Of a stretch of DNA of 64,000 bases, positions 1 through 64,000 are shown piece after piece. The position numbers and the translations under genes are program-made. This DNA is from Bacteroidota bacterium (GTDB taxonomy: Bacteria; Bacteroidota; Bacteroidia; NS11-12g; UBA9320). The stretch lies in NCBI GenBank assembly GCA_016124755.1, contig WGNA01000011.1, forward strand, positions 310,688-374,687. Direction: 5' to 3'. How positions within the stretch are numbered: position 1 is the first letter of the stretch; each line of letters starts with the position of its first letter. Below the pieces are notes generated by a model. That model ran no database searches and was not told the origin of the DNA. It was given only the letters and a program-made list of their open reading frames with translations.

Positions 1-1
1 G

Positions 2-439
2 AAGTATCTTGTCGATAACAACTATGTGGAAACCGTTATCTCATTAGCCCCGAACCTTTTTTACGGAACATCCATCGCAGTTAATCTTTTAGTTCTTTCC
101 AAACACAAAACGGAGACAAAAACCCAATTTATTGATGCCAGTGGTGAAGACTTCTTTAAGAAAGTAACCAACAACAATGTGATGACCGACGAACACATTG
201 CTAAGGTGATGGAGATGTTTGCCAACAAAGAAGAAGTAGCGCATGTGGCAACCTCCATAGACAATGCTAAGATTGCTGAAAACGATTATAACCTTTCGGT
301 GAGTTCGTATGTGGAGGCCAAAGACAACCGGGAGAAGATTGATATTGTAGAATTGAACAAAGAGGTGTTAAGAACGGTAGAGAAGATTACTAAGCTGCGT
401 GCAGAAATTGATGAAATAATAAAGGAGATTGAGGCATGA
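2..439 (+). CDS. hsdM: Type I restriction-modification DNA methyltransferase subunit, C-terminal part (HsdM)
   Basis: Only the last ~145 codons are present; the frame is open to the left edge, so the gene starts outside the window. HsdM is the N6-adenine methyltransferase subunit of type I systems and works as an M2S complex with HsdS. The visible part contains the family stretch around '[18 protein letters not shown]', which follows the catalytic NPPF domain, and ends in a charged helical tail ([19 protein letters not shown]) of the kind that packs against HsdS. The stop codon overlaps the start of rhuM in an ATGA, indicating translational coupling. The catalytic motif itself cannot be seen here. 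The hsdS and hsdR genes downstream make the assignment firm. Confidence 0.9.
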
Positions 440-1458
440 GTAAAGACAATAGAGAAGTTATTATTTACAAAAGTGCAGATGGTGTTGCAGAACTTTCTGT
501 TCATTTAGAAAATGAAGATGTTTGGCTTACTCAGAAACAGTTGACAGAGTTATACCAGGCGGCAAAATCAACGGTAAGTGAGCATATAAAAAATATTTAC
601 GCCGAGCAGGAATTAGCACAAGAGGCAACTGTTCGGAAAATCCGAACAGTTCAAAAAGAAGGTAACAGAGAGGTAAGCCGGGAGTTGGATTACTATAATC
701 TGGATATGATCATTGCCCTTGGCTACAGAATTAATTCGAAAATTGCTACGCGATTTCGACAGTGGGCCACTACCCGATTAAAGGAGTACATCATAAAGGG
801 ATATGCGATAGACGACGAGCGCCTTAAAAATTTGGGTGGTGGAAGCTATTGGAAGGAGTTGTTGGATCGCATTCGTGATATTCGTTCCAGCGAAAAGGTG
901 ATGTATCGTCAGGTACTGGAATTATATGCCACGGCTACCGATTATGACCCGAAAAGCGAAGAAAGCCTGACTTTTTTTAAAATAGTGCAAAACAAACTTC
1001 ACTTTGCCGCGCATGGTAATACCGCAAGTGAAGTTATTTATATGCGTGTAGACAGTGACAAGCCCTTTGCGGGCCTCACCAACTTTAAAGGTAGCGAACC
1101 TACACAGGCGGAAGCCATGATTGCCAAAAACTTTTTGCAGGAAAAAGAATTAAAAGTGCTCAATAACCTGGTGGCAGCTTATTTTGATTTAGCCGAGTTA
1201 AATGCGATTGAAGAACGTGAAATGCGTATGGCAGACTATATCACTGAACTCGACAACATACTCACCTCTGCAGGGCGTAAAATATTGGACAATGCCGGCA
1301 ACATATCGCATTTGCAAGCCAAAGAAAAGGCACAAACGGAATACAAGAAATACAAAAACAAAATACTGAGTGCGGTAGAAAAGGACTATTTAGAAAATAT
1401 TGCGATGCTGGAAAAAAAAGCAAAAAAAGGGAGCCGTAAAAAGGAAGATAAAGCATGA
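436..1458 (+). CDS. rhuM: RhuM family protein inside the type I R-M operon
   Basis: This 340-residue protein belongs to the RhuM ('virulence RhuM') family, named after a Salmonella pathogenicity-island gene. Its biochemical role is not established. The N-terminal half has the typical '[13 protein letters not shown]' segment (a predicted DNA-binding, phage-antirepressor-like fold), followed by '[16 protein letters not shown]' and '[16 protein letters not shown]'. The C-terminal half is Fic-like in appearance and alpha helical, ending in a lysine-rich tail. It overlaps hsdM upstream and hsdS downstream by 4 bp each (ATGA at both junctions), so it is a co-translated part of the R-M operon. That placement suggests a regulatory or accessory role in the restriction system, but this is inferred only from position. 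Confidence 0.85.
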
Positions 1459-2660
1459 GTCAGTTGAGCAATTTACTAAAAGGGGTTGAGGTGGAGTGGC
1501 TGCCTTTAGGTGATATAACCAATTACGAACAGCCTACAAAGTATCTTGTAGAATCGAAAAATTACAGTAACACATTTAAAACCCCCGTTTTAACAGCAGG
1601 AAAAACATTCATACTGGGATACACAGACGAAATGGATGGAATCTACACGGCATCTGAAAACCCTGTTATAATTTTTGATGATTTTACAACCGCTAACAAA
1701 TGGGTTGATTTTGACTTTAAAGCAAAGTCTTCTGCCATGAAGATGATAACTTCAAAAGATCAAGATAAAGTTTTGTTAAAGTATATTTTCTACGGGCTTA
1801 ATTCTCTCCCGAGTGGCTTGGTTGAAGGCGATCACAAGAGACAATGGATTAGTAACTACTCAACAAAATTATTCCCAATCCCACCTCTCCCCATCCAAAA
1901 AGAAATCGTACGAATTCTCGATACTTTCACCGAGCTTACCGCCGAGCTTACCGCCGAGCTTACCGCTCGTAAAAAACAGTATAGTTATTATCGGGAGGAG
2001 TTGTTGAGTTTTAGTGAAGAGGGGGGAGTGGTTAGTGGTCGGAGAAAAGTGGAGTGGAAGACGTTGGGGGATATTATTGTTAAATCATATTCAGGAAGCA
2101 CTCCAAAAGCTGGCAAACCTGAATTTTATAATCATGGGACCATTCCTTGGTTAAGGACACAAGAAGTTAAGTTTACAGACATTGTAGAAACAGAAATTAA
2201 AATCACAGATTTTGCGGTAAAAAACACTGCCGCAAAATGGATACCTTTGAACTGTGTTATAGTGGCAATTTCTGGCGCCACTGCAGGCCGTTCAGCGATC
2301 AACAAAATACCACTTACGACAAATCAACACTGTTTGTGTTTAGAAATAAATCCTAAGAAAGCATTGTATCGATATGTCTTTCATTGGGTTTGCTTAAACT
2401 ATGAAAACCTCAAAGGTTTGGGGCAAGGTGCAAGAGGTGATCTTAATTCAAGTATCATTAAAAATTTCAAAATTCCTATCCCATTTCCAACAGATTCTAA
2501 AAAGTCACTTGAAGAACAAGCCCGCATTGTTTTTATCCTCGATAAGTTTGATACGCTCACCACTTCCATTAGCGAAGGGCTTCCCAAAGAGATTGAACTA
2601 CGGCAGAAACAGTATGAGTATTACCGGGAGAAATTACTAACTTTTCCTAAGCACAATTAG
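1455..2660 (+). CDS. hsdS: Type I restriction-modification specificity subunit (HsdS)
   Basis: HsdS determines the bipartite DNA target of the HsdM/HsdR complex. At 401 residues it has the usual length and layout: target-recognition domain 1 (about residues 10-155), central conserved helix region (about 150-195), target-recognition domain 2 (about 200-355), and a C-terminal conserved region (about 365-401, 'EIELRQKQYEYYRE'). The central region holds 'TELTAELTAELTARKKQY', and the parallel 'RKKQYSYYRE' and 'RQKQYEYYRE' segments mark the circular pseudo-symmetry of the subunit. This is the signature of the EcoR124/type IC family, in which the number of TAEL repeats sets the spacer length of the recognition site. 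It starts in an ATGA overlap with rhuM. The target sequence cannot be predicted from the sequence alone. Confidence 0.93.
   Translation: MSQLSNLLKGVEVEWLPLGDITNYEQPTKYLVESKNYSNTFKTPVLTAGKTFILGYTDEMDGIYTASENPVIIFDDFTTANKWVDFDFKAKSSAMKMITSKDQDKVLLKYIFYGLNSLPSGLVEGDHKRQWISNYSTKLFPIPPLPIQKEIVRILDTFTELTAELTAELTARKKQYSYYREELLSFSEEGGVVSGRRKVEWKTLGDIIVKSYSGSTPKAGKPEFYNHGTIPWLRTQEVKFTDIVETEIKITDFAVKNTAAKWIPLNCVIVAISGATAGRSAINKIPLTTNQHCLCLEINPKKALYRYVFHWVCLNYENLKGLGQGARGDLNSSIIKNFKIPIPFPTDSKKSLEEQARIVFILDKFDTLTTSISEGLPKEIELRQKQYEYYREKLLTFPKHN
1931..1966 (+). repeat. Three perfect 12-bp tandem repeats in hsdS (TAEL repeat)
   Basis: The unit CGAGCTTACCGC occurs three times without a mismatch, at 1931-1942, 1943-1954 and 1955-1966. 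It encodes T-E-L-T-A-E-L-T-A-E-L-T-A at residues 159-171 of HsdS. In EcoR124-type enzymes, gain or loss of one 12-bp unit keeps the frame, lengthens or shortens the helical spacer between the two recognition domains and changes the non-specific gap of the target site by one base pair. Confidence 0.95.
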
Positions 2661-2665
2661 CCACC

Positions 2666-3235
2666 ATGCCTTACAATCCTCAACTGCACCAGCGCAAATC
2701 CATCCGGCTAAAAGGATATGATTACGCACAGGCGGGATTGTATTTCATTACCATTTGCACACAAAATCGCGCCTGCTTATTTGGCGAAATCATAAATGGT
2801 GAAATGCGCTTGACCACATACGGAGAAATTGCCTTAGCAGAATGGAAAAAAACAGAAGAGATAAGAGAAAATTGCTGTATTCATGAATCGATCATAATGC
2901 CCGATCATATCCATGGCATTATAGAAATTACGCATAAAAGAGGAGAAGAGCAAGAAATTGGAAAATTTCAATCACCATCTCAAACCATTGGCGCCATTAT
3001 CAGAGGATTTAAAATAGCATCGATAAAAAAGATCAAGGAATTAATTCAAAAAGAAGAAAAAAGTAAGGGCGAATTGCAATTCGCCCTTACGGAATTGATA
3101 AAATCCTTAGATTTTAAAATCTGGCAGCGCAATTATTACGAACATATAATCAGAGATGAACAATCCCTTCAACGCATTAGGCAATACATCATTAACAATC
3201 CACAAAACTGGAATGGCGATCAATTGAAAATATAA
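2666..3235 (+). CDS. REP-associated tyrosine transposase (RAYT), Y1/HUH family
   Basis: A 189-residue single-domain HUH endonuclease of the IS200/RAYT group. The metal-binding pair is the H-I-H at residues 81-83 in 'MPDHIHGII', and the likely catalytic tyrosine is Tyr157/158 in '[16 protein letters not shown]'. The start lacks any IS end, and no left/right subterminal hairpins of an IS200 element flank the gene. The gene lies 5 nt after hsdS, and its stop (3233-3235) lies 2 nt before the hsdR ATG, so it is embedded in the operon rather than disrupting it. RAYTs are thought to be domesticated transposases that mobilise REP palindromes. A 28-bp palindrome of that kind sits inside this gene at codons 133-142. 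Confidence 0.9.
3063..3090. repeat. 28-bp perfect palindrome (REP-like) inside the RAYT gene
   Basis: The segment is perfectly self-complementary, starting GTAAGGGCGAATTG and ending CAATTCGCCCTTAC. It adds residues 133-142 of the RAYT protein in frame, in the variable stretch between the HUH motif and the catalytic tyrosine. Its ends follow the same GTARGGG...CCCYTAC pattern as the core of the 52-bp palindrome at 52254-52305. Confidence 0.9.
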
Positions 3236-3237
3236 AA

Positions 3238-6200
3238 ATGACGAACTACAAAACCATAGCCGAATCCAACAATTTTATTGTACTTGACAAATACATAAAA
3301 TACTCTGAGGTACACGAAACACCCGTAACCTATCAAACAGAATCAGCACTTGAGCGTGAGTTCATACAAGATTTAGTAAATCTGGGTTATGAGAATCCTA
3401 TTCATTTAAACACGCTGGAAGCCATGTTGACAAATGTGAGAGTGCAATTGCAGGCTCTCAACAACATGGAATTTAATAATGGAGAGTGGGCGCGGTTTGT
3501 TGAAGAGTATTTGGATAAACCCGGTGATAACATTGTTGACAAAACCCGAAAGATACACGACAACTACATTTATGATTTTGTATTTGACGATGGTCGCATT
3601 CAGAACATCTATCTGGTCGATAAAAAGAATATCGTTCGGAATAAGGTTCAGGTTATATCGCAATTCGAACAAAAGGGGAAACACGCCAATCGCTATGATG
3701 TAACCATTTTGGTGAATGGGTTGCCACTCGTTCAAGTGGAATTAAAGAAGCGTGGAGTCGCCATTCGTGAGGCATTTAATCAAGTGCACCGCTACAGTAA
3801 GGAAAGCTTCAATAGTGAAAACTCTTTGTTTAAATACCTTCAAGTATTTGTTATATCGAACGGTACAGACAGCCGCTATTTTGCCAACACAGTAAAACGC
3901 GATAAGAACAGTTTCGACTTTACCATGAACTGGGCAAAAGCAGATAATTCCTTAATTAAGGATTTAAAAGATTTTACCGCTACCTTCTTTCAAAAACATA
4001 CCCTTTTAAATGTGTTGCTCACGTATTCCGTATTTGATATCAGCGATACGTTGCTCGTAATGAGGCCCTATCAGATTGCAGCAACCGAGCGCATTTTATG
4101 GAAGATTAGAAGTTCGTTTGAAGCGAAAAAATGGTCAACCAACGCAGGAGGTGGCTTTATTTGGCACACCACGGGATCCGGTAAAACACTTACCAGTTTT
4201 AAAGCCGCAAGACTCGCTACCCAACTCGATTTTATTGATAAAGTCTTTTTTGTGGTTGACCGTAAAGATCTTGACTTTCAAACCATGAAAGAATACCAGC
4301 GGTTCTCTCCCGATAGCGTAAACGGATCGGATAGCACAGCCGGGTTAAAACGGAACATTGAAAAAGACGATAACAAGATCATTGTAACGACCATTCAGAA
4401 GCTGAACAACCTCATGAAAAGCGAAGGGGATTTGCCGGTTTACCAAAAGCAAGTCGTTTTCATTTTTGACGAAGCACACCGTTCTCAATTCGGTGAAGCT
4501 CAGAGAAACCTCAATAAAAAGTTCAAAAGGTTTTATCAGTTCGGATTTACGGGAACACCAATTTTCCCTGAAAATGCTTTGGGAGCGGAAACTACGGCAA
4601 GTGTTTTTGGGACAGAGTTACATTCTTACGTTATTACCGATGCCATCAGAGATGAGAAGGTTCTGAAATTTAAGGTAGACTACAATGATGTTCGTCCTCA
4701 GTTTAAAGGAATCGAAACAGAGATTGATGAGAAAAAACTGAGTGCAGCCGAGAACAAAAAGGCCTTATTACATCCGGTTCGCATCAAGGAGATCTCGCAG
4801 TACATTTTACAGAATTACAGACAGAAAACACACAGGACAAAAGGCGGCAACAATGGATTTAATGCCATGTTCGCCGTGAGCAGTGTGGATGCTGCAAAAT
4901 GCTATTATGAGGAACTGAACAACCTGCAAAAAGACAGTGAAAAACCGTTGAGAATAGCTACGATCTTTTCTTTTGCAGCCAACGAAGAACAAAACGCTAT
5001 TGGTGAAATTGTTGACGAGACCTTTGAGCCTTTAGCAATGGATCAAACCGCAAAAGAGTTTTTGACCAAGGCTATCAATGATTACAACGCCCTGTTCAAA
5101 ACAACGTATGGCGTTGAAAGCAAAGAATTCCAAAACTACTACCGTGACCTTGCGAAACGGGTAAAGAATAAAGAAATCGACCTCATTATAGTAGTGGGAA
5201 TGTTCCTCACGGGTTTTGATGCACCTACCCTGAACACATTGTTTGTTGACAAGAACCTGCGCTATCATGGTTTACTGCAAGCGTTCTCACGTACCAACCG
5301 AATTTATGATGCAACGAAAACATTCGGAAACATCATCACCTTTCGGGATTTAGAAAAAGCAACCGTGGATGCCATTACCCTTTTTGGAAATAAAAGCACC
5401 AAGAATGTTGTATTAGAAAAAAGCTACAAGGAATATCTGGAAGGCTTTACCGACCTCGTTACAGGAGAAGCCCGAAGAGGTTATGTGGAAGTAGTTCAGG
5501 AACTAAATGAAAGATTTCCTAACCCTGATGAGATTGCTACTGAGAAAGACAAAAGGGACTTTGCCAAGTTGTTTGGTGAGTATTTACGAGTTGAAAACAT
5601 ACTCCAGAATTATGATGAGTTTACCCACCTGAAAGAACTTCAATCCATTGATGTCACGGATTCAGAAGCCGTAGAAGTATTTAAAGAAACTAATTTCGTA
5701 ACCGACGAAGACATTGCAGCGATGCAAAATATTCAATTGCCCTCTGAGCGTACCATTCAAGATTATCGATCCACTTATAACGACATTCGCGACTGGCTCA
5801 GGAGAGAAAGAAGTGGAAAGGAAGCCGAAGAATCGACCATTGATTGGGATGATGTTGTCTTTGAAGTTGACTTGCTTAAATCCCAGGAGATAAATCTGGA
5901 TTACATCCTCGAACTCATCTTTGAACACAACAAGAAAACCAAAGACAAAGCCTCTTTAATTGAAGAAATCCGGAGGGTTATTCGGGCGAGTATCGGAAAC
6001 AGAGCAAAGGAAAGTTTAGTGGTTGATTTCATAAATGAAACAGAACTTGATTCCATACAGGATAAGGCAGGCATCATTGATTCCTTTTTCACGTATGCAC
6101 AAGGAAAACAGAGAGCTGAGGCAAACGAACTAATCACTGATGAAAATCTGAATGTGGAAGAAGCGAAGAGATATATTTTGGCTTCTTTACGACGGGAATA

Positions 6201-6345
6201 CGCAAGTGAAAACGGAACCGAACTCAATGCGCTCTTGCCAAAGATGAGTCCGTTGAACCCTCAGTATCTATCGAAAAAACAAAGTGTATTTCAAAAGATC
6301 TCTTCTTTTGTCGACAAATTTAAAGGTGTTGGAGGGCAGATATAA
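3238..6345 (+). CDS. hsdR: Type I restriction enzyme endonuclease/translocase subunit (HsdR)
   Basis: HsdR couples ATP-driven DNA translocation to cleavage. At 1,035 residues it is the usual length of the EcoR124 subfamily. The N-terminal PD-(D/E)xK nuclease shows Asp154, Glu168 and Lys170 ('VQVELKK'), a spacing equal to the known EcoR124 triad. The SF2 helicase core has Walker A TTGSGKT (about 311-317), DEAH at 411-414 and the TGTP motif at 438-441. '[18 protein letters not shown]' and '[10 protein letters not shown]' are the C-lobe helicase motifs. The C-terminal part after about residue 850 is helical and mediates MTase binding in this family. All key residues are intact, so restriction is expected to be functional if hsdM is whole. 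It starts 2 nt after the RAYT stop. Confidence 0.95.
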
Positions 6346-6486
6346 ATTCCAAGCGTGCTCATGACACACATTAAAAAATGGTCTTATTCTGCAACGAACC
6401 CCTCAATTCAAAAATTAATAGAATGGCTTTCAGTAAGTGAAAAGAGTATGTTTTAAAAAATGCCCTGAAACACTTTACTCAACCCC

Positions 6487-7362
6487 TCACCTCACCAACA
6501 ACCTCACCTTCCCTTCCGCTTTAATCACATACTCTTTCCCGTTCATGAGTTCGCCGTCGAGGTGGGCGTATAAAATCTGATCGGAGGTGATTTTTAATGT
6601 GCGGATTTTTTGGTGCTGCACAAATTTTTTATGGAGGTGTTTTCCTTTTTCTACTGCCGGAATCTGAAACAATCGGGCAATGGGATTTAACGGACCAATG
6701 GTAACCAGATCTAAAAAACCATCGTCGGGGAGGCTGAGTGGAGAAACCCGGAAACCGCCGCCGTATTCCGTTCCGTTGGCAATCGAAATCATGAAAAAAC
6801 GTCCGTTGAGTTTAAGGCTTTCCGACTCAATTATCATCGGGGTGCTGCGGTAGAAAAGTACGTTCCGGAAAATCGCAATCCAGTATTTCCAGGTGGTTGA
6901 AAACGGAAGTTTCATGCGAACGGTTTGTCGGGCTACACTGCCGTCGAAGCCAATTCCCACGCCGTTTAAAAACCATCGGTCGTTGCAGATTCCGATATCG
7001 CATTCGCGGGTTTTATCCGAATGAATGAGATCGAAAGCCTGTTGCTGATTGAGTTCTCCGTTCATCAATCGGCTGAAATCATTTCCCGATCCGGCTGGAA
7101 TTAAATGCAGAATCCGATCGCGGGCTTCGGTAACATTCACCACGTCGTTTACGGTTCCGTCGCCACCGATAACGCTGATCACATCCGGATTAAAATCGCG
7201 GATCGCCGCCGACATTCCGTCGATGTCGTTGTCTTTTTGCGTTAAATAAAACCCGGAATCGAGGTCCGTTTTGGAAAGAAGAAAAGCTCTGTAATCTTCA
7301 AAAACCTGAAGTGCTCTGCCGCCGTGAGCGAAAGGATTTCCAATCGCCAGAACGCGTTTCAT
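6487..7362 (-). CDS. Diacylglycerol kinase family lipid kinase
   Basis: A 291-residue member of the DAGK_cat/YegS/BmrU family, soluble kinases that phosphorylate lipid hydroxyls. The nucleotide-binding signature GGDGT is at residues 66-70 ('[13 protein letters not shown]'), and '[13 protein letters not shown]' and 'NGVGIGFDG' follow as in the family. The C-terminal half is the beta-sandwich domain, with '[21 protein letters not shown]'-type residues split over 193-215. No membrane segment is seen. The ATG overlaps the fbp stop by 3 bp, so it is translated from the fbp transcript. The lipid substrate cannot be deduced; diacylglycerol, phosphatidylglycerol or a sphingoid base are all possible in Bacteroidota. 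Confidence 0.85.
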
Positions 7363-8366
7363 CCAGCGGTTTGCTGAAGAAATTCCATGAGTTTGCTCAC
7401 CATGTTTTTAGAACCGAGAATCACCGGAACACGTTGGTGAAGTTCGGTGGGAATTACATCGAGAATTCTTTCTGTTCCGGTGGATGCCGTTCCGCCGGCT
7501 TGTTCCATAATCCACGACATCGGATTGCATTCGTACATCAGTCGTAACTTTCCTTTCGGAGCGCTTTCGGTTTCCGGATACATGAAAATTCCGCCTTTGA
7601 TCATATTGCGGTGAAAGTCGGCTACCATCGAACCGATGTATCGCGCTGAATAAGGTCTGTGCGATTCTTTATCAACCTGCTTGCAGTACTTGATATACTC
7701 GCGGTACGGCAGCGGGAACTGGGCAAAGTTTCCTTCGTTAACCGAATAAATTTTTCCGTTTTGCGGAACCTGAATATTCGGATGACTCAAACAGAAATCT
7801 CCGATTCCGATATCCAACGTAAATCCGTTAACACCTTGTCCGGTTGTGTACACCAACATGGTAGAAGATCCGTAAATCACGTAACCCGCCGCCACTTGTT
7901 TGTTGCCCGGTTGAAGACAATCTTCCAGCGTCGCTTCCGAACCCACCGGAGTTACTCTTTTATAAATGGAGAAGATGGTTCCGATGGCTGCGTTCACATC
8001 GATGTTGGAAGAACCGTCGAGCGGGTCCATGGCAACAATGTATTTGGCATCGGGATTTAACGGACGGATATAATCTTCTTCTTCGCTGATAACCGCGCAG
8101 CAATCTCCGCCGGCTGCAAGTGCGGCAATAAATTCTTCATTCGCCAGCACATCTAATTTTTTAACGGTTTCCCCCTGAATGTTGGTGGTTCCGTGATTTC
8201 CGAGAATGTCAACGAGACCGGCTTTGTTCACGTCGCGGTTTACAATTTTTGCCGCGAGTTTGATGTCTCTGAAGATTCGGGAAAGTTCGCCGCTCGCACC
8301 CGGAAATTTTTGTTGTTCCTCAGCAATAAACTGACTGAGGGTAATTACTCTCTGCTTTTGTTTCAT
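7359..8366 (-). CDS. fbp: Class I fructose-1,6-bisphosphatase
   Basis: Hydrolyses fructose-1,6-bisphosphate to fructose-6-phosphate in gluconeogenesis. With the ATG at 8366 the protein has 335 residues, the family's normal length. The metal-binding signature [10 protein letters not shown] is at about residues 114-123, and '[19 protein letters not shown]' and '[15 protein letters not shown]' form the substrate site. A longer frame exists up to 8456, but its extra 30 residues do not resemble the family and would run through the minus-strand -7 box at 8437-8444, so the 8366 start is preferred ('[13 protein letters not shown]'). It is divergent from lysC and is followed by the lipid kinase with overlapping codons. 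Confidence 0.93.
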
Positions 8367-8422
8367 ACACCCGTAAAAGTTTCTGGCCGGTAGCGTCGCA
8401 GCAGTGGTCACCGCAGATTCGC

Positions 8423-8430
8423 TACTTTTG
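8423..8430 (+). promoter_or_regulatory. Bacteroidota -7 box for lysC
   Basis: TACTTTTG matches TAnnTTTG exactly, 31 nt before the lysC ATG. No clear TTG -33 box lies at the usual distance. Confidence 0.55.
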
Positions 8431-8436
8431 AGGCGG

Positions 8437-8444
8437 CAAATATA
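8437..8444 (-). promoter_or_regulatory. Bacteroidota -7 box for fbp
   Basis: Read on the minus strand this is TATATTTG, an exact TAnnTTTG match, 70 nt before the fbp ATG at 8366. It lies only 6 bp from the oppositely oriented lysC -7 box, so the two polymerase footprints would overlap. Confidence 0.5.
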
Positions 8445-8461
8445 ACACGCTGCCACAGGAT

Positions 8462-9724
8462 ATGCAGGTATTCAAATTCGGGGGTGCGTCGGTAAAAGAC
8501 GCAGATGCGGTGCGCAATGTCGCAGAACTAATCCGCAACAAAGGTTCTAAAGATGTTTTGGTCGTGGTTTCCGCAATGGGGAAGAACACCAATTTGCTGG
8601 AGGCTTTGGTTGAATCGTATCTCAAGGGGGAAGAATATCAGAACGTGTTAAATGAATTTGCCTCTTTTCACCGGCAGATCATTCGTGATTTAATTGGTGG
8701 CGAAGATCAGGGTTATTACGAAGTTGAGAATTTGCTGATCGAACTCGAATGCGCTCTCGATGGCGACCTGGTAAACCGCAGTTACGATTTTGTTTACGAT
8801 CAGATTGTTCCATACGGCGAACTTATTTCAACCCGAATCGTTAGCCATTATTTAAACAGCGCGGGAATTAACAACCGATGGCTCGATGCCCGCAACTTCA
8901 TTTACACGACTTCCGATCACAGAAGGGCCCGGGTTGATTGGTCGGTAACCGATGATCTCATCAGCAAAAAAGCCCGGAGATTAGTGGAAAAACAACTCAC
9001 GATTACGCAGGGATTTATCGGCCGAACTTCCGGAAACGCCATGACAACGTTGGGGCGGGAGGGAAGCGATTATACGGCAGCCATTTTTGCGTACGGACTA
9101 AATGCCGATTCGGTTACGATTTGGAAAGATGTTCCGGGCGTGATGAATGGCGATCCGAAACGAATTCCGGATGCGGTTCTGTTACCGGAAATTTCTTTTA
9201 AAGAAGCCATCGAACTGGCGTATTACGGAGCTTCGGTAATTCACCCGAAAACCATTCAGCCGTTAATGCGAAAGGGTATTCCGCTGTATGTAAAATCGTT
9301 TGTAAATCCGGATGCGCCGGGAACACACGTGGCCGATCACGACCGTCAGGAAGTAATCGAAGTGCCGTGTTATATTGTAAAGGACAATCAGATTTTGCTT
9401 TCCCTTTCTTCTAAAGATTTTTCATTTATCGTAGAAGACAATCTGGGACACATTTTTAATGCGCTGGCGACCTGCGGAATTCAGGTGAACGTGATGCAGA
9501 ATACCGCAATTTCATTTTCGATTTGTGCTAATAATGACGGCCGAAGAATTAACCGGTTTTTAGAAATGATCGGCGATGATTATTTAGTAGAAAATCAGAC
9601 TTCGTTGGTTTTACTCACGGTTTTTAATATTAATGAGGAAACCAATTTGAACCGGCTTATTGAAACCAGAGAACAATTACTCGAACATAAAACCGGTAAT
9701 GCTCTGCAATTGGTTTTGAAATAA
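8462..9724 (+). CDS. lysC: Aspartate kinase (monofunctional)
   Basis: Catalyses phosphorylation of aspartate, the first step toward lysine, threonine, methionine and diaminopimelate. The N-terminus has the aspartokinase signature [10 protein letters not shown]. The active-site stretch '[22 protein letters not shown]' (about residues 185-206, shown here as consecutive family motifs) and '[17 protein letters not shown]' are intact. The C-terminal ~110 residues form the regulatory ACT region, so feedback control by lysine or threonine is expected. At 420 residues there is no homoserine dehydrogenase fusion, unlike ThrA of many Bacteroidota. Its stop codon is immediately followed (0 nt) by the stop of the convergent MORN gene. 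Confidence 0.93.
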
Positions 9725-10867
9725 TTACTTGCCCTCTTCCCGGAATCGACGTATTTCGATATCGTCTTTAAACTCGGCTTTGTATTCACCCACACCCGGA
9801 TTAAAAACATCGAATACACCTTCTTTTTTCCCGTTCACCCATTTTCCTTTAATGGTGGAATTATTAAGAGTGGCGACCTGCGTTCCGTACCCGTGTGGTT
9901 TCCCGTTTTTAAAGTAACCATCGAGATAACCGTCTTTGGTGTACAGAATTCCTTTTCCGTTAAACTGGTTGTTTGCGAAAAATCCCTCGTATCGATACGA
10001 TTCTGAAAACGTAAATTTTCCCTTCCCGCTCATCAGGTCGTTTTCCCATTCTCCGGTATAAGAGGTTCCGTCGGAGTTTCGAATTTCGCCTTCGCCGTAT
10101 CTTCTGCCCATCAGGAAATGACCCTTGTACGTGTATTGATTGGGAACGGTTAACCGGCCTTCATCCCAAAGAAATCCCAATTTCAGTGTACCCGAATATG
10201 TGAGTCCGAAACTGTCGGTAATTATTCCTTCGCCATGTGGAATTCCGTATTGAAACTGGCCTGTGTAACGCATTCCGTTTGGCCAGACCATAGTTCCCGA
10301 GCCGGTATAACATCTCCCTTTCTCCGTACATTGTCCGTCTGGAATGAGGCGGAATCCCCACTCGGCAAGATGTTCGTGATCTTGTGTGGCAACGTAACTT
10401 TTGTTGGCAATAAACTTAACCAATTCGATGTGTCGGTCGCGGAAGTACACAACAACATCGCCGTTGGTAAAACTTCCGTGCATTACGAACTGGTTAAACG
10501 TATCTGTGTAGAAGTTGCGGAATCGTTCCTGAAAATAACCGTGGTTCATCCGTACTTCCATGCTCATCGGCAACTTCCCTTTAAAGGCGGAGTAGAGATA
10601 ACCGGAATCGTAAAAGTTGATTTCAGAAAGAATAAAATTTTGATTGAATCTGGCGGTGATTCCGAGGTCGTACGAATTAATTTCATAGGTGTAAGTTGAA
10701 GGTTCGTACGATTCGTTGTGCTGCCCTTTTTCCATCTCCATAATAAGAGCTGCGAGGGGAGGGTGTGAGGCGGGCATGCCGATGAGATCGAGAAATTCAT
10801 TACCCGATGGCATCCCGAAAACACGTATTCCTGCAAGTAATAAAAGACCGGTTAATCGAAGTTTCAT
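9725..10867 (-). CDS. Secreted MORN-repeat protein
   Basis: With the start at 10867 the protein begins 'MKLRLTGLLLLAGIRVFG', a clear signal peptide; a longer frame to 10903 adds a poor N-terminus. After a ~150-residue unique domain come at least seven MORN repeats of ~22 residues (for example 'YTGSGTMVWPNGMRYTGQF', 'YTGEWENDLMSGKGKFTF', 'YEGFFANNQFNGKGILYT'). MORN repeats form elongated beta solenoids that bind proteins or lipids; no enzymatic motif is visible. It is probably periplasmic or surface associated. It is monocistronic, convergent with lysC with no spacer, and divergent from fdx. It is only distantly related to the three long repeat proteins at 52772-62608. Confidence 0.8.
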   Translation of the reverse strand: MKLRLTGLLLLAGIRVFGMPSGNEFLDLIGMPASHPPLAALIMEMEKGQHNESYEPSTYTYEINSYDLGITARFNQNFILSEINFYDSGYLYSAFKGKLPMSMEVRMNHGYFQERFRNFYTDTFNQFVMHGSFTNGDVVVYFRDRHIELVKFIANKSYVATQDHEHLAEWGFRLIPDGQCTEKGRCYTGSGTMVWPNGMRYTGQFQYGIPHGEGIITDSFGLTYSGTLKLGFLWDEGRLTVPNQYTYKGHFLMGRRYGEGEIRNSDGTSYTGEWENDLMSGKGKFTFSESYRYEGFFANNQFNGKGILYTKDGYLDGYFKNGKPHGYGTQVATLNNSTIKGKWVNGKKEGVFDVFNPGVGEYKAEFKDDIEIRRFREEGK

Positions 10868-10957
10868 ATCTCTTTTTAGTCTGTGCAAATTAAGTAATGA
10901 CATACCGGGTGAATCGGAAAGGTCAACAATTTTTTATTTAGAACGTTTTAAAATAAA

Positions 10958-10965
10958 TAGTTTTG
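10958..10965 (+). promoter_or_regulatory. Bacteroidota -7 box for the fdx-iscX-kdsC operon
   Basis: TAGTTTTG, an exact TAnnTTTG match, ends 10 nt before the fdx ATG, so the transcript would be nearly leaderless. Confidence 0.5.
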
Positions 10966-10975
10966 CGCGCTCGAC

Positions 10976-11302
10976 ATGGCATACCAGATAACATTCAAAT
11001 TCGAGGATAAGAACATTCCGGAAGTGACTTGTCAAGGTTTAGACGGTGACAGTGTATTAGACGTTGCCCTGGATCATCACATCGACCTTCATCACAACTG
11101 CGGCGCTGTTTGCGCATGTAGCACTTGTCACATTTACGTAGAGCAGGGAATGAATAACTTGCCGGAAATTACAGATAAGGAAGAAGATTTTATTGATAGG
11201 GCAATCAATCCGACATTGAGTTCGCGACTTGCCTGCCAGTGTAAGATTGCTTCGGATCTGATCATTAAAATTCCCGATCAGTCACAATTTAACGGACATT
11301 AA
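10976..11302 (+). CDS. fdx: ISC-type [2Fe-2S] ferredoxin
   Basis: An adrenodoxin-like ferredoxin of 108 residues. The cluster ligands follow the pattern C42-x5-C48-x2-C51 in 'CGAVCACSTCHIYVE', with the fourth ligand in 'RLACQCK' (Cys87 or Cys89). The extra Cys46 in the loop is typical of ISC ferredoxins. It supplies electrons for Fe-S cluster assembly or to a mitochondrial-like reductase pathway. It is followed after 16 nt by iscX, which supports a role in Fe-S biogenesis even though iscS/iscU are not in this window. Confidence 0.92.
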   Translation: MAYQITFKFEDKNIPEVTCQGLDGDSVLDVALDHHIDLHHNCGAVCACSTCHIYVEQGMNNLPEITDKEEDFIDRAINPTLSSRLACQCKIASDLIIKIPDQSQFNGH

Positions 11303-11318
11303 TTTCCCGTTTTAAAAC

Positions 11319-11555
11319 ATGGAAAAGTTTGAATTACCCATCGATTGGAAGGATTACGAAGACATCGCAATGGCGTTGTACGAAAGATTCGGAGACGAAT
11401 TCGATGAAGGAAAAATTTACCGGATACGATTTACAGATTTGTTGGAGTGGGTTCTGGAAGTTCCGAATTTTATCGGCAAACGGGAAGATTGCAACGAAGG
11501 TCATTTGGAAATGATTCAGTCGACCTGGGTTTACGAATGGCGCGATAATCAGTAA
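11319..11555 (+). CDS. iscX: IscX-like Fe-S assembly adaptor
   Basis: A 78-residue acidic protein. The segments 'DWKDYEDIAMALYERFGDE' and 'IRFTDLLEWVLEVPNF' match the winged-helix IscX/YfhJ family, which binds the cysteine desulfurase IscS and iron. The ending 'EMIQSTWVYEW' corresponds to the family's conserved 'xxIxxxWxxE' C-terminus. It lies between fdx and kdsC, 2 nt before the kdsC GTG, so translation of the three genes is probably coupled. Confidence 0.85.
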   Translation: MEKFELPIDWKDYEDIAMALYERFGDEFDEGKIYRIRFTDLLEWVLEVPNFIGKREDCNEGHLEMIQSTWVYEWRDNQ

Positions 11556-11557
11556 TC

Positions 11558-12046
11558 GTGTTATCCGAACTAAAAGATATCCGGCTGATTGTTCTCGATG
11601 TGGATGGAGTTCTAACCAATGGTGACGTTCACATCACGGAAGATGGAAACCTTCTTCGAACGATGAACATCAAAGACGGCTATGCACTTCGCAGAGCAGT
11701 TGATTCCGGATTAAAAATCGTAGTGATCAGCGGCGGCACTTCAGAAGGTGTAAGGATTCGGCTGAATAAACTCGGTGTTACGGATGTATTTCTGGGTGTG
11801 AAAGACAAGGTTGGTTCATTTAATTCCTATTTAGAGCAAAACAACCTTTCAGTTCACCAAAGCCTGATGATGGGAGACGATTTACCGGATCTTGAATTGA
11901 TGCAAATGGTAAAATTTCCCGCTTGCCCGGCAGATGCAGTTTCTGAAATAAAAGAAATCAGCAGGTACATATCGCCATTCAGCGGAGGTAAAGGATGCGT
12001 TCGGGATATTCTGGAAAAGGTGATGAAGCTTCAGAACATTTGGTGA
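11558..12046 (+). CDS. kdsC: 3-deoxy-D-manno-octulosonate 8-phosphate phosphatase
   Basis: A C0-type HAD phosphatase that makes KDO for lipopolysaccharide. The 162-residue length fits tetrameric KdsC. The nucleophile motif is D14-V-D16 in 'VLDVDGVLTNG'; motif II is in 'VVISGGTSEG'; motif IV is 'GDDLPDLELM'. The start is GTG, 2 nt after iscX. Why an LPS gene sits with Fe-S genes is not evident, but the same spacing suggests one transcript from the -7 box at 10958. Generic HAD phosphatases of the same subfamily act on other sugar acids, so the substrate is inferred from the family. Confidence 0.88.
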   Translation: MLSELKDIRLIVLDVDGVLTNGDVHITEDGNLLRTMNIKDGYALRRAVDSGLKIVVISGGTSEGVRIRLNKLGVTDVFLGVKDKVGSFNSYLEQNNLSVHQSLMMGDDLPDLELMQMVKFPACPADAVSEIKEISRYISPFSGGKGCVRDILEKVMKLQNIW

Positions 12047-12121
12047 AATCCAAAAATGGAGATGATCAATAAAGTATGTGACAAAAGTCACAAAAGGTCG
12101 CGGTCTCCTTATTTTATCTGC

Positions 12122-12150
12122 ATCTTAACATTCTGTTAAGATAATTTTTC
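12122..12150 (+). terminator. Weak AT-rich hairpin with U tract after kdsC
   Basis: ATCTTAAC (12122-12129) pairs perfectly with GTTAAGAT (12135-12142) around a 5-nt loop, followed by AATTTTTC. It lies 76 nt after kdsC and could end the fdx-iscX-kdsC transcript. Confidence 0.4.
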
Positions 12151-12205
12151 GAAAAATTTTTAAGGAAGTATTGTGCAGTTTTCAGAATTGTACTTATTTC
12201 GTGAG

Positions 12206-12230
12206 TGCCTTTGAAAAGAGGCAATTTTTT
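12206..12230 (+). terminator. Small hairpin followed by six T
   Basis: TGCCT (12206-12210) pairs with AGGCA (12219-12223), followed by ATTTTTT. It is the second of three hairpin/U-tract units in this 296-bp gap. Confidence 0.35.
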
Positions 12231-12251
12231 CATGGTTAGTTTGGTTTATTT

Positions 12252-12285
12252 GCCCTGCTCACTCTGAGTGGGGCTTCTTTTTTTA
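12252..12285 (+). terminator. Strong rho-independent terminator
   Basis: GCCCTGCTCA (12252-12261) pairs with TGAGTGGGGC (12265-12274) over ten base pairs including two G-U pairs, with a 3-nt loop, and is followed by TTCTTTTTTTA. It lies 206 nt after kdsC, further than expected for that gene, so it may belong to an unannotated short RNA transcribed across 12150-12285. Confidence 0.7.
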
Positions 12286-12342
12286 TAAGGTTTTCGTTTT
12301 TTCAAACCTTTGCCAAGGTCAGAAGATTAAAGAAGAATAGGA

Positions 12343-14178
12343 TCAGAGCTCTTTAAAATAGACCGAGATAGCCTTCGTGAAATTTTGATTCCGGACTTCC
12401 AGCTCATCCATTAACTTTAGATCATTGCCCTCTGCCTTCCGGTACAAATCCTTGTCGGCTATGTAATCGTAAACAACACAGCCATCCCGACAAATAATTC
12501 CGGATCCCAGATTATAAAAGAAATACGACTCATCCCGGGGGGTGTCGAACAAAGACCGGCTGAACATCCATTTATTTTCCCGCTCCTTCAAAACCCATTT
12601 AGACAGAGTTGCCGGAATATCAACATGGCTGGCAAACTGGTGAAATACTTGAGGTTGTTTGATCGCCCCACCAAGAAGAATAAGGGGAATGTGAAATTTA
12701 TCGGGATGATAGATGGGTAAATCTCCCGGTTGAGGAATTGCGTGATCTGCGGTTATCACGACTAGTGTGTGTTTCCATCTTTCCGTTTTGGAAAAAGCAT
12801 CCAGAAATGCTCCGATGCAACTATCGGTGTACCATGCTGCTTTAAACAACTTATTTAACGGGTCATCAAACGTCTTATTGATTTCCGGAATATCAAATGG
12901 TTCATGGTTGCTCAACGAAAAGATGCCGTTGAGAAATGGCTCAGGTTGTTGGGTGCAGATTTTTAGTAAATGATCAAAAGTATGTTCGTCGTGAACACCC
13001 CATTTGCCTTTTTTTAAATCATCGAATTTGCTGAAATAGCTTTTATCGTAAATGCTGCATCGGTTTGCTACGGAAAAAATCGACTGAATGTTGGCGAATT
13101 CCAGATTTCCGCCATACGTCATTGAGGTGTGATAACCGGCGTCGGTGAAATCCTGCATCAGATTCGGAAGACGGAGTAACTTATCGGGGTGCTTTAAGAT
13201 TTCGGTTTCGGCATTCCCCGGAAAACCGGTAAACAATGCGGTAAGTCCCTGATGAGAGCGGTCGCCGTTTGAATAAAAATTATCAAACAACCATCCTTGT
13301 TTAATGTATTCCTGCATCCGGGGAGCAACATCATCCCGACCATTTAGCTGGGATATGAGCCGCGCAGAATAGCTCTCAAGAACGATCACCACAACATTAG
13401 TCGAGTCGGGTAAATCGAATGGAAATAAATTCTGTTTGGAAGCATGTTTTTTCAAGATCATCATTGCTTCCGGAAAACTTATTCCGTCTGTATTAATGCG
13501 GGTTTTGCTGCGGTTTAAAATGGAAAAAACTGCGTTCCAAACCGTGTTAACCGAAACGTGATTAGCGTATTGATTGCGACTGTGATATGCCGAACTGAGG
13601 TTTAAGGTTGAAACATCTAATCCTCCCCGAATCGGAATTATCAGAATACCACAAATCAATAATGCCGTTATTCCGGAAGTGAAATCGGTTTTGGGTAATG
13701 CGGTTTTCTTTAGAACAAATCGCCACAACAACCACGTAGAACCGAAGAATAAAATAAAAATAAGTGCAAAAAGAAGTAAGTCTTTAACCTGCAGTGAGGC
13801 GGCGGCTTCTCTCGGGAAAGCGAGGTATTGCATAGCTTTCATATCGAGTTTGGCGCCCCAATAATTATAAAGTCTTGCGTCTGCTCCAATTGCTATGGCT
13901 GTGATGATGGCAATTAGAAAATACAAAGTCTTAAAGATTAACTTACTTGTTTTAACGGAGAATGCTGCAGCAAAAACAGAGGTGAAAGTGAGAAGGAAGG
14001 TAATATACGCCGACATGGAAAGATCGAGTCGGATACCGAACCGAAAGGAATTGAGTATTTCGGATGAGGTGATCTCATGAAATCCGTTGGTGAAAGTTAG
14101 AAAGACAATTCTGCTGAACTGAAAAAGCAGGAACCAGCAGATGAAATTCAGAACGCCGAAGAGTAAAACCTTTTTCAT
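12343..14178 (-). CDS. LTA synthase family sulfatase-type membrane protein
   Basis: A 611-residue protein with an N-terminal region of about five transmembrane helices (residues ~1-190) and a C-terminal periplasmic sulfatase/alkaline-phosphatase-fold domain. The metal site is visible in 'VVIVLESYSARL' (Glu) and 'VVITADHAIPQPGD' (Asp-His), with a further 'HPDKFHIPLILLGG'. At the usual catalytic Thr position the protein has Ser in 'NGDRSHQGLTALFTG'. Family members transfer phosphoglycerol or phosphoethanolamine onto lipids or glycans; the acceptor here is unknown. It overlaps the upstream FAD oxidoreductase gene by 4 bp (ATGA). Confidence 0.85.
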   Translation of the reverse strand: MKKVLLFGVLNFICWFLLFQFSRIVFLTFTNGFHEITSSEILNSFRFGIRLDLSMSAYITFLLTFTSVFAAAFSVKTSKLIFKTLYFLIAIITAIAIGADARLYNYWGAKLDMKAMQYLAFPREAAASLQVKDLLLFALIFILFFGSTWLLWRFVLKKTALPKTDFTSGITALLICGILIIPIRGGLDVSTLNLSSAYHSRNQYANHVSVNTVWNAVFSILNRSKTRINTDGISFPEAMMILKKHASKQNLFPFDLPDSTNVVVIVLESYSARLISQLNGRDDVAPRMQEYIKQGWLFDNFYSNGDRSHQGLTALFTGFPGNAETEILKHPDKLLRLPNLMQDFTDAGYHTSMTYGGNLEFANIQSIFSVANRCSIYDKSYFSKFDDLKKGKWGVHDEHTFDHLLKICTQQPEPFLNGIFSLSNHEPFDIPEINKTFDDPLNKLFKAAWYTDSCIGAFLDAFSKTERWKHTLVVITADHAIPQPGDLPIYHPDKFHIPLILLGGAIKQPQVFHQFASHVDIPATLSKWVLKERENKWMFSRSLFDTPRDESYFFYNLGSGIICRDGCVVYDYIADKDLYRKAEGNDLKLMDELEVRNQNFTKAISVYFKEL

Positions 14179-15209
14179 TTGAATCGTTTCAGGTCAACTT
14201 CGGGAATCAGGGATTGGTCGTGGTAGATAAAATCAATTAACCATTTTGCCAGCAGTGGCGCCGTTGAAGATCCTTTAGATCCCAGTCCGTTGAACAAATA
14301 CAAATGATCAATTTCGGGATGTTCTCCGAGCAGAGGTCGCCGGTCCCGAACAGAAGGACGTATGCCTGCTTGCTGATTAACCACCGTTTTATTTCCGGCA
14401 ATAAAGGAATCGGTTTTATTCAGCAATTCCTCGCGGGCAGCCGGAGTAATTTCGGTGTTGATATTACGCCAGTCGTAAGTTGCTCCTGCTTTAATGGTAT
14501 TAGTGCAAACGGGCAGAACGAAACAGGAACCGACGAGAATGTCTGAAAAATCATATTCCGTTTCGATGGTAATTATTTCCCCTTTCATGGGAGTGAACGG
14601 GAGAAAATTCCAGATGGGATCAGCCGGCCATCCGTTGCTGAAAATAATTTTGCTAAAGGTATTTTCGCCAAACCCGAATCCGTCTTGTGTTTGGGTAATA
14701 TCAGTCCAGTTGATTTTTAGATTAATGAAGGCCTTTTTTGAACTAAAATGTTCGCGGGTTCTCAGGATAAATTCGGGAAAATCAACCCATCCGCCGGATT
14801 CAATTGACAGACATCCGTTGGTGGAAACAATGCCTTCCGGATTTTTGCAAAATGCCGGGGTCGATATAAAATCTGAGAAAGGTTGCTCTTCAACTCTGGA
14901 ACTCCAGGTGTTTAATTCGCCAACAGAAGACAACACCCTTTTTACGGGCATCGGGTAAAAAAATCGATGTTCGAGAAGTCCTTCGGCCGCTTTATAAAAT
15001 TCGGATGCGAATGGAAAAAATTCTGAAGCTTTCCAGGCAAGCGTTTGCCTTTTTCCGGTGATCGGATTCAGAAGTCCGGCTGCAACTGTGCTGCAATGAT
15101 TTAATTCGGGTGTGTCGGCAACCAAAACTGATTTGCCATCCGATTCAAGCATCAGGGAAAGCACCGTTCCTGCGAGTCCCTGCCCAATCACCAATACATC
15201 AAAATGCAC
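14175..15209 (-). CDS. FAD-dependent oxidoreductase (DAO/glycine-oxidase-like)
   Basis: A 344-residue flavoprotein. The dinucleotide-binding fold starts at residue 4 with 'VLVIGQGLAGTVLSLMLE' (GxGxxG). 'AAGLLNPITGKR' is a family feature of DAO-type enzymes that act on amines. The C-terminal FAD contact is 'LYLFNGLGSKGSSTAPLLA'. The 'GIRPSVRDRRPLLG' motif is typical of the MnmC2/D-amino-acid-oxidase branch. The substrate is unknown. It is the first gene of a two-gene minus-strand unit with the LTA-synthase-like gene; the two functions have no obvious link. Confidence 0.82.
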   Translation of the reverse strand: MHFDVLVIGQGLAGTVLSLMLESDGKSVLVADTPELNHCSTVAAGLLNPITGKRQTLAWKASEFFPFASEFYKAAEGLLEHRFFYPMPVKRVLSSVGELNTWSSRVEEQPFSDFISTPAFCKNPEGIVSTNGCLSIESGGWVDFPEFILRTREHFSSKKAFINLKINWTDITQTQDGFGFGENTFSKIIFSNGWPADPIWNFLPFTPMKGEIITIETEYDFSDILVGSCFVLPVCTNTIKAGATYDWRNINTEITPAAREELLNKTDSFIAGNKTVVNQQAGIRPSVRDRRPLLGEHPEIDHLYLFNGLGSKGSSTAPLLAKWLIDFIYHDQSLIPEVDLKRFK

Positions 15210-15332
15210 GGTGCGAAATTAAGTTAAGGTTAATAACGCAGGAAAAAGAGGTTGCTACTTTGGGCTAAAAATCAAAATGATCAGACGTAGTTGATTCTGG
15301 TTATGATTTAATTTGCGGCAAATCCGAGCGAG

Positions 15333-17210
15333 TTGCGCATTTTTCCCGTACTAATTTTCTGTCTCTGTTTTAATCTGGCTTCGGCACAGGATTACGATTC
15401 TGTGGTTAATCAGCGGGAGTGGGCGCAATTTCTTACGTATAAAGATGTTTCCAACTTTCAGTTTAAAACGCAGACAGAAGATACGGCGCTTGACTTTGTT
15501 CACAGGGTGCTTCCATTAAAACAAAATCAAATCGCATGGCAACATCCGGGACCGTATTATTCTCCGTATCGCATATTGGAATTTTCATTGCCGGCTACCG
15601 ACCATTTTCAGGTTTTTCCGGGCGTGATGAATGTTAATCATCTTCAGTCGGAGAACATCCGGTTTTACAGCAGTCGTTATCCGAGAACGGATCTCAAATA
15701 TTCACAGGGCGGAGACGGTTTATTGTTTATTAAAGCAGAGCATTCTCAGAACATATCAAAGAATTGGCTGGTGGGATTGAACTATGTGAGAAACAGGGTT
15801 CAGAACCGGTTTTATCAGAACATGGCAGAGCAAAATCTGCAAAGAATGACCAATACTTTTTCTGCACAGTTGTTTACACGATTCAGAACCGAAAACCTTA
15901 AATATGAAGTTTTAGCCGACTATACCTGGAATAAATCAAAAATTCAGGAAACCGGAGGAATAACCAATTCTGCGGAATTCGACAGTTTAAACAGCCGTCA
16001 AAGACGATTCGGAGGAACAGCGTATTTGTCGGATGCACAAAATCAGTTTTTAGAAAAATCAATTCATCTGGTTCAGATGTATCGCGACGGGAGTCGAAAA
16101 GTTAAAGATGGCGACACATTAGTTACAGACACGACCTACAATAACATCAAAAGTCAGTGGGTTCACGAATTTTACTTTAGAAATAATCAATACCGGTTTA
16201 CCGATGATGCACCAAATGAGGAATTATATCCGGTCAGAAATATTTCGCTAAAGGCATTTGATTCGGTTCGTTGCCAAACGATAAGTAATTCATTGCATCG
16301 GATGGGATTGATTAAGGGAAATGGTAGATATGATATCGCTGTTGAACACGAATTAATAAGAGTGCTTCAGCTCAATGGATATACTTCTGTTTACAGTAAT
16401 GTGCATGTAATACAGGATTGGAAAATAGCAATAGGTCGGTTGAAACTGAGGCCTTCCGGAAATTGGACGGTGAATGGTTACAATAAAGGTGATTGGAATT
16501 TGAAATTCGCAGCAAATAGTTCCATTGGTAAAGCGAAGATTAAAGCATCGTTGACGAGCATTCGAAAACGACCGGATTACAATTATCAGTTTTACGTTTC
16601 TAATTATTACTGGTGGTTTAATGATCTGGCAAAAACAAATTATCAGAGCCTTGATTTGTTCATTGGTTCTAAAGGCAAAAAACTGAGTTTGGAACCTTCC
16701 GTAACTGTGGTTCAGGGATATGTTTATCTGAACGAATCCGGAGACGTTGAGCAGAATTCTTCAACGTTTCTCATTCAAAAAGTAAAGGCTATAGTTCTTT
16801 TAAATCTCGGGAAAAAATGGAGATGGAACAACGAATTGTTGTATCAGAAATCTGGCTCCGATGTGTGGAGAACGCCGGATTTTTCGGCTCATACTAATTT
16901 GTTTGTTGAGGGAAAATTATTTCACGGAAACATGTTCGCCAGAATAGGGGCAGAGGCGTGGTGGATGAGTTCATTTAAAGGATATACCTACGATCCGGCA
17001 TTGAGAAATTACAAACTTTCATCAACTGCGGTCGGAGGATTTCCTCAGGCAGATGTGTATGTTGATATGCACGTGAGCACGGTAAAATTGTTCGTTCTTG
17101 TGGAGAATATCAGTCAGGGAAATTTTAAATCTGATTGGTTTCTTCAACCGGCTTATCCAATGATCGGACGAGTGATACGATTCGGGGTTCAGTGGAGACT
17201 TTCGAATTGA
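15333..17210 (+). CDS. Putative outer-membrane porin
   Basis: A 625-residue protein with a signal peptide ending at 'FNLASAQ' (residues 1-19) from a TTG start. The rest is rich in alternating hydrophobic/polar strands with aromatic girdles (for example 'NLKYEVLADYTWNKSK', 'WAKIAIGRL'-like strands) and ends in an aromatic-rich strand 'VIRFGVQWRLSN', as expected for a beta barrel. It matches the Bacteroidota 'putative porin' group. TTG is used because the signal peptide begins exactly there and no ATG or GTG lies nearby in frame. The AATTTGC box just upstream (around 15311) is a near-consensus -7 element. Transport substrate is unknown. Confidence 0.75.
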   Translation: MRIFPVLIFCLCFNLASAQDYDSVVNQREWAQFLTYKDVSNFQFKTQTEDTALDFVHRVLPLKQNQIAWQHPGPYYSPYRILEFSLPATDHFQVFPGVMNVNHLQSENIRFYSSRYPRTDLKYSQGGDGLLFIKAEHSQNISKNWLVGLNYVRNRVQNRFYQNMAEQNLQRMTNTFSAQLFTRFRTENLKYEVLADYTWNKSKIQETGGITNSAEFDSLNSRQRRFGGTAYLSDAQNQFLEKSIHLVQMYRDGSRKVKDGDTLVTDTTYNNIKSQWVHEFYFRNNQYRFTDDAPNEELYPVRNISLKAFDSVRCQTISNSLHRMGLIKGNGRYDIAVEHELIRVLQLNGYTSVYSNVHVIQDWKIAIGRLKLRPSGNWTVNGYNKGDWNLKFAANSSIGKAKIKASLTSIRKRPDYNYQFYVSNYYWWFNDLAKTNYQSLDLFIGSKGKKLSLEPSVTVVQGYVYLNESGDVEQNSSTFLIQKVKAIVLLNLGKKWRWNNELLYQKSGSDVWRTPDFSAHTNLFVEGKLFHGNMFARIGAEAWWMSSFKGYTYDPALRNYKLSSTAVGGFPQADVYVDMHVSTVKLFVLVENISQGNFKSDWFLQPAYPMIGRVIRFGVQWRLSN

Positions 17211-17228
17211 ACCGGAGTTTAAAAAGGA

Positions 17229-18338
17229 TCAGTTTTGCTGATCTTCAGCAACTTTTAGAGTCCATACTTCTACTCTTTTGTTCATATCTTCCTGCTCCCG
17301 GTTTTTAGGTTCCGGATAAACCATCTGGAAATTGCTGAGACCTTTATAGGTTAATCGAGAGTTAGAAATCCCGTTTTTAATTAAATAATTGTATACGGCC
17401 TTTGCTCTTCGGTAGGAGAGGTCGAGATTGTAAATTTTCTGAAAAGGGCTGCATCTTCTGGAGGATGGGAAATTCATGTGTCCCTGAATTTCAACGTAGA
17501 GGTCGGGATATTCCTGAAGCACTTTCAAAAGGTTTTCCAATTCAGGTTCCGACTCAGGTTTCAGAATATCTGAATCCGTATAAAAGTATATGTGATCAAA
17601 ACGAAGCTTCTGAACCACATTAACCGGTTTGAGATAGGCATCGATGTAAATGGTATCACCGAGAGATGATGAAATGAATTTTTCAATTTGAACGGTTTCA
17701 TTCAAAAAACCTTCTCTGCTAAACACCACAGCTGCCCCTTTTTGAAATTTTCGTGTAACGTATTTGCCGTTAATGTCGGTAACACCATGTTGATTTTGAC
17801 CGTTGATTTCAATTGAAAAGGAACATGGAAGCTTTTCTCGGGTGGCGGAATTATAGGTGTTGAACTTCAGAACATGTTTTTCCGGATTGGAAGTGGACAG
17901 GTTTTGCTCAGAATCCAATTCATATACAAACGTGATTTCAACTCTTCGGTTTTGAGATTTGATGTCACTTTTGGGCATGGACTCGCCGAAGTATTCCATG
18001 TGAATCATTTTCTCGCGAACACCCTGATCCTTAAGAAATTCCTTCGTGTATTCAGCTCTCTTGGAAGATAATACCTGATTGTATTCATCAGACGCATCAC
18101 TATCGGTGTGGCCGGCAACATATATTTCCCGGATGCGCATCGAACCGATAGTTAAAATAGATTCTCGAATGAAGTTTTTAGCGGCAGGATTCAGTTCGTA
18201 GTCATCAGAATTAAAATATATCTGAATACTTTTCTGATTGAGATCCTGAGAAAGAGAAGTTTTAGGGCTTAAAGGGAAAATGATCAGAAACGTCAGGCAG
18301 ACTTGACAAATAAGAAGTATGCTTTTCCTGGTCAACAT
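17229..18338 (-). CDS. Double OmpA-domain outer-membrane protein
   Basis: This 369-residue protein has a hydrophobic N-terminal signal segment (residues ~7-30) and two OmpA-like peptidoglycan-binding domains. Domain 1 spans about 37-140 with 'IYVAGHTDSDASDEYNQ' and 'SKRAEYTKEFLKDQGV' and ends 'NRRVEITFVYE'. Domain 2 spans about 248-366 with 'VEIQGHMNFPSS', 'SYRRAKAVYNYLIKNGI' and 'NKRVEVWTLKV'. Between them is a ~100-residue beta-rich carboxypeptidase-regulatory-like segment. No beta barrel is present. In domain 2 the canonical HTD is replaced by HMN, so diaminopimelate binding may be altered. It probably anchors the outer membrane to peptidoglycan. It is convergent with the porin gene (18 nt between stops). 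Confidence 0.85.
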   Translation of the reverse strand: MLTRKSILLICQVCLTFLIIFPLSPKTSLSQDLNQKSIQIYFNSDDYELNPAAKNFIRESILTIGSMRIREIYVAGHTDSDASDEYNQVLSSKRAEYTKEFLKDQGVREKMIHMEYFGESMPKSDIKSQNRRVEITFVYELDSEQNLSTSNPEKHVLKFNTYNSATREKLPCSFSIEINGQNQHGVTDINGKYVTRKFQKGAAVVFSREGFLNETVQIEKFISSSLGDTIYIDAYLKPVNVVQKLRFDHIYFYTDSDILKPESEPELENLLKVLQEYPDLYVEIQGHMNFPSSRRCSPFQKIYNLDLSYRRAKAVYNYLIKNGISNSRLTYKGLSNFQMVYPEPKNREQEDMNKRVEVWTLKVAEDQQN

Positions 18339-18390
18339 TTCTAAACACGAACGTGAACGTTATAATCTTATTTCACTATTGAAGTGAATT

Positions 18391-18398
18391 CAAAGATA
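18391..18398 (-). promoter_or_regulatory. Bacteroidota -7 box for the OmpA-like gene
   Basis: TATCTTTG on the minus strand, 52 nt before the start at 18338. A second identical TATCTTTG lies at 18460-18467, on the other side of the terminator. Confidence 0.5.
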
Positions 18399-18419
18399 GT
18401 TAACTTGCGGGATTCTTTA

Positions 18420-18454
18420 GAAAAAGAAAGCCCCGACCGTATAGGTCAGGGCTT
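18420..18454 (-). terminator. Rho-independent terminator (minus strand)
   Basis: On the minus strand AAGCCCTGACC (18454-18444) pairs with GGTCGGGGCTT (18438-18428) through eleven pairs including one T-G, loop of five, followed by TCTTTTTC. The plus strand has a C-A mismatch and no T run, so it acts on minus-strand transcripts coming from the ilvE side and insulates the OmpA promoter. Confidence 0.75.
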
Positions 18455-18840
18455 AAAATCAAAGATAAAATACTAAACTACTACTTATGATGAAAATTAT
18501 TAACCATGTGCTCTTTCTCACGAAAGCTACGTTACACAATTGTCGATTAACGTGCCATTAGTCAAGGTGTTGATAATGAGCGATAAAGAATATAAACGGC
18601 GCTACAAATGTCCCATATCGGGAAATAAATTTCCAATAATCGGAATGCGCTGTATTTTGTGCTTAATGTAAAAGAGCATTTCTTGCCGACAGTATTCGGA
18701 ATAATGAGTTAAAGTGCTAATAATGTTTTTGTTATTAAAAATGTCGTGCCACTAAATTTGAGCAGTGTTGGGGAGCTATTTGTCCAATATCGGGATGACG
18801 AAATAGATTTACATGATTGTGGTGGAGTCAATAGTACGTA
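18455..18840. other. Non-coding gap between ilvE and the OmpA terminator
   Basis: No convincing gene. The only promoter-like pattern is on the plus strand, TTTTTG (18726-18731) 21 nt before TAAATTTG (18753-18760), which would read antisense into ilvE. On the minus strand the terminator at 18454 lies almost 390 nt after ilvE, leaving room for a long 3' UTR or a small RNA. Confidence 0.5.
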
Positions 18841-19923
18841 TTAGTTGGATTCAAATGAAACTCCATGTGATATTGAATAAATCCACCCGAATTGATCTTC
18901 GGTCTTCCCATATTTCAAGGCATCCAAAGAACGATGCAATGAGCTGGAGAGTGAATGTTCATCAACGGTTAATTCCATATCCACGTCACCGAACCGAATC
19001 AGTTTAATAGGTGCGATTGTGGCAGCTGTACCTGTTGCAAAAGCTTCCTTGAAATTTCCTTCCTGATACTTCGATAGCAAGAATCCCTTTTCGAGTGGCG
19101 CCTGTATTACTTCGACACCCATGGATTCTGCAAGTTTGATTACACTGTCTCTTGTTATACCTTTAAGTATGGTGCCATTTGTAGCAGGTGTAAATAGTTT
19201 GTTGTCGATAACCGCAAAGAAGTTACTGGTTCCAAGTTCTTCAATGTACTTGTGTTCTATTGCGTCGGTCCATAGAAGCTGATGAAATCCTTCCGCCTGC
19301 GCCAGACTTGCAGGATACATGGAAGCCGCATAATTGCCGGCAGCTTTTGCCTCACCAACTCCACCTCTAACGGCACGAACATATTGTTCTTCAATTCTGA
19401 GTCGGAGTGGTTCGCTATAATAGCTGGAAACCGGACAACCGTACATAAGAAATTTGTACGACTCAGAAGCCTTCACACCTAAATAATCATCCGTTGCAAT
19501 CATTAAAGGTCTGATATATAATGAAGCTCCTCCAACATTGGGAATCCATTGCTCATCTAACTTCAGCCAAAGTTCCATCGCATCCATAAAGAGACCTTTT
19601 GGAATTTCCGGCATTTTTAAACGCCTTGCAGAAAAGTTCAGTCGTTCCCAGTTGTCAAATGGTCGAAACAGAGTTATTTCTCCATCATCAGTTTTAATAG
19701 CTTTCATCCCTTCGAAAATTGCCTGACCATAATGCATGCAACTTAGTGCGGGACTCAAAGACAAATTTCCGTAGGGCTTAATGTGTGGATTAACCCACTC
19801 ACCATTTTTAAAATCAACCTCAAACATATGGTCGGCGAAGATTCTGCCGAACGGGATGTTATTGAAATCAACACTTTGAATTCTCGAATGTTGACATCTT
19901 TGGATGCTTATAGAATTCTTCAC
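18841..19923 (-). CDS. ilvE: Branched-chain amino acid aminotransferase
   Basis: A fold-type IV PLP transaminase of 360 residues that interconverts Leu/Ile/Val and their 2-oxo acids. It belongs to the longer BCAT form. The PLP lysine lies in 'VGEAKAAGNYAASM'; 'SCMHYGQAIFEGMKA' and 'TNGTILKGITRDSVI' (phosphate binding) are intact, as is 'EAFATGTAATIAPI'. The start at 19923 leaves 54 nt to the divergent gene at 19978. It is a single-gene unit; the nearest minus-strand terminator lies at 18420-18454. Confidence 0.93.
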   Translation of the reverse strand: MKNSISIQRCQHSRIQSVDFNNIPFGRIFADHMFEVDFKNGEWVNPHIKPYGNLSLSPALSCMHYGQAIFEGMKAIKTDDGEITLFRPFDNWERLNFSARRLKMPEIPKGLFMDAMELWLKLDEQWIPNVGGASLYIRPLMIATDDYLGVKASESYKFLMYGCPVSSYYSEPLRLRIEEQYVRAVRGGVGEAKAAGNYAASMYPASLAQAEGFHQLLWTDAIEHKYIEELGTSNFFAVIDNKLFTPATNGTILKGITRDSVIKLAESMGVEVIQAPLEKGFLLSKYQEGNFKEAFATGTAATIAPIKLIRFGDVDMELTVDEHSLSSSLHRSLDALKYGKTEDQFGWIYSISHGVSFESN

Positions 19924-19977
19924 TCGCTTCTAATCTATTTTCGCGTCGAAGTTCTAAATATTTTCACCAACAAACCA

Positions 19978-20448
19978 ATGAACAGTAACAAAATCAGTTT
20001 ACCCGAATACGAAGATTTGATCGGTTTGTACGCTGAACTGTATGATTTACCAACAGAATCAAGTGATATAGAAATAGGTGAAACACCAGTCATTGCCGAT
20101 GAACGACCAGTTCCGGTCTATCTGGTGGTTGTTGGCGACAAGAATTTTAAAAAAGACAATGAATTGGGATTTCTTCTGATAAATATCACGAAGGCAATTC
20201 ACCTGAATCCCGATGAAGTCTTTATTCACCAAGGTGATCTTTCTCACGCACTTTCCCTCATCCGCACGGATGGGTTGAAACTAATTTTAGTTTTTAACTC
20301 AGACTCGGGTTCTCAGAATTTGTACACCGTCTCGAAAAATGAGGATATCGGCACTTCCCAGATTAATTCACCCTTTTTACAGGATCTGGAAAATGATCGC
20401 AATCAGAAAGTCAAACTCTGGAGCTTGCTTAAAACGGTCTCTTTGTAA
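19978..20448 (+). CDS. Conserved hypothetical protein of Bacteroidota type
   Basis: With the ATG at 19978 the protein has 157 residues; an upstream frame from 19783 would run antisense through ilvE and is unlikely. It has no signal peptide or membrane segment. The central 'GFLLINITKAIHLNPDEVFIH' region (residues ~60-80, written in parts) and the ending 'LQDLENDRNQKVKLWSLLK' resemble a small Bacteroidota protein type with a conserved 'L..d...K..LW..Lk' C-terminus. I cannot name a function. A uracil-DNA-glycosylase-like or replication accessory fold is conceivable but unproven. It is divergent from ilvE. Confidence 0.65.
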   Translation: MNSNKISLPEYEDLIGLYAELYDLPTESSDIEIGETPVIADERPVPVYLVVVGDKNFKKDNELGFLLINITKAIHLNPDEVFIHQGDLSHALSLIRTDGLKLILVFNSDSGSQNLYTVSKNEDIGTSQINSPFLQDLENDRNQKVKLWSLLKTVSL

Positions 20449-20552
20449 GGTCAATATCGGGAGAATTATCCCAATATGGGACTCGAAAAATAGGTTTTCA
20501 ACATTCGAAAAAAATCAAAACGCTGAAAATTAGTGTTTTGTGATGGACGGTA

Positions 20553-20581
20553 TTGGCAGGAATGTTAATTGAATAACTTTG
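20553..20581 (+). promoter_or_regulatory. Promoter of the receiver-like gene
   Basis: TTG (20553-20555), an 18-nt spacer and TAACTTTG (20574-20581), an exact TAnnTTTG -7 box. The ATG follows at 20606. Confidence 0.65.
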
Positions 20582-20605
20582 TTAGACTTATAAACTACTG
20601 CACAA

Positions 20606-20974
20606 ATGAGAAAGCTATTATTTGTTTACGGCAACTTTGTTCATCAGGCATACACCAAGATGATGATGATGCTCCTCGGTCTCGATGTCGATTATGTATT
20701 TGACATCAAATCAGCCGCTACCAGAATGGGCACCAGTAACTATCTCGCAATTCTTATTGATATTGATGCATTGGGATTGGAAGCTTTTGATCTTGCCCGT
20801 GAGATCAGGATGAGTGACTCAGAAATTCCGATCGTCGGAGTTACGGATGTCGCGGATTTGCATATCATGTACAAGGCAATTGATAACGGAATGAACGTTT
20901 GCATCCAACGCAGCGAACTCCTTGAAACACTCAGTTTTTATAAAGAGCGAAACAAGGTAAAAGAAGTAGCCTGA
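20606..20974 (+). CDS. Degenerate response-regulator receiver protein
   Basis: A 122-residue single-domain CheY-like protein. The fold is recognisable from the five-strand pattern 'KLLFVYGN', 'YLAILIDIDALG', 'EIPIVGVTD', and from 'YKAIDNGMNVCIQRSEL'. An Asp is present at the phosphoacceptor strand (Asp52 or Asp54). The acidic pair after strand 1 is missing ('VYGNF' instead of 'DDD'), and the conserved Lys after strand 5 is replaced ('IQRSE'). It therefore looks like a pseudo-receiver that may not be phosphorylated in the normal way. It has its own promoter, and its stop is 5 nt from the stop of the convergent helicase gene. Confidence 0.75.
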   Translation: MRKLLFVYGNFVHQAYTKMMMMLLGLDVDYVFDIKSAATRMGTSNYLAILIDIDALGLEAFDLAREIRMSDSEIPIVGVTDVADLHIMYKAIDNGMNVCIQRSELLETLSFYKERNKVKEVA

Positions 20975-20979
20975 AAAGG

Positions 20980-23268
20980 TTATCTCACAAACCGGAGTTT
21001 GGCAAAACGAAGCACTAACTGCTTTTTGCCAAAACTTTCGAAGTCGATTGTTGCTTTTCGATTATCTCCTGCACCATCAACTTCCGCAACATTTCCTTTC
21101 CCGAACCTCTGATGTTCCACAATATCACCAACCTTAATGTTGGAAGTATTTTCGGCAACGAAGTTTTCAATCACAGGGGGTAGATTCCGGATGACATTTT
21201 CCCTCGATTTTTGAGGCACACCGTAATTTCGACCCGGTGAATTTTTTGAAATTTCCGTGCGGGAAGGTTGATTACTCTGTGGCTTTGAAGTTCTGCCGGA
21301 TCTGCTCTGAGCAAAGGACAAATAATCGTCGTTCAATTCAGCAATAAACCGGCTGGGTTCGCACGGAAGTAATTGTCCGAACCGAAAACGGGAATTGGCA
21401 AATGCCAGTGTAAGTCTCTTTTCTGCACGTGTCATTCCCACATAGAACAACCGGCGCTCCTCTTCAAGATCCTGCCGGCTGCCGAGTGACATTTGAGAGG
21501 GAAAAAGATTCTCCTCCATTCCCGAAATATAAACATGCGGAAATTCCAGACCTTTAGCACTGTGAATGGTCATCAATGAAACTTTGTCATCGTTACCATC
21601 ATCTTTATCTGCATCGGTTACAAGAGCAATGTCTTGCAGATACGACCCAAGATCTTTTGAAACTTCGCTGGTGTCGTCTTCCACAAATTCTTTGATCCCG
21701 TTTAATAATTCAACCACGTTTTCGTAGCGGCTCACACCTTCAACTGTTTTATCGTCGTGAAGGGATTTTAAAATACCGGTGGAACGGGCGATGTGCATAG
21801 CCAGTTCGTATGCATCCTGCTTTTCCAGCATTGTCGCAAAACTTCGGATCATCACGGTAAAATCGTCAAGTTTTGACGCGGCAGATTTTAGTTCCGCAAA
21901 AAATTCAAGGTTTGAAATTATCTCCCACCAGGAAACTCCTTGTTCTGCCGCCAGTAATTGAATGCGATCCAGAGTGGTTTTTCCAATTCCACGAGTCGGA
22001 TAATTAATAATTCTTTTTAATGCTTCCTCGTCTTTGTGATTAATTGTTAATCGCAGATAAGCCAGCAAATCCTTAATTTCTTTGCGCTGGTAGAAAGAGA
22101 GTCCGCCATAAATCCTATATGGAATGTTGTGTCTTCTCAGCGCTTCTTCCAAACTTCTCGATTGAGCATTCGTTCGGTAAAGAATCGAAAAATCTTTGTT
22201 GCTCAATTGGTTTTTCATCTTCTCTTCGAAGATGGATTGTGCAATTAAAGTAGCTTCTTCATTGTCGGTTACCGCTCGAATCACATTGATTTTATCTCCC
22301 TGATCATTGGAAGTCCAGACCTTTTTCTCGAGTTGGTCGCGATTGTTGGCAATCACTTCACCGGCTGCATTTACGATGGTTTGGGTTGAACGATAATTCT
22401 GCTCGAGCTTGAAAACTTTGAGATCCGGATAATCTTTTTCGAAGTTGAGAATATTGCGGATCGTCGCACCCCGAAACGAATAAATACTCTGCGCATCATC
22501 ACCTACTACACAAATATTTTCATTAACCGCTGCCAGTTTTTTAATAATCATGTACTGACAATGATTGGTATCCTGATACTCATCAACCATCACATACTTG
22601 AATTTGTGTTGGTATTTGTTGAGCGAATCCGGATGTTTGGTGAAAAGCTCGTAAGTCTTTAGCAACAAATCATCAAAATCCATTGCTCCCGAAGTGAAAC
22701 ATCTTTTGGCGTACGTGGAATAAATTTTATGAATGTACGGGCGACTGCTAACCGCATCGTGCGATGTGAGGTCATCGTTTCCCTCATACATTTTATAGGT
22801 GATGAGACTATTCTTCGCTGCGGAAATTCTGCTTAAAACAATGGAAGGTTTATACACCTTATCATCGAGTTGCATCTCCTTAATAATGGACTTCAGAAGA
22901 CTCTTTGAATCCTCTGTATCGTAAATAGTAAAGTTGGAAGGATAGCCGAGTTTCTCCGCTTCAATTCTGAGGATTTTAGCAAATACAGAGTGAAAAGTTC
23001 CCATCCAGATATTGCGGGCTTCAGGACCAATCGCGGTTTCGATCCGGTGGCGCATTTCTTTCGCAGCTTTATTGGTAAAGGTTAAGGCGAGAATGTTAAA
23101 CGGATCGATTCCTTTGTGGATCATATAGGCGATCCGGTAAGTGAGAACTCGGGTCTTTCCGGAACCTGCGCCGGCCACAATCATTACAGGACCTTCGGTT
23201 TGAAGAACTGCTGCCCGTTGTGGTTCGTTAAGGGTTTTTAAAAAGTCGTTTGGATCGGTTTGCTTCAC
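20980..23268 (-). CDS. pcrA: UvrD/PcrA-type SF1A DNA helicase
   Basis: A 3'-5' helicase of 762 residues acting in repair and replication restart. Motif I 'VAGAGSGKTRVLTYR' starts at about residue 31. Motif Ia is 'LALTFTNKAAKEM', motif II 'VMVDEYQDTN', motif III 'VVGDDAQSIYSFRGA', motif IV 'EQNYRS', motif V 'LMTIHSAKGLEF', motif VI 'RRLFYVGMTRAEK'. The C-terminus carries the short Tudor-like domain ('VGDIVEHQRFGKGNV') that in PcrA/UvrD contacts RNA polymerase. All motifs are complete. It is a single-gene unit, divergent from rfbC. Confidence 0.95.
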   Translation of the reverse strand: MKQTDPNDFLKTLNEPQRAAVLQTEGPVMIVAGAGSGKTRVLTYRIAYMIHKGIDPFNILALTFTNKAAKEMRHRIETAIGPEARNIWMGTFHSVFAKILRIEAEKLGYPSNFTIYDTEDSKSLLKSIIKEMQLDDKVYKPSIVLSRISAAKNSLITYKMYEGNDDLTSHDAVSSRPYIHKIYSTYAKRCFTSGAMDFDDLLLKTYELFTKHPDSLNKYQHKFKYVMVDEYQDTNHCQYMIIKKLAAVNENICVVGDDAQSIYSFRGATIRNILNFEKDYPDLKVFKLEQNYRSTQTIVNAAGEVIANNRDQLEKKVWTSNDQGDKINVIRAVTDNEEATLIAQSIFEEKMKNQLSNKDFSILYRTNAQSRSLEEALRRHNIPYRIYGGLSFYQRKEIKDLLAYLRLTINHKDEEALKRIINYPTRGIGKTTLDRIQLLAAEQGVSWWEIISNLEFFAELKSAASKLDDFTVMIRSFATMLEKQDAYELAMHIARSTGILKSLHDDKTVEGVSRYENVVELLNGIKEFVEDDTSEVSKDLGSYLQDIALVTDADKDDGNDDKVSLMTIHSAKGLEFPHVYISGMEENLFPSQMSLGSRQDLEEERRLFYVGMTRAEKRLTLAFANSRFRFGQLLPCEPSRFIAELNDDYLSFAQSRSGRTSKPQSNQPSRTEISKNSPGRNYGVPQKSRENVIRNLPPVIENFVAENTSNIKVGDIVEHQRFGKGNVAEVDGAGDNRKATIDFESFGKKQLVLRFAKLRFVR

Positions 23269-23368
23269 CGTTCAAAATTACATTTCTGCCTTACCTAAAA
23301 GTTTATTTAAACGCTTTGTTATAAACAATTTGAATCAAAGTCTGCAACTTTGCGCGAAACTAAAACCC

Positions 23369-23914
23369 TTGCAAATACAGGAAACACCTCTTTCCGGAGC
23401 CTTTGTAATTGAACCCAAAGTATTCGGAGATCACCGGGGTTATTTTTACGAAAGTTACCACGAAAGACTTTTTCAGGATGCGGGAATTCCAACCCGTTTT
23501 GTGCAGGATAATCAATCCATGTCGCATAAAGGGATTTTACGCGGATTGCATTTTCAGAATCCGCCGCATGCTCAGGGGAAACTGGTTCGGGTTGTGAATG
23601 GCAGTGCGTACGATGTAATTGTAGACATCCGGAAATCTAGCCCCACTTACGGTAAATCTTTCGGGGTTGAACTTACTCCCGAAAACAAGAAGATGCTTTG
23701 GGTACCGGAAGGTTTCGCACATGGATTTCTTACATTGGAAGACAACACGATCTTTCTGTATAAATGCACAGGATATTATCAGGCGGCAGCAGAGGACGGC
23801 CTCATGTGGAACGATCCGGGCCTCGGAATTTCGTGGCAGATCGGCGATCCGATTTTATCCTCCAAAGACAAACTTTACAAACCATTTAGCGAATTCAAAT
23901 CTCCATTTATATGA
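23369..23914 (+). CDS. rfbC: dTDP-4-dehydrorhamnose 3,5-epimerase
   Basis: The RmlC enzyme of dTDP-L-rhamnose synthesis, a cupin. Catalytic residues are seen in 'DHRGYFYESYH', 'QDNQSMSHKGILRGLHFQ' (His) and 'AYDVIVDIRKSSPTYGK' (Asp), with 'GFAHGFLTLED' following. I choose the TTG at 23369 ('MQIQETPL', 181 residues), the usual RmlC start. An in-frame TTG at 23330 exists, but the -7-like CAACTTTG near 23345 lies between the two. No other rml genes are nearby, so this is an orphan copy. Its stop overlaps the kynA ATG (ATGA). Confidence 0.9.
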   Translation: MQIQETPLSGAFVIEPKVFGDHRGYFYESYHERLFQDAGIPTRFVQDNQSMSHKGILRGLHFQNPPHAQGKLVRVVNGSAYDVIVDIRKSSPTYGKSFGVELTPENKKMLWVPEGFAHGFLTLEDNTIFLYKCTGYYQAAAEDGLMWNDPGLGISWQIGDPILSSKDKLYKPFSEFKSPFI

Positions 23915-24873
23915 GTAAACCTTTCTCGGAAGACATTCTCAATCTCGTTCACAAACTCGAAGAGAAGTACAAAAGTATGGGGCAGGATCTGGCCTCATAT
24001 CTCGAAGGCAGATTGTATGAAGATTACGTGCCTTACTGGGATTACGTTCATCTCGACACATTGCTCACTCTTCAAAAGCCTAAAACCCAGATACCCGACG
24101 AAATGATTTTCGTAATGTATCATCAGGTCACCGAGCTTTATTTTAAAATGATTTTGCATGAGCTGGAGCAGATTGCGTCGAATACCCGGATAACCGGAGA
24201 CTATCTGAGGGAGAAACTCAAGCGAATAAACCGCTATTTTATTATTCTAACGGATTCCTTCACAGTAATGAGTGAAGGAATGGAACAGAAACAATTTCTC
24301 GAATTCCGGATGGCTTTGCTTCCTGCCTCCGGGTTTCAATCGGCACAATACCGAATGATCGAGATTGCCAGTACCGAATTCATCAACTTAGTGAGCAAGG
24401 ATTACCGCAACCGGTTTACGAATGATTCTCCTGTTTCGGAAATGTACAAATACATTTACTGGCAAGCAGGTGCTACCGTTCTGGCAACGGGTGAAAAAAC
24501 ATTGACGCTACGCCAGTTTGAGCTAAAATACAATGAGCAATTATTAGAGATGGCAGAGGCGTATCAGCATAAAAATGTATGGAAGAAATATCTGAGTCTC
24601 TCCATTGAAGAGCGTGAAAATCCGGAACTGCTGGAAATGCTTCGTGACCTCGACCTCAATGTGAATGTGAATTGGCCATTAGCCCATTACAAAACAGCCG
24701 TTGCCTATCTTCAGAGAAATCCGGTTGATATTGCCGCAACCGGCGGAACAAACTGGCAGAAGTACCTGCCGCCCCGATTTCAAAAACGAATATTTTTTCC
24801 GGAACTCTGGACTGCTGAGGAAATGGAGAATTGGGGTAAAACGTGGGTACGGAAGCACGTTTTTATGGAGTAA
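23911..24873 (+). CDS. kynA: Tryptophan 2,3-dioxygenase
   Basis: A heme enzyme opening the indole ring of tryptophan to N-formylkynurenine, the entry to kynurenine and de novo NAD synthesis in many Bacteroidota. The sequence shows 'VMYHQVTELYFKMILHELE' (substrate pocket with His and Phe) and 'LEFRMALLPASGFQSAQYR' (Arg and the Ser/Gly loop). The proximal heme ligand is in 'NWPLAHYKTA', and the 'ATGGTNWQKYLPP' loop is typical of the C-terminus. At 320 residues it is slightly longer than short bacterial TDOs. It overlaps rfbC by 4 bp and is convergent with the next gene. Confidence 0.93.
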   Translation: MSKPFSEDILNLVHKLEEKYKSMGQDLASYLEGRLYEDYVPYWDYVHLDTLLTLQKPKTQIPDEMIFVMYHQVTELYFKMILHELEQIASNTRITGDYLREKLKRINRYFIILTDSFTVMSEGMEQKQFLEFRMALLPASGFQSAQYRMIEIASTEFINLVSKDYRNRFTNDSPVSEMYKYIYWQAGATVLATGEKTLTLRQFELKYNEQLLEMAEAYQHKNVWKKYLSLSIEERENPELLEMLRDLDLNVNVNWPLAHYKTAVAYLQRNPVDIAATGGTNWQKYLPPRFQKRIFFPELWTAEEMENWGKTWVRKHVFME

Positions 24874-24879
24874 TAATTT

Positions 24880-25554
24880 CTAATTCTGCTTTTTAAAATC
24901 TCCACGTTTCCAGGCTTCGAAGAATTTAGCCCAGGCCAAAGGATTTAAAAGATTATTGGGAGGCAACTGACCTTTGTAGTAATATTTTGCGGCATTCGCA
25001 GCGAGATAAGATTTCCCGGCTTCGAGTCCGTCGGGTTTTAAGTATTGTGCACTTTCTTTAAGTGATTCCCGCTCAAGATTTTTACGGGCCCGTTCCATAT
25101 CGTCGTCCGGAATATCAGCTTTCACGAAATAATAATCGAACATTTGTCTGCCCGGCAAAGGATAAATTACTGCTTCCGGCAAGTGCATCGTATCGGTTGT
25201 AAGCAACTTTACCATGCTGTATTTATTGCTTTTTAACGTATCTGGAATCACGAAGGTTGATGTTTTAAAACCAACGTGAGAGAAAATTACCGTATCACCT
25301 TTTTCCGCAACGAAATTGAAAAAACCATTAAAGTCGCAATAGGTTCCTCTCCTTGTTCTTGGAATTTTTATTTCGGCATACGCCACAGCCATTAAACTGT
25401 CGGCGGTAAGAACCAAACCTGAGAACTGAACATATTTATTGGAATTAGCAGTATCCGGTTTGCTGGAAGATGAAGAGGTCTGCGCCACAACTCCTCTTGA
25501 GGCTGTGAACAGAATTAGGGCTAAAAGGAGTATTCGTGTTTTCAACTTGTTCAA
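24880..25554 (-). CDS. Secreted carboxypeptidase-regulatory-like domain protein
   Basis: A 224-residue protein with a signal peptide (residues ~1-24, ending VVAQ) and a CarboxypepD_reg-like beta sandwich at about 42-120 ('VQFSGLVLTADSLMAVAYAEI', in parts; 'GDTVIFSHVGFKTSTF'). This is the module found at the N-terminus of TonB-dependent receptors, but no receptor follows here. The C-terminal half is helical and charged and resembles Bacteroidota outer-membrane-associated proteins of unknown role ('DDDMERARKNLERESL'). It lies 36 nt after chrA on the same strand, so the two may share a transcript. Confidence 0.75.
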   Translation of the reverse strand: MNKLKTRILLLALILFTASRGVVAQTSSSSSKPDTANSNKYVQFSGLVLTADSLMAVAYAEIKIPRTRRGTYCDFNGFFNFVAEKGDTVIFSHVGFKTSTFVIPDTLKSNKYSMVKLLTTDTMHLPEAVIYPLPGRQMFDYYFVKADIPDDDMERARKNLERESLKESAQYLKPDGLEAGKSYLAANAAKYYYKGQLPPNNLLNPLAWAKFFEAWKRGDFKKQN

Positions 25555-25590
25555 TGTTTCATTAATCCAAACACATCCGGAAGGTAAATG

Positions 25591-26886
25591 TTACAGAACG
25601 ATCCCTGCAATGATCGCCAATAATACCCAAACCGGAGCGGGAACTTTTACTTTCCAAAGCAAAGCAGACAGAATTACGACGAGCGCGATGTTATCGTATT
25701 GAATAAAATTAGTCTCCTCCAGATTTGTATAATGAAAGCTGTTCGGCAATTTCCATCGGAAGGCAACCGACAGAAATAACAGATAACCCGCCGCCAGCAC
25801 CAAACCGGCAGATGCTGCAATTACTCCGTCTAATGAACGCTTTATTATTTTGTATTTTTTAATTCGGTTCCAGATCGGGAAAACGAAAAAGATCATTAAA
25901 GTGCCGGGAAGAAAAATTCCAACGGTTCCGATAAAACATCCGATAATTTGCCATGTGGTGCCGTAATCCCGCATAACAAGTCCACCACAATATGTTGCTA
26001 CTGTAAAGATCGGTCCGGGTGTCGCCTGATTTAATCCGATACCGGTAAGAAATTCCTCCATGTTCATATAGTGTTTGAACTGAACGAATTGTTCGAGCAT
26101 CATCGGAATAAGAACATTACCGCCACCAAAGACTAATGTTCCGAAACGATAAGTGTTCTCAAAGAGTGCCACGGAACGGTGCAAGGGTTCAATCTCAACA
26201 AACCTTTCGAATATTCCGGCAGCAATAAAAATTACCGTGAACACAACCGGATACCGCCAGTTGATTTTAAAATGTTTACCCGCATCATCCTGATTGATGA
26301 GTTCACTGTCTTTTTTATTCAGAAAATAACTGATGATTCCGCCTCCGACTAACAGGAAGGGAAAAATCCAGGGAGTTTTTACATAATCTTCCAATCGATG
26401 ACGGAGCAAAGCAGCAATGGCAAATGACATCCCGAGCAAAACCAGACGCAGCCTGCCCTTTGTTACTTTTCGAGCCATGGTTATTCCGGCTGTTACCACG
26501 AAAGCCACTGCGAGCGGAGACACAAACCGGAAAATGTCTTTATCGAGATTGGAAAAATGCGCCAGTGCAAAAGAGCAGCAGGTCATGATTAAAAAAGCCG
26601 GAAGAATCCAAATGATTAATGTAAGAAATGCCAGAAAAGCACCACCGAATTTATATCCCATCGAAGTGATGGTTTGTGTGGAACTCGGACCGGGCAACAT
26701 TTGAGCAAGGCTGTAGAGTTCTAAAAGTTCACCGGACGTGAGATATTTTCGTCTTTCTACCATCCGCTTCTGAAACATAGCAAGATGCATTTCCGGTCCG
26801 CCAAAAGCAGACACGGCAATAACCAGCACATCTTTCAGGAAAAGCAGCCGCTTGATTTTCTTTACTTTTGACCCGGATTTATTCAT
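25591..26886 (-). CDS. chrA: Chromate/anion transporter (CHR family)
   Basis: A 431-residue integral membrane protein of the two-domain (long-chain) CHR family. Each half starts with the family motif: 'AFGGPEMHLAMF' plus 'LAQMLPGPSSTQTI' in the N-half, and 'FGGGNVLIPMM' plus 'GLNQATPGPIFTVATYCGG' in the C-half. About ten to twelve hydrophobic helices are visible. Members export chromate by proton antiport, but many have other anion substrates, so chromate is only the family name. A hydrophilic linker at ~195-215 separates the halves. Confidence 0.88.
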   Translation of the reverse strand: MNKSGSKVKKIKRLLFLKDVLVIAVSAFGGPEMHLAMFQKRMVERRKYLTSGELLELYSLAQMLPGPSSTQTITSMGYKFGGAFLAFLTLIIWILPAFLIMTCCSFALAHFSNLDKDIFRFVSPLAVAFVVTAGITMARKVTKGRLRLVLLGMSFAIAALLRHRLEDYVKTPWIFPFLLVGGGIISYFLNKKDSELINQDDAGKHFKINWRYPVVFTVIFIAAGIFERFVEIEPLHRSVALFENTYRFGTLVFGGGNVLIPMMLEQFVQFKHYMNMEEFLTGIGLNQATPGPIFTVATYCGGLVMRDYGTTWQIIGCFIGTVGIFLPGTLMIFFVFPIWNRIKKYKIIKRSLDGVIAASAGLVLAAGYLLFLSVAFRWKLPNSFHYTNLEETNFIQYDNIALVVILSALLWKVKVPAPVWVLLAIIAGIVL

Positions 26887-26913
26887 TCCAGATTACGCTC
26901 AACAACACCCGAT

Positions 26914-27522
26914 ATGAGGAGGCAATTTATAAGTTTATTTCTTCTGATATTCACTTTTTTTTCAGGCATCACCGTCACTTTTACGGGTTGCAGCAGTATC
27001 GATAACCGGTACTTTAAAATGCTCGACACACTCGATAACCGAATGGTGGAAACCCGCAAACTTCTGTTAATAGACTACAAGACTATTGAAAACCGCAGAG
27101 ATCTCATTGAATCTCATTTGCGACTTATTGATATGTATGTTCGGGATACCATGACTCCGGAATTCGGGATGCAACTCGGGAAATACGAAGGTGTGCTAAA
27201 AATCTACAAGAACTTTTTAAAAAACTACAGCGAATGTCTGGAAGAAACAGAAGAACTCACCGAGCAAGCCGAAGACCTGAGAAAGGCAGTGGAGAGCAAG
27301 GAAATTTCAAAAGATTCTTTCAAGGTTTATTATGCGAAAGAAACCGATGATCAGATCGAAAACATGACAAGAGTTCGAAACCTCATAAAACCGGTGCATT
27401 CTGTGGAACCCGATTATCAGCGGATCAGCCGGATGGTCAATGAATATCTGACGAGTCTTGCCGCCAAAGATGAAGATCTGGCCAGAATACTAAAATCTCT
27501 TTCCGACACTACCTCTAAATAG
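26914..27522 (+). CDS. Small helical lipoprotein of unknown function
   Basis: A 202-residue protein starting with a hydrophobic segment that ends in a lipobox-like 'VTFTGCSS' (Cys26), so it is probably a lipoprotein. The rest is predicted almost wholly alpha helical and strongly charged ('RRDLIESHLRLIDMYVRD', 'ECLEETEELTEQAEDLRK'), suggesting a coiled-coil bundle in the periplasm. I recognise no family. It has its own position between the divergent chrA and the gcvP promoter. Confidence 0.65.
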   Translation: MRRQFISLFLLIFTFFSGITVTFTGCSSIDNRYFKMLDTLDNRMVETRKLLLIDYKTIENRRDLIESHLRLIDMYVRDTMTPEFGMQLGKYEGVLKIYKNFLKNYSECLEETEELTEQAEDLRKAVESKEISKDSFKVYYAKETDDQIENMTRVRNLIKPVHSVEPDYQRISRMVNEYLTSLAAKDEDLARILKSLSDTTSK

Positions 27523-27549
27523 CCTTCTTCCGGCATACTTCAGAAACTC

Positions 27550-27578
27550 TTTGAATATGCCGAATACATATATTTTTG
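27550..27578 (+). promoter_or_regulatory. Promoter of gcvP
   Basis: TTTG (27550-27553), 17-nt spacer, TATTTTTG (27571-27578), both matching the Bacteroidota consensus. The gcvP ATG is 22 nt downstream. Confidence 0.7.
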
Positions 27579-27599
27579 CAGCGCTTAATTTAACGCATC

Positions 27600-30488
27600 A
27601 TGGCGCTCAAAATCGATCAAATAGAGTTTTTTAAAAATCGTCACAACAGCATTACCGAAGCCGAAAGAGCCGAAATGCTGAAAACAATCGGCGTGTCTTC
27701 CGTCGATGAACTGATCAACAAAACCATTCCTGCCGACATCCGACTTTCGGAGCATCTCGACATTTCACCCGCAATGAGTGAGCAGGCATTTCTTTCGAAT
27801 CTGAAGAAGATCGCCGCTCAGAATAAAATCTTCAGAAGCTACATCGGAATGGGTTATTACAACACTTTCACTCCGCATGTAATTCTCAGAAATATTATGG
27901 AGAATCCGGGTTGGTACACCCAGTACACACCCTATCAGGCTGAGATTGCACAGGGACGTCTCGAAGCACTTCTCAACTACCAAACTATGGTTAACGATCT
28001 TACCGGAATGGAGTTGTCGAACGCTTCTCTTCTTGATGAAGGTACTGCTGCTGCTGAAGCCATGCACATGTTCCACGATATCTGTAAGAAGAAAGATGCC
28101 AATAAATTCTTCGTGGATGAAAGAATTTTCCCGCAAACCCTCGATGTATTGGTTACCCGCTCAGAACCGGTTGGAGTGGAACTCGTGATCGGTGATTTTG
28201 CAACGGCTCAACTCGACGAGTCTTTCTTCGGAGCGTTGGTTCAATATCCGGATGCACACGGCGAAGTGCGCGATTACAGAAGTTTCTGCGAGGCTGCCCA
28301 TAGCAATGATATTTTAGTGGTTGCCGTTTCTGATCTTCTTTCTCTTACCATGTTAACACCTCCCGGTGAATGGGGAGCCGACTGTGTGGTGGGTAATTCT
28401 CAAAGATTTGGTGTACCGCTCGGTTATGGCGGACCGCACGCTGCCTTCTTCGCAACCAGAGAAGAATACAAACGTCAGGTTCCCGGAAGAATCATCGGAA
28501 TCAGTAAAGATGCGCAGGGTAATTATGCGTTGAGAATGGCGCTTCAAACCCGCGAACAACACATCAAACGGGATAAGGCAACTTCCAATATTTGCACGGC
28601 TCAGGTCCTGTTGGCGGTAATGGCGGGAATGTATGCTGTTTATCACGGGCCGGAGGGTTTAAAAACTATTGCCGGAAAGGTTCACGGTTTAACCAAGGTT
28701 TTAAATTCAGCATTAAAACGTCAGGGTTACCAGACCGGTGACACCGATTTCTTCGATACGTTGCGCGTTCAGAATTTGTCTGGCTCACAAATCGATTCAA
28801 TTCATAAAGCCGCTCTTTCAAAAGAGATTAATCTTTCAATCGGCAGTAACTGGATTCAGATATCATTAGATGAAACCACTTCATTGGCGGATGTTCAGGA
28901 TATCTCAGATTGTTTCGCAGCCGATTCCGGAAATCATACGCAGGTTTCGGATTTCACACACGATCTGGAAGTGGAATGGAACGATATGTTCGTGCGTAAA
29001 AGCGATTTCATGACCCATGAAGTCTTTCATAATTACCACACCGAACACGAAATGCTCCGGTACATGAAGTCGTTGGAAAACAAAGATCTCTCTTTGGTTC
29101 ACTCCATGATTTCTCTGGGAAGTTGTACCATGAAACTCAACGCTACAACGGAAATGATTCCGGTTACATGGCCCGAGTTCAATTCTATTCATCCGTTCGT
29201 TCCTAAAGATCAGGTGAAAGGATATCTTCAGATTCTGGAAGAACTTGGAAATGATCTCGCGGAAATTACCGGATTTGCGGGAGTTAGTCTTCAGCCAAAT
29301 GCAGGTTCACAGGGTGAGTATGCCGGACTGATGGTTATCCGTGAATATTTTAAAGATCGCGGTGAATCGCACAGAAACATTGCACTCATTCCTTCTTCAG
29401 CCCACGGAACCAATCCGGCGAGTGCGGTAATGGCAGGGATGAAGGTCGTGGTTGTGAAATGTTTAGAAAACGGATACATCGATCTCGAAGATCTCAATGC
29501 CAAAGCGGAGGAACATGCCAATGATCTCGCTTGCATCATGGTCACCTACCCTTCAACGAACGGTGTTTACGAAGAAACTATCAAGCAAATTACTTCTGTG
29601 GTTCACAAACACGGAGGTCAGGTTTATATGGATGGCGCTAATATGAATGCTCAGGTTGGATTAACCAATCCGGGAATGATCGGAGCCGACGTTTGTCACC
29701 TCAACCTGCACAAAACTTTCTGTATTCCGCACGGTGGTGGCGGGCCTGGAATGGGACCGATTTGCTGTGCCGAACATCTCAAACCGTATTTGCCGGGACA
29801 TGCTGTTGTTCGTATCGGAGAGGACAAAGCCATGCATGCTGTTTCAGCAGCTCCGTTCGGAAGTGCTTCTATTCTTCTGATTTCTTACGCCTATATTAAA
29901 ATGATGGGTTACAACGGACTTAAAGAAGCAACCGAAACGGCTATCCTTAATGCTAATTACATTAAAGCGAGATTGGAAGGTCATTACGATATGTTGTTCA
30001 AAGGCAAAAACGGAACAGTTGCCCACGAAAAAATTATTGACACCCGAGGCTTCAAACAAACATCCGGAGTTGTAGTGGAAGATATCGCCAAGCGTTTAAT
30101 GGATTACGGATATCACGCTCCAACCGTTTCATTCCCGATTGCCGGAACATTAATGGTGGAACCGACGGAAAGCGAGAGCAAAGCCGAACTCGACCGATTC
30201 TGCGAAGTGATGATTTCGATTCGAAACGAAATTAAAGACATTGAAGAAGGTCGTCTCGATAAAGAAGACAATATGTTGGTGAATGCTCCGCACACGGCCC
30301 AGATGGTGATCAGCGACAACTGGAATCACGGTTATTCCCGCGAAAGAGCAGCCTTCCCGTTGAATTGGGTAAGAGCTAAAAAATTCTGGCCGACCGTTGC
30401 CCGCGTTGATAACACATACGGTGATCGTCACCTGGTTTGCAGTTGCCTTCCGTTAGAAGCTTATGAAAGTGACACCGCCAACGCGTAA
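27600..30488 (+). CDS. gcvP: Glycine dehydrogenase (decarboxylating), P-protein
   Basis: The PLP-dependent P-protein of the glycine cleavage system, which decarboxylates glycine and passes the aminomethyl group to the H-protein lipoate. It is the single-chain form (962 residues), equal to the fused alpha and beta subunits. The N-half has '[18 protein letters not shown]' and '[20 protein letters not shown]'. The PLP lysine is in '[20 protein letters not shown]' in the C-half. The glycine-rich loop '[14 protein letters not shown]' is present. No T- or H-protein gene is near, as is common when gcvTHP are scattered. Confidence 0.96.
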
Positions 30489-30523
30489 GTCTCATTTTCA
30501 ATTGAATTGATCTGATAAATTTT

Positions 30524-30547
30524 GGGGTTGATGAAAAAGTCAACCCC
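30524..30547. repeat. Perfect 8-bp inverted repeat after gcvP
   Basis: GGGGTTGA (30524-30531) and TCAACCCC (30540-30547) with an 8-nt A-rich loop. No T run follows on the plus strand, so it is not a standard intrinsic terminator; it could stabilise the gcvP 3' end. Confidence 0.5.
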
Positions 30548-30590
30548 GAATCTCATATCTTGCAGGCCACACCATTCACCTTATAATCCA

Positions 30591-31067
30591 TTGGAAATTG
30601 GTCTGATCATTCTTTTTATTGTTGTTGGGCTGATTTTTCTGCTCATTGAAATTCTGATTACCCCGGGAGTAATGCTCGGCATTGTCGGAATATTTTTTAT
30701 CGCCCTTGGAATCTGGCGTTCATATTATTCTTTCGGATCAACCGTCGGCAACATTGTGCTGATTTCAGTTTTCACGGGAACTGTTGCATCCATCATTCTT
30801 GCACTAAAAGGAGGCGTCTGGAAACGGATGGCATCAAATGAAACGATCGCATCACGGGCGGTTGAAGATGTGAATACGATTGTTAAAGTCGGTGATATAG
30901 GAAAGACGCTATCGGCTTTAAGACCAAGTGGGAATGCGGTATTCGGTGAGCACAAAACCGAAGTGGCGACACTCGGTGAACCGGTTGAACCGGGACAAAC
31001 CATTGAAGTGATTCAGATCGAAAGGAATAAGATAATTGTTAGAAAACATCAGAATTCCGAAGTTTGA
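30591..31067 (+). CDS. NfeD family membrane protein
   Basis: A short-type NfeD protein lacking the ClpP-like protease domain. From the TTG at 30591 ('MEIGLIILFIVVGLIFLLIE') it has 159 residues. There are transmembrane segments in the first ~20 residues, at about 24-40 and at 50-70, and a C-terminal OB-fold domain ('GDIGKTLSALRPSGNAVF', 'GQTIEVIQIERNKIIVRK'). Upstream in-frame starts at 30522 and 30531 would add residues encoded across the 30524-30547 hairpin and a TATCTTGC box (30556-30563), so the internal start is preferred but not proven. It precedes floA by 39 nt; NfeD and flotillins form a conserved partner pair. Confidence 0.85.
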   Translation: MEIGLIILFIVVGLIFLLIEILITPGVMLGIVGIFFIALGIWRSYYSFGSTVGNIVLISVFTGTVASIILALKGGVWKRMASNETIASRAVEDVNTIVKVGDIGKTLSALRPSGNAVFGEHKTEVATLGEPVEPGQTIEVIQIERNKIIVRKHQNSEV

Positions 31068-31106
31068 CCAATCAAGAAAAACCTTAAACACTAAAAAAAT
31101 ACATCT

Positions 31107-32093
31107 ATGGAAGGGCCATTACTGATATTCGTTATCGTCGCCATTATTATTTTCATCTTTATCTTCCTGTACTTCGTGCCGGTAAGTCTGTGGTTTACAG
31201 CGTGGGTATCCGGAGTTCGGGTAAGTATTGTTCAGCTTATATTAATGCGAATCCGTAAAGTGCCACCGTCATTAATTATTAATGCACAAATTAATTCATT
31301 AAAGGCCGGGCTCAAGACGACGACGAATGAGTTGGAAACCCACTATATGGCAGGTGGTAATGTAAACAATGTAATCAAGGCTCTCATTAGTGCGGATAAA
31401 GCGAACATCGCGCTGGACTTTAATCTCGCTGCGGCTATCGACCTCGCGGGAAGAGACGTGTTCGATGCGGTTCAGCTGAGTGTTAATCCGCGGGTAATAA
31501 ATACGCCACCGGTTGCTGCGGTAGCCAAGGACGGTATTCAGTTGATTGCAAAAGCGCGGGTTACGGTTCGGGCTAATATTCATCAGTTGGTTGGTGGAGC
31601 AGGAGAGGAGACAATTCTCGCCCGTGTTGGGGAAGGTATTGTTACCACGATCGGTTCGGCCGATAATCACAAATCCGTTCTCGAGAACCCGGATCAGATT
31701 TCCAAAGTGGTTTTGGCAAAAGGACTTGATGCCGGAACTGCATTTGAAATCTTGTCTATTGATATTGCCGACATCGACATAGGAAAGAACATCGGTGCCG
31801 GACTTCAAACCGATCAGGCGGAAGCGGATTTGAAAGTGGCGAATGCAAAAGCGGAAGAGCGACGTGCGCTGGCTGTTGCGAGTGAACAGGAAATGCGCGC
31901 AAAATCACAGGAAGCTCGTGCTCAGGTAATTCTTGCCGAAGCAGAAATTCCAAAAGCGATCGCAGAGGCATTCCGTCAGGGTAACTTGGGCGTAATGGAT
32001 TATTACCGGTTAAAGAATATTGAATCCGATACTAATATGCGCGATTCCATTGCCGGCCCGACAGCTCAACAGAAGAAGAAGGAGAAGGAATAA
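31107..32093 (+). CDS. floA: Flotillin-like protein FloA
   Basis: An SPFH-domain scaffold protein that organises functional membrane microdomains. One N-terminal membrane hairpin ('[21 protein letters not shown]', residues ~8-30, in parts) is followed by the FloA-specific '[19 protein letters not shown]'-type region and the SPFH core. A coiled-coil segment follows ('[20 protein letters not shown]', '[20 protein letters not shown]'), then the conserved end '[17 protein letters not shown]'. At 328 residues it is full length for FloA. It is in an operon with the NfeD gene. The first copy of the family A hairpin repeat begins only 10 nt after its stop. Confidence 0.93.
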
Positions 32094-32102
32094 TGGGGAA
32101 TC

Positions 32103-32160
32103 ACTGACGAAAGCCTGAGTGCAGAATGGATAAGGATAAATTTATGGGAGGCTTTGTCAG
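32103..32160 (+). repeat. Family A hairpin repeat, copy 1
   Basis: CTGACGAAAGCCT pairs with AGGCTTTGTCAG, leaving one bulged G, over a ~33-nt loop. A conserved tail (CATAAATTGAAGAAATGGGG) and GGGGAATT-type sequence follow to about 32210. Confidence 0.8.
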
Positions 32161-32217
32161 CATAAATTGAAGAAATGGGGAATTGGGGAATTCGAGAATT
32201 ATTGAAAACCTCCTCAA

Positions 32218-32366
32218 TTTCACACAACGTCACAACGACATTTTGCTCTTAAAACTCATTTCGAAATAAAATGGATTCCGTGCTCTTAAAAATCCTTGAT
32301 ATAAGGCACTGAATTTAATGCACCAAAACTATTTTTCGAAGAAGAACTTTGTGCAGTTGTGCGAAA
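32218..32366 (+). repeat. Family B 149-bp repeat, copy 1 (diverged)
   Basis: Starts TTTCACACAACGTCAC and ends GTGCAGTTGTGCGAAA, imperfect terminal inverted repeats of ~17-19 bp. The interior is clearly diverged from copies 2 and 3, but the length is the same 149 bp. Confidence 0.75.
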
Positions 32367-32411
32367 CTCCAACCCAAAATCCGATTGAATTATTCCTTTG
32401 ATCTGCGCGAA

Positions 32412-32482
32412 ATTCTGAGTTTGCGAAGAATCCCCTGAGACCCAAAAGAACCCTGTCATTCTGAGCAAAGCGAAGAAACCCG
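32412..32482. repeat. GTCATTCTGAGC...GCGAAGAA-type repeat, one clear and one degenerate copy
   Basis: GTCATTCTGAGCAAAGCGAAG at about 32455-32475 belongs to a short repeat type seen in non-coding DNA of many environmental bacteria. A decayed copy (ATTCTGAGTTTGCGAAGAATC) precedes it at about 32413-32433. No gene is visible between floA and 32832; the stretch is filled by repeat families A, B and this one. Confidence 0.6.
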
Positions 32483-32532
32483 GGATGGAATTGGTGAATT
32501 GTTCAATTGGAGAAATGGGGAATTTGTGAATT

Positions 32533-32592
32533 ACTGACGAATGCCACTGAATTTTTCATTTAACAGCTTTTTATTAAAACGGCATTGTCAGT
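32533..32592 (+). repeat. Family A hairpin repeat, copy 2
   Basis: ACTGACGAATGCC pairs with GGCATTGTCAGT with the same bulged G. Relative to copy 1 the stem pair A-T is exchanged for T-A on both arms, a compensatory change. The tail TATAAATTGGAGAAAT is conserved. Confidence 0.75.
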
Positions 32593-32831
32593 ATAAATTG
32601 GAGAAATATGGAATTGAGAAAAAATCAGCCAGTGCATTTGGTTTCCACCGAAAATGCTCATCCGAAAATTAAATCTCTTTCATTCTTAATTCCTTTCATT
32701 CTTTTCATTTCAATTCTGAAGTCGTCTGTATCCAAAATCACTACACCTACACAAAATGACATCCTTGTGGTTGGCTTGATTTTCTGATCCGTTCAACTTT
32801 CTTTATCCTTGATTTCCAAAAGACCAAGGGA

Positions 32832-35800
32832 ATGTTCTTCGGAAGAAAAAGCCACTTATTTTCTTTCCTCATTATTTGGGTTTGGAGTTTATTTCTCTCA
32901 ACCGTCATTGCACAGAACCAGCATAATATCTGGTACTTTGGTCAGAAAGCCGGATTAAAATTTTACAATGGATCTTATTCGGTAAGTGTGCTCACCGACG
33001 GACAAATGCAACAAATAGAAGGAGTAGCGAGCATTTCAGACAAAAACGGAAATCTGCTTTTTTATTCTAATGGCCAGATCGTTTACAACTCAAACCACCA
33101 ACCGATGAACAACGGTTCCGGATTAAAAGGTCATGCTTCGGCAACTCAGGGCTCCGTAGTTGTGCCCGCTCCCGGATCGGATAGTCTGTATTATTTGTTC
33201 ACTACAGGTGCGGTGGAAGACGGAAATATCAGCGTATATTATTCCATAATCGATATGTCGCTGGATTATGGTTACGGTGATGTGATCTCGTCTTCCAAAA
33301 ACACATTGCTGTACACCGGAAGTTGTGAAAAATGTGCGGCAACTTATCACTGCGACAATACTTCGGTTTGGGTGATGTTTCACGATTACGGGAGCAATCA
33401 GTACCGCGCGTATCTGTTGTCAAAAAGCGGTTTGTCATCAAGTCCGGTAACTTCCTCCATCGGAACAACTCATAACTCTTCATGGCAAAGAGCCGGACAA
33501 ATGAAATTCTCCGGAGACGGCAACCGCATCGCAAACGCCATTCGGGGAACCGATAAAAGCACCAGTTGTGTTGACGTGCTCGAGTTTAACCGCAGTACCG
33601 GAAAAGTTACGGGTTTTATTGCCAGCCTTAAACCGGGAGAACTCACACATGGTGTTGCTTTTTCACCAAATGATTCGTTACTCTATGTCTCTTCCGGTTC
33701 TTCTGTTCCACCAACCGGAACCGGAAAACTCAACCAATACGATTTGTACGCGGGTAACGGATCGGCTTCAGCCATTGCAGGGTCTTCGGTTTTGCTTTCG
33801 AATCAGTCAAATATCTGGTTCGGACAACTACAGCTCGCCATCAACGGACGAATTTACTTATCGCCGCGAAATCAGAGTTCATTGGGTGTTGTCTACTACC
33901 CGAATGCAAAAGGCACCAATTGTTATTTTGTATTGAACGGACAATCGCTTGGTGGCCGAACCGCTGAACTGGGATTGCCGAATTTCGTGAGTACCGAAGC
34001 CCCACCCAATATTGCGAGTCTCGGCGACGATCGGGATGTGTGCGAAAACGACAGTGTGGTCTTCGAAATAAAATCTGCCAACTCCACTTTTTTGTGGCAG
34101 GATAATTCAACGGATTCCATTTTTATCGCGAAAAAATCCGGGAAATATTGGGTTGAGGTTAACCGAAACGGATGCACGTCTTCCGACACTGTTAATGTTT
34201 TGCTTCATCCCGCAATTGCCAAACCGGACATTGATCCGGATACAACGGTTTGCGAAAACGATACGATTTGGTTAGATGCCACAACCTCCGGCGCAACCTA
34301 CGAATGGAACGACAAAAGCAATCAAGCCAAACTTGCAATTACAAATGCGGGAACCTATTGGGTGGAGATTCAAAAAGATTTTTGCAAAGCTGCAGACACG
34401 GTCGATATCACATTTAAAAAATACCCTCCCAAACCCGATCTCGGTGAAGATACTGCTCTTTGCAAAGTGGATTCTCTGGTACTGGATGCTGCCTCAAATT
34501 TTGCTACTTATTTATGGCAGGATGGCGATACCGGTGCCGTTTATACCGTGACAGACAGCGGAACATATCATGTAATCGTTGATGTTTACGGATGTCATCG
34601 GGCAGATACGATTCATGTTTCGTTAAAACCCGATCCGCCCAAACCAAATCTTGGGAACGACACTTCGATATGTGCTATCGATACATTGATTTTAGATGCA
34701 ACCACTTCCGGTGTGATGTACGATTGGCAGGATCATTCAACGAATTCAACATTTATCGTTAGAGATTCCGGAACGTATTCGGTTGTGCTTGATCTGGATG
34801 GTTGCCTTTCATCCGACACCATTGTTATTGGCAGAAATCCAGCGACACCGAAACCCGATCTCGGCCCGGATACGGCGATTTGCGAAGGAGGTAATTATCT
34901 CATTGATGCCACAACATCGAATGCAATTTATTCTTGGCAGGATAATTCAATGCAATCGACTTTTCTCGCTTCTGATTCCGGTTTGTTCTGGGTGATAATT
35001 TCCGTAAACGGATGCCGGAACTCCGACTCTGTGCATATTACGCAATATCCGATTCCACCCAAACCGAATCTTGGAAACGATACAATTTTGTGTGACGATG
35101 TCTCTTTAACATTGGATGCTACAACGGCAAACGCAACGTATCAATGGCAGGATAACAGTGCTCAACCTACGTTTGAAACAGATCAGGACGGGGATTTTTG
35201 GGTTACGATTTCGGTTAATGGTTGTGTTAATAGTGACACTGTTTCAATTCAACACATTGAATCTCCTCCCAAACCGGATCTCGGTCCGGATGGTTTTGTA
35301 TGCGGAAGCGATTCGGTGATCTTAAAAGTTGAACCCAAAGGTGCTTCGGTTTTATGGCAAGACAATTCAACCGATTCAGTTTTTGTAATAAACGATGCCG
35401 GATATTATTGGGTAAAACTATCCAACGGAAAATGCACATCTGCAGACTCGGTTTCGTACCTGCATTATTTTCCGCCAACCAAACCGGATTTGGGAAATGA
35501 TACTGCGATTTGTCAGTTTGAAGAACTCGAGTTTCGGGTAAATACGAAAGAAGCTTCTTTTTTATGGAGCGACGGTTCGGAGGATTTTATTAAAATCATC
35601 AATCAGCCCGGAACGTATTGGTTGAAATTTTCGAATCAATGCGGAACCGAATCGGATACCGTTGTGGTGGATGTAATATCCTGCATTGAGGATATTTTGA
35701 TGCCATCCGGATTTTCACCGAACAACGATGTTGTAAATCCGGATTTTGGTCCGGTCACCGATCGCTTTGGCCCCGATGATTATGTACTTAGAATTTACAA

Positions 35801-35963
35801 CCGCTGGGGCGAACTCATTTTTGAAAGTACGACGCAAACACCGAGATGGAATGGAACGTATCAGGAAAAAGTCGTTCCCACGGGAGCATATTTATGGATA
35901 TTGGAGGTTAAGCGTCCGTATCAGAAATACAGTTCTAAAGGAATGGTGAATGTGGTTCGGTAG
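32832..35963 (+). CDS. Secreted repeat protein with T9SS type B sorting domain
   Basis: A 1,043-residue cargo of the type IX secretion system. A signal peptide (ending TVIAQ, residue ~28) is followed by a ~350-residue beta-propeller-like domain ('IWYFGQKAGLKFYNG', 'GVAFSPNDSLLYVSSGS'). Then come eight Ig-like repeats of ~70 residues (about 390-955), each with 'KPDLGNDTAIC', 'LDATTS', 'WQDNST' and 'NGCxxSDTV' elements and two cysteines. The C-terminal ~90 residues ('MPSGFSPNNDVVNPDF', 'LRIYNRWGELIFES', 'GAYLWILEV') are the type B (CHU_C/gliding) sorting signal. It is probably displayed on the surface as an adhesin or matrix protein. The near-identical repeats imply duplication or recombination. 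Confidence 0.92.
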   Translation: MFFGRKSHLFSFLIIWVWSLFLSTVIAQNQHNIWYFGQKAGLKFYNGSYSVSVLTDGQMQQIEGVASISDKNGNLLFYSNGQIVYNSNHQPMNNGSGLKGHASATQGSVVVPAPGSDSLYYLFTTGAVEDGNISVYYSIIDMSLDYGYGDVISSSKNTLLYTGSCEKCAATYHCDNTSVWVMFHDYGSNQYRAYLLSKSGLSSSPVTSSIGTTHNSSWQRAGQMKFSGDGNRIANAIRGTDKSTSCVDVLEFNRSTGKVTGFIASLKPGELTHGVAFSPNDSLLYVSSGSSVPPTGTGKLNQYDLYAGNGSASAIAGSSVLLSNQSNIWFGQLQLAINGRIYLSPRNQSSLGVVYYPNAKGTNCYFVLNGQSLGGRTAELGLPNFVSTEAPPNIASLGDDRDVCENDSVVFEIKSANSTFLWQDNSTDSIFIAKKSGKYWVEVNRNGCTSSDTVNVLLHPAIAKPDIDPDTTVCENDTIWLDATTSGATYEWNDKSNQAKLAITNAGTYWVEIQKDFCKAADTVDITFKKYPPKPDLGEDTALCKVDSLVLDAASNFATYLWQDGDTGAVYTVTDSGTYHVIVDVYGCHRADTIHVSLKPDPPKPNLGNDTSICAIDTLILDATTSGVMYDWQDHSTNSTFIVRDSGTYSVVLDLDGCLSSDTIVIGRNPATPKPDLGPDTAICEGGNYLIDATTSNAIYSWQDNSMQSTFLASDSGLFWVIISVNGCRNSDSVHITQYPIPPKPNLGNDTILCDDVSLTLDATTANATYQWQDNSAQPTFETDQDGDFWVTISVNGCVNSDTVSIQHIESPPKPDLGPDGFVCGSDSVILKVEPKGASVLWQDNSTDSVFVINDAGYYWVKLSNGKCTSADSVSYLHYFPPTKPDLGNDTAICQFEELEFRVNTKEASFLWSDGSEDFIKIINQPGTYWLKFSNQCGTESDTVVVDVISCIEDILMPSGFSPNNDVVNPDFGPVTDRFGPDDYVLRIYNRWGELIFESTTQTPRWNGTYQEKVVPTGAYLWILEVKRPYQKYSSKGMVNVVR

Positions 35964-35998
35964 TCAGCCCTTGCATTATCAGAATACATTGGTGGATT

Positions 35999-36056
35999 AC
36001 TGACGAAAGCCTGAGTGCACAATGGATAAGGAGAAATTTAAGGCAGGCTTTGTCAG
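35999..36056 (+). repeat. Family A hairpin repeat, copy 3
   Basis: Stem arms are identical to copy 1 (CTGACGAAAGCCT / AGGCTTTGTCAG); loop and tail differ from copy 1 at only a few positions. It lies 35 nt after the type B T9SS gene. Confidence 0.8.
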
Positions 36057-36121
36057 CATAAATTGAAGAAATGGGGAATTGGGGAATTCGACAATTGGAG
36101 AATTATTGAAAACCTCCTCCA

Positions 36122-36270
36122 TTTTACACAACGCCACTACGAAATTTTATTTCCCAAAATCATTTCGTAATGAATGAACTCAGTGAGCTTAAAAAGGATT
36201 TGCCTTAAGCCACAAAGCTGAATTACAGAATAATGTTTTTAAGTGAAGAACTTTGTGTCGTTGTGCGAAA
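36122..36270 (+). repeat. Family B 149-bp repeat, copy 2
   Basis: Starts TTTTACACAACGCCAC and ends GTGTCGTTGTGCGAAA. It is nearly identical to copy 3 at 38283-38431 and follows family A copy 3 in the same order and orientation as at 32103-32366. Confidence 0.85.
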
Positions 36271-36346
36271 CCAAAATCAAGCTGCTAAACCAAAGATCGT
36301 TGTCTGGGAAGCACTCTTAATTTATTTCATCCTTAATTATTAATTG

Positions 36347-36686
36347 CACACAGCGCATCCGCGTGACTTCGCGAAAAACTTTGCGCGACATTGCGGTTAA
36401 AAAAACATTAGTCCTCTTTCGTTATAATTATAGCCATCACGGATAGATTATTATCCCGTAAGAGTTTTCAAGAGAATAACACACCCGCAACCTATGAGCA
36501 AAAGACCCACAGGCGGTTACTCGAAGCCCTGAGAATTGAACAGTGCTAAAAACATGATCGGCTTCAGTATAGAAGGAGGCTGTTTCACTATTCGGAGATC
36601 CGTGCCAGTATGTGTCACGGCTCATGGTTTAAAATGGTAATGTTGAATTATTGATAGAATGCGATATTCGGGAAAGTAATTCCAAC
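36347..36686. other. Rest of the gap before the type A T9SS gene
   Basis: At 36347-36402 there is a decayed relative of the ACCGCAAAGTCACGCAAA-type repeat (on the minus strand). From 36410 to 36686 I see no gene, promoter consensus or strong hairpin; it may be the leader of the gene at 36687. Confidence 0.5.
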
Positions 36687-38279
36687 ATGAATTTTAGAAT
36701 TATTGCGGTTCTTTTGGCTGTTATTACAGGTAATGCATTGAAAGGGCAGGTGTACTCAACACAATACGATTCAGGATGGATTTCTTTTAATTCATTTGAA
36801 GTTGGTGAGGATAGTATATTGATTTTTGGTTTAGATATCTATCAAGGTAAAGTTGCAGAGCATCGATTGGTTCTGAACCTATGTACTAAAGCCAAATTGA
36901 TTTGGAGTAAGGAAATCAACATTCCGAATATGTACTTCACTTCCACATCAAACAGTCGAAGTTCGATTTTAATTGAAAATTATCTGTACATAGGCGGGGT
37001 ATGTGAAGATAGTTTACACGAAAATCAGGCTGGTTATATATTAAAATTTAATCTGAAGGAGGTTGATATTGCTGATTATTCTATCTACCAATTTGGTTAT
37101 TCGACTCAAATATGGGGGTTAACAAATCTAAAAAATGATGAAATTGGTGTGTGTGGTGTATTTAAGTTAACTTCCAATGATGACCCGATACGAAGTTTCC
37201 AAATGTCAGTAAATCATGAACTTGATTCTCTGCGCTCGTACTCTTGGGCATCGGATAGATATAAATCAGAGGGAGGGTCAAATGTATATCCCGAGAATCT
37301 TATTGAATATGAAGATGGAACTGTTTTGTCTGCTCAAATTTCTGCAAGAGCGGATGGATATAAACGTGATCCAATTCTATACAAGGTTAATGAGCAAAAT
37401 AAGCTGGATTGGACTCTTGAATTGAGAAATGACACATTTTCACTTTTTAATTTTCTTTTGGTACCGATTGATCAAAATCAATTTATGGGTACTGCGGTGA
37501 CTTCGTACTATAAACCATATAGGAATCCGGAAGCACTTCATGCTGATTGGGCTACAATAAATAGAGCTACGGAATTAAGAGTATTTTTTATTGACTCTCT
37601 GGGTGAGTTGATTTCCATGCATAGTATAAAGGAACAGCTACAACCATATTTTAATCATGACATAGTAGACTTGGAACTTGAGCATATTTTGCAACTTCAA
37701 GATGGTGGTTATTTGATTGTTGGTAGATCATTCTATTCTGAGACTTTTGGGGAGCAAGTGGGGTTTATGTTAAAGCTAAATAGCAAAGGAGAGTTTGTTT
37801 GGTACAGAAAATACCAACATCATGTTTGTACTCCCTACTCTGGGGGATTTGAAATTACTAGAATATTAGGTGTAACTGAATTAAGCAACGGAAATATAGT
37901 ACTTGCTGGAGAATACATCAGTGCACCTAGTGATAGTTTTCCTAAAGGCTTTCAATCCGGAATTACATTTTTTACTGATCAGTATGGTTGTTTGATGGAA
38001 GATTGTGAAAAACCATCTTTTATAAACGATTCAGTTCAACACTACAGCAATCGCACGAAAGTCTTCCCGAATCCATCAAGTGATGGGGACATACATATCA
38101 GTAATTCAGATTCGATTAAACGGGAATTCTGGCTTTTTGATGTAAAAGGAGCACTGATACACTTTGGTAATTATGTGCACGACACCTCATTTTCCATTGA
38201 AGTGAATGGCATTTATTTTTTGAAGACATTGAACCCAGAATCGGGAGAAACCGAAACATTTAAAGTGATTAGAAATTAA
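36687..38279 (+). CDS. Secreted protein with T9SS type A sorting domain
   Basis: With the ATG at 36687 the 530-residue protein has a signal peptide ending near 'TGNALKGQ'. The body (residues ~20-450) is a beta-rich repeat region with recurrent 'YILKFNLKE', 'LLKLNSKGEFVWYRKY', 'GNIVLAGEYIS' patterns, as in PQQ-like or SBBP-type propellers. The last ~75 residues 'KVFPNPSSDGDIHISNSD', 'REFWLFDVKGALIHFG' and 'GIYFLKTL' are the type A T9SS secretion signal. Codon use and composition are more AT-rich than the neighbouring core genes. Function and binding partner are unknown. Repeats of family B stand on both sides (36122 and 38283), nearly identical. Confidence 0.85.
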   Translation: MNFRIIAVLLAVITGNALKGQVYSTQYDSGWISFNSFEVGEDSILIFGLDIYQGKVAEHRLVLNLCTKAKLIWSKEINIPNMYFTSTSNSRSSILIENYLYIGGVCEDSLHENQAGYILKFNLKEVDIADYSIYQFGYSTQIWGLTNLKNDEIGVCGVFKLTSNDDPIRSFQMSVNHELDSLRSYSWASDRYKSEGGSNVYPENLIEYEDGTVLSAQISARADGYKRDPILYKVNEQNKLDWTLELRNDTFSLFNFLLVPIDQNQFMGTAVTSYYKPYRNPEALHADWATINRATELRVFFIDSLGELISMHSIKEQLQPYFNHDIVDLELEHILQLQDGGYLIVGRSFYSETFGEQVGFMLKLNSKGEFVWYRKYQHHVCTPYSGGFEITRILGVTELSNGNIVLAGEYISAPSDSFPKGFQSGITFFTDQYGCLMEDCEKPSFINDSVQHYSNRTKVFPNPSSDGDIHISNSDSIKREFWLFDVKGALIHFGNYVHDTSFSIEVNGIYFLKTLNPESGETETFKVIRN

Positions 38280-38282
38280 TTA

Positions 38283-38431
38283 TTTCACACAACGCCACTA
38301 CGAAATTTTATTTCCCAAAATCATTTCGTAATGAATGAACTCAGTGTGCTTCGAAATGATTTGCCTTAAGCCACAAAGCTGAATTAAAGAATAATGTTTT
38401 TGAGTGAAGTACTTTGTGTTGTTGTGCGAAA
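38283..38431 (+). repeat. Family B 149-bp repeat, copy 3
   Basis: Starts 3 nt after the stop of the type A T9SS gene with TTTCACACAACGCCAC and ends GTTGTTGTGCGAAA. No family A copy precedes it, so B is an independent unit. Confidence 0.85.
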
Positions 38432-38477
38432 CCGACGATATGATCAGGTCGCTTTCGTTCTTGTTAAATCGATTAAT

Positions 38478-39002
38478 CTAAAACTTCCGGTTCGCCGCTT
38501 TAAACGCCACATTCAAAAGTTTAAAATCCAGCTTGCCGTTCTGTTCTTTTAAATGTTCCAGAATCACCAGCGCCTTTTTCAATCGTACTTCCGACGACTT
38601 GGCCTGTCCTGCTATGTGAATGAGATTCCGTTGCTTGCCCGGAGTGAGCTGATGAAAAAAATCGTTTCCTTCTTTATCCTGTTTTAACAATTCTTGTAAT
38701 TCTTCCGGCATCGGTAAACCGTATTCACTGGTGTCGGGTTCCAGATTTACCAACACTTCATCACCTTCCTTTACACCGATTTTTTTCTGATTCGTTTTAT
38801 TAATTAATACATAATATTCACCTTCTCCTTTTGGCATAAAGGCACATTGATACCGGATCTTATCATTAATTAAACAAACTACTCTCGAAATCTTTTGCGC
38901 ATGAAAATCATTAAAAACAAAGTCCGGAACTGTGATACCGAAGTACCCAAGTTCCGGACTCATATTTTCAATTATTCCTTTAAAAGAATGTTTTAAATCC
39001 AA
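38478..39002 (-). CDS. YdeI/OmpD-associated family protein (DUF1905 + YdeI)
   Basis: A 174-residue protein. The N-terminal ~90 residues form the DUF1905 beta barrel ('GYFGITVPDFVFNDF', 'YVLINKTNQKKIGVKEGDEV'). The C-terminal helical part ('FFHQLTPGKQRNLIHIAGQA', 'SSEVRLKKALVILEHLKEQ') is the YdeI-type domain linked to envelope stress and peptide resistance in other bacteria; the molecular role is unknown. The only start giving the full first strand is TTG at 39002. It lies 19 nt after the persulfide dioxygenase gene on the same strand and may be co-transcribed. Confidence 0.8.
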   Translation of the reverse strand: MDLKHSFKGIIENMSPELGYFGITVPDFVFNDFHAQKISRVVCLINDKIRYQCAFMPKGEGEYYVLINKTNQKKIGVKEGDEVLVNLEPDTSEYGLPMPEELQELLKQDKEGNDFFHQLTPGKQRNLIHIAGQAKSSEVRLKKALVILEHLKEQNGKLDFKLLNVAFKAANRKF

Positions 39003-39021
39003 TGTTTATTACAACCTGTTT

Positions 39022-40434
39022 TTATAACATGGTTGTCGGACAAACATAATCCGTTTTCGCTAAAGAAGAATTTTTCAATGCGCTGAAACCACCGGCAATA
39101 TCCACCAGATTATGGTAACCTCTGGACTTCAGAATCGATGCGGCAATCACAGAGCGGTAACCACCGGCGCAATGCACATAGAATGTTTCATCTTTTGGAA
39201 ATTCCGCCAGATAATCATTCAGATTGTCAAGAGGAGTATTGTTCGAATCAACCAGATGTTCGCTGAAATATTCGCTTTCTTTTCGCACATCGAAAATCGG
39301 ATGTTTGTGATGTGCATATTCTTTTTCAAAGGTCGGAACGTCAATCGAATCGATCGAATCCACTTCCATTCCGGCATCTTTCCAGGCCTGAAATCCGCCT
39401 TTGAGATAACCGATTGTCTTGTCAAAACCCACACGGGATAGTCGCGTAATTGCTTCTTCCAAACGATCTTCATCTACCACCAGAAGAATCGGCTGATTCA
39501 CATCTTTTATCAATGCGCCGACCCACGGAGCAAATCCGCCGTCGAGTCCGATGAAGATGGAACGCGGAATAAATCCTTTCACAAATTCCGATTGATGACG
39601 AACGTCTAAAACCAATGCCTCGGTTGAATTGGCCGCTTCGTCAAAAGCTTCCGGAGAAAGCGCCCGGCTTCCCTGAGCCAATACGTCGTCAATACTGGCG
39701 TAACCTTCCTTATTCATTTTCACATTCATCGGGAAGTAGCCGGGAGGTGGCATTAATCCGTCGGTAACTTCTTTTACAAATTCGGCTTCGGTCATATCAG
39801 CCCGCAGAGCGTAATTCATTTTTTTCTGGTTTCCGAGAGAGTCAACCGTTTCCTTCATCATGTTTTTACCGCAGGCAGAACCGGCACCGTGACCCGGATA
39901 AACCGTAACATCGTCGGGCAAGGTCATGATTTTATCGCGCAAACTGTGAAACAAAGTTGCAGCGAGTTGTTCTTGTGTCATGCTTGCAGCTTTTTGCGCG
40001 AGATCAGGTCGGCCAACATCGCCGAGAAATAGTGTGTCGCCGGAGAAAATGGCGTTTTCTTTTCCGTCTTCATCGATGAGCAACCACGTTGTACTTTCCA
40101 TCGTATGCCCAGGAGTGTGCAGAGTTCGCATCGTAACCTTACCGATTTTAAATTCCTGATAATCTTCGGCAACAATGGCTTTAAAACCGGGATTTGCTGT
40201 TGGACCGTAAATAATATCCGCACCGGTTTTGTCGGCGAGCGTAACGTGACCGCTCACAAAATCGGCGTGGAAATGCGTTTCAAAAATGTAATTGATTTTT
40301 GCGTTCGACTTGGCAGCTCTGTCGATATAAGGCTGAACTTCGCGAAGAGGGTCGATGATAGCGGCTTCTCCTTCGCTTTCGATGTAGTAAGCACCCTGTG
40401 CCAGACATCCGGTATAAATCTGTTCTACGATCAT
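39022..40434 (-). CDS. CstB-like persulfide dioxygenase-rhodanese fusion
   Basis: A 470-residue three-domain protein. Residues ~1-240 are a metallo-beta-lactamase fold with 'ETHFHADFVSGH' (His54, His56, Asp58) and 'GHTMESTTWLL' as in ETHE1/CstB persulfide dioxygenases. Residues ~260-360 are a rhodanese-homology domain without catalytic Cys. Residues ~370-465 are an active-type rhodanese with Cys422 in 'YVHCAGGYRSV'. This order equals staphylococcal CstB, which oxidises persulfides to thiosulfate. A general MBL-rhodanese fusion is the cautious name. It is transcribed from an excellent promoter at 40576-40603 and sits beside a Crp/Fnr regulator with suggestive cysteines. Confidence 0.88.
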   Translation of the reverse strand: MIVEQIYTGCLAQGAYYIESEGEAAIIDPLREVQPYIDRAAKSNAKINYIFETHFHADFVSGHVTLADKTGADIIYGPTANPGFKAIVAEDYQEFKIGKVTMRTLHTPGHTMESTTWLLIDEDGKENAIFSGDTLFLGDVGRPDLAQKAASMTQEQLAATLFHSLRDKIMTLPDDVTVYPGHGAGSACGKNMMKETVDSLGNQKKMNYALRADMTEAEFVKEVTDGLMPPPGYFPMNVKMNKEGYASIDDVLAQGSRALSPEAFDEAANSTEALVLDVRHQSEFVKGFIPRSIFIGLDGGFAPWVGALIKDVNQPILLVVDEDRLEEAITRLSRVGFDKTIGYLKGGFQAWKDAGMEVDSIDSIDVPTFEKEYAHHKHPIFDVRKESEYFSEHLVDSNNTPLDNLNDYLAEFPKDETFYVHCAGGYRSVIAASILKSRGYHNLVDIAGGFSALKNSSLAKTDYVCPTTML

Positions 40435-40575
40435 TGTTTATGCTTTAAAGATCTGTTTTAAGTATTTTGTTGAAGCTTTCAAAATATAGCCGTCAGGATC
40501 AGAGACGAATTTAACGAAGTATGTGACCCTGCTAAAAGTTCAACGGCATTTTTGAATTAGCTTCTAATTCATTGA

Positions 40576-40603
40576 CAAAAGTAGGATCCCATTTGTTTTT
40601 CAA
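40576..40603 (-). promoter_or_regulatory. Promoter of the CstB-like gene
   Basis: On the minus strand TTG (40603-40601), 17-nt spacer and TACTTTTG (40583-40576), both exact. It gives a ~135-nt leader before the start at 40434, long enough for regulatory sites. Confidence 0.7.
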
Positions 40604-40684
40604 TCTGCAACCGATGTTACGATCCGCACTGATTGTTGTCATTGCAAAGTGGGATTTCGGACGTACGAACGATGAACGCGTCGG

Positions 40685-41335
40685 TCACAAATGCGCGAGG
40701 TTAATCACATTGCGCTTCTGACTGATCAAACCGTCGGTTTCTAATTTTTTCATCACCCTGGAAATCACAACTCGGGAGCTGTGCAAATCATTCGCGATTT
40801 CGTTGTGTGTTATTGCCAACGTTTTATTCCCGGTTACCATCACTTTGTCGCGGAGGTAGTTCATAATGCGTTCTTCCATATTATTGAACGCGAGGTTATC
40901 GATAGCGGCGAGCATTTCGTTCATCCGGTAATTATAGGTTTCCAGGATAAACGAGCGCCACGAGGAGAAACGGGCCATCCAGCTTTCCACCAGATCAATC
41001 GGAATCATCAGAACGGTGCAGGGCGATTCGGCGACTGCACGCACCTTGCTCTTCGACGCCTTCGTGCAACAATTAATGGTAACGGCGCAAGTGTCACCGC
41101 TTTCGAGATAATATAGCAGCAGCTCGCGGCCTTCCTTGTCTTCTGTGAGAATCTTTAACGAGCCTTTAATAACTAATGGTAAAAAGTCGATGTTGTCGCC
41201 AATGTCGATCAGCAATTCGTCTTCTTCAATATTTTTTGATTTGGCAACCTTCAGAATTTCCTGAACCAGATCTTGTTCAAGTATTTGGGAGAATCGCTCC
41301 TCCACCAATTGGGCAACGGCATTATCAAGTGACAT
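40685..41335 (-). CDS. Crp/Fnr family transcriptional regulator
   Basis: A 216-residue regulator with an N-terminal cyclic-nucleotide-binding-fold domain (about 25-140) and a C-terminal winged HTH (about 150-215: 'LAITHNEIANDLHSSRVVISRVMKKLE'-type helix pair, in parts). The Fnr N-terminal cysteine cluster is missing, and the phosphate-binding cassette of true CRP is not conserved. Four cysteines lie in the sensor domain (Cys83, Cys89, Cys90, Cys106: 'GDTCAVTINCCTK'), a pattern I associate with Bacteroidota regulators next to sulfurtransferase genes. It probably senses thiol or persulfide stress and controls the CstB-like gene just downstream on the same strand; this is inference. Confidence 0.85.
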   Translation of the reverse strand: MSLDNAVAQLVEERFSQILEQDLVQEILKVAKSKNIEEDELLIDIGDNIDFLPLVIKGSLKILTEDKEGRELLLYYLESGDTCAVTINCCTKASKSKVRAVAESPCTVLMIPIDLVESWMARFSSWRSFILETYNYRMNEMLAAIDNLAFNNMEERIMNYLRDKVMVTGNKTLAITHNEIANDLHSSRVVISRVMKKLETDGLISQKRNVINLAHL

Positions 41336-41400
41336 GAAGCAAATTAAAAGAAGACAAAGTGGAATTGGAAAGGAAATGTTTGACGACCGATTCGATTATC

Positions 41401-41686
41401 GATTTTGGATTTTTGTTTTTACCGCAAAGTCACGCAAATTTTTTCGCAGAGTAACGCAGTGTTTCGTTCCAAGAAAACCTATTTGTAAACCGATTCGAAT
41501 TTCGAATTTCGATTTTGGATTTTTGTTTTTACCGCAAAGTCACGCAAAGCTTTCCGCAGAGTAACGCAGAGTTTCGTTACCCAAAACCTATTTGTAAACG
41601 GATTCGCTTTTCGCTTTTTCGCTTTTGGATTTTTGTATTTACCGCAAAGTCACGAAAGCTTTCCGCAGAGTAACGCAATCGCTTAA
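41401..41686 (+). repeat. 110-bp tandem repeat, about 2.6 copies
   Basis: The motif ACCGCAAAGTCACG recurs at 41421, 41531 and 41641, exactly 110 bp apart. Each unit also has GATTTTGGATTTTTGT, CCGCAGAGTAACGCAG and CCTATTTGTAAAC. Units are 41401-41510, 41511-41620 and a partial one to ~41686. The rest of the gap 41336-41794 is AT-rich with no gene. Shorter relatives lie at 36356-36402 and 43027-43063. Confidence 0.9.
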
Positions 41687-41794
41687 TTCAATATAATTAG
41701 AAATTCATTTCATTTTTAATTGATTCGATCGGTAGTGGGAACACAACCGACAGTTACCAATTGAGCATTGGTTTATCATTAAAATCAATAAAAT

Positions 41795-42097
41795 TTGATT
41801 TCTACTTTTGAAACATATCCTCCTGGAATTATAACAACTCCTTCTACCGACGAACTCTCATCCCTCCAGCTCAACATTAACACAGTTTTTGCAGAAATCA
41901 AAAAAACTGGAGAAGGTAAAAGCCGGTTACAGGTGAACCTCACAACCCCTGTCCGGATAATCAACGAAGTGCTTTTGTGCGGGATTTCCCATTTTACACT
42001 TGTTGAAAGCGCACAAAAACTTTATGGAGAAATCGAAACAAGATCCGGAATTTGTATCGAGGAAATATTTCAAATCAGTAAGTTAAATGAAAAATAA
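41795..42097 (+). CDS. Small hypothetical protein
   Basis: A 100-residue frame with a TTG start ('MISTFETYPPGII'). No family recognised; no signal peptide or membrane segment. The middle 'RLQVNLTTPVRIINEVLLCG' and 'AQKLYGEIETRSGICIEE' look protein-like, and the stop is 3 nt from the next frame, which supports a two-gene unit. It could also be the decayed end of a larger gene. AT-rich accessory context. Confidence 0.45.
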   Translation: MISTFETYPPGIITTPSTDELSSLQLNINTVFAEIKKTGEGKSRLQVNLTTPVRIINEVLLCGISHFTLVESAQKLYGEIETRSGICIEEIFQISKLNEK

Positions 42098-42118
42098 ATT
42101 ATGTTTGATGTTATTACA

Positions 42119-42964
42119 ATGAGATCACATTTGTCCACATTTTTGATTGTCGGATTGTTTTTCTTATCTTTTACAACGAATTGCAATCAAAGTCTTCCTT
42201 TATTGGATTTTCCATTTAATACGGAAGGCCATGAATTTATTATTAAATATCACTTTCAGGCATTCGATTCCGTTTTGATGTATAAGAAGAACCTAACAGG
42301 TGATAGTGATTTGGTTTATGGAAAATGGTGTTTGAAAAACTCTCAGGGCCTTGACAGTATTATAACAATTGAATGCTATCAGGCACGCCCTGTTATGGAG
42401 AATACAGTTAAATCCCGTGACAATGTTGATGAAATTGAATGTTATTCAATAATTGCAAAATCGTTTAAAAGAAAGGATTATAGTTATCTAGTTGAAAAGG
42501 ATAACAGTGGTAATGAAATCCGGTTATGTTTTGATTCGCAAAGACCATTGATGTACGGTGAAAAACGGTGTTTTAGAACTAAGATTTACAAAAAGGAATC
42601 GGATACATACATTTTAAATTACGACAACATAGAACATAAAAGAGTCTTTAAGTTTGACAACCACAACAATTTGGTTAAGGTGGGTTATGATTTAATTGAT
42701 ACATTCAATTATGCGGAAATGTTGTATGATAGTTCTAATGCGACTAAAAAAGTTTTGACCGAGTTCATGGGACAGAAACAATCATATCTCTATTTCTACA
42801 CAAACGATGTTTTGGATTCAATTCAATGGTTTGAGAATGAGGAAGAGGTTCGTACTTTATTTTTTAAATATTTGGAGGATGTAATAGAGATAAATTCTCC
42901 TGAAATAGCTACTTCAACGTATTTATATGGTGTGAAGGCCGTTCGGTATATAAAAATAAAGTAG
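42119..42964 (+). CDS. Putative lipoprotein of unknown function
   Basis: From the ATG at 42119 the protein has 281 residues with an N-terminal hydrophobic segment ending in 'SFTTNCNQS' (Cys ~21), a likely lipoprotein signal. The body has many beta strands with repeated 'YxxDxxxxxKxVxxF' character ('RVFKFDNHNNLVKVGYD', 'SYLYFYTNDVLDSIQWFE'), similar in style to RHS/YD- or YwqK-like repeats but too irregular to name. An alternative ATG at 42101 adds six residues. It is AT-rich compared with the core genes. No partner is evident. Confidence 0.6.
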   Translation: MRSHLSTFLIVGLFFLSFTTNCNQSLPLLDFPFNTEGHEFIIKYHFQAFDSVLMYKKNLTGDSDLVYGKWCLKNSQGLDSIITIECYQARPVMENTVKSRDNVDEIECYSIIAKSFKRKDYSYLVEKDNSGNEIRLCFDSQRPLMYGEKRCFRTKIYKKESDTYILNYDNIEHKRVFKFDNHNNLVKVGYDLIDTFNYAEMLYDSSNATKKVLTEFMGQKQSYLYFYTNDVLDSIQWFENEEEVRTLFFKYLEDVIEINSPEIATSTYLYGVKAVRYIKIK

Positions 42965-43182
42965 ATATTGTTTATATAACGGCGGAAATTTATATCCTAC
43001 GCATGCACATTTCCTTAAAAAGATTTAGCCGCAAAGGTTTCCGCAGAGGAACGCGGCATAATTTGTAGAACATTTCGGTATGAGAGGAATTTCCCATTTC
43101 GGATTTGCTAATTCAGATGAATCTTCAGGGATTTAACCTATTATTAATTTTAGCAAAATCCCCACATAGGATATACTGCTCA

Positions 43183-43665
43183 TTATCGAGTGTTGTTGTG
43201 TTTTTTATTTTCTTTAATTACCTGCTTACGTACATCGCTAAAGTCACCTGTAAATCCTGCTGATGCTGCCTTCCAAAGGAATTTAACAGATTCTTTTTTG
43301 GTTCTTTTCAACTCTATCTTATTGATTCGATTAAAATCAATATTATTCATTAAGAATAATTGAAGATTGTTCAGAAATGTATCCCACAACTTGTCTTCAG
43401 CAATATTAACCGTTTGTCCTGTTGTATTTATATCGACATGAACTTTAACATTATTTTCATTTATGTTTACACTTGTTTTTGATTTCCACCTTAATGGATT
43501 AAAGGTAATAAAGTTAGTAAAGATATTTCCACGACTAAATCTTAATTCATTTCTGCCCTCATAAGTCAATTCGAAGCCAGATTGCCTGAAGTATTCAATT
43601 ATCTTTTTTTGAACATAAATTTGACTACTTACTTGAAATTCAATATGTTTTACTAATATTTTCAT
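43183..43665 (-). CDS. Hypothetical protein
   Basis: A 160-residue protein with a beta-rich N-terminal part ('SQIYVQKKIIEYFRQSGF', 'NVKVHVDINTTGQTVNI') and a short basic tail. No family recognised, no signal peptide, one weakly hydrophobic helix ('LWKAASAGFTGDF'). It is in the AT-rich patch, isolated on the minus strand; the 218 bp upstream of its end holds only a decayed CCGCAAAG repeat near 43027. Confidence 0.55.
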   Translation of the reverse strand: MKILVKHIEFQVSSQIYVQKKIIEYFRQSGFELTYEGRNELRFSRGNIFTNFITFNPLRWKSKTSVNINENNVKVHVDINTTGQTVNIAEDKLWDTFLNNLQLFLMNNIDFNRINKIELKRTKKESVKFLWKAASAGFTGDFSDVRKQVIKENKKHNNTR

Positions 43666-43732
43666 CCTTCATTCCAATATTCAACAGGTTTTGATTTTTG
43701 TCTGTTATTGGCATCTACGCATGAAATGTTGT

Positions 43733-43771
43733 CCCCAACACCTTAATTCCTCTTAATTATTAATTCTTTTC
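43733..43771. repeat. 39-bp perfect direct repeat, left copy
   Basis: Starts CCCCAACACCTTAATTCC and ends TTAATTCTTTTC; identical to 44134-44172. The two copies enclose the antitoxin-like frame. Confidence 0.9.
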
Positions 43772-43828
43772 CTTTTTTAATTGATTCAAGTATGCCAACG
43801 TATTGAATGTCCGATGTCCTCGTCCAAC

Positions 43829-44077
43829 TTACAATTCGTTTAGCCATTCAAGGTTTCGTTTATCCATCGCTTCCTGTGAAATCAATCGTCCGTTCTTTAT
43901 ATCCGCTTCGCTCATTTCGAGCATTTCTTTCTGGTCAGCGGTCAGTTCTACAATCTCATTATCCGCAGAACTCGAAGAAATCAGACTGTCGAGTGCAATC
44001 AAAAAATCCTTATTCCGAATGGTCAGGATTTTATCAATCAATTCACTGCGTATTTTATCTACGGTTGCCATAGTCAT
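43829..44077 (-). CDS. Small antitoxin-like protein without visible toxin
   Basis: An 82-residue helical acidic protein ('MATVDKIRSELIDKILTI', 'LTADQKEMLEMSEADIKNG'), resembling the small antitoxin-like components found beside RelE/ParE toxins in Bacteroidota. The ATG at 44071 is an alternative start. No toxin frame follows: the next 23 codons after its stop are open but end in a stop and resemble nothing. It may be an orphan or the remains of a toxin-antitoxin pair. It is flanked by the 39-bp direct repeats. Confidence 0.55.
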   Translation of the reverse strand: MTMATVDKIRSELIDKILTIRNKDFLIALDSLISSSSADNEIVELTADQKEMLEMSEADIKNGRLISQEAMDKRNLEWLNEL

Positions 44078-44133
44078 TCAATTTAATTACTAAATTCAGA
44101 AATATTATCGGGCTTTCATAATGTAACTGATTC

Positions 44134-44172
44134 CCCCAACACCTTAATTCCTCTTAATTATTAATTCTTTTC
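44134..44172. repeat. 39-bp perfect direct repeat, right copy
   Basis: Identical to 43733-43771, 401 bp apart. It lies in the gap after the six-gene operon's last gene (ends 44195). Confidence 0.9.
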
Positions 44173-44194
44173 ATTCCCCCGGGTTTTCTTCAGA

Positions 44195-45763
44195 TCACCA
44201 ATAGCTACCCATTTCTTTTTCTAATTGGCGAATCCACGCGTCGGTTATGCCAAGGGAATCCTGATTTACCCACGTGACTTTGCCGTACGTCGCATCGGTT
44301 AAGGTGAGTTCCGGAATCGATCCGCCGATGTATTCGCCTTTGTTTCCGGCGCGGGTTACAATGGTTGTGAGCCAGAAAAATCGTGTTTCGCCGGCGATGT
44401 TGCGGATAAACGGTCGAGACTCCGCCGGATAATTCTCAGACCAATCGTAATTCTTTCGGCTCTCCACAATCTTAGCCGGAACCGCGCTGCTGCCGATGTA
44501 AGAATGACTGTCTTTCCGGTGTTCAATAAAATAAATTTTACTGTCGGAATCACCCGGAATAAACAAACTCAGACTCAACCCTTTTTTCTCGGGTTGATAG
44601 GGTTCGAGTCCGAAGTAATTGCAAATTTTTCCGCCTTCCACATTCAGGAAAACCACGAATGGCTGAGATGCCGAAATATCGTCGGCAGCCGGAATGCGGA
44701 TATCTCCTTCGTGATAACCCGGCATTGGTGCAAAAAATCCGTTGGTAAACCGAAAGCTCTCGGCAATATTTCGGGCAACAACCGGCGGAATGAGGTTTTG
44801 TCCCTGAAGGTATTTATGCTGATTTATTTCATCCGGAGCGATGTAATGTCCTGCTCCGAACAACACCCGATTTGCCCACGTATCCGATTCTTTTTTCTGA
44901 TCAATTACCACAACTCCGCCGAAAACCGGACGCGGGAAAACCCAGCCTTTCCAACGAATCAACGGAACCACCTGAACCCATTCGCCCTTTTCGTTCTGCA
45001 AATACATCGGCTCGCTGGCTTCGTAGCTGAAAAATCGGGAAAGCGAAAATCCCCGCCGGATTGCATTGTCGGTTTCTTTTGAAAACAACAACAATTCTCC
45101 GATTTCAAAATTTACTTTATCGCGGTATTTAGCCGAAAAAACCGGAGCCGGTAAATGCGCCGGAATGCGAATCACTTCGTACATGTCTTTTCGCATTTGC
45201 TGAATGCGGTATTCTTTGCTCGGACCCACAGCCGAACTGTAATAATACATGTCGTCTTTTCCCCGGATAAATTTGGGAAATGTTGCGTCTTCGGTTTCCG
45301 AAAGCGCTTCCTGATTAATTAATGTTTTTAAAGAATGAACCGGCTGAATACGCTCGTGTCCTGTCTCGGGTAAGCCGTTTAAAATTACTTTATCCAGCTC
45401 ACCGTAATACATATACAGTTTCAGATAATTGTGAACCGGCGGCCCAACAAAGATCATAAAAGCTAAAAAGGCCGAAATAAAAATAGTAGGTAAAATGCTG
45501 CCTTTAAACGTGCGTTTTCGGATCACGCGCCAGTACCACGTCATCATTAAAAACACAAACAGAATTAACAGACTGTATTTGCGAATCCATAAAACGGCAG
45601 GTTGATACGATGCCCGGAAATACAGTAGGGCGGCAACTAAGAGTATTAAAATGAGTGCCGAAATAATCTTGTATTTCTTAAATAGGTTGCCGATCGCGGT
45701 CGCAATTCCTTTTCGGATATTCCGGAAGAACCAGTATAAACGGTTGAATTCTGTTTCTGTCAT
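44195..45763 (-). CDS. Operon gene 6: membrane protein with large soluble domain
   Basis: A 522-residue protein, the last gene of the six-gene operon. Three hydrophobic helices lie near the N-terminus (about 32-50, 58-75 and 88-106: 'IISALILILLVAALLYF', 'LILFVFLMMTWYW', 'FISAFLAFMIFVGP'). Behind them is a ~410-residue domain rich in aromatic residues, without a known catalytic motif. No family is recognised. It starts in an ATGA overlap with the upstream membrane gene (45760), so the two are co-translated and probably interact. The soluble part may be periplasmic or cytoplasmic; topology is not decidable here. Function unknown. Confidence 0.8.
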   Translation of the reverse strand: MTETEFNRLYWFFRNIRKGIATAIGNLFKKYKIISALILILLVAALLYFRASYQPAVLWIRKYSLLILFVFLMMTWYWRVIRKRTFKGSILPTIFISAFLAFMIFVGPPVHNYLKLYMYYGELDKVILNGLPETGHERIQPVHSLKTLINQEALSETEDATFPKFIRGKDDMYYYSSAVGPSKEYRIQQMRKDMYEVIRIPAHLPAPVFSAKYRDKVNFEIGELLLFSKETDNAIRRGFSLSRFFSYEASEPMYLQNEKGEWVQVVPLIRWKGWVFPRPVFGGVVVIDQKKESDTWANRVLFGAGHYIAPDEINQHKYLQGQNLIPPVVARNIAESFRFTNGFFAPMPGYHEGDIRIPAADDISASQPFVVFLNVEGGKICNYFGLEPYQPEKKGLSLSLFIPGDSDSKIYFIEHRKDSHSYIGSSAVPAKIVESRKNYDWSENYPAESRPFIRNIAGETRFFWLTTIVTRAGNKGEYIGGSIPELTLTDATYGKVTWVNQDSLGITDAWIRQLEKEMGSYW

Positions 45764-46290
45764 TTGTCGAGGAAGTCTTTTACGCCTTTTCGCCAGTCGT
45801 CACCTTTGTCTTTATCATCCTTTTTATCACTGTCGTCTTTTTTCTGCTCCTCTGGTTTTTCATCTTTCGACTCGATGGGAATCGTTACATTTTTATCTTT
45901 TATAGATTGTTCTATTTCGTCAATTCGCTCAATGGTATTTCGAATTTGCTTTATCTGCGGCTGAACGGATTTAGTAAAAAACGGAAATAAATAAAAACTC
46001 AGCATCATACCGATCAGCATGAGCGCCAGATAAAGTAATAATTCAAAAAAATTAATATTACCGGCTACATAAAATAACCATCCGATTGCCAAAGTCATGG
46101 TTACCGCCGGAACCAATCGTTTCGAAAAAGGTTGCTGAAACAAAAAAGTATGTTGAGAATCTTCCGGCAATCCGTCTTTGTGTGTGAGTTTGTACCACGA
46201 CCGGTACCAGAATAATCCGCGTTTACGGTCGAAAAATGCAAATGCAATCCCGACAATTAAACCAACAAGAAGAGGAAGTAATGTGCCCAT
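45760..46290 (-). CDS. Operon gene 5: small membrane protein with charged tail
   Basis: From the ATG at 46290 the protein has 176 residues; the upstream frame to 46380 would overlap gene 4 and is unlikely. It has one N-terminal helix ('LLPLLVGLIVGIAFAFF'), a pair of central helices (about 55-105: 'AVTMTLAIGWLFYVAG', 'LLYLALMLIGMMLSFYLF'), a helical linker ('IKQIRNTIERIDEIEQSIKD') and a Lys/Asp-rich tail ('DDSDKKDDKDKGDDWRKG'). No family recognised. The charged tail suggests a docking site for a cytoplasmic partner, perhaps the ATPase. It lies 11 nt after gene 4 and overlaps gene 6. Confidence 0.78.
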   Translation of the reverse strand: MGTLLPLLVGLIVGIAFAFFDRKRGLFWYRSWYKLTHKDGLPEDSQHTFLFQQPFSKRLVPAVTMTLAIGWLFYVAGNINFFELLLYLALMLIGMMLSFYLFPFFTKSVQPQIKQIRNTIERIDEIEQSIKDKNVTIPIESKDEKPEEQKKDDSDKKDDKDKGDDWRKGVKDFLDK

Positions 46291-46301
46291 AGTAATGCAA
46301 T

Positions 46302-47567
46302 CTATTGAGTTATCTGCTGAAAAATAAAACGGTGTTCTAAAATGGTTTCCACTGCCCACTCCTGAAAATCCTCTTTCCATTTTCCGTATTCGGCATAAAA
46401 TCCGGATTTGTCGAAAAGGTATTTTATCACAACATCGTTATCGTGTTTGCAGGCGAGCAAATGCCATAATACAATTTTATCGTTTTGGTTAAGGTGTGGC
46501 GCGGGATACAAAAGATCTTCTTTTATTATTTCCGGAATTTCAAACGTTTGCCGGTTTTTGATTTTTAAAACCAGACGTTCCAATTCAAAATATTTATCAT
46601 TTAAAAGCGATTCGGAAACAGCGGCTTGTACCAGCATTTTCGTATGTGTTCTCTCATTGTTACCGGTTGGAATCAGTTTTTTGAGATTTCGACAAGCTGA
46701 CATCAGCATCGTCATCATTTTTAATTCAATTAAATACGGATGTCGAATATAAAAATCAGCGTCGTTTTCGAGCAGGCCCTGTTCGGTTAAATAGGGGAGG
46801 AGCCCGTTATCGCTCAGATTAAACTCCATCTGGTCGTGGTGTTTTTCTCCGCTGATTTCAGATGAATTATTTTTAAAAACCAGAAGCGGTCTTTTATTTT
46901 TTAGATTTCTGAAAACATACAAACCATCAAATGCCAGCGTATAAAACGATAAATAATTTCCAAACGGAATCGATCGCAATTCAATGGAGCGATATCGCAG
47001 ATCACCGAATTCGTTGCTGCTGTTGATGATGGCTTCCCGCAGTTTCGCATCGGCCCACGCATTTTCTTCCACCATAAATTTGTGAATGAGATTGCGCTGT
47101 TCCCGGGCCGCTTCCATTATTCGGTCAACCGTATTAAAATGAATCGTAAACACGTCGATCATCAGTAAATCAGCCGGATGCCGGTATGCCGAAATCTCCT
47201 GATCGAGTTCAAACCAAATGGCGCTTTGTGTAGTAATGTCTGTTATCTGTTCACCGTATTCACTGAAAATTCGTTTGTGAACATCCCAGTCGAACGTGTG
47301 AAACGGATGATAAATAGAGGCGTTTTGCTGTTCCGGACTAATAATAATTCCATACGGATTTGCCATGCCGTGCGACAGATAAAACGTGTTTTTCTGTTCT
47401 TCCGCAACTTCCGGACTCCAGCCCCAGCCGTCGATGTGGAAAGATTTGAGTTGGGTTTTTTCTAATCCGATATCGGCTAAAGCAGAATTGTACCGATCCA
47501 CCATCAGTGATGTTTTCACCGGAACGAGCCGGTTTCCGAACAAACCCGATTCAATTAGTCTAATCAT
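46302..47567 (-). CDS. Operon gene 4: unknown protein of 421 residues
   Basis: Starts at the ATG 47567, eight bases inside the end of the ATPase gene; a longer frame to 47681 would overlap it much further. No signal peptide or membrane segment. The N-terminal half has 'HIDGWGWSPEVAEEQKNTFYL' (split), 'YGIIISPEQQNASIYHPFHTF' and 'DLLMIDVFTIHFNTVDRIMEA'-like strands and helices. The C-terminal half is helical and ends in 'WAVETILEHRFIFQQ'. I do not recognise a family. Tight coupling with the AAA+ gene suggests it is a substrate adaptor or structural partner. Confidence 0.78.
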   Translation of the reverse strand: MIRLIESGLFGNRLVPVKTSLMVDRYNSALADIGLEKTQLKSFHIDGWGWSPEVAEEQKNTFYLSHGMANPYGIIISPEQQNASIYHPFHTFDWDVHKRIFSEYGEQITDITTQSAIWFELDQEISAYRHPADLLMIDVFTIHFNTVDRIMEAAREQRNLIHKFMVEENAWADAKLREAIINSSNEFGDLRYRSIELRSIPFGNYLSFYTLAFDGLYVFRNLKNKRPLLVFKNNSSEISGEKHHDQMEFNLSDNGLLPYLTEQGLLENDADFYIRHPYLIELKMMTMLMSACRNLKKLIPTGNNERTHTKMLVQAAVSESLLNDKYFELERLVLKIKNRQTFEIPEIIKEDLLYPAPHLNQNDKIVLWHLLACKHDNDVVIKYLFDKSGFYAEYGKWKEDFQEWAVETILEHRFIFQQITQ

Positions 47568-49518
47568 GAATTCTTCCGGATCGTAATTCTTCTGAAGCTT
47601 TCTGTTGAATATACAAGCGTTTTGCCGTTTCCCGAATTTCCCGTTGCATGCCGGTTTCATTAATCCGGATGGCGTTTTCAATATAATTTAATGCCTCGTA
47701 CAACCGGATGTCGGTAAACGTTGCGCCCCGCATATTTTCCTTCATTAAAACTTTTAGCATTTCCGCTTTTTCATCATACGATTTAAAAAAGAAATCGTCG
47801 GGATTTTCCCACCAGATTTCGGGAAGATCGAAGTCGATTATTCGAGCGTCAACTGCTTTTTGAATATTTCTCAAATCTCGCGAAGAGAAAAACGGATATT
47901 GATTTAAAACGGCATTATAAAATGCTCCGAAGAAATCCTGCGACTTCGGATCGAAATCTTTTTCGGCTTTTTTATAAATCCCTTTAATGTCGGAATTCGT
48001 GAATTGAAATTCTTTATTGACTAATTCACCAATAGTTTCCGGTTCTTTTTGCGCATCCATATAATGATACGTTCGCGGATCGCTGGCATCGATAAATTTA
48101 TCGTCGAGTTCACTGTATTTCTTCCACCACAAATAATCCTGATCGATAAAATCTTCGGGTGACGTGGCGCCGTTCATGGAAGCGCGCATCTGAATCCGGG
48201 ATAAAACCGCTTTATCAACCTGATCGGGAATATTGGTGAAAAGCGAAATCAAACGGTTTCCGTAATTGATGGCGTACGCACCTTCGGTATTCCGCAGAAA
48301 AACGCCGATAAATTCCCGAACGCCGGCCGATACACCTTGACGGGTTCGTTCTTCTAAATTGTTTTCTGCGTCATCAATGGGAGCGAAGATGATTTTTCCC
48401 GGATCCTGCATCGGTTTAAACCACTCCATTGCCCGCTCGGCCGTTCCGCCCTGATAAGTCGAAACGATGTTTTCGGGAAGTGGCCAGAACAAAAACGGAT
48501 AACCCAATTGCTCGCAGCGTTCTTCGAGAATGGTTGCCGTTGCTGCGATGAGCATACTTTTTCCGGTTCCGGGTTTGCCGTCGGCCATAGTGATGGAAGG
48601 CAATCCGCCCAACGCATTCATCGGATTTTTCTTCGCTTCAAAATCATAACAAAGCATCCGCTCGGCGTATCGCTTAAAGAGGTGCTTTGCCTGTTTGTTC
48701 GCCACAATGTCTTCCATCCTCGTGGGGTTGAAAGCCATTCCTTTAACCGAAACCGAAATCTGCTGATCAAATCCCTGAACGGTGAATTCCTCACCTTCGA
48801 GTTTGTAATGATTGTTCGTAAAAATATCGGCGTATTTCAGAGCTTCACGGCGCATCTGAATTTCTTCTGCAAGTCGTTCGAAATACAAAGAAGTAATGCG
48901 CAATAAGTGCAGATCGGTGTTAATGATTCCGGATCGTTCGAGATACGCTGCGTAATAATACAGCGAACATTGAATCGCTTTCGAAGGCCGCGTTAACGAC
49001 ACTTCGGGTATTCCACTAAAGTCAATATTGATGGAAGATTGTTCGTCTTCCTGAATGCTTTTTACTTTAAAAGCGATGTACGAAGCGGCGGTGTAGATGA
49101 GAATTGCCGACTGGGTTTGTGACTTGTCGTGAAATTCGGGAAGGTCACTTTGATAAAGATTTCCGTCTTTATTTTTTTGCTGAAGAAGCTCTAACCCACT
49201 CGAAGTTCCATACAAATTCGAAAGATATTTTCCGATGCAATAACCCCGTCGAATTGCATTGAGAACCTGGTTGCAAACATTCGATAAAATTACCCGGTCG
49301 TCGCTGATGCGAACTGCATTTTTTAAAACCGACAACTGATCTTCCTCATTCCCGAGTGCTTTGGAAGCCTGGGTTAAAAAGGTAAGATCGATTTCTGATT
49401 TGGAAGATTTCCGGTCGGGCATCCAACCGACGGTTTTGAGATAGCCGGTGACTTCCTCGCGGAATTCGTGCAGGTTTTCGTTGCGTATTAGTAATAATGA
49501 CGAATCATTCTTCTCCAT
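47560..49518 (-). CDS. Operon gene 3: classical AAA+ ATPase
   Basis: A 652-residue protein with a ~270-residue helical N-terminal domain and one AAA+ module (about 275-460). Walker A is GKPGTGKS at 314-321. A pore-loop/helix segment 'STYQGGTAERAMEWF' (353-367) aligns in style with the 'GESExxVRxLF' stretch of Vps4/FtsH-like AAA proteins. Walker B is 'IIFAPIDDAENN' (376-387), with Asp383 where the catalytic Glu is expected. Sensor 1 and the arginine-finger helix are 'FTNIPDQVDKAVLSR' (427-441). The C-terminal ~190 residues are helical. It overlaps gene 2 by 14 bp and gene 4 by 8 bp. Likely a remodelling ATPase; the target is unknown, possibly the coiled-coil protein of gene 1. Confidence 0.85.
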   Translation of the reverse strand: MEKNDSSLLLIRNENLHEFREEVTGYLKTVGWMPDRKSSKSEIDLTFLTQASKALGNEEDQLSVLKNAVRISDDRVILSNVCNQVLNAIRRGYCIGKYLSNLYGTSSGLELLQQKNKDGNLYQSDLPEFHDKSQTQSAILIYTAASYIAFKVKSIQEDEQSSINIDFSGIPEVSLTRPSKAIQCSLYYYAAYLERSGIINTDLHLLRITSLYFERLAEEIQMRREALKYADIFTNNHYKLEGEEFTVQGFDQQISVSVKGMAFNPTRMEDIVANKQAKHLFKRYAERMLCYDFEAKKNPMNALGGLPSITMADGKPGTGKSMLIAATATILEERCEQLGYPFLFWPLPENIVSTYQGGTAERAMEWFKPMQDPGKIIFAPIDDAENNLEERTRQGVSAGVREFIGVFLRNTEGAYAINYGNRLISLFTNIPDQVDKAVLSRIQMRASMNGATSPEDFIDQDYLWWKKYSELDDKFIDASDPRTYHYMDAQKEPETIGELVNKEFQFTNSDIKGIYKKAEKDFDPKSQDFFGAFYNAVLNQYPFFSSRDLRNIQKAVDARIIDFDLPEIWWENPDDFFFKSYDEKAEMLKVLMKENMRGATFTDIRLYEALNYIENAIRINETGMQREIRETAKRLYIQQKASEELRSGRIHD

Positions 49519-50620
49519 GTTGTCGGGTATAGATGTATGGCGGTATCGATAATTTTTTGAGTTCTTCCGGGAAGCTCGAATTGAGGTGTTGCAGAACTCT
49601 GTGCGATGTGATCATGTACCGGAAAACCTTCGACACCATGCGGTCGATACATTCTTTATTCGCATCATCAACATAAAAAATCTGGCGCAATTCTCCTTTT
49701 GATAAAAAGCTTCCGGACTTTCGTTCGCCGGTTGAAAAAATCAGTTCGCTTTCGTAGGTGAAAATAAAATCATCGCGTTCAAATTCATCTTTCAACAGTT
49801 TCGTGAACGGATGTTCATCCATGGAATAATGCCCGTAAATCGGGCCGAAACCGGTGCGCTTCAGAATTTTCGGTTTAATGGATTCCCAGCCGTTATCGAT
49901 GTCGGAAGCGATCACTTTCAACGGCGCTGAATTGTGGGTGATGTGCCGGATGTTCTCTTCGAAAAACTCCGAGAGTTTGTCTTCCGAGCGATTAACTTTT
50001 CCGGCCATCGGGTTGTCGAATACCAACAGATAAACAAACGGACGGTTGGTCACCGAATCGAATGAAGCCCAACTGTACATAAACCGTCGGGTTTGTTCGG
50101 CATCGTTCAGATTTTTTATGAGTTGAAGTCTACCGGGAGAAAACTCGGTGAAGTGCGATTTTTTATAGAGATCCGTGTAATACTGAACCCGGCTCATTTG
50201 CTTTAACAGATTTTGCGGATGAGTTTTATTGCGGATGAGCGTATCGAGGATTTCATTTTTTAAAGAACCGGCTGCCGGAAGATCGTGGAGTTTTTCCTGT
50301 CGTTTTTCGATGTCGTCGTTCAGCCGTTTGAATTCCAGAAAATTCGGAAAGCCTGATTCGGTGGTGTCGACCAACATGGGCTGATCTTCACTAAAAGCGT
50401 ATTTCATCCCGAATGCTTCGATCGTGTTCAAAAACCGTTGGGCAAAATCCTGTAACACCGAAATCTCGTACGGATTATCGCTCTGGATTTGCGGAATGGA
50501 ACTCAGCAGCGAGTTGAGGGCAAACCGAACATATTCGAAATAATCTTCGTATGCATTGTCGCCCACCAGAACACTGCGGTCGTATTCGGTGAAGTGATTC
50601 GTTATGTCGATCGTTTTCAA
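49505..50620 (-). CDS. Operon gene 2: unknown protein of 371 residues
   Basis: No signal peptide, membrane segment or known motif. The N-terminal ~150 residues are helical ('NAYEDYFEYVRFALNSLL', 'EFKRLNDDIEKRQEKLHDL'). The central part has strand-like stretches ('NRPFVYLLVFDNPMAGKV', 'FIFTYESELIFSTGER') and a helix-rich end ('CIDRMVSKVFRYMITSHRV'). It lies 14 nt after gene 1 and overlaps the ATPase by 14 bp. In systems with a coiled-coil protein and an AAA+ ATPase, a bridging adaptor is common; that is only a guess here. Confidence 0.78.
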   Translation of the reverse strand: MKTIDITNHFTEYDRSVLVGDNAYEDYFEYVRFALNSLLSSIPQIQSDNPYEISVLQDFAQRFLNTIEAFGMKYAFSEDQPMLVDTTESGFPNFLEFKRLNDDIEKRQEKLHDLPAAGSLKNEILDTLIRNKTHPQNLLKQMSRVQYYTDLYKKSHFTEFSPGRLQLIKNLNDAEQTRRFMYSWASFDSVTNRPFVYLLVFDNPMAGKVNRSEDKLSEFFEENIRHITHNSAPLKVIASDIDNGWESIKPKILKRTGFGPIYGHYSMDEHPFTKLLKDEFERDDFIFTYESELIFSTGERKSGSFLSKGELRQIFYVDDANKECIDRMVSKVFRYMITSHRVLQHLNSSFPEELKKLSIPPYIYTRQHGEE

Positions 50621-50634
50621 GCCGGGCTCGACTT

Positions 50635-52008
50635 TCAGTCCATCAGGTTGTCAACCGAATCGTTACCGGATTTTTTGTTCTCCGGTTCCGGAGTCGGTTC
50701 GCCGCCGTCGCTTTCGTAATTAAAGGAGAAGGTTTCGCTCACATCGATTCCGAATTTACGGCTGTGCTCTTCCATAATTTTAGCGTCCTGCTCTTTGTAT
50801 TTTGCGGTAGCTTCGGCCATGGCAACGAGAACTTTGTGAAGCTCGGCCATTCGCTCCGGTTGTTTTTTGATGCGTTGAATTCGGTCTTTTTCTGAACCCA
50901 CAAACACCTTGGCAGCGATCTCGGTAATTTTCTGATCGGTCTTCACACCGGCTTCTTCATAAATGGAAGCCGCTTCCTGAGCCGTTGCGGATTGAATCAA
51001 TTGCAAACCGGATTCATAAGTGGTTACCCTTTCTTCGGTGTCGCTTCGAAGCTGACCGATAAGTTGTTTGAGGTTGTTTTTGGTAGTGGTTTGCGCTTCG
51101 AGGTGAATTACAATCTGATCCACAAAACGCTCTTTTGATTGGAATATACCGAGGGCCACGTTGTATTTGCCCTTGAGTTCGGCGCGCTGTTCACGGAGGT
51201 CGGCGATCTTTTTTTGTTGAGCGGTGTATTCCGGACTGTTGTTCGGCAATTCGATGAGTTCGTTTTCGGAAGTTTTGAGTCGCGCTTCGAGTTCGTCGAG
51301 TTCCTTTTTGCGCTCTTCCATTATTCGGGCGGCTTTCTCTTTGGTTTCGAAAGCGAGTTCCTTCCGGTTTTTGAGAGCATCGATCTGCACCTCCACTTCG
51401 AGAATCATGTTCTCAACGATGGCCACCATTCCCTGAACCTGAGAAATAATCCGGTTGAGAGATTCCCCGATATCGGCATTTTTCAGCCTGTCGCGGTAAC
51501 GTCGGTTTGCTTCGGCTTCGGCAGCTTTAAGCGCTTCCACTTTCGCTTCGAGTTCCGCTTTGGTTGAACGCACTTTCCGGTTTTTATATCCAAAGAGGAT
51601 GTTCCAAGCGTTCGACATTTTGGTTGCGTCTTCGGCTTCTACTTCGGCTCTCTGACGCGCTTTGGTTGCATCCTGAACGAGTTTGGTTTCAGCGTCGTTC
51701 AGCTCCTGAAGTTTGGAAAACTCACCTCCGCAACTGTCGAGCATAGCTCTGAGGTGGAGCATAAGTTCCTGAAGATCGGATTCGGTTTGATCTACATCTC
51801 CGTTGAGCGACTCGAAGTTCGAGTTGATTATTCCGGAAATAATGTCTTCAGAAGATTTGTTGCCCTGGGCTGCTTTTTCAATTTCAGCTTCAATTTTGTC
51901 GAGTTTGCTGACTACGCTTTCACCCTTCTTTTTCTCGATCCGGGCTTTGAGTTCGGTAACTTTTTTGTCGTTGCCGAGTTGGTCGAGAAGATCAAAAGAA
52001 TCTGCCAT
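50635..52008 (-). CDS. Operon gene 1: long coiled-coil protein
   Basis: From the ATG at 52008 ('MADSFDLLDQLGNDKK') the protein has 457 residues. A TTG at 52035 could add nine more, but it lies inside the exact -7 box (52033-52040), so it cannot be translated from that promoter. The sequence is almost entirely alpha helical with long heptad stretches ('ELEAKVEALKAAEAEANRRY', 'ERKKELDELEARLKTSENEL', 'KKIADLREQRAELKGK') and an acidic, disordered C-terminus ('EPTPEPENKKSGND'). It resembles PspA/TelA-type coiled-coil proteins in architecture, but I see no diagnostic motif of either. It is the first gene of the operon. Confidence 0.82.
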   Translation of the reverse strand: MADSFDLLDQLGNDKKVTELKARIEKKKGESVVSKLDKIEAEIEKAAQGNKSSEDIISGIINSNFESLNGDVDQTESDLQELMLHLRAMLDSCGGEFSKLQELNDAETKLVQDATKARQRAEVEAEDATKMSNAWNILFGYKNRKVRSTKAELEAKVEALKAAEAEANRRYRDRLKNADIGESLNRIISQVQGMVAIVENMILEVEVQIDALKNRKELAFETKEKAARIMEERKKELDELEARLKTSENELIELPNNSPEYTAQQKKIADLREQRAELKGKYNVALGIFQSKERFVDQIVIHLEAQTTTKNNLKQLIGQLRSDTEERVTTYESGLQLIQSATAQEAASIYEEAGVKTDQKITEIAAKVFVGSEKDRIQRIKKQPERMAELHKVLVAMAEATAKYKEQDAKIMEEHSRKFGIDVSETFSFNYESDGGEPTPEPENKKSGNDSVDNLMD

Positions 52009-52032
52009 CGTTTTTACGGTTGTTGTTTGTGC

Positions 52033-52040
52033 CAAAAGTA
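52033..52040 (-). promoter_or_regulatory. Bacteroidota -7 box of the six-gene operon
   Basis: TACTTTTG on the minus strand, exact TAnnTTTG, 24 nt before the ATG at 52008. No clear TTG -33 box. It decides the start of gene 1. Confidence 0.55.
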
Positions 52041-52253
52041 AGGATTTCAGGTTTTTATACTACTGCTTCGCTGATTAACATAACCGAATGAATCGATTTG
52101 ATTCGTCAATAGGGAATTCAATCTGGACAGGGAAGTAGTGTGTCTGAAAATCTAACTTATAATACCTATGATACGGAATGCAGAATGGAAAGTTACAGGG
52201 AGTTTTAGAATGTATTGGTTGGGTTATTATGTATTAGGGTAATTTTTGTAGGT

Positions 52254-52305
52254 GTAAATGGTATAGTAGGGGTAAGGCATGCCTTACCCCTACTATACCA
52301 TTTAC
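52254..52305. repeat. 52-bp perfect palindrome
   Basis: All 26 base pairs match around the centre CATG. The core reads GTAGGGGTAAGG then CATG then CCTTACCCCTAC. It lies 25 nt after the stop of the DoxX-like gene (minus strand) and 214 nt upstream of the coiled-coil operon's -7 box. No T run follows on either strand, so a REP-type repeat is more likely than a terminator. Nothing else is visible in 52041-52329. Confidence 0.95.
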
Positions 52306-52329
52306 CATTAAACAATAACATTCTTCAAT

Positions 52330-52752
52330 CTATTTTTTCAAAAACCAATTATCCAATTCCCAAAATTTATCTTTCATCAGACTTAAAGCAAATGCAGAGG
52401 CCGATGCGGCATATACAGAATAATCGAAAGCGCCTTTTATTCCGGTGGAAAATGTCATGGACAAGGCAAAAAGTAACAGCAGAATTCCACTGAGTTTTGC
52501 AAATAGTTCCGTTTTAAATCCGGCCAGAAGTGCAATTGCAAAAGTGATTTCTGCGGCAGTAGCAATAATTGCCACAACTGGAATAAACGGTTTTGGAAAC
52601 CACGGATTGATTAATTCGGTGTAGGCTAAAAAATTATCCCAATTCCCCCAAACCGAAATATCTTTATTCCAAAGCCCGAAACGGTCAGCAACGGCGGAGA
52701 GAAATCCGCATGAAATGGTAAGTCGGAGAAATAGTTTTATGAATTTGTGCAT
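52330..52752 (-). CDS. DoxX-like membrane protein
   Basis: From the ATG at 52752 the protein has 140 residues and four hydrophobic helices ('FLRLTISCGFLSAVADRF', 'FIPVVAIIATAAEITFAIA', 'LSGILLLLFALSMTF', 'YSVYAASASAFALSLM'), the DoxX/DoxD-like quinone-oxidoreductase-associated fold. The conserved region between helices 1 and 2 ('WGNWDNFLAYTELINPW') fits the family. An upstream extension to 52854 would overlap the repeat protein gene and is rejected. It lies 19 nt after the first long repeat-protein gene and is the last gene of that four-gene run. Function is unknown. Confidence 0.78.
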   Translation of the reverse strand: MHKFIKLFLRLTISCGFLSAVADRFGLWNKDISVWGNWDNFLAYTELINPWFPKPFIPVVAIIATAAEITFAIALLAGFKTELFAKLSGILLLLFALSMTFSTGIKGAFDYSVYAASASAFALSLMKDKFWELDNWFLKK

Positions 52753-52771
52753 TGCATACTGTTTTACGTAT

Positions 52772-55700
52772 TCACCTATTGCTATCATAGTATTCCCATC
52801 CTGTGCCCTTACCATAATTAAAGTAGTAAGAGCCGAATAAAGGAAACAGGTCAATACTGTTCCTCCAAATCACTTCGTCGGAATTATAATTAATCTCACT
52901 AATATGAATTTTCTGTTGCAGGTATCCGGTTTTGTATATGTCAGGTGTTTCCAGATGAGTCATTCCATCTGGTGCACACGAATTTTTAATGGCAGATATA
53001 GCTTCTAAATTTCCCTGATACCAAATTCCAATTTTATGATCATTATGATATTCTCCGGTTTCGGTTAAACGCCCCTGAGCATCGTAATAAAACCAAATTC
53101 CATTCTTTTTGCCATTTAGAATGGTGCCTTCTAATCTACGATTTCCGTTGTCATAATATTCATATACTTTACCGGAATTGTTTGTGATCAATTCTTTTCC
53201 GGTAGCATCCCACATGTTCAGATAAAAGATATTTTCGAAACTCACATCCAGATCCAAATTGCATTGATATTGTTGAAAGGCAGAAAGCACCAATCCTTTT
53301 AATGACATGTTGCCATTGGGATGCCAGGCGGTTATTTTCCCATAATATTTGATAGAGTCTCCATTAACCGGGTTGAAATAAATTCCTGTGGAATAATCTA
53401 TTTCTTTTAAAGGCCCACCGTTTATATCCCAGTGTTTCCAGGTGCCTTTTTTATATCCATTACTAATTGTTCCCTCTGATGCTTTTATTCCGTTTTTGTA
53501 ATAGAGAACATATTTTCCATTCTGTGTGTCATCGAATTGAAGTAAGCCATATTCTTCATTCAAAGAATTAATAAAAATAAGTTCTCTCAGGTCTTGCTTT
53601 AAAACAATGGGAAACTTTTCCGGGTTTTTATGGGTTTCAATAAATTCTTCTTCCAAATAAATGAGATCTGAATTCTCAAAATTAAATCTAGAGTCATAGT
53701 CATCACAAAATCCATTTATAAATATTGAGTGACCTGCGTAAAAAGCACTGTCCGCAATGCTATATACTACTTCGGCTTTTAATACTCCGGTTGAATAAAA
53801 ATAGCGCACGGTATCAGTTAAAAATCCATTTTCAATTCTTGCGGAAACCATGGTGTCGTCCAATCGGTTGCAGTACCAATATCTGCCTTGTGGAATGCCT
53901 TTATTTATAAATACGGATCCCCTTTCTTGGTAGGGAGTTCCGTACCATTTTAACCAGCCATCAACCGTGTCCTTGTGATAGTTTGTTTTGTAATCGATCT
54001 GACCGTTATTGCTAAATTTAATCCATTCTCCATCCAGTTGATTTCGTGTATAAGTGTTCAGGGAATACAGATCACGAAATGTTCCGTGCTTCTGCCCGTT
54101 CACATACGCACAACTGAATGTAAACAAATTGGTAGTACCGTTACGCTTTTGATTTGAATAATGAACATAGTATTTCTCTTTATCAGTAAAAAATACAGAT
54201 TCAACCAATCCGTTTTTTACAAACAGGCGATAATTTACCGGATAGAAAAAAGCGTGATTTTTACAAATTTTCACATTTAATTCTAATGTGCTGGGGTTGG
54301 TTAGTACCATGGTGTAGGTCATTTCTGCTTCACTACTCTCAACAGTACTCAGATTAATGATTCCGGAAAAGGGTTTACCTTTAAGCCATATTTCATAGTT
54401 CAGTGTGTCAGCAGGTTGATATAGAATGCGGGCATGATGTAATACATGATCATATCTATTTGGATAAATCTTGCCCGGTTGGGTTTTTATTAAATACGAA
54501 TAACGAATGCACAATTCATGATTTTGATCCCAATCATTAATTGTGACTTCCAAATTCGAAGTGAGGCTGTCTGAACGTCTATAGTTGAAATCTCTGCAAT
54601 TTATCCCATTGTAAAAATTGTCATAGAAGCCCAATCCTGAGTGAAGTACGTAATTGAATACCTTTCGATGTGAAAGTAAGTGGTTTGATCGATTATATTT
54701 TCTATCGGTAGAATTTGGGGAATTCAGTTGGACTATGCCTATGCTATCGGGATATTTTAAATCCCAATACGACAGTTCCGAAGCATATTCACCGGATTCA
54801 GAAGAAAATAGCAGATTGCGATATAAATACACTTTGGTTTTCTGAATCTCTTTTTTACCCATAAAAGTTTTTCTAAATTCTGTTGAATTCATGGTAAACA
54901 GATGTTTATCTATGTCTGAACCAGCGGAACTGAATTGAATGGTTTGATAAATTGATCCATTCTTTCTGTAAAAATGTATTGGGTTTAGCGTGTCGGAAGT
55001 TCTGAAATCATATTTAAATTCTAACCGACCGTTTTTATGATATCTTGCCATAACAAGATTATCTGACCAGCTACTATTTATTGAAGCATTGGAAGCAAAT
55101 ATTTGACTATACAGGCAATTATTCCCTCCGTTCATTCGATATTGTTTTAAACTTCCGTCGTTGTGCCAGAAATATTCGTAACGATTAGAATCAGCACAAT
55201 CAAGCGCTATCATCACGCCCTTTTTATTAAAACGGATGAATGTTGTGTCTTTTAATTGCGGAGTATGAATCGTTTTTATTTTTCCATTTTTGAAATAACT
55301 GATTTCTTTCATACTTAACTGAACAAATTCGGTTTTCCCGTTCCTACTTGTTACCGTCGCAGTATCATAGAAAGATTCTTTCAAGATTCTTCCTTTCTCA
55401 TCATATTTGACCAAACGTCCGTTAATAAATCCATCAGAAACATCGCATGAATAAAGGATGTGTTGTTTGTAGGTGAGCGTCATTGATCCATTAACAGTAT
55501 CCGAATCGTAATGATAACTTAAGACATATTTGTCGTGGAATATTTTCCAATCACCTGTTTTACGGTCACGATCGTATTGTCCGCTTTGAATTAGTTTCCC
55601 ATCTTGATCATACCATTTAGCCGAACCGTTTTTCAAATTATCCCTGAAAGAAACTATTGCTGCGATGTGTGTTGTGTCCTTTTGTTTAATTCGCTCTTTA

Positions 55701-55981
55701 GCACCTGTTTTGCGAGCCTTTTGATAATAAATAATATAATCTCCGTCGGGCATTATAAAGGGGTTGTAAAACAAATTATGCTCAAACTGAAATTTTAGTC
55801 CAGTTGTGTAATTAAAATTCATGGTTTCAATACCGCTGGTGAACCATGGTTTGACACGTGCCGGATAAACAGAATATTCAATCCCCTGAAATTTTGCTTT
55901 TGGAATAATCAACTGTGCCCGCACCACTTGACTATTGAAAATAATTGAAAGGATAAAAGTGATGCGGATTGCCCTGATCAT
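52772..55981 (-). CDS. Secreted MORN_2/YwqK-repeat protein, paralogue 1
   Basis: From the ATG at 55981 (1,069 residues) it begins with a signal peptide ending 'NSQVVRAQ'; the frame extends to 56044 but without a signal. The protein is built of YwqK/MORN_2-type repeats, clearest in the C-terminal third: 'YYKNGIKASEGTISNGYKKG', 'WKHWDINGGPLKEIDYSTG', 'YDNGNRRLEGTILNGKKNG', 'YYDAQGRLTETGEYHNDHKIG'. N-terminal motifs 'WYDQDGKLIQSGQYDRDRKTG' are shared with the two upstream paralogues. Such repeats form extended beta solenoids. The automatic name 'YwqK antitoxin' would be misleading; no toxin is here. Location is probably periplasmic or outer surface. Confidence 0.85.
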   Translation of the reverse strand: MIRAIRITFILSIIFNSQVVRAQLIIPKAKFQGIEYSVYPARVKPWFTSGIETMNFNYTTGLKFQFEHNLFYNPFIMPDGDYIIYYQKARKTGAKERIKQKDTTHIAAIVSFRDNLKNGSAKWYDQDGKLIQSGQYDRDRKTGDWKIFHDKYVLSYHYDSDTVNGSMTLTYKQHILYSCDVSDGFINGRLVKYDEKGRILKESFYDTATVTSRNGKTEFVQLSMKEISYFKNGKIKTIHTPQLKDTTFIRFNKKGVMIALDCADSNRYEYFWHNDGSLKQYRMNGGNNCLYSQIFASNASINSSWSDNLVMARYHKNGRLEFKYDFRTSDTLNPIHFYRKNGSIYQTIQFSSAGSDIDKHLFTMNSTEFRKTFMGKKEIQKTKVYLYRNLLFSSESGEYASELSYWDLKYPDSIGIVQLNSPNSTDRKYNRSNHLLSHRKVFNYVLHSGLGFYDNFYNGINCRDFNYRRSDSLTSNLEVTINDWDQNHELCIRYSYLIKTQPGKIYPNRYDHVLHHARILYQPADTLNYEIWLKGKPFSGIINLSTVESSEAEMTYTMVLTNPSTLELNVKICKNHAFFYPVNYRLFVKNGLVESVFFTDKEKYYVHYSNQKRNGTTNLFTFSCAYVNGQKHGTFRDLYSLNTYTRNQLDGEWIKFSNNGQIDYKTNYHKDTVDGWLKWYGTPYQERGSVFINKGIPQGRYWYCNRLDDTMVSARIENGFLTDTVRYFYSTGVLKAEVVYSIADSAFYAGHSIFINGFCDDYDSRFNFENSDLIYLEEEFIETHKNPEKFPIVLKQDLRELIFINSLNEEYGLLQFDDTQNGKYVLYYKNGIKASEGTISNGYKKGTWKHWDINGGPLKEIDYSTGIYFNPVNGDSIKYYGKITAWHPNGNMSLKGLVLSAFQQYQCNLDLDVSFENIFYLNMWDATGKELITNNSGKVYEYYDNGNRRLEGTILNGKKNGIWFYYDAQGRLTETGEYHNDHKIGIWYQGNLEAISAIKNSCAPDGMTHLETPDIYKTGYLQQKIHISEINYNSDEVIWRNSIDLFPLFGSYYFNYGKGTGWEYYDSNR

Positions 55982-56046
55982 TGATGTTTTAGCTGAACTA
56001 TGTAGAAAGAGGTGGGGAGTAATAAAGGTCTTGAAATTTACCATTC

Positions 56047-59000
56047 TTAATACCGATAGCCATTCGATTCAATATAATAATAATCTCCATACAACGGAAG
56101 CAGCCTAAAACTTTGCTGGTTGATAATGTTTCCATTGACATAAATGTATTGAACAATATGAATGGGTTGTGTAATATAACCTGTGGATTCGGCATCCGGG
56201 AAATACGGCGGACTGATTTCGCCTTTCATGCACCGGTCGTAATAATGCGGAACAGCTTCCAGATCACCGGCTAACCAAGTTCCTGTTTTAATTCCGTTTA
56301 TGTAATTACCTACTTCCTCTAACCTGCCGTCGGGATCGTAGAACTTCCAAAGACCGTCCCGTTTTCCGTCTTTTATTTCCCCCTCTAATCTGCGGTTTCC
56401 ATTGTTGTGAAACTCGTAAACCCAACCGTTGTTATTGTGAAAAGTTTCTTTTCCGTTTTCATCGAAAAGTGAAAGATAAAAGAGATTTTCAAGCGAAATA
56501 TTCATTTCACGTTCACAACGAAATTGTTCAAATTGAGAAGTGATTAATCCTTTTAGAAGTGGTTTTCCGTTCGGGTACCACATCTCAATTTTTCCATAGT
56601 AATCAATGGTGTCGCCGGTATTTGGATTTACATAAATTCCAGTGTCATACGTAATCGTTTTTAACCTGCCTCCATTCAAGTCAAAATGTTCCCATGTGCC
56701 GGTTTTAAATCCGTTTGTCACATTTCCATGGGAGGCCAATACACCGTTTTTATAATAATAGAAATATTCACCGGAATTGTTAGGGTCGAAGCTGATGAAT
56801 GGCTTATTAAGATATTGATAGTTGCCGTCAAAACTTTTTAGGTCGCCGACTAAATGACGGTAATATACCGGCTCCAATACACCAGTTTTGGCGGTACTTT
56901 TATAGCTCTGAAATCCCCTTAAAAAAGCATTTTTCCCGGCAAAAAATACACTATCTTTTTGGCAGTACAACACTTTGCATTTAACTATACCTTCGGAATA
57001 AAAATATAAAGCAGTATCAACCAAATATCCGTGGTTTAATTTAGCCCAAACAGAAGTATCGTTAACAACTCCGCCATACCAGTAATAACCATGGGGTAGG
57101 CCCATGTCGATATAAACCTTTTCTTTCAGTTTTCCGGGCGTATGGTATTTGTAAAACCAACCATTTAAGGTGTCACGGGTGTAATAGGTTTTAACCTCAA
57201 TCTGATCGTGTAATACGGCAAAACTCCTTCTGCCCTGTGGTGACTTTACTTCCGAATGCAGATCATACTTTATGTACAATCCATTTAATTTCCCGCTGTC
57301 GTATTCCATTAATTCGCCGGAAGATTTGCAGGTTCCCTGTTTTACTCCGTGATCGTAATAGGCTTTTATCGCGTTCGGTGGATTGCCTATAAATGTTCCG
57401 TTCAACGCCGAATTATCGTAACCAATTTCACCCTTAAATAAGTTAGAAGACATGAATTTCAGATAGCCATTGTCAATTGTAAAATGGCTGGTTATTAGTT
57501 GATCGGTGAGTTCATATTCTCTTCCTGCAACCAGATTTAAGTTAACCAGATTGTTCACACCAACAACATAAGAAACAAAGGTTCCGGTTTCTGTTACCTT
57601 CATTAATTTGATTTTGTTGCTCTTAGAACGTTTCGTGGCACTGCTATAATCAATAGTCCCGTTTAATGGTTTTCCATTGTATTCAAATCGGAAATCGGGT
57701 CGTAATGGAATGGTATTAAGTGACCGGCCTTTTAAAGTTTCCGGACTTGTCACAAACATTTTTTCCGGATTAGCCTGAATGGAAAATTGATGAATAAGAC
57801 AGAATTTCTGATCGTCACTGTACTCCCTTTGGGTAATATATATTTTGTTGGAACCTGAAATAGAATCAATGGTGAAAGTAGTGAGTGGCAGAACTGCTCC
57901 TTTTTTATCTAAGTAAAACAATTCTCTGGCAACAAAATCCGTATGCAACAGATATAACTCCCGACTTAATACTCTTCTTTTTTTATTTCTTTTTAACTCT
58001 TTAAATCCATAATGGTCGGGATATGTTAGATTTAGAAATGTTGGGGACAAGATGGTGTCCGATCGGCCAAGACTATCATAGTTTACAGTCAGAATCGGGT
58101 AACCGGATTCCAGAAATACTTGTTCCTTTGATAGATATTTTATCTTTTGATTTGATTTTGCAGGTGAATAAACTTTAAATGCAGATAGCTTAAATATATA
58201 GATATCGTCCTTTTTATTAAAATGGATGAGCTCAAATTTCGCCGGTTCATCATAAGGCGGGAGGGAAAATATTATTTTTACAGGTAAGGTGTCTGTCGTA
58301 AAATCATATTCCGAGGTGATGCGACCATTCTTATAATTAATTTCCTTCAGGAAGGTGCTGTTTTTAGAAATCTGTTTAGTAAACCACCTGTGGAATTGCT
58401 GTTTCAACGTATCTTTAAAATCTGTCGAAGGTTCATTTGATGTTCTGGCTGAATAATATTGAAGGGTATCATTCGATATGATCTCTTCGTACCGAATGGT
58501 ATGCGATGGATTAAAATACGATAAATAACATATCTTGCCCGTATTGCTGAACAAGATATCAACGGTGTCTTTTGTAGGCGGATATCGCACTGAACTTTTA
58601 TTCCCGTTTATAAAAAACGTGGATTTAGCAGGACAGTCAATACAAGAGCCATCATAGACTACAAGAGCCATCATCCGTTTTTGGTCGTCAAATTGATATC
58701 CATCTCCGGTTTTTATGCCGTTTGTGTATGTGCCATATTCAAAAAGTATATCTTCAAAATAATTAAACCACATGCCATGAAGTAAATCATTGTGGTAATG
58801 ATATATTAAATGAAATTGGTTATTAATTATATTCCATTCTCCTGTTTTTTTATCATTGTCGAAATGGCCGGTTTGGATTATCCCTCCTCTATCATTATAC
58901 CAGATAACCTCACCGTTTCTCTGATTGTCTTTAAGGGAAAAAAGAATGGCAACAGTCAGGGTATCATATAGGTATTCCGATTTAGAACCTATATGATAAC

Positions 59001-59322
59001 CAATATACTCTCTGAACTTTTGATAGTAAATAACATACTTCCCATCCGGCACGCTAAACGGATTGAAACTTAGCTTTAATTCCTGGTCAATCATTGTTGC
59101 GTAACGTGACGAACCTGGATAGTTGTACTTGTAGTCTTTTATGTATTGCTTTCCATTCCAATTAAATCTGGGTAATCTGGCGGGATATACATTTACCTTT
59201 TCCCCGTGAAAATACACCTGTGTTACCGGCATTTGGGCAAACAGGTTATTTTTAGAAATGCAGCACAAGCAAAGAATAAAAATTGAGTAAATAAGATTTA
59301 TTCTCAGTTTGATGAATTTCAT
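56047..59322 (-). CDS. Secreted MORN_2/YwqK-repeat protein, paralogue 2
   Basis: A 1,091-residue paralogue with signal peptide (about residues 1-30, ending 'NNLFAQ'). N-terminal part: 'VYFHGEKVNVYPARLPRFN', 'NDRGGIIQTGHFDNDKKTG'. C-terminal third: 'YYKNGVLASHGNVTNGFKTG', 'WEHFDLNGGRLKTITYDTG', 'HNNGNRRLEGEIKDGKRDG', 'YDPDGRLEEVGNYINGIKTG'. 'PHYYDRCMKGEISPPYFPDAE' marks the shared tail. It lies 65 nt before paralogue 1 and 10 nt after paralogue 3. The tail is more like paralogue 3 than paralogue 1, so paralogues 2 and 3 look like the most recent duplication. Confidence 0.87.
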   Translation of the reverse strand: MKFIKLRINLIYSIFILCLCCISKNNLFAQMPVTQVYFHGEKVNVYPARLPRFNWNGKQYIKDYKYNYPGSSRYATMIDQELKLSFNPFSVPDGKYVIYYQKFREYIGYHIGSKSEYLYDTLTVAILFSLKDNQRNGEVIWYNDRGGIIQTGHFDNDKKTGEWNIINNQFHLIYHYHNDLLHGMWFNYFEDILFEYGTYTNGIKTGDGYQFDDQKRMMALVVYDGSCIDCPAKSTFFINGNKSSVRYPPTKDTVDILFSNTGKICYLSYFNPSHTIRYEEIISNDTLQYYSARTSNEPSTDFKDTLKQQFHRWFTKQISKNSTFLKEINYKNGRITSEYDFTTDTLPVKIIFSLPPYDEPAKFELIHFNKKDDIYIFKLSAFKVYSPAKSNQKIKYLSKEQVFLESGYPILTVNYDSLGRSDTILSPTFLNLTYPDHYGFKELKRNKKRRVLSRELYLLHTDFVARELFYLDKKGAVLPLTTFTIDSISGSNKIYITQREYSDDQKFCLIHQFSIQANPEKMFVTSPETLKGRSLNTIPLRPDFRFEYNGKPLNGTIDYSSATKRSKSNKIKLMKVTETGTFVSYVVGVNNLVNLNLVAGREYELTDQLITSHFTIDNGYLKFMSSNLFKGEIGYDNSALNGTFIGNPPNAIKAYYDHGVKQGTCKSSGELMEYDSGKLNGLYIKYDLHSEVKSPQGRRSFAVLHDQIEVKTYYTRDTLNGWFYKYHTPGKLKEKVYIDMGLPHGYYWYGGVVNDTSVWAKLNHGYLVDTALYFYSEGIVKCKVLYCQKDSVFFAGKNAFLRGFQSYKSTAKTGVLEPVYYRHLVGDLKSFDGNYQYLNKPFISFDPNNSGEYFYYYKNGVLASHGNVTNGFKTGTWEHFDLNGGRLKTITYDTGIYVNPNTGDTIDYYGKIEMWYPNGKPLLKGLITSQFEQFRCEREMNISLENLFYLSLFDENGKETFHNNNGWVYEFHNNGNRRLEGEIKDGKRDGLWKFYDPDGRLEEVGNYINGIKTGTWLAGDLEAVPHYYDRCMKGEISPPYFPDAESTGYITQPIHIVQYIYVNGNIINQQSFRLLPLYGDYYYIESNGYRY

Positions 59323-59332
59323 AATACTGAAA

Positions 59333-62300
59333 TCAAAAATCCAGATATAGATGATTGTAATGACCGCGATATTCGCCGTAAAGCGGAATTAACATAACCG
59401 TATTACTACTGATATATTCTCCGTCTTTGTACATGTATTCACTAATTTTAACCGGTTCGGTGATGTAGCCCTGCGCCTCGGCATCCGGAAGGGAATACGG
59501 TTGCAGTTCACCTTTTAAACAGCGATCGTAAAAATGAGGAACGGCTTCCAGATCGCCGGAAACCCAGAGTCCGTCGGCTTTCCCGTTTTTATATGTCCCG
59601 ATATTTTCAAGTCTGCCTTCCGGATCGTAAAATTTCCAGAGACCCACTCTTTTACCATCTTTGATATTTCCTTCCAGCCGGCGTTCTCCGTTGTTGTGAA
59701 ATTCGTAAATAGCTCCCGAATTATTCACTAATAGTTCTTTCCCGTTTTCATCCCACATGTTCAGATAAAACAAATTTTCAAAACTCACTTCCATTTCCTG
59801 ATCACAACGGAATTGGGTGAATTGAGATGTAATATATCCCTTTAATAATAGGGCTCCGTTGGGATACCACTGCGTTATGGTTCCGTAATACCGAACTGTA
59901 TCCCCGTTATCCGGATTGATATAAATTCCACTGTCGTATTCAATTGTTTTTAATTTTCCGCCGTTGAGATCCCAATGTTCCCAGGTGCCGGTTTTGAATC
60001 CATTTTCAACGCAACCATGTGAAGCTTTTACTCCGCTTTTGTAGAAATACGTGTATTCTCCAGTACGATTCGGGTTAAAATTCAACATAGGTTTTTCTAT
60101 GTAATTGTGCAGATTGTTGTAAGAACTCAAATCACCCAATATCCGGTTTGAACGGCTCGTTGCAGAGGCAATTTCTGCATAATCGGAGTAACTGTTATAG
60201 TAATATCCGGTTGTTTTCGTTTTACTTCGGTTAACATAGTATCCATCTTTAAAAATATATCTTCCCGCATAAAACTCACTGTCTTCCAATTGATGAATGC
60301 ACATAGCTTTTAACACGCCTTCTGAGAAATAATAACGCGCGGTGTCGTACAAAAATCCGTTTTTAATTTTTGCCGAAACCAAGGTGTCGCAACCCACATT
60401 TCCGTACCAGTAATCTCCGTTTGGCAGTCCGTGATCGATGTATATTTTTTCCTTAAACAAATTGGGCGATGCGTATTTGTAAAACCAACCGTTTAGCGTG
60501 TCTAAAGTATAATTGGTTCGCACATTTATCTGGCGATCGATTTTCCCGTTTTCTGTGTAATAGCCAAAGTCGATATAGCTGCCATGAAGTGTGTCTTCAT
60601 AATATTCTTGAAACTTATCATAATTTTGAAACAAACCATTTTTTTTGCCCAGATCATAAAATCCGGTGACTCCGTTAATACTCGTTTCCCCGTTTTTAGT
60701 ACCGTCGATATAATCGATTTTATCGGAAGACCAGTACCCTCCATTAATGGTTTGAACTTCACCGTTGGCGGTTTGAATACTACAATAACTGAAATCCCCT
60801 TCACTGTTACTTGGAAAACGGGTTTTTACTTTAACAACCGTATTGATGTAATCTGAAAGATGCTTCGAATATTTTGATTTCATCATCCATTTGCGCCTTC
60901 TCCATACATCATTCACTATGAGTTTTCCATTGAAAGGGAGATTGTGGTAATAAATCTTATAATCAATCGTGTCGGGTGAAGAAAGAATGGTCTGGTTTAT
61001 AATATTCGTGGAACTACCCCGATAAACCTTGCCGCTGTCGGCTTTGATCTGGTATTGGTGAACAATGCACAAATCGTGTTTTTTGTCCCATTGTTTCAGG
61101 GTAACATCCGTGGTTCTTTCTAATGTATCGGATTTTTGGAATTCCGCTTCCTGATAAACAATACCTTTCGTTTTTATGGTGTGAATTTCCTTATTCGTAT
61201 TTAATAAAATATACGTTTTATTATCTCTCTTTTTGCTTTGCTTCCAATACGACAACACCGGACCTATGCTGTCGGGATACAGATGTTGTAGATACGATTG
61301 GGATGATCGGAGATATAGGTAGCCTTTTTTGTCGGTATATGAAAAATGAATGGAATAATTTCCGCTGTATTCGTGGACTCGTATCGCATCGGTTGTCTTT
61401 TTAATTTTACTGTAATCGAGACGAATTGTCTGCACTCCAATCCACTTTTCTTCCACCCAATAGGAAGTATCTCCGGGAGCAGAAATTACTTTTACCGTTT
61501 TTCTGGGCTTCCCTTTTTTATCATTAACGGTAACATTCTGGTTCAATCCGCCTTTGGCAAAATCATATTGGTATTTGAGTTTTCCATCTTTAAAGTATCG
61601 AACCAGTTTAACTACATCTCCATCTTCATTTAGCACTTCATTAAATACTTCAATAAGAGCGACCGAATCGAGATATTCCTGAGAAGTGTCTTGATCTCTG
61701 TGTCGCTCGTATCTGTCGCTGCGCAACTGTCCGTTTTTATACCAGTTTATGTAGTGGAAGAGCGAGTCACTCGTGCGAATACCCACATATTTTTTTTCTC
61801 CTTTTTTGAAAAAACTAGTGCTGATTGTGTCGTTTTCAAACGGATATTTATGATAAGTAATAATTCCTTTTTTGTTATAAACTCTCGATTCCTTTACAAT
61901 AGAATTTGTTTTAACATAAGATTCACCGGTGCTTAAATATCTTGGGGACTGTGTGGTGTCGTATGTGTATTTTGAAATGAGTCTTCCTTTTTCGTTAAAA
62001 TAATTAAATGTCCCCATTTTAAAGCCGCGGTTGTAATTAATTTCAGATAGCACAACATTTTTATAGGTGTGAATCATTTTACCTTGTAACAAGCCGTTTT
62101 CGTAATGATATTTTAAAACGTAATCGTCGCGTATGATCGCCCAATCACCTACTTTCACATCGTCTTTGAAATCACCGGTCTGAATAATTTCGCCTTTGTC
62201 GTTGTACCAGGTTGCCTTTCCGTTTTTTCGTTCGTTCTGAATTTCAAATTTTACCGCAACCAAAGTTGTGTCTTCATGACTGTATTTCGGTTTATAGGTG

Positions 62301-62608
62301 TGGCGGTCAATTTTTCGAACTCGTTTTTGGTAATAAGCGATGTACCTTCCGTCGTCGAGAGGAAAAGGATTATACGGCAGAGTTTTCTCGTATTTTAATC
62401 CACTGCCGTAATAAGGTGAGTCACCGAGTTCGTCACCAATCGTTTTAGCGCTGTAACCATATTCGGCTTTTCCGCCGGGTAATCGTGCAGGATATACTTT
62501 AACCGTTTGCCCCTCGAAAGTGGTGAGTACGGTTGGCATTTGCGCATATAGGTTGGTGAAAAATAAGAAAGCGAAGAATGTGTTAAAAAGGCGTTTTATC
62601 GAATTCAT
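59333..62608 (-). CDS. Secreted MORN_2/YwqK-repeat protein, paralogue 3
   Basis: A 1,091-residue paralogue, first in transcription order. Signal peptide 'FNTFFAFLFFTNLYAQ' (to residue ~22). Family motifs: 'TFEGQTVKVYPARLPGGK', 'WYNDKGEIIQTGDFKDDVKVG', 'YKSGVKASHGCVENGFKTG', 'WEHWDLNGGKLKTIEYDSG', 'HNNGERRLEGNIKDGKRVG', 'YDPEGRLENIGTYKNGKADG', 'PHFYDRCLKGELQPYSLPDAE'. The equal length of paralogues 2 and 3 (1,091) suggests that insertions have been balanced or that the architecture is under constraint. A near-consensus -7 box (TACTTTCG, minus strand 62638-62631) lies upstream. Function unknown. Confidence 0.87.
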   Translation of the reverse strand: MNSIKRLFNTFFAFLFFTNLYAQMPTVLTTFEGQTVKVYPARLPGGKAEYGYSAKTIGDELGDSPYYGSGLKYEKTLPYNPFPLDDGRYIAYYQKRVRKIDRHTYKPKYSHEDTTLVAVKFEIQNERKNGKATWYNDKGEIIQTGDFKDDVKVGDWAIIRDDYVLKYHYENGLLQGKMIHTYKNVVLSEINYNRGFKMGTFNYFNEKGRLISKYTYDTTQSPRYLSTGESYVKTNSIVKESRVYNKKGIITYHKYPFENDTISTSFFKKGEKKYVGIRTSDSLFHYINWYKNGQLRSDRYERHRDQDTSQEYLDSVALIEVFNEVLNEDGDVVKLVRYFKDGKLKYQYDFAKGGLNQNVTVNDKKGKPRKTVKVISAPGDTSYWVEEKWIGVQTIRLDYSKIKKTTDAIRVHEYSGNYSIHFSYTDKKGYLYLRSSQSYLQHLYPDSIGPVLSYWKQSKKRDNKTYILLNTNKEIHTIKTKGIVYQEAEFQKSDTLERTTDVTLKQWDKKHDLCIVHQYQIKADSGKVYRGSSTNIINQTILSSPDTIDYKIYYHNLPFNGKLIVNDVWRRRKWMMKSKYSKHLSDYINTVVKVKTRFPSNSEGDFSYCSIQTANGEVQTINGGYWSSDKIDYIDGTKNGETSINGVTGFYDLGKKNGLFQNYDKFQEYYEDTLHGSYIDFGYYTENGKIDRQINVRTNYTLDTLNGWFYKYASPNLFKEKIYIDHGLPNGDYWYGNVGCDTLVSAKIKNGFLYDTARYYFSEGVLKAMCIHQLEDSEFYAGRYIFKDGYYVNRSKTKTTGYYYNSYSDYAEIASATSRSNRILGDLSSYNNLHNYIEKPMLNFNPNRTGEYTYFYKSGVKASHGCVENGFKTGTWEHWDLNGGKLKTIEYDSGIYINPDNGDTVRYYGTITQWYPNGALLLKGYITSQFTQFRCDQEMEVSFENLFYLNMWDENGKELLVNNSGAIYEFHNNGERRLEGNIKDGKRVGLWKFYDPEGRLENIGTYKNGKADGLWVSGDLEAVPHFYDRCLKGELQPYSLPDAEAQGYITEPVKISEYMYKDGEYISSNTVMLIPLYGEYRGHYNHLYLDF

Positions 62609-63076
62609 GCATTAAGGGTTTACCCGGAAACGAAAGTAAGCACTGTGAAGTACAAAGCAGAGTGAAAGTTGGTGTGTATTTAGGAAATGGCCGGTATATT
62701 TGAGAAAACGTGCTATCTATCGAACTATGAATTGCTTAACCAAACAATACATCATGCCTTCAACAGGTTTCTTGTACCGAATGAATCCGTATTGCATTGG
62801 GCCAACAGTAGATTCTTCAGATTTTTATTCCATTTTGTCAGTCAAACACTCCATGAAATTTAAATGAAGTCAGAAGCAAAATCTTACTTTCTCCAATTCC
62901 CTATTTCACCGATTCATGCTGACAAAGCCTCCTGTAAATTTCTCTTTATCCCTTTTTCACTCAGACTTTCGTCAGTAATTCCCCAATTCCCCAAATTCCG
63001 TATTCTCAAATTCTCCAATTGTCGAATTCCTCAATTCTTAATTCTTTTCATTTTCTCAATTCTTCAATTCCGTACT
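62609..63076. other. Repeat-rich gap before the last gene
   Basis: No gene. It holds family A copy 4 at 62919-62976 and, beside it to about 63070, simple GAATT-type sequence (CCCCAATTCCCCAAATTCCG and relatives) that also accompanies the other family A copies. Confidence 0.6.
62919..62976 (-). repeat. Family A hairpin repeat, copy 4 (inverted)
   Basis: On the minus strand CTGACGAAAGTCT pairs with AGGCTTTGTCAG; the changed base gives a T-G pair, and the bulged G is kept. Loop and tail resemble copies 1 and 3. Confidence 0.75.
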
Positions 63077-64000
63077 ATGGCAAGTCCGGATCTGGATTCT
63101 ACTGTAAGGCTTATTCAAAAGTGTATGCGGCCAGATGTTGCTGCATTTGGTGATTTAGTGGAAATAGAGGTGTTGCCGGTTAAATGGCGTCATACAACCT
63201 ATATGGGGTTTACACTTAGTGAAAGTGATTCGGATCTGGTAATTTTTGAACTCACCGGACAGGAATTCAAAATCTCTAAAAGCCGGTTAGTTTCAAAAAA
63301 GAGCATAGCATACAACGACAGTGTTGTCCATCGGGTGTCGGAATACTCCAAGTTTTACAGTCGCTTGCATTCATATTGGGGGTGCGAAGAAATGCCCTAT
63401 ATACTCTCGTTAGTCTGGTTGGAGTACCATAATCATGTAAATGAAGCGTATGAAATTTTAAATTTTAATGGAAAAAACCGTGGAGAGCGGGCTTGGGCGC
63501 AGGATCGGATAAAGGATGATTTTGCTTACCTGTATTTCAACGAAATGCTCATCGCCTGGACGCATGACCGTAACTATGAAAAGGCACTTTTGTATGGCAG
63601 TTATCTGAAAGATTCGGTTTATTCAGATTTTGAATATTGGGATATTGCCAAATTACTGAACAATCAATTACGGAATAACCAGGACGATTTTCAAAAATAT
63701 TCACTTCCGGATTCGTTACAATGGGCTCAGAAAAAAAGTCTGTTGAGCCGGGAACAACAGATTAAATTCCTGCTGGATCGTTTGCACATATTAAATTGTG
63801 TTCAGTTCTTTCAGCCTGGCGGTGTTAATTATTCGCAAGTGCAGACAAACGTTCCGGTTTCCCGGGTTTTGCAGGATACTTCGTACAATGATTTTTGGGA
63901 AATATTTATGCCTTACCAGGTTATTAATCCTTATAATGAATTAATAGAAATGGATCTGGAATTATCGGAAGTAAAAATTCTGCTGCCACACCTGTTGGAT
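63077..64000 (+). CDS. Hypothetical protein, 3' end beyond the window
   Basis: An ATG at 63077 opens a frame of 308 codons without stop to the window's end. It begins 'MASPDLDSTVRLIQKCMRP'. The N-terminal ~75 residues have strand-like stretches ('WRHTTYMGFTLSESDSDLVI', 'FELTGQEFKISKSRL'). The rest is helical, with a TPR-like look ('LVWLEYHNHVNEAYEILNF', 'EMLIAWTHDRNYEKALLYG'). No signal peptide, no known family. The start lies directly behind the repeat tract at ~63000-63070, so the true start or promoter may have been replaced by repeat insertion. Confidence 0.65.
   Translation, partial: MASPDLDSTVRLIQKCMRPDVAAFGDLVEIEVLPVKWRHTTYMGFTLSESDSDLVIFELTGQEFKISKSRLVSKKSIAYNDSVVHRVSEYSKFYSRLHSYWGCEEMPYILSLVWLEYHNHVNEAYEILNFNGKNRGERAWAQDRIKDDFAYLYFNEMLIAWTHDRNYEKALLYGSYLKDSVYSDFEYWDIAKLLNNQLRNNQDDFQKYSLPDSLQWAQKKSLLSREQQIKFLLDRLHILNCVQFFQPGGVNYSQVQTNVPVSRVLQDTSYNDFWEIFMPYQVINPYNELIEMDLELSEVKILLPHLLD

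Follow-up and report, generated by a model that had tools for sequence, protein, structure and literature searches.

A six-gene coiled-coil and AAA+ ATPase operon of Bacteroidota whose first four genes recur in Proteobacteria

Described remodeling systems and the layout of the locus

ATP-driven remodeling of coiled-coil membrane proteins is best known from the ESCRT-III/Vps4 lineage. The six-gene locus described here, found in a 64,000-nt stretch of a Bacteroidota contig (hereafter the window, meaning the whole of the DNA analyzed), resembles that lineage, including archaeal CdvBC, in combining a classical AAA+ ATPase that has an aromatic pore loop (gene 3) with a coiled-coil protein bearing a conserved C-terminal peptide (gene 1). 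It differs in that gene 1 has no detectable homology to bacterial ESCRT-III (PspA) profiles, gene 3 has no matched MIT or Vps4_C domain, and four further obligate partners (genes 2, 4, 5, and 6) are added. With the PspA/Vipp1 phage-shock system, the locus shares a soluble coiled-coil protein, membrane partners, and a nearby AAA+ protein; however, gene 1 encodes 457 aa (359–362 aa in proteobacterial orthologues) and is unrelated by profile comparison, gene 3 belongs to the classical AAA proteins while PspF is a sigma-54 activator, and PspB, PspC, and Toastrack are missing from the six-gene system. TelA (PF05816), a soluble coiled coil of a size similar to gene 1 and present in some Bacteroidota, was tried as a homologue of gene 1 and rejected (hhalign probability of 0.1–0.2% against four TelA sequences). 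The closest solved AAA domains to that of gene 3 are found in Cdc48/p97 and the proteasomal Rpt proteins, with which it shares the aromatic pore loop and the arginine fingers, whereas gene 3 has a single AAA domain, an unrelated N-terminal region, a Walker B motif with DD rather than DE, and fixed operon partners. Gene 4 is a full-length member of the uncharacterized family DUF6638 (128 bits against a Pfam cut-off of 27), and a literature search found no paper on DUF6638 or on the six-gene set.

An ORF check of the window recovered six intact ORFs, all on the minus strand between 44195 and 52008, each starting at the higher coordinate given below. The junctions listed by an earlier sequence-only reading were reproduced exactly (genes 1/2, +14; 2/3, -14; 3/4, -8; 4/5, +11; 5/6, -4 nt).

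52033-52040, minus strand: Bacteroidota -7 promoter box TACTTTTG, an exact TAnnTTTG located some 25 nt ahead of the gene 1 ATG
50635..52008, minus strand: gene 1, 457-aa coiled-coil protein (ORF, orthologue start, AF2 model, hhalign)
49505..50620, minus strand: gene 2, soluble protein of 371 aa that starts with TTG and represents a new family
47560..49518, minus strand: gene 3, AAA+ ATPase, an N-terminal region of ~300 aa followed by a classical AAA domain
46302..47567, minus strand: gene 4, 421-aa DUF6638 protein (PF20343; Pfam E 5.4e-37, AF2 model)
45760..46290, minus strand: gene 5, 176 aa, three predicted TM segments and a charged, predicted cytosolic tail with the end DDWRKGVKDFLDK (hydrophobicity prediction, alignment)
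44195..45763, minus strand: gene 6, 522 aa, three predicted N-terminal TM segments (hydrophobicity prediction, alignment)

The gene 1 start (ATG at 52008, giving 457 aa) is in line with that of orthologues whose sequences open with MSDSFDLLDQ. The single exact -7 box that had been claimed in front of the operon was likewise recovered, being the sole minus-strand TAnnTTTG match within 40.6–53.6 kb; since such matches number 36 across the whole window against 63 ± 8 expected, the box is suggestive of an operon promoter, short of proof. Pfam or NCBIfam families above cut-off were assigned to genes 3 and 4 and to none of genes 1, 2, 5, and 6, and aligned relatives of genes 1, 2, and 6 yielded nothing beyond scattered weak Pfam matches. 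The assertion that genes 2 and 4 belong to no recognizable family therefore holds for gene 2, which had no convincing Pfam match across 29 members, and fails for gene 4, whose family is named, if uncharacterized. Hydrophobic segments were found in genes 5 and 6 (three each) and in none of genes 1–4, as expected from the description of the last two genes as membrane proteins.

The six genes form one unit

Gene 4 was detected by its DUF6638 domain in 4 of 296 genomes of a phylum-wide sample (5/395 when a better profile was used), in 7/38 genomes from the family to which the window belongs, and in 87/300 genomes of a second family, f5, which judging by its size is probably Flavobacteriaceae. The order from gene 1 to gene 6 was intact, with mostly short gaps, in most f5 loci, and likewise in uncultured Bacteroidota and Chitinophagales records and within the family of the window itself, while the flanks varied between loci. 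Two sets of candidate additional members were rejected: the upstream genes of f5 loci, which on inspection encoded acyl-CoA dehydrogenase and ABC-F proteins and are mere neighbors, and a NUDIX gene between genes 3 and 4, which was present in four loci and missing from most. Pairwise distances of the six proteins were correlated, with r of 0.91–0.99 across 24 loci and 0.70–0.91 within f5 alone.

Profile searches with genes 1, 2, 3, 5, and 6 were run against 32 genomes, eight with gene 4 (five of them picked for a broken operon) and 24 without it. Each of the five genes was present in 8/8 genomes of the first group and 0/24 of the second; one such perfect split would arise by chance with a probability of ~1e-7 assuming independent genomes, and the sampled genomes are related and thus not fully independent. 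The five genomes with broken operons kept every member, once each, and lost none. On one single-contig chromosome (G417), genes 1–3 lie at 1.827–1.832 Mb, genes 4–5 at 2.584–2.586 Mb, and gene 6 at 2.678 Mb; elsewhere, genes 1–4 and 5–6 are on two contigs (G451), the six genes are spread over three contigs of a draft assembly (G547), or an insertion of ~9 kb separates genes 3 and 4 (G088 and G636). As all six genes were kept after the operon broke up, they are held together by function and not by linkage alone. The earlier proposal that the six genes act together was thus borne out, both by their co-conservation and by their conserved order in most loci.

The proposal that the machinery is Bacteroidota-specific was not. 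The proteobacterial spread given here is drawn from plasmid and chromid records, in which a tblastn search with gene 3 identified homologues from Vibrio and Rhizobiaceae at 25–28% identity over 79–92% of the protein. The gene order of these loci matches that of the operon: a coiled-coil protein comes first, then a gene 2 homologue (96–125 bits), the ATPase, and a DUF6638 protein, and the first gene of the cassettes matched gene 1 by hhalign with E 4e-15 and a probability of 98%. Genes 1–4 therefore constitute the core, and genes 5–6 appear to be a membrane/envelope add-on of Bacteroidota. In two rhizobial loci (Sinorhizobium and Shinella), a DUF2333 membrane protein is encoded directly after gene 4.

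The ATPase, the coiled-coil protein, and their partners

The classification of gene 3 as a classical AAA+ ATPase was upheld by its Pfam match (AAA, PF00004, E 4.8e-8), which recurred in 31/31 family members, and by its Walker A, Walker B, sensor 1, and arginine-finger motifs. The sites discussed in genes 3 and 1 are as follows.

48556..48579, minus strand: gene 3 Walker A, G314–S321 (GKPGTGKS), with GxPGTGK invariant across phyla
48445..48462, minus strand: gene 3 pore loop 1, STYQGG, with aromatic Y355; S-x-[YF]-Q-G is shared by every member shown, the proteobacterial ones too
48364..48378, minus strand: gene 3 Walker B, IDDAE, with the usual catalytic Glu changed to Asp (D383)
48184..48198, minus strand: R441 and R445 of the gene 3 arginine-finger region, each invariant or almost invariant
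51982..51996, minus strand: gene 1 N-terminal peptide FDLLD, FDLL[ED] in 27/27 Bacteroidota orthologues; candidate docking motif
51568..51606, minus strand: gene 1 residues 135–147, WNILFGYKNRKVR, a Trp/hydrophobic tip followed by a basic cluster, between two long helices
50638..50649, minus strand: gene 1 C-terminal peptide NLMD, after a variable linker; candidate docking motif

By profile comparison, the nearest solved structures to the gene 3 AAA domain were Cdc48-like proteins, Rpt4, Vps4, and PCH2. Across 33 sequences, G314–S321, I381–D383, sensor 1 N429, and R441/R445 were invariant or nearly so, and the conservation of D382 and D383 spanned two phyla; the DD in place of the usual DE could make ATP hydrolysis slow or altered. 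The Vps4 accessory domains MIT and Vps4_C were searched for among the Pfam matches of 31 gene 3 members at E up to 0.1, and neither was found.

Gene 1, which the sequence-only reading had described as a coiled coil of ~457 residues, has exactly that length and an all-helical AF2 model of low confidence (pLDDT 66). Within f5, its mean divergence of 18% was the lowest of the six proteins, with gene 3 at 23% and the other four at 31–49%. The tip coincides with a helix break in the model and contains the most interface-seeking 12-mer in 27/27 Bacteroidota orthologues (-2.0 to -3.9 kcal/mol on the Wimley-White scale), which makes it a candidate membrane wedge. Short peptides at disordered protein ends are typical docking sites, as with the ESCRT-III MIM and similar motifs. 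By analogy, docking may be the role of the N-terminal peptide of gene 1 and of its conserved C-terminal [DN]L[LM]x, which across the 27 Bacteroidota orthologues usually reads DDLL[GS]. Proteobacterial gene 1 proteins lack both terminal peptides, and their aromatic tip is weak or missing, so neither feature is a universal part of the mechanism. Foldseek searches with the weak gene 1 model retrieved nothing at E <0.001, and all that matched less well was generic coiled coil (BAR domains, axoneme proteins).

Among the partners, gene 4 gave a confident AF2 model (pLDDT 89.4, pTM 0.86) that had no Foldseek match below E 1 in the PDB (best E 1.7) or among viral structures (BFVD), and DUF6638 is thus a possible new fold as judged against these two collections. 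Sequence profiles of genes 2, 4, and 6 gave noise alone against the PDB. For the membrane proteins, basic cytosolic loops and the positive-inside rule predict that a ~415-aa domain of gene 6 lies outside the inner membrane, and the C-terminal tail of gene 5 is predicted to be cytosolic.

A possible inner-membrane machine and competing explanations

We hypothesize that the six products work as a single obligate machine at the inner membrane, powered by ATP, in which the gene 3 motor remodels a membrane-docked gene 1 assembly, a reading to which we give a little less than an even chance. It draws on the conserved gene order, the all-or-none occurrence that extends to the five split operons, the four-gene core across phyla, the Cdc48/Rpt4/Vps4-like AAA domain, the low divergence of genes 1 and 3, the tip and peptides of gene 1, and the membrane proteins encoded by genes 5 and 6. 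Mechanistically, gene 1 coiled coils would polymerize on the cytosolic face of the inner membrane and dock there by inserting the Trp-rich basic hairpin tip, and a gene 3 AAA+ hexamer would dock on the two terminal peptides of gene 1, perhaps by way of cytosolic gene 2 or gene 4 as adaptors. Gene 3 may then work in a Vps4- or Cdc48-like way, drawing gene 1 subunits, its putative substrate, through the aromatic pore loop, and this pulling would take the gene 1 assembly apart or re-set it, in the manner of Vps4 or Cdc48 acting on their own substrates. In Bacteroidota, the cytosolic tail of gene 5 would serve to anchor the machine, and gene 6, as an envelope sensor, would couple it to the envelope through its large external domain, in a presumed envelope-maintenance role; in some rhizobia, the DUF2333 membrane protein could take the place of genes 5–6. 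Against this machine stand the proteobacterial gene 1 proteins without the terminal peptides, the Vibrio locus, where no membrane gene adjoins the core, the low pLDDT of the gene 1 model, and the Glu-to-Asp change in Walker B.

We regard the six-gene system as a variant of AAA+ remodeling with a real chance of being a new class. The fuller claim of a new class of membrane machine in bacteria, built on four core proteins common to Bacteroidota and Proteobacteria, with a new fold in DUF6638 and with ATP-driven inner-membrane remodeling of coiled coils independent of the ESCRT-III/PspA lineage, is advanced tentatively, as something possible rather than probable. If true, it would represent a second, unrelated remodeling solution in cultivable bacteria and a test case for the origin of such machines, and it would give functions to several unnamed families (genes 1, 2, 5, and 6, and DUF6638) at once. 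Given the all-or-none pattern, losing any single gene should abolish the whole function.

The strongest competitor, which we still consider unlikely, is membrane-protein extraction or quality control, in which gene 3 would thread client membrane proteins handed over by genes 2, 4, 5, and 6, with gene 1 as a scaffold or collar and not the substrate. The closest solved relatives of gene 3 do include client unfoldases (Cdc48, Rpt4, and the ATPase domains of i-AAA proteases), the two soluble co-factors could serve as adaptors, and gene 6 carries a large external domain; yet the six proteins lack a protease domain, no protease gene recurs alongside them, and the extreme conservation of gene 1 suits a specific substrate and a scaffold equally.

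Descent from an ESCRT-like module, with gene 1 a true ESCRT-III/PspA- or TelA-type protein diverged past sequence detection, seems improbable to us. The combination of a coiled coil with an AAA+ protein and the hairpin-like helix pattern of the gene 1 model would fit, as would a survey of the PSP system that reports PspA and Snf7 genes adjoining AAA+ ATPases (PMC11237479). However, gene 1 was rejected as a PspA/Vipp1 homologue by hhalign against PspA profiles in several combinations (probability ≤1.6%), the comparison with TelA was no better, and the same method linked it to its proteobacterial orthologues at 98%; moreover, gene 1 has no Snf7 or PspA Pfam match, and its N-terminus is by inspection acidic, not basic amphipathic. 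The parallel that the sequence-only reading drew with PspA/Vipp1–ESCRT-III and their AAA+ partners is plausible as an analogy, given the Cdc48/Rpt4/Vps4-like ATPase, the aromatic pore loop, and the Trp-rich basic tip; profile-profile comparison gave no sign that gene 1 is homologous to PspA/Vipp1.

That the six genes are an AAA+-based anti-phage or conflict system is a similarly improbable account. It would explain the patchy spread (87/300 in f5, 7/38 in the window's own family, 5/395 in the phylum sample) and the weak generic matches of gene 3 to the IetA and TRIP13 defense ATPase models. These generic AAA matches were the only ones obtained with PADLOC, in which the six proteins matched no specific anti-phage component model and no system; no phage copies of gene 3 were found, housekeeping genes (acyl-CoA dehydrogenase, ABC-F ATPase) make up most of the flanks that were read, where signs of mobile elements are few, and genomes with scattered genes keep all six, unlike a swappable defense island. 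Least probable of all is that gene 1 provides the permanent scaffold of a structural or cytoskeletal envelope complex and that the ATPase acts only once, at assembly, since this suits the long conserved coiled coil and the membrane anchor genes within the operon but leaves the aromatic pore loop and two co-conserved soluble co-factors unexplained.

As for the membrane protein of the rhizobial loci, DUF2333 had no detectable relation to gene 5 or gene 6 by profile comparison, and the one paper found to mention the family deals with a Pseudomonas T6SS-linked locus that differs from the six-gene system.

Insertions between the ATPase and DUF6638 genes

In four related loci of f5, the second Bacteroidota family with the operon, a NUDIX hydrolase gene is found between the AAA+ ATPase (g3) and DUF6638 (g4) genes, and this gene is possibly a clade-specific seventh member of the g1-g6 unit.

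NUDIX hydrolase genes between g3 and g4
L014 8902-9489
L016 9388-9981
L069 8029-8619
L070 7906-8514

The same junction is split in one genome (G503, locus L055) by four inserted genes, which encode a 750-aa amidohydrolase-like protein, a 133-aa protein, a 232-aa signal-peptidase-like protein and a 212-aa protein. On Sinorhizobium meliloti pSymB (L097 11923-13668) the ATPase and DUF6638 genes are separated by a gene with an endonuclease domain, together with an ISRm16 element.

Gene 1 and the -7 box

Residues 119-169 of gene 1 (window 50635-52008), a stretch that takes in the Trp-rich basic tip, matched PHROG 20011 (function unknown; E 4e-5). The -7 box, TAnnTTTG, is depleted across the whole window (36 observed vs 63 +/- 8 expected).

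Other genes in the window

52772-62608 (-), three successive ORFs of 1090, 1091, and 1091 aa; MORN_2 repeats in the first of them
39022-41335 (-), metallo-beta-lactamase/double-rhodanese fusion adjoining a Crp/Fnr-type regulator

The three near-identically sized ORFs look like tandem copies of a single large repeat protein, and the fusion and regulator are likely a sulfur or persulfide handling pair.

Follow-up and report, generated by a model that had tools for sequence, protein, structure and literature searches.

The window, by which we mean the whole 64,000-nucleotide stretch of DNA analysed here from the genome labelled G000, contains at positions 52254-52305 a perfect, loop-less inverted repeat with arms of 26 nucleotides. 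No perfect hairpin in the window has longer arms (scan for arms of at least 10 and loops of at most 8 nucleotides), and the only other loop-less hairpin in the same scan is a 28-bp palindrome at 3063-3090, inside a RAYT-like ORF. A perfect 52-bp palindrome of 26 pairs, beyond chance, had been reported at this place in a first-pass annotation, and the report is borne out; our own calculation (64,000 x ~0.26^26) rules chance out. The 52 bp fall into two parts, a shared 28-bp core and a pair of outer 12-bp arms that is private to this locus. The features referred to in the text are as follows.

52254..52305, no strand: the whole perfect palindrome, no loop, 26-bp arms
52266..52293, no strand: 28-bp double-foot REP core GTAGGGGTAAGGCATGCCTTACCCCTAC, common to the other members in the genome with small variations
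52254..52265, plus strand: left outer arm GTAAATGGTATA, locus-specific, taken as the presumed native flank
52294..52305, plus strand: right outer arm TATACCATTTAC, the perfect reverse complement of the left arm, taken as its presumed inverted copy
52234..52257, plus strand: degenerate half-core units TTAGGGTAA (52234-52242) and GTAGGTGTAA (52248-52257), seen in the sequence
2666..3232, plus strand: RAYT (REP-associated tyrosine transposase), 189 aa, motifs DHIH, WQ and YIINNP
3063..3090, no strand: 28-bp palindrome GTAAGGGCGAATTGCAATTCGCCCTTAC inside the RAYT ORF, of the same class, with a different centre and in single copy

The palindrome lies between two minus-strand ORFs, at 50635-52035 on its left and at 52330-52854 on its right, the 3' end of the latter being 24 bp away, in agreement with the first-pass annotation, which had placed it between two minus-strand units without a T run. 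A T run is absent on either strand and a terminator scan left the palindrome unpicked. In the predicted RNA fold it forms a single long stem (-44.7 kcal/mol for a 121-nt stretch, z -7.9). To the left, the flank carries on past the arm as the degenerate half-core units, which have the orientation of the core's left half and run into the left arm.

The core as a double-foot REP

The central 28 bp, at 52266-52293, have the GTAGGGG...CCCCTAC form that had been ascribed to them, in two perfect halves of 14 bp that start 5' with a GT[AG]G foot and close 3' with the reverse complement of it, and are a double-foot REP of the RAYT group 4 / TnpA_REP subclass 2.4 kind. Quentin et al. (2018, PMC6006769) describe the REPs of subclass 2.4, a subclass known from Cyanobacteria, Bacteroidetes and various other phyla, as long hairpins that open 5' with a GT[AG]G foot and end 3' in the complementary C[TC]AC, and a REP in frame within the tnpA_REP gene is also known for this subclass (PMC6006769). 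The element reported here resembles them in having feet at both ends of a long hairpin, and the RAYT gene of the window holds a double-foot palindrome of another sequence; the element differs from them, as they are described in that paper, in its locus-specific arms, which almost every copy possesses and which measure up to 19 bp. It is likewise comparable to the GTAG REP families, short GTAG-tagged palindromes that are mostly intergenic, lie near gene 3' ends, are linked to tyrosine transposases and show complementary stem changes (Di Nocera et al. 2013, PMC3733652). It shares with these the tag, the shortness and the complementary changes; in the account of PMC3733652, however, those families are tagged at one end and mostly have a short loop, whereas the present element is double-footed and loop-less. 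Here and below, our comparisons with published systems extend to those passages of the cited papers that describe them.

The RAYT of the window matches NCBIfam NF047646 at E 2.1e-17 (63.4 bits, under the 80-bit cut-off) and PF01797 at E 0.0029 (under the cut-off), and a PDB search with it gave no match at E 0.01. The subclass 2.4 type is recognised by NH[IFV]H, WQ and YIxNNP with a variable insert between HuH and Y; the protein is assigned to this type by motif rather than by a tree, its DHIH departing from NH at one position, and a RAYT at locus L284 reads NHIH, WQ and YIMNNP. No RAYT found in G000 carries the core of the dispersed family described below (of three such RAYT-like genes, one has another palindrome and two have none), and no GTAGGG was found near three other Y1_Tnp genes of this genome. 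The scan loci listed from elsewhere include ten with a relative of the window's RAYT, and in eight of the ten a core-form palindrome lies inside the RAYT gene; those eight, which are from other genomes and are counted among the matches listed, have a GGCATGCC-centred core, and at L070 and L076 the palindrome lies outside the gene.

The first-pass annotation had linked the 52-bp palindrome to the one inside the RAYT gene. As to kind the link holds, and it was known before: the GTAGGGG...CCCCTAC palindromes are spread through the genome as one family, and they and the RAYT-internal palindrome belong to a single structural class, the double-foot REP. A relation of donor or mobiliser is unsupported, since the RAYT-internal palindrome has another centre and exists in single copy, without dispersed copies of the searched form. 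The RAYT gene, with its palindrome in frame, is flanked by ORFs that by eye resemble type I restriction-modification subunits. At a RAYT gene of the genome G111 (L288:1772-1825) two palindromes abut, GAACGACGACAAATTTGTCGTCGTTC and then a double-foot REP.

A genome-wide palindrome search, which the first-pass annotation had proposed on the understanding that its reading would fall if there were no other palindromes of this form, found 19 occurrences of GTARGGGN14CCCYTAC in the 4.05-Mb genome and none of a reversed control pattern. Eighteen of the 19 are centred on AAGGCATGCCTT or on a slightly altered form of it, the centre of the dispersed family being TAAGGCATGCCTTA, and the remaining one is the RAYT-internal palindrome (GTAAGGGCGAATTGC...), the sole one of its sequence among these places. 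Two variants, at C22 (AAGGGG...CCCCTT) and at C1:162120 (an extra G-C pair), bring the dispersed members found to 20, a count to which more variants may be added, the C1 variant having surfaced in a 400-kb sample (20 stretches of 20 kb). That variant (L184:2094-2161) is a perfect palindrome of 68 bp; its arms hold GTAGGGGTAAAAAT, which is another unit resembling a half-core, as though one element were nested in another. Twenty copies are fewer than is usual for REPs, and they are repeated and largely intergenic: among the 19 copies whose gene context was examined, six are spanned by ORFs of 84-117 aa that are non-genic in appearance, three touch the 5' end of a neighbouring ORF (mechanical calls) and the others lie between ORFs, none of the 19 sitting well inside an ORF longer than 117 aa.

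The distribution of the element is patchy within the order; the core form is present in many phyla. The GCATGC-centred form occurs in one of 38 genomes of the taxonomic family, namely this one, and GTAGGGGN14CCCCTAC in 4 of 108 genomes of the order, this one included; in a scan of species genomes the core form was found in at least 115 stretches, including those of Chloroflexi, Bacteroidales, Cyanobacteria, Deltaproteobacteria and Omnitrophota. The exact core was found in none of the viral contigs, of which nine carry the core form, with arms of more than 1 bp in none. Full-length matches to the core are all but absent from plasmid and phage collections, a query coverage of at least 80% being reached in two of four plasmid records and in one of two phage records.

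Outer arms that differ from locus to locus

Arm extension was counted in bases from the core outward until the first mismatch, so that the arms by this measure adjoin the core without unpaired bases. In the window's own genome the extension is 4-19 bp at 18 of the 20 sites and 2 bp at the other two, and the arm sequences differ between sites, a difference that takes the whole genome to be seen and is for that reason absent from the first-pass annotation. The left and right flanks of the same copy give a mean extension of 10.25 bp, as against 0.60 bp for mismatched pairs, and an extension of at least 4 bp is reached by 18 of 20 own pairs as against 12 of 380 mismatched left/right pairs. Any two of the 18 arms of at least 4 bp share at most four bases beside the foot, and a shared consensus such as marks a conserved target palindrome (as in T. 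roseum and A. variabilis) is absent. Arm lengths are spread over 2-19 bp, without a four-fold drop per base.

The arms end abruptly. In the 15 bases beyond the boundary, complementarity is 0.333 in this genome (19 sites), 0.290 in the Chloroflexi MAG G108 (14 sites) and 0.268 at 118 other sites, which are enriched for arms by the extra copies of the genome G113 counted among them here and in the comparison of lengths; the somewhat higher value in this genome may reflect in part the skewed composition of its flanks. The arm at L167 continues imperfectly beyond its first mismatch. Within the core, positions 8-10 vary between copies, and the two halves agree there in 18 of 20 copies of this genome and in 12 of 12 from G108 (longer flanks being required for this table); asymmetric cores number 4 of 20 in this genome, at one position each, and 10 of 128 elsewhere. 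We came upon no description of locus-specific arms of this kind in the literature searched.

A second dispersed palindrome family, GTCSGTAGCGnnnnCGCTACSGAC, has 27 copies in the sequence examined (for example L177:10567, L170:4597 and L167:6329) and served as a control. Its extensions are 0 in 23 copies, 1 bp in two, and 5 and 9 bp in one copy each. An extension of at least 5 bp is thus found in 17 of 20 members of the GTAGGGG family against 2 of 27 of the control family (Fisher p 5.8e-8), the two being not fully matched, in that the control palindromes have a 4-nt loop and 10-bp stems, and the control copies being those within the sequence examined, much of it drawn from around palindromes. 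A genome-wide tendency of all palindromes to extend is disfavoured by the control family, in which 25 of 27 copies extend by 0-1 bp. At several loci, control-family copies lie some tens of bp from GTAGGGG palindromes, within mosaic intergenic repeats.

The arm effect recurs in unrelated bacteria, yet it is not general. Three other genomes of the order with the form contribute five sites, whose extensions are 10, 7, 3, 2 and 1 bp, the 3- and 2-bp ones having a core mismatch. In the cross-phylum scan, the pattern of which fixed part of the core's centre, 73 of the 118 sites among the matches listed show no extension at all, and arms of at least 4 bp are present at 10 of them (chance expectation ~0.5). 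Two of these ten armed sites, again among the matches listed, belong to G108, where arms of 4-18 bp, mutually different, are found in 13 of 14 copies (there are 15, of which the contig-end copy C730 was dropped) and where 2 of 182 mismatched pairs reach at least 4 bp; in a third genome, G113, seven of nine copies extend by 0, 6, 8, 0, 5, 0 and 16 bp, both genomes having been chosen for a closer look because one or two of their scan sites had arms. In G108 the left arm at L264 contains the stop codon of an NAD(+) diphosphatase gene (...KQTGKW-TAA), and at L270 and L268 ORFs run into the arm and the core. A search of the other 45 of the 46 genomes of the order to which G108 belongs (E 1e-40) gave no ortholog of the gene that enters the arm at L270, and at L264, L268 and L270 the protein matches stop short of the arms.

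Flank composition and the native side

Half-core-like units are found past the arm on the left only at the window, at L158:8080 and at L159:7544, and on the right at L161:2559; by their one-sidedness at the first three of these loci, the left side looks original. Within 200 bp of 19 copies, GTAGGG occurs 10 times in the orientation toward the core, some of these inside arms, against 0 times for CCCTAC. In this genome both flanks have an excess of G on the strand that runs toward the core, out to ~90 bp, the skew of G over C in that direction being 0.54 in the first 15 bp past the arm and 0.05-0.06 beyond 120 bp; over 40 bp, it is 0.09 at the sites of other genomes and 0.08 in G108. In the control family the skew is -0.08. 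The skew and the oriented half-cores hint at repeated rounds, and the G-richness on both sides is left unexplained by a single copying event. Of the 238 flanks at 119 sites in other genomes (L043-L157 and L227-L235), 185 have a pyrimidine, T or C, immediately before the GTAG foot, which is possibly a target-site preference. Decayed cores are seen at L161:982-997 and near position 4160 of L193 (G000:C20 ~149160); they sit at junctions of repeats that are paralogous to the flanks of intact copies, which suggests that older copies exist.

Origin of the arms

The reading that we consider somewhat probable is that the element is a mobile palindrome that gains new arms at every site it enters, one flank being copied by fold-back in the course of insertion or shortly afterwards. 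The moving unit would be the 28-bp core, with the 12-bp outer arms lying outside it. The 3' end of the folded palindrome would serve as a primer, and a few bases of the adjoining target would be copied in inverted form, such that target X, half P, half P' and then the copied X' would stand in the order X-P-P'-X' before the other flank was joined. According to PMC8266576, HUH enzymes leave a free 3'-OH that is usable as a primer. Synthesis would halt after 2-19 bases, so that each copy would receive matching arms of its own, and in most genomes the joining would be immediate, such that arms would not form. A fold-back copy would account in one step for the clues to a native side and for the matched halves of the core.

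The anatomy of the arms is solid; the fold-back priming, the timing with respect to insertion, the involvement of a RAYT and the native status of the left arm at 52254-52265 are all parts of the mechanism that we infer. Local BLAST of all 20 flanks against the examined stretches, together with the paralogues of the L167 flank, yielded no clean empty site: the flanks returned mosaic repeats that break near the palindrome, and at the paralogous site C31:31702 the core is absent, but the alignment breaks at the palindrome and ~150 bp are also missing. It is for this reason that we infer, rather than observe, the coupling of the arms to insertion. As most sites of the same core form in other genomes are without arms, an extra host or transposase factor must be assumed, and the asymmetric cores imply that perfect copying is not always kept.

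A possible, if doubtful, alternative is that the core inserts cleanly and that quasipalindrome template switching follows, later fold-back at replication stalls extending the arms and making them perfect again; a covalent RAYT-DNA complex at the foot could provoke such fold-back. Perfect hairpins can both arise and persist through template switching (PMC8794818), the influence of DNA-protein crosslinks on mutagenesis by such switching has been investigated in E. coli (PMC6357072), and the reverse-complement copies beside a hairpin and the homogenised stems that are described for such mutation (PMC8794818, PMC7202029) are like those seen here. The two control copies that do extend, by 5 and 9 bp, speak for it, and the G-rich flanks, like the half-core units, are suggestive of more than one event. 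As those papers describe it, however, quasipalindrome mutation is spontaneous and befalls hairpins in general, whereas the arms here are tied to one mobile family and are near-universal in two genomes, where copies with unmutated cores are armed too, while most other sites of the same core form have no arms; the control family is mostly armless, though its shorter stems and its loop may make it less prone to the process. That the core was instead inserted at the dyad centre of pre-existing hairpins or palindromes, the arms being the old target hairpins, seems to us very improbable. Some REP families are on record as sitting inside conserved palindromes, in A. variabilis, T. roseum and H. neapolitanus (PMC3733652), but the larger palindromes described there share a consensus, whereas the arms here differ from locus to locus, have no leftover loop bases and have lengths unlike the fall-off of chance hairpins. 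Palindromes outside the family do exist in the ~0.70 Mb (arms of at least 11, loop 0-1), at L158:10639 (14) and L170:11513 (11), as a near-perfect palindrome of 51 bp at L159:10417-10467 (25-bp arms, loop 1) and as the RAYT-internal palindrome; they are nevertheless few against 20 insertions, and the 400-kb sample has no loop-less perfect palindrome with arms of at least 11 outside the family, the 28 non-family hairpins with such arms having longer loops of up to 40 nt.

We regard it as similarly unlikely that the palindrome is a transcribed RNA hairpin, a terminator or 3'-end stabiliser whose stem is kept by selection and whose arms have grown by compensatory change. The predicted stem is very stable and lies 24 bp past a gene's 3' end, and the 19 examined sites all avoid the interior of ORFs above 117 aa; yet the G+C-rich stem lacks the T run of a terminator, the Rfam matches fall under the gathering thresholds and are to eukaryotic miRNA or other unrelated families, and arms that are unrelated between loci and end abruptly are not what selection on a shared RNA would yield. 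An assembly artefact, in the form of inverted chimeras, or chance is barely credible: although the second genome with the effect, G108, is a MAG, the arms are short (2-19 bp), are tied to one 28-bp element in 18 of 20 and 13 of 14 copies, and are mostly absent from the control family of the same assembly. Given the weak tendency of the control family to extend and the unlikelihood of hairpin targets, inverted copying of one flank, tied to the element, remains.

A broader and more tentative proposal, about which we are rather doubtful, is that self-primed fold-back DNA synthesis may be the means by which double-foot REPs both arise and spread. Once a RAYT had joined it to the target, a half-element or a folded single strand would copy itself from its own 3' end, and in some hosts the adjoining target would be copied too, before the second join. 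If true, this would give insertion a new kind of signature, 2-19 bp of target duplicated in inverted form and continuous with the element, and would explain both the matched changes in the core halves and the locus-specific arms. With DNA transposons, a target-derived duplication, the target site duplication, flanks each insertion. The arms would be like it in being a target-derived duplication beside each insertion, and unlike it in their inverted orientation, in running on without a break from the element's palindrome and in their length, which varies from 2 to 19 bp. The proposal bears on the open question of how REPs spread, where a site-specific inverted copy of the target would be a physical trace of the reaction, and would offer bacterial genomes a route to acquire long perfect hairpins in a single step. 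Hairpins of this sort can influence replication, RNA ends and the stability of the genome.
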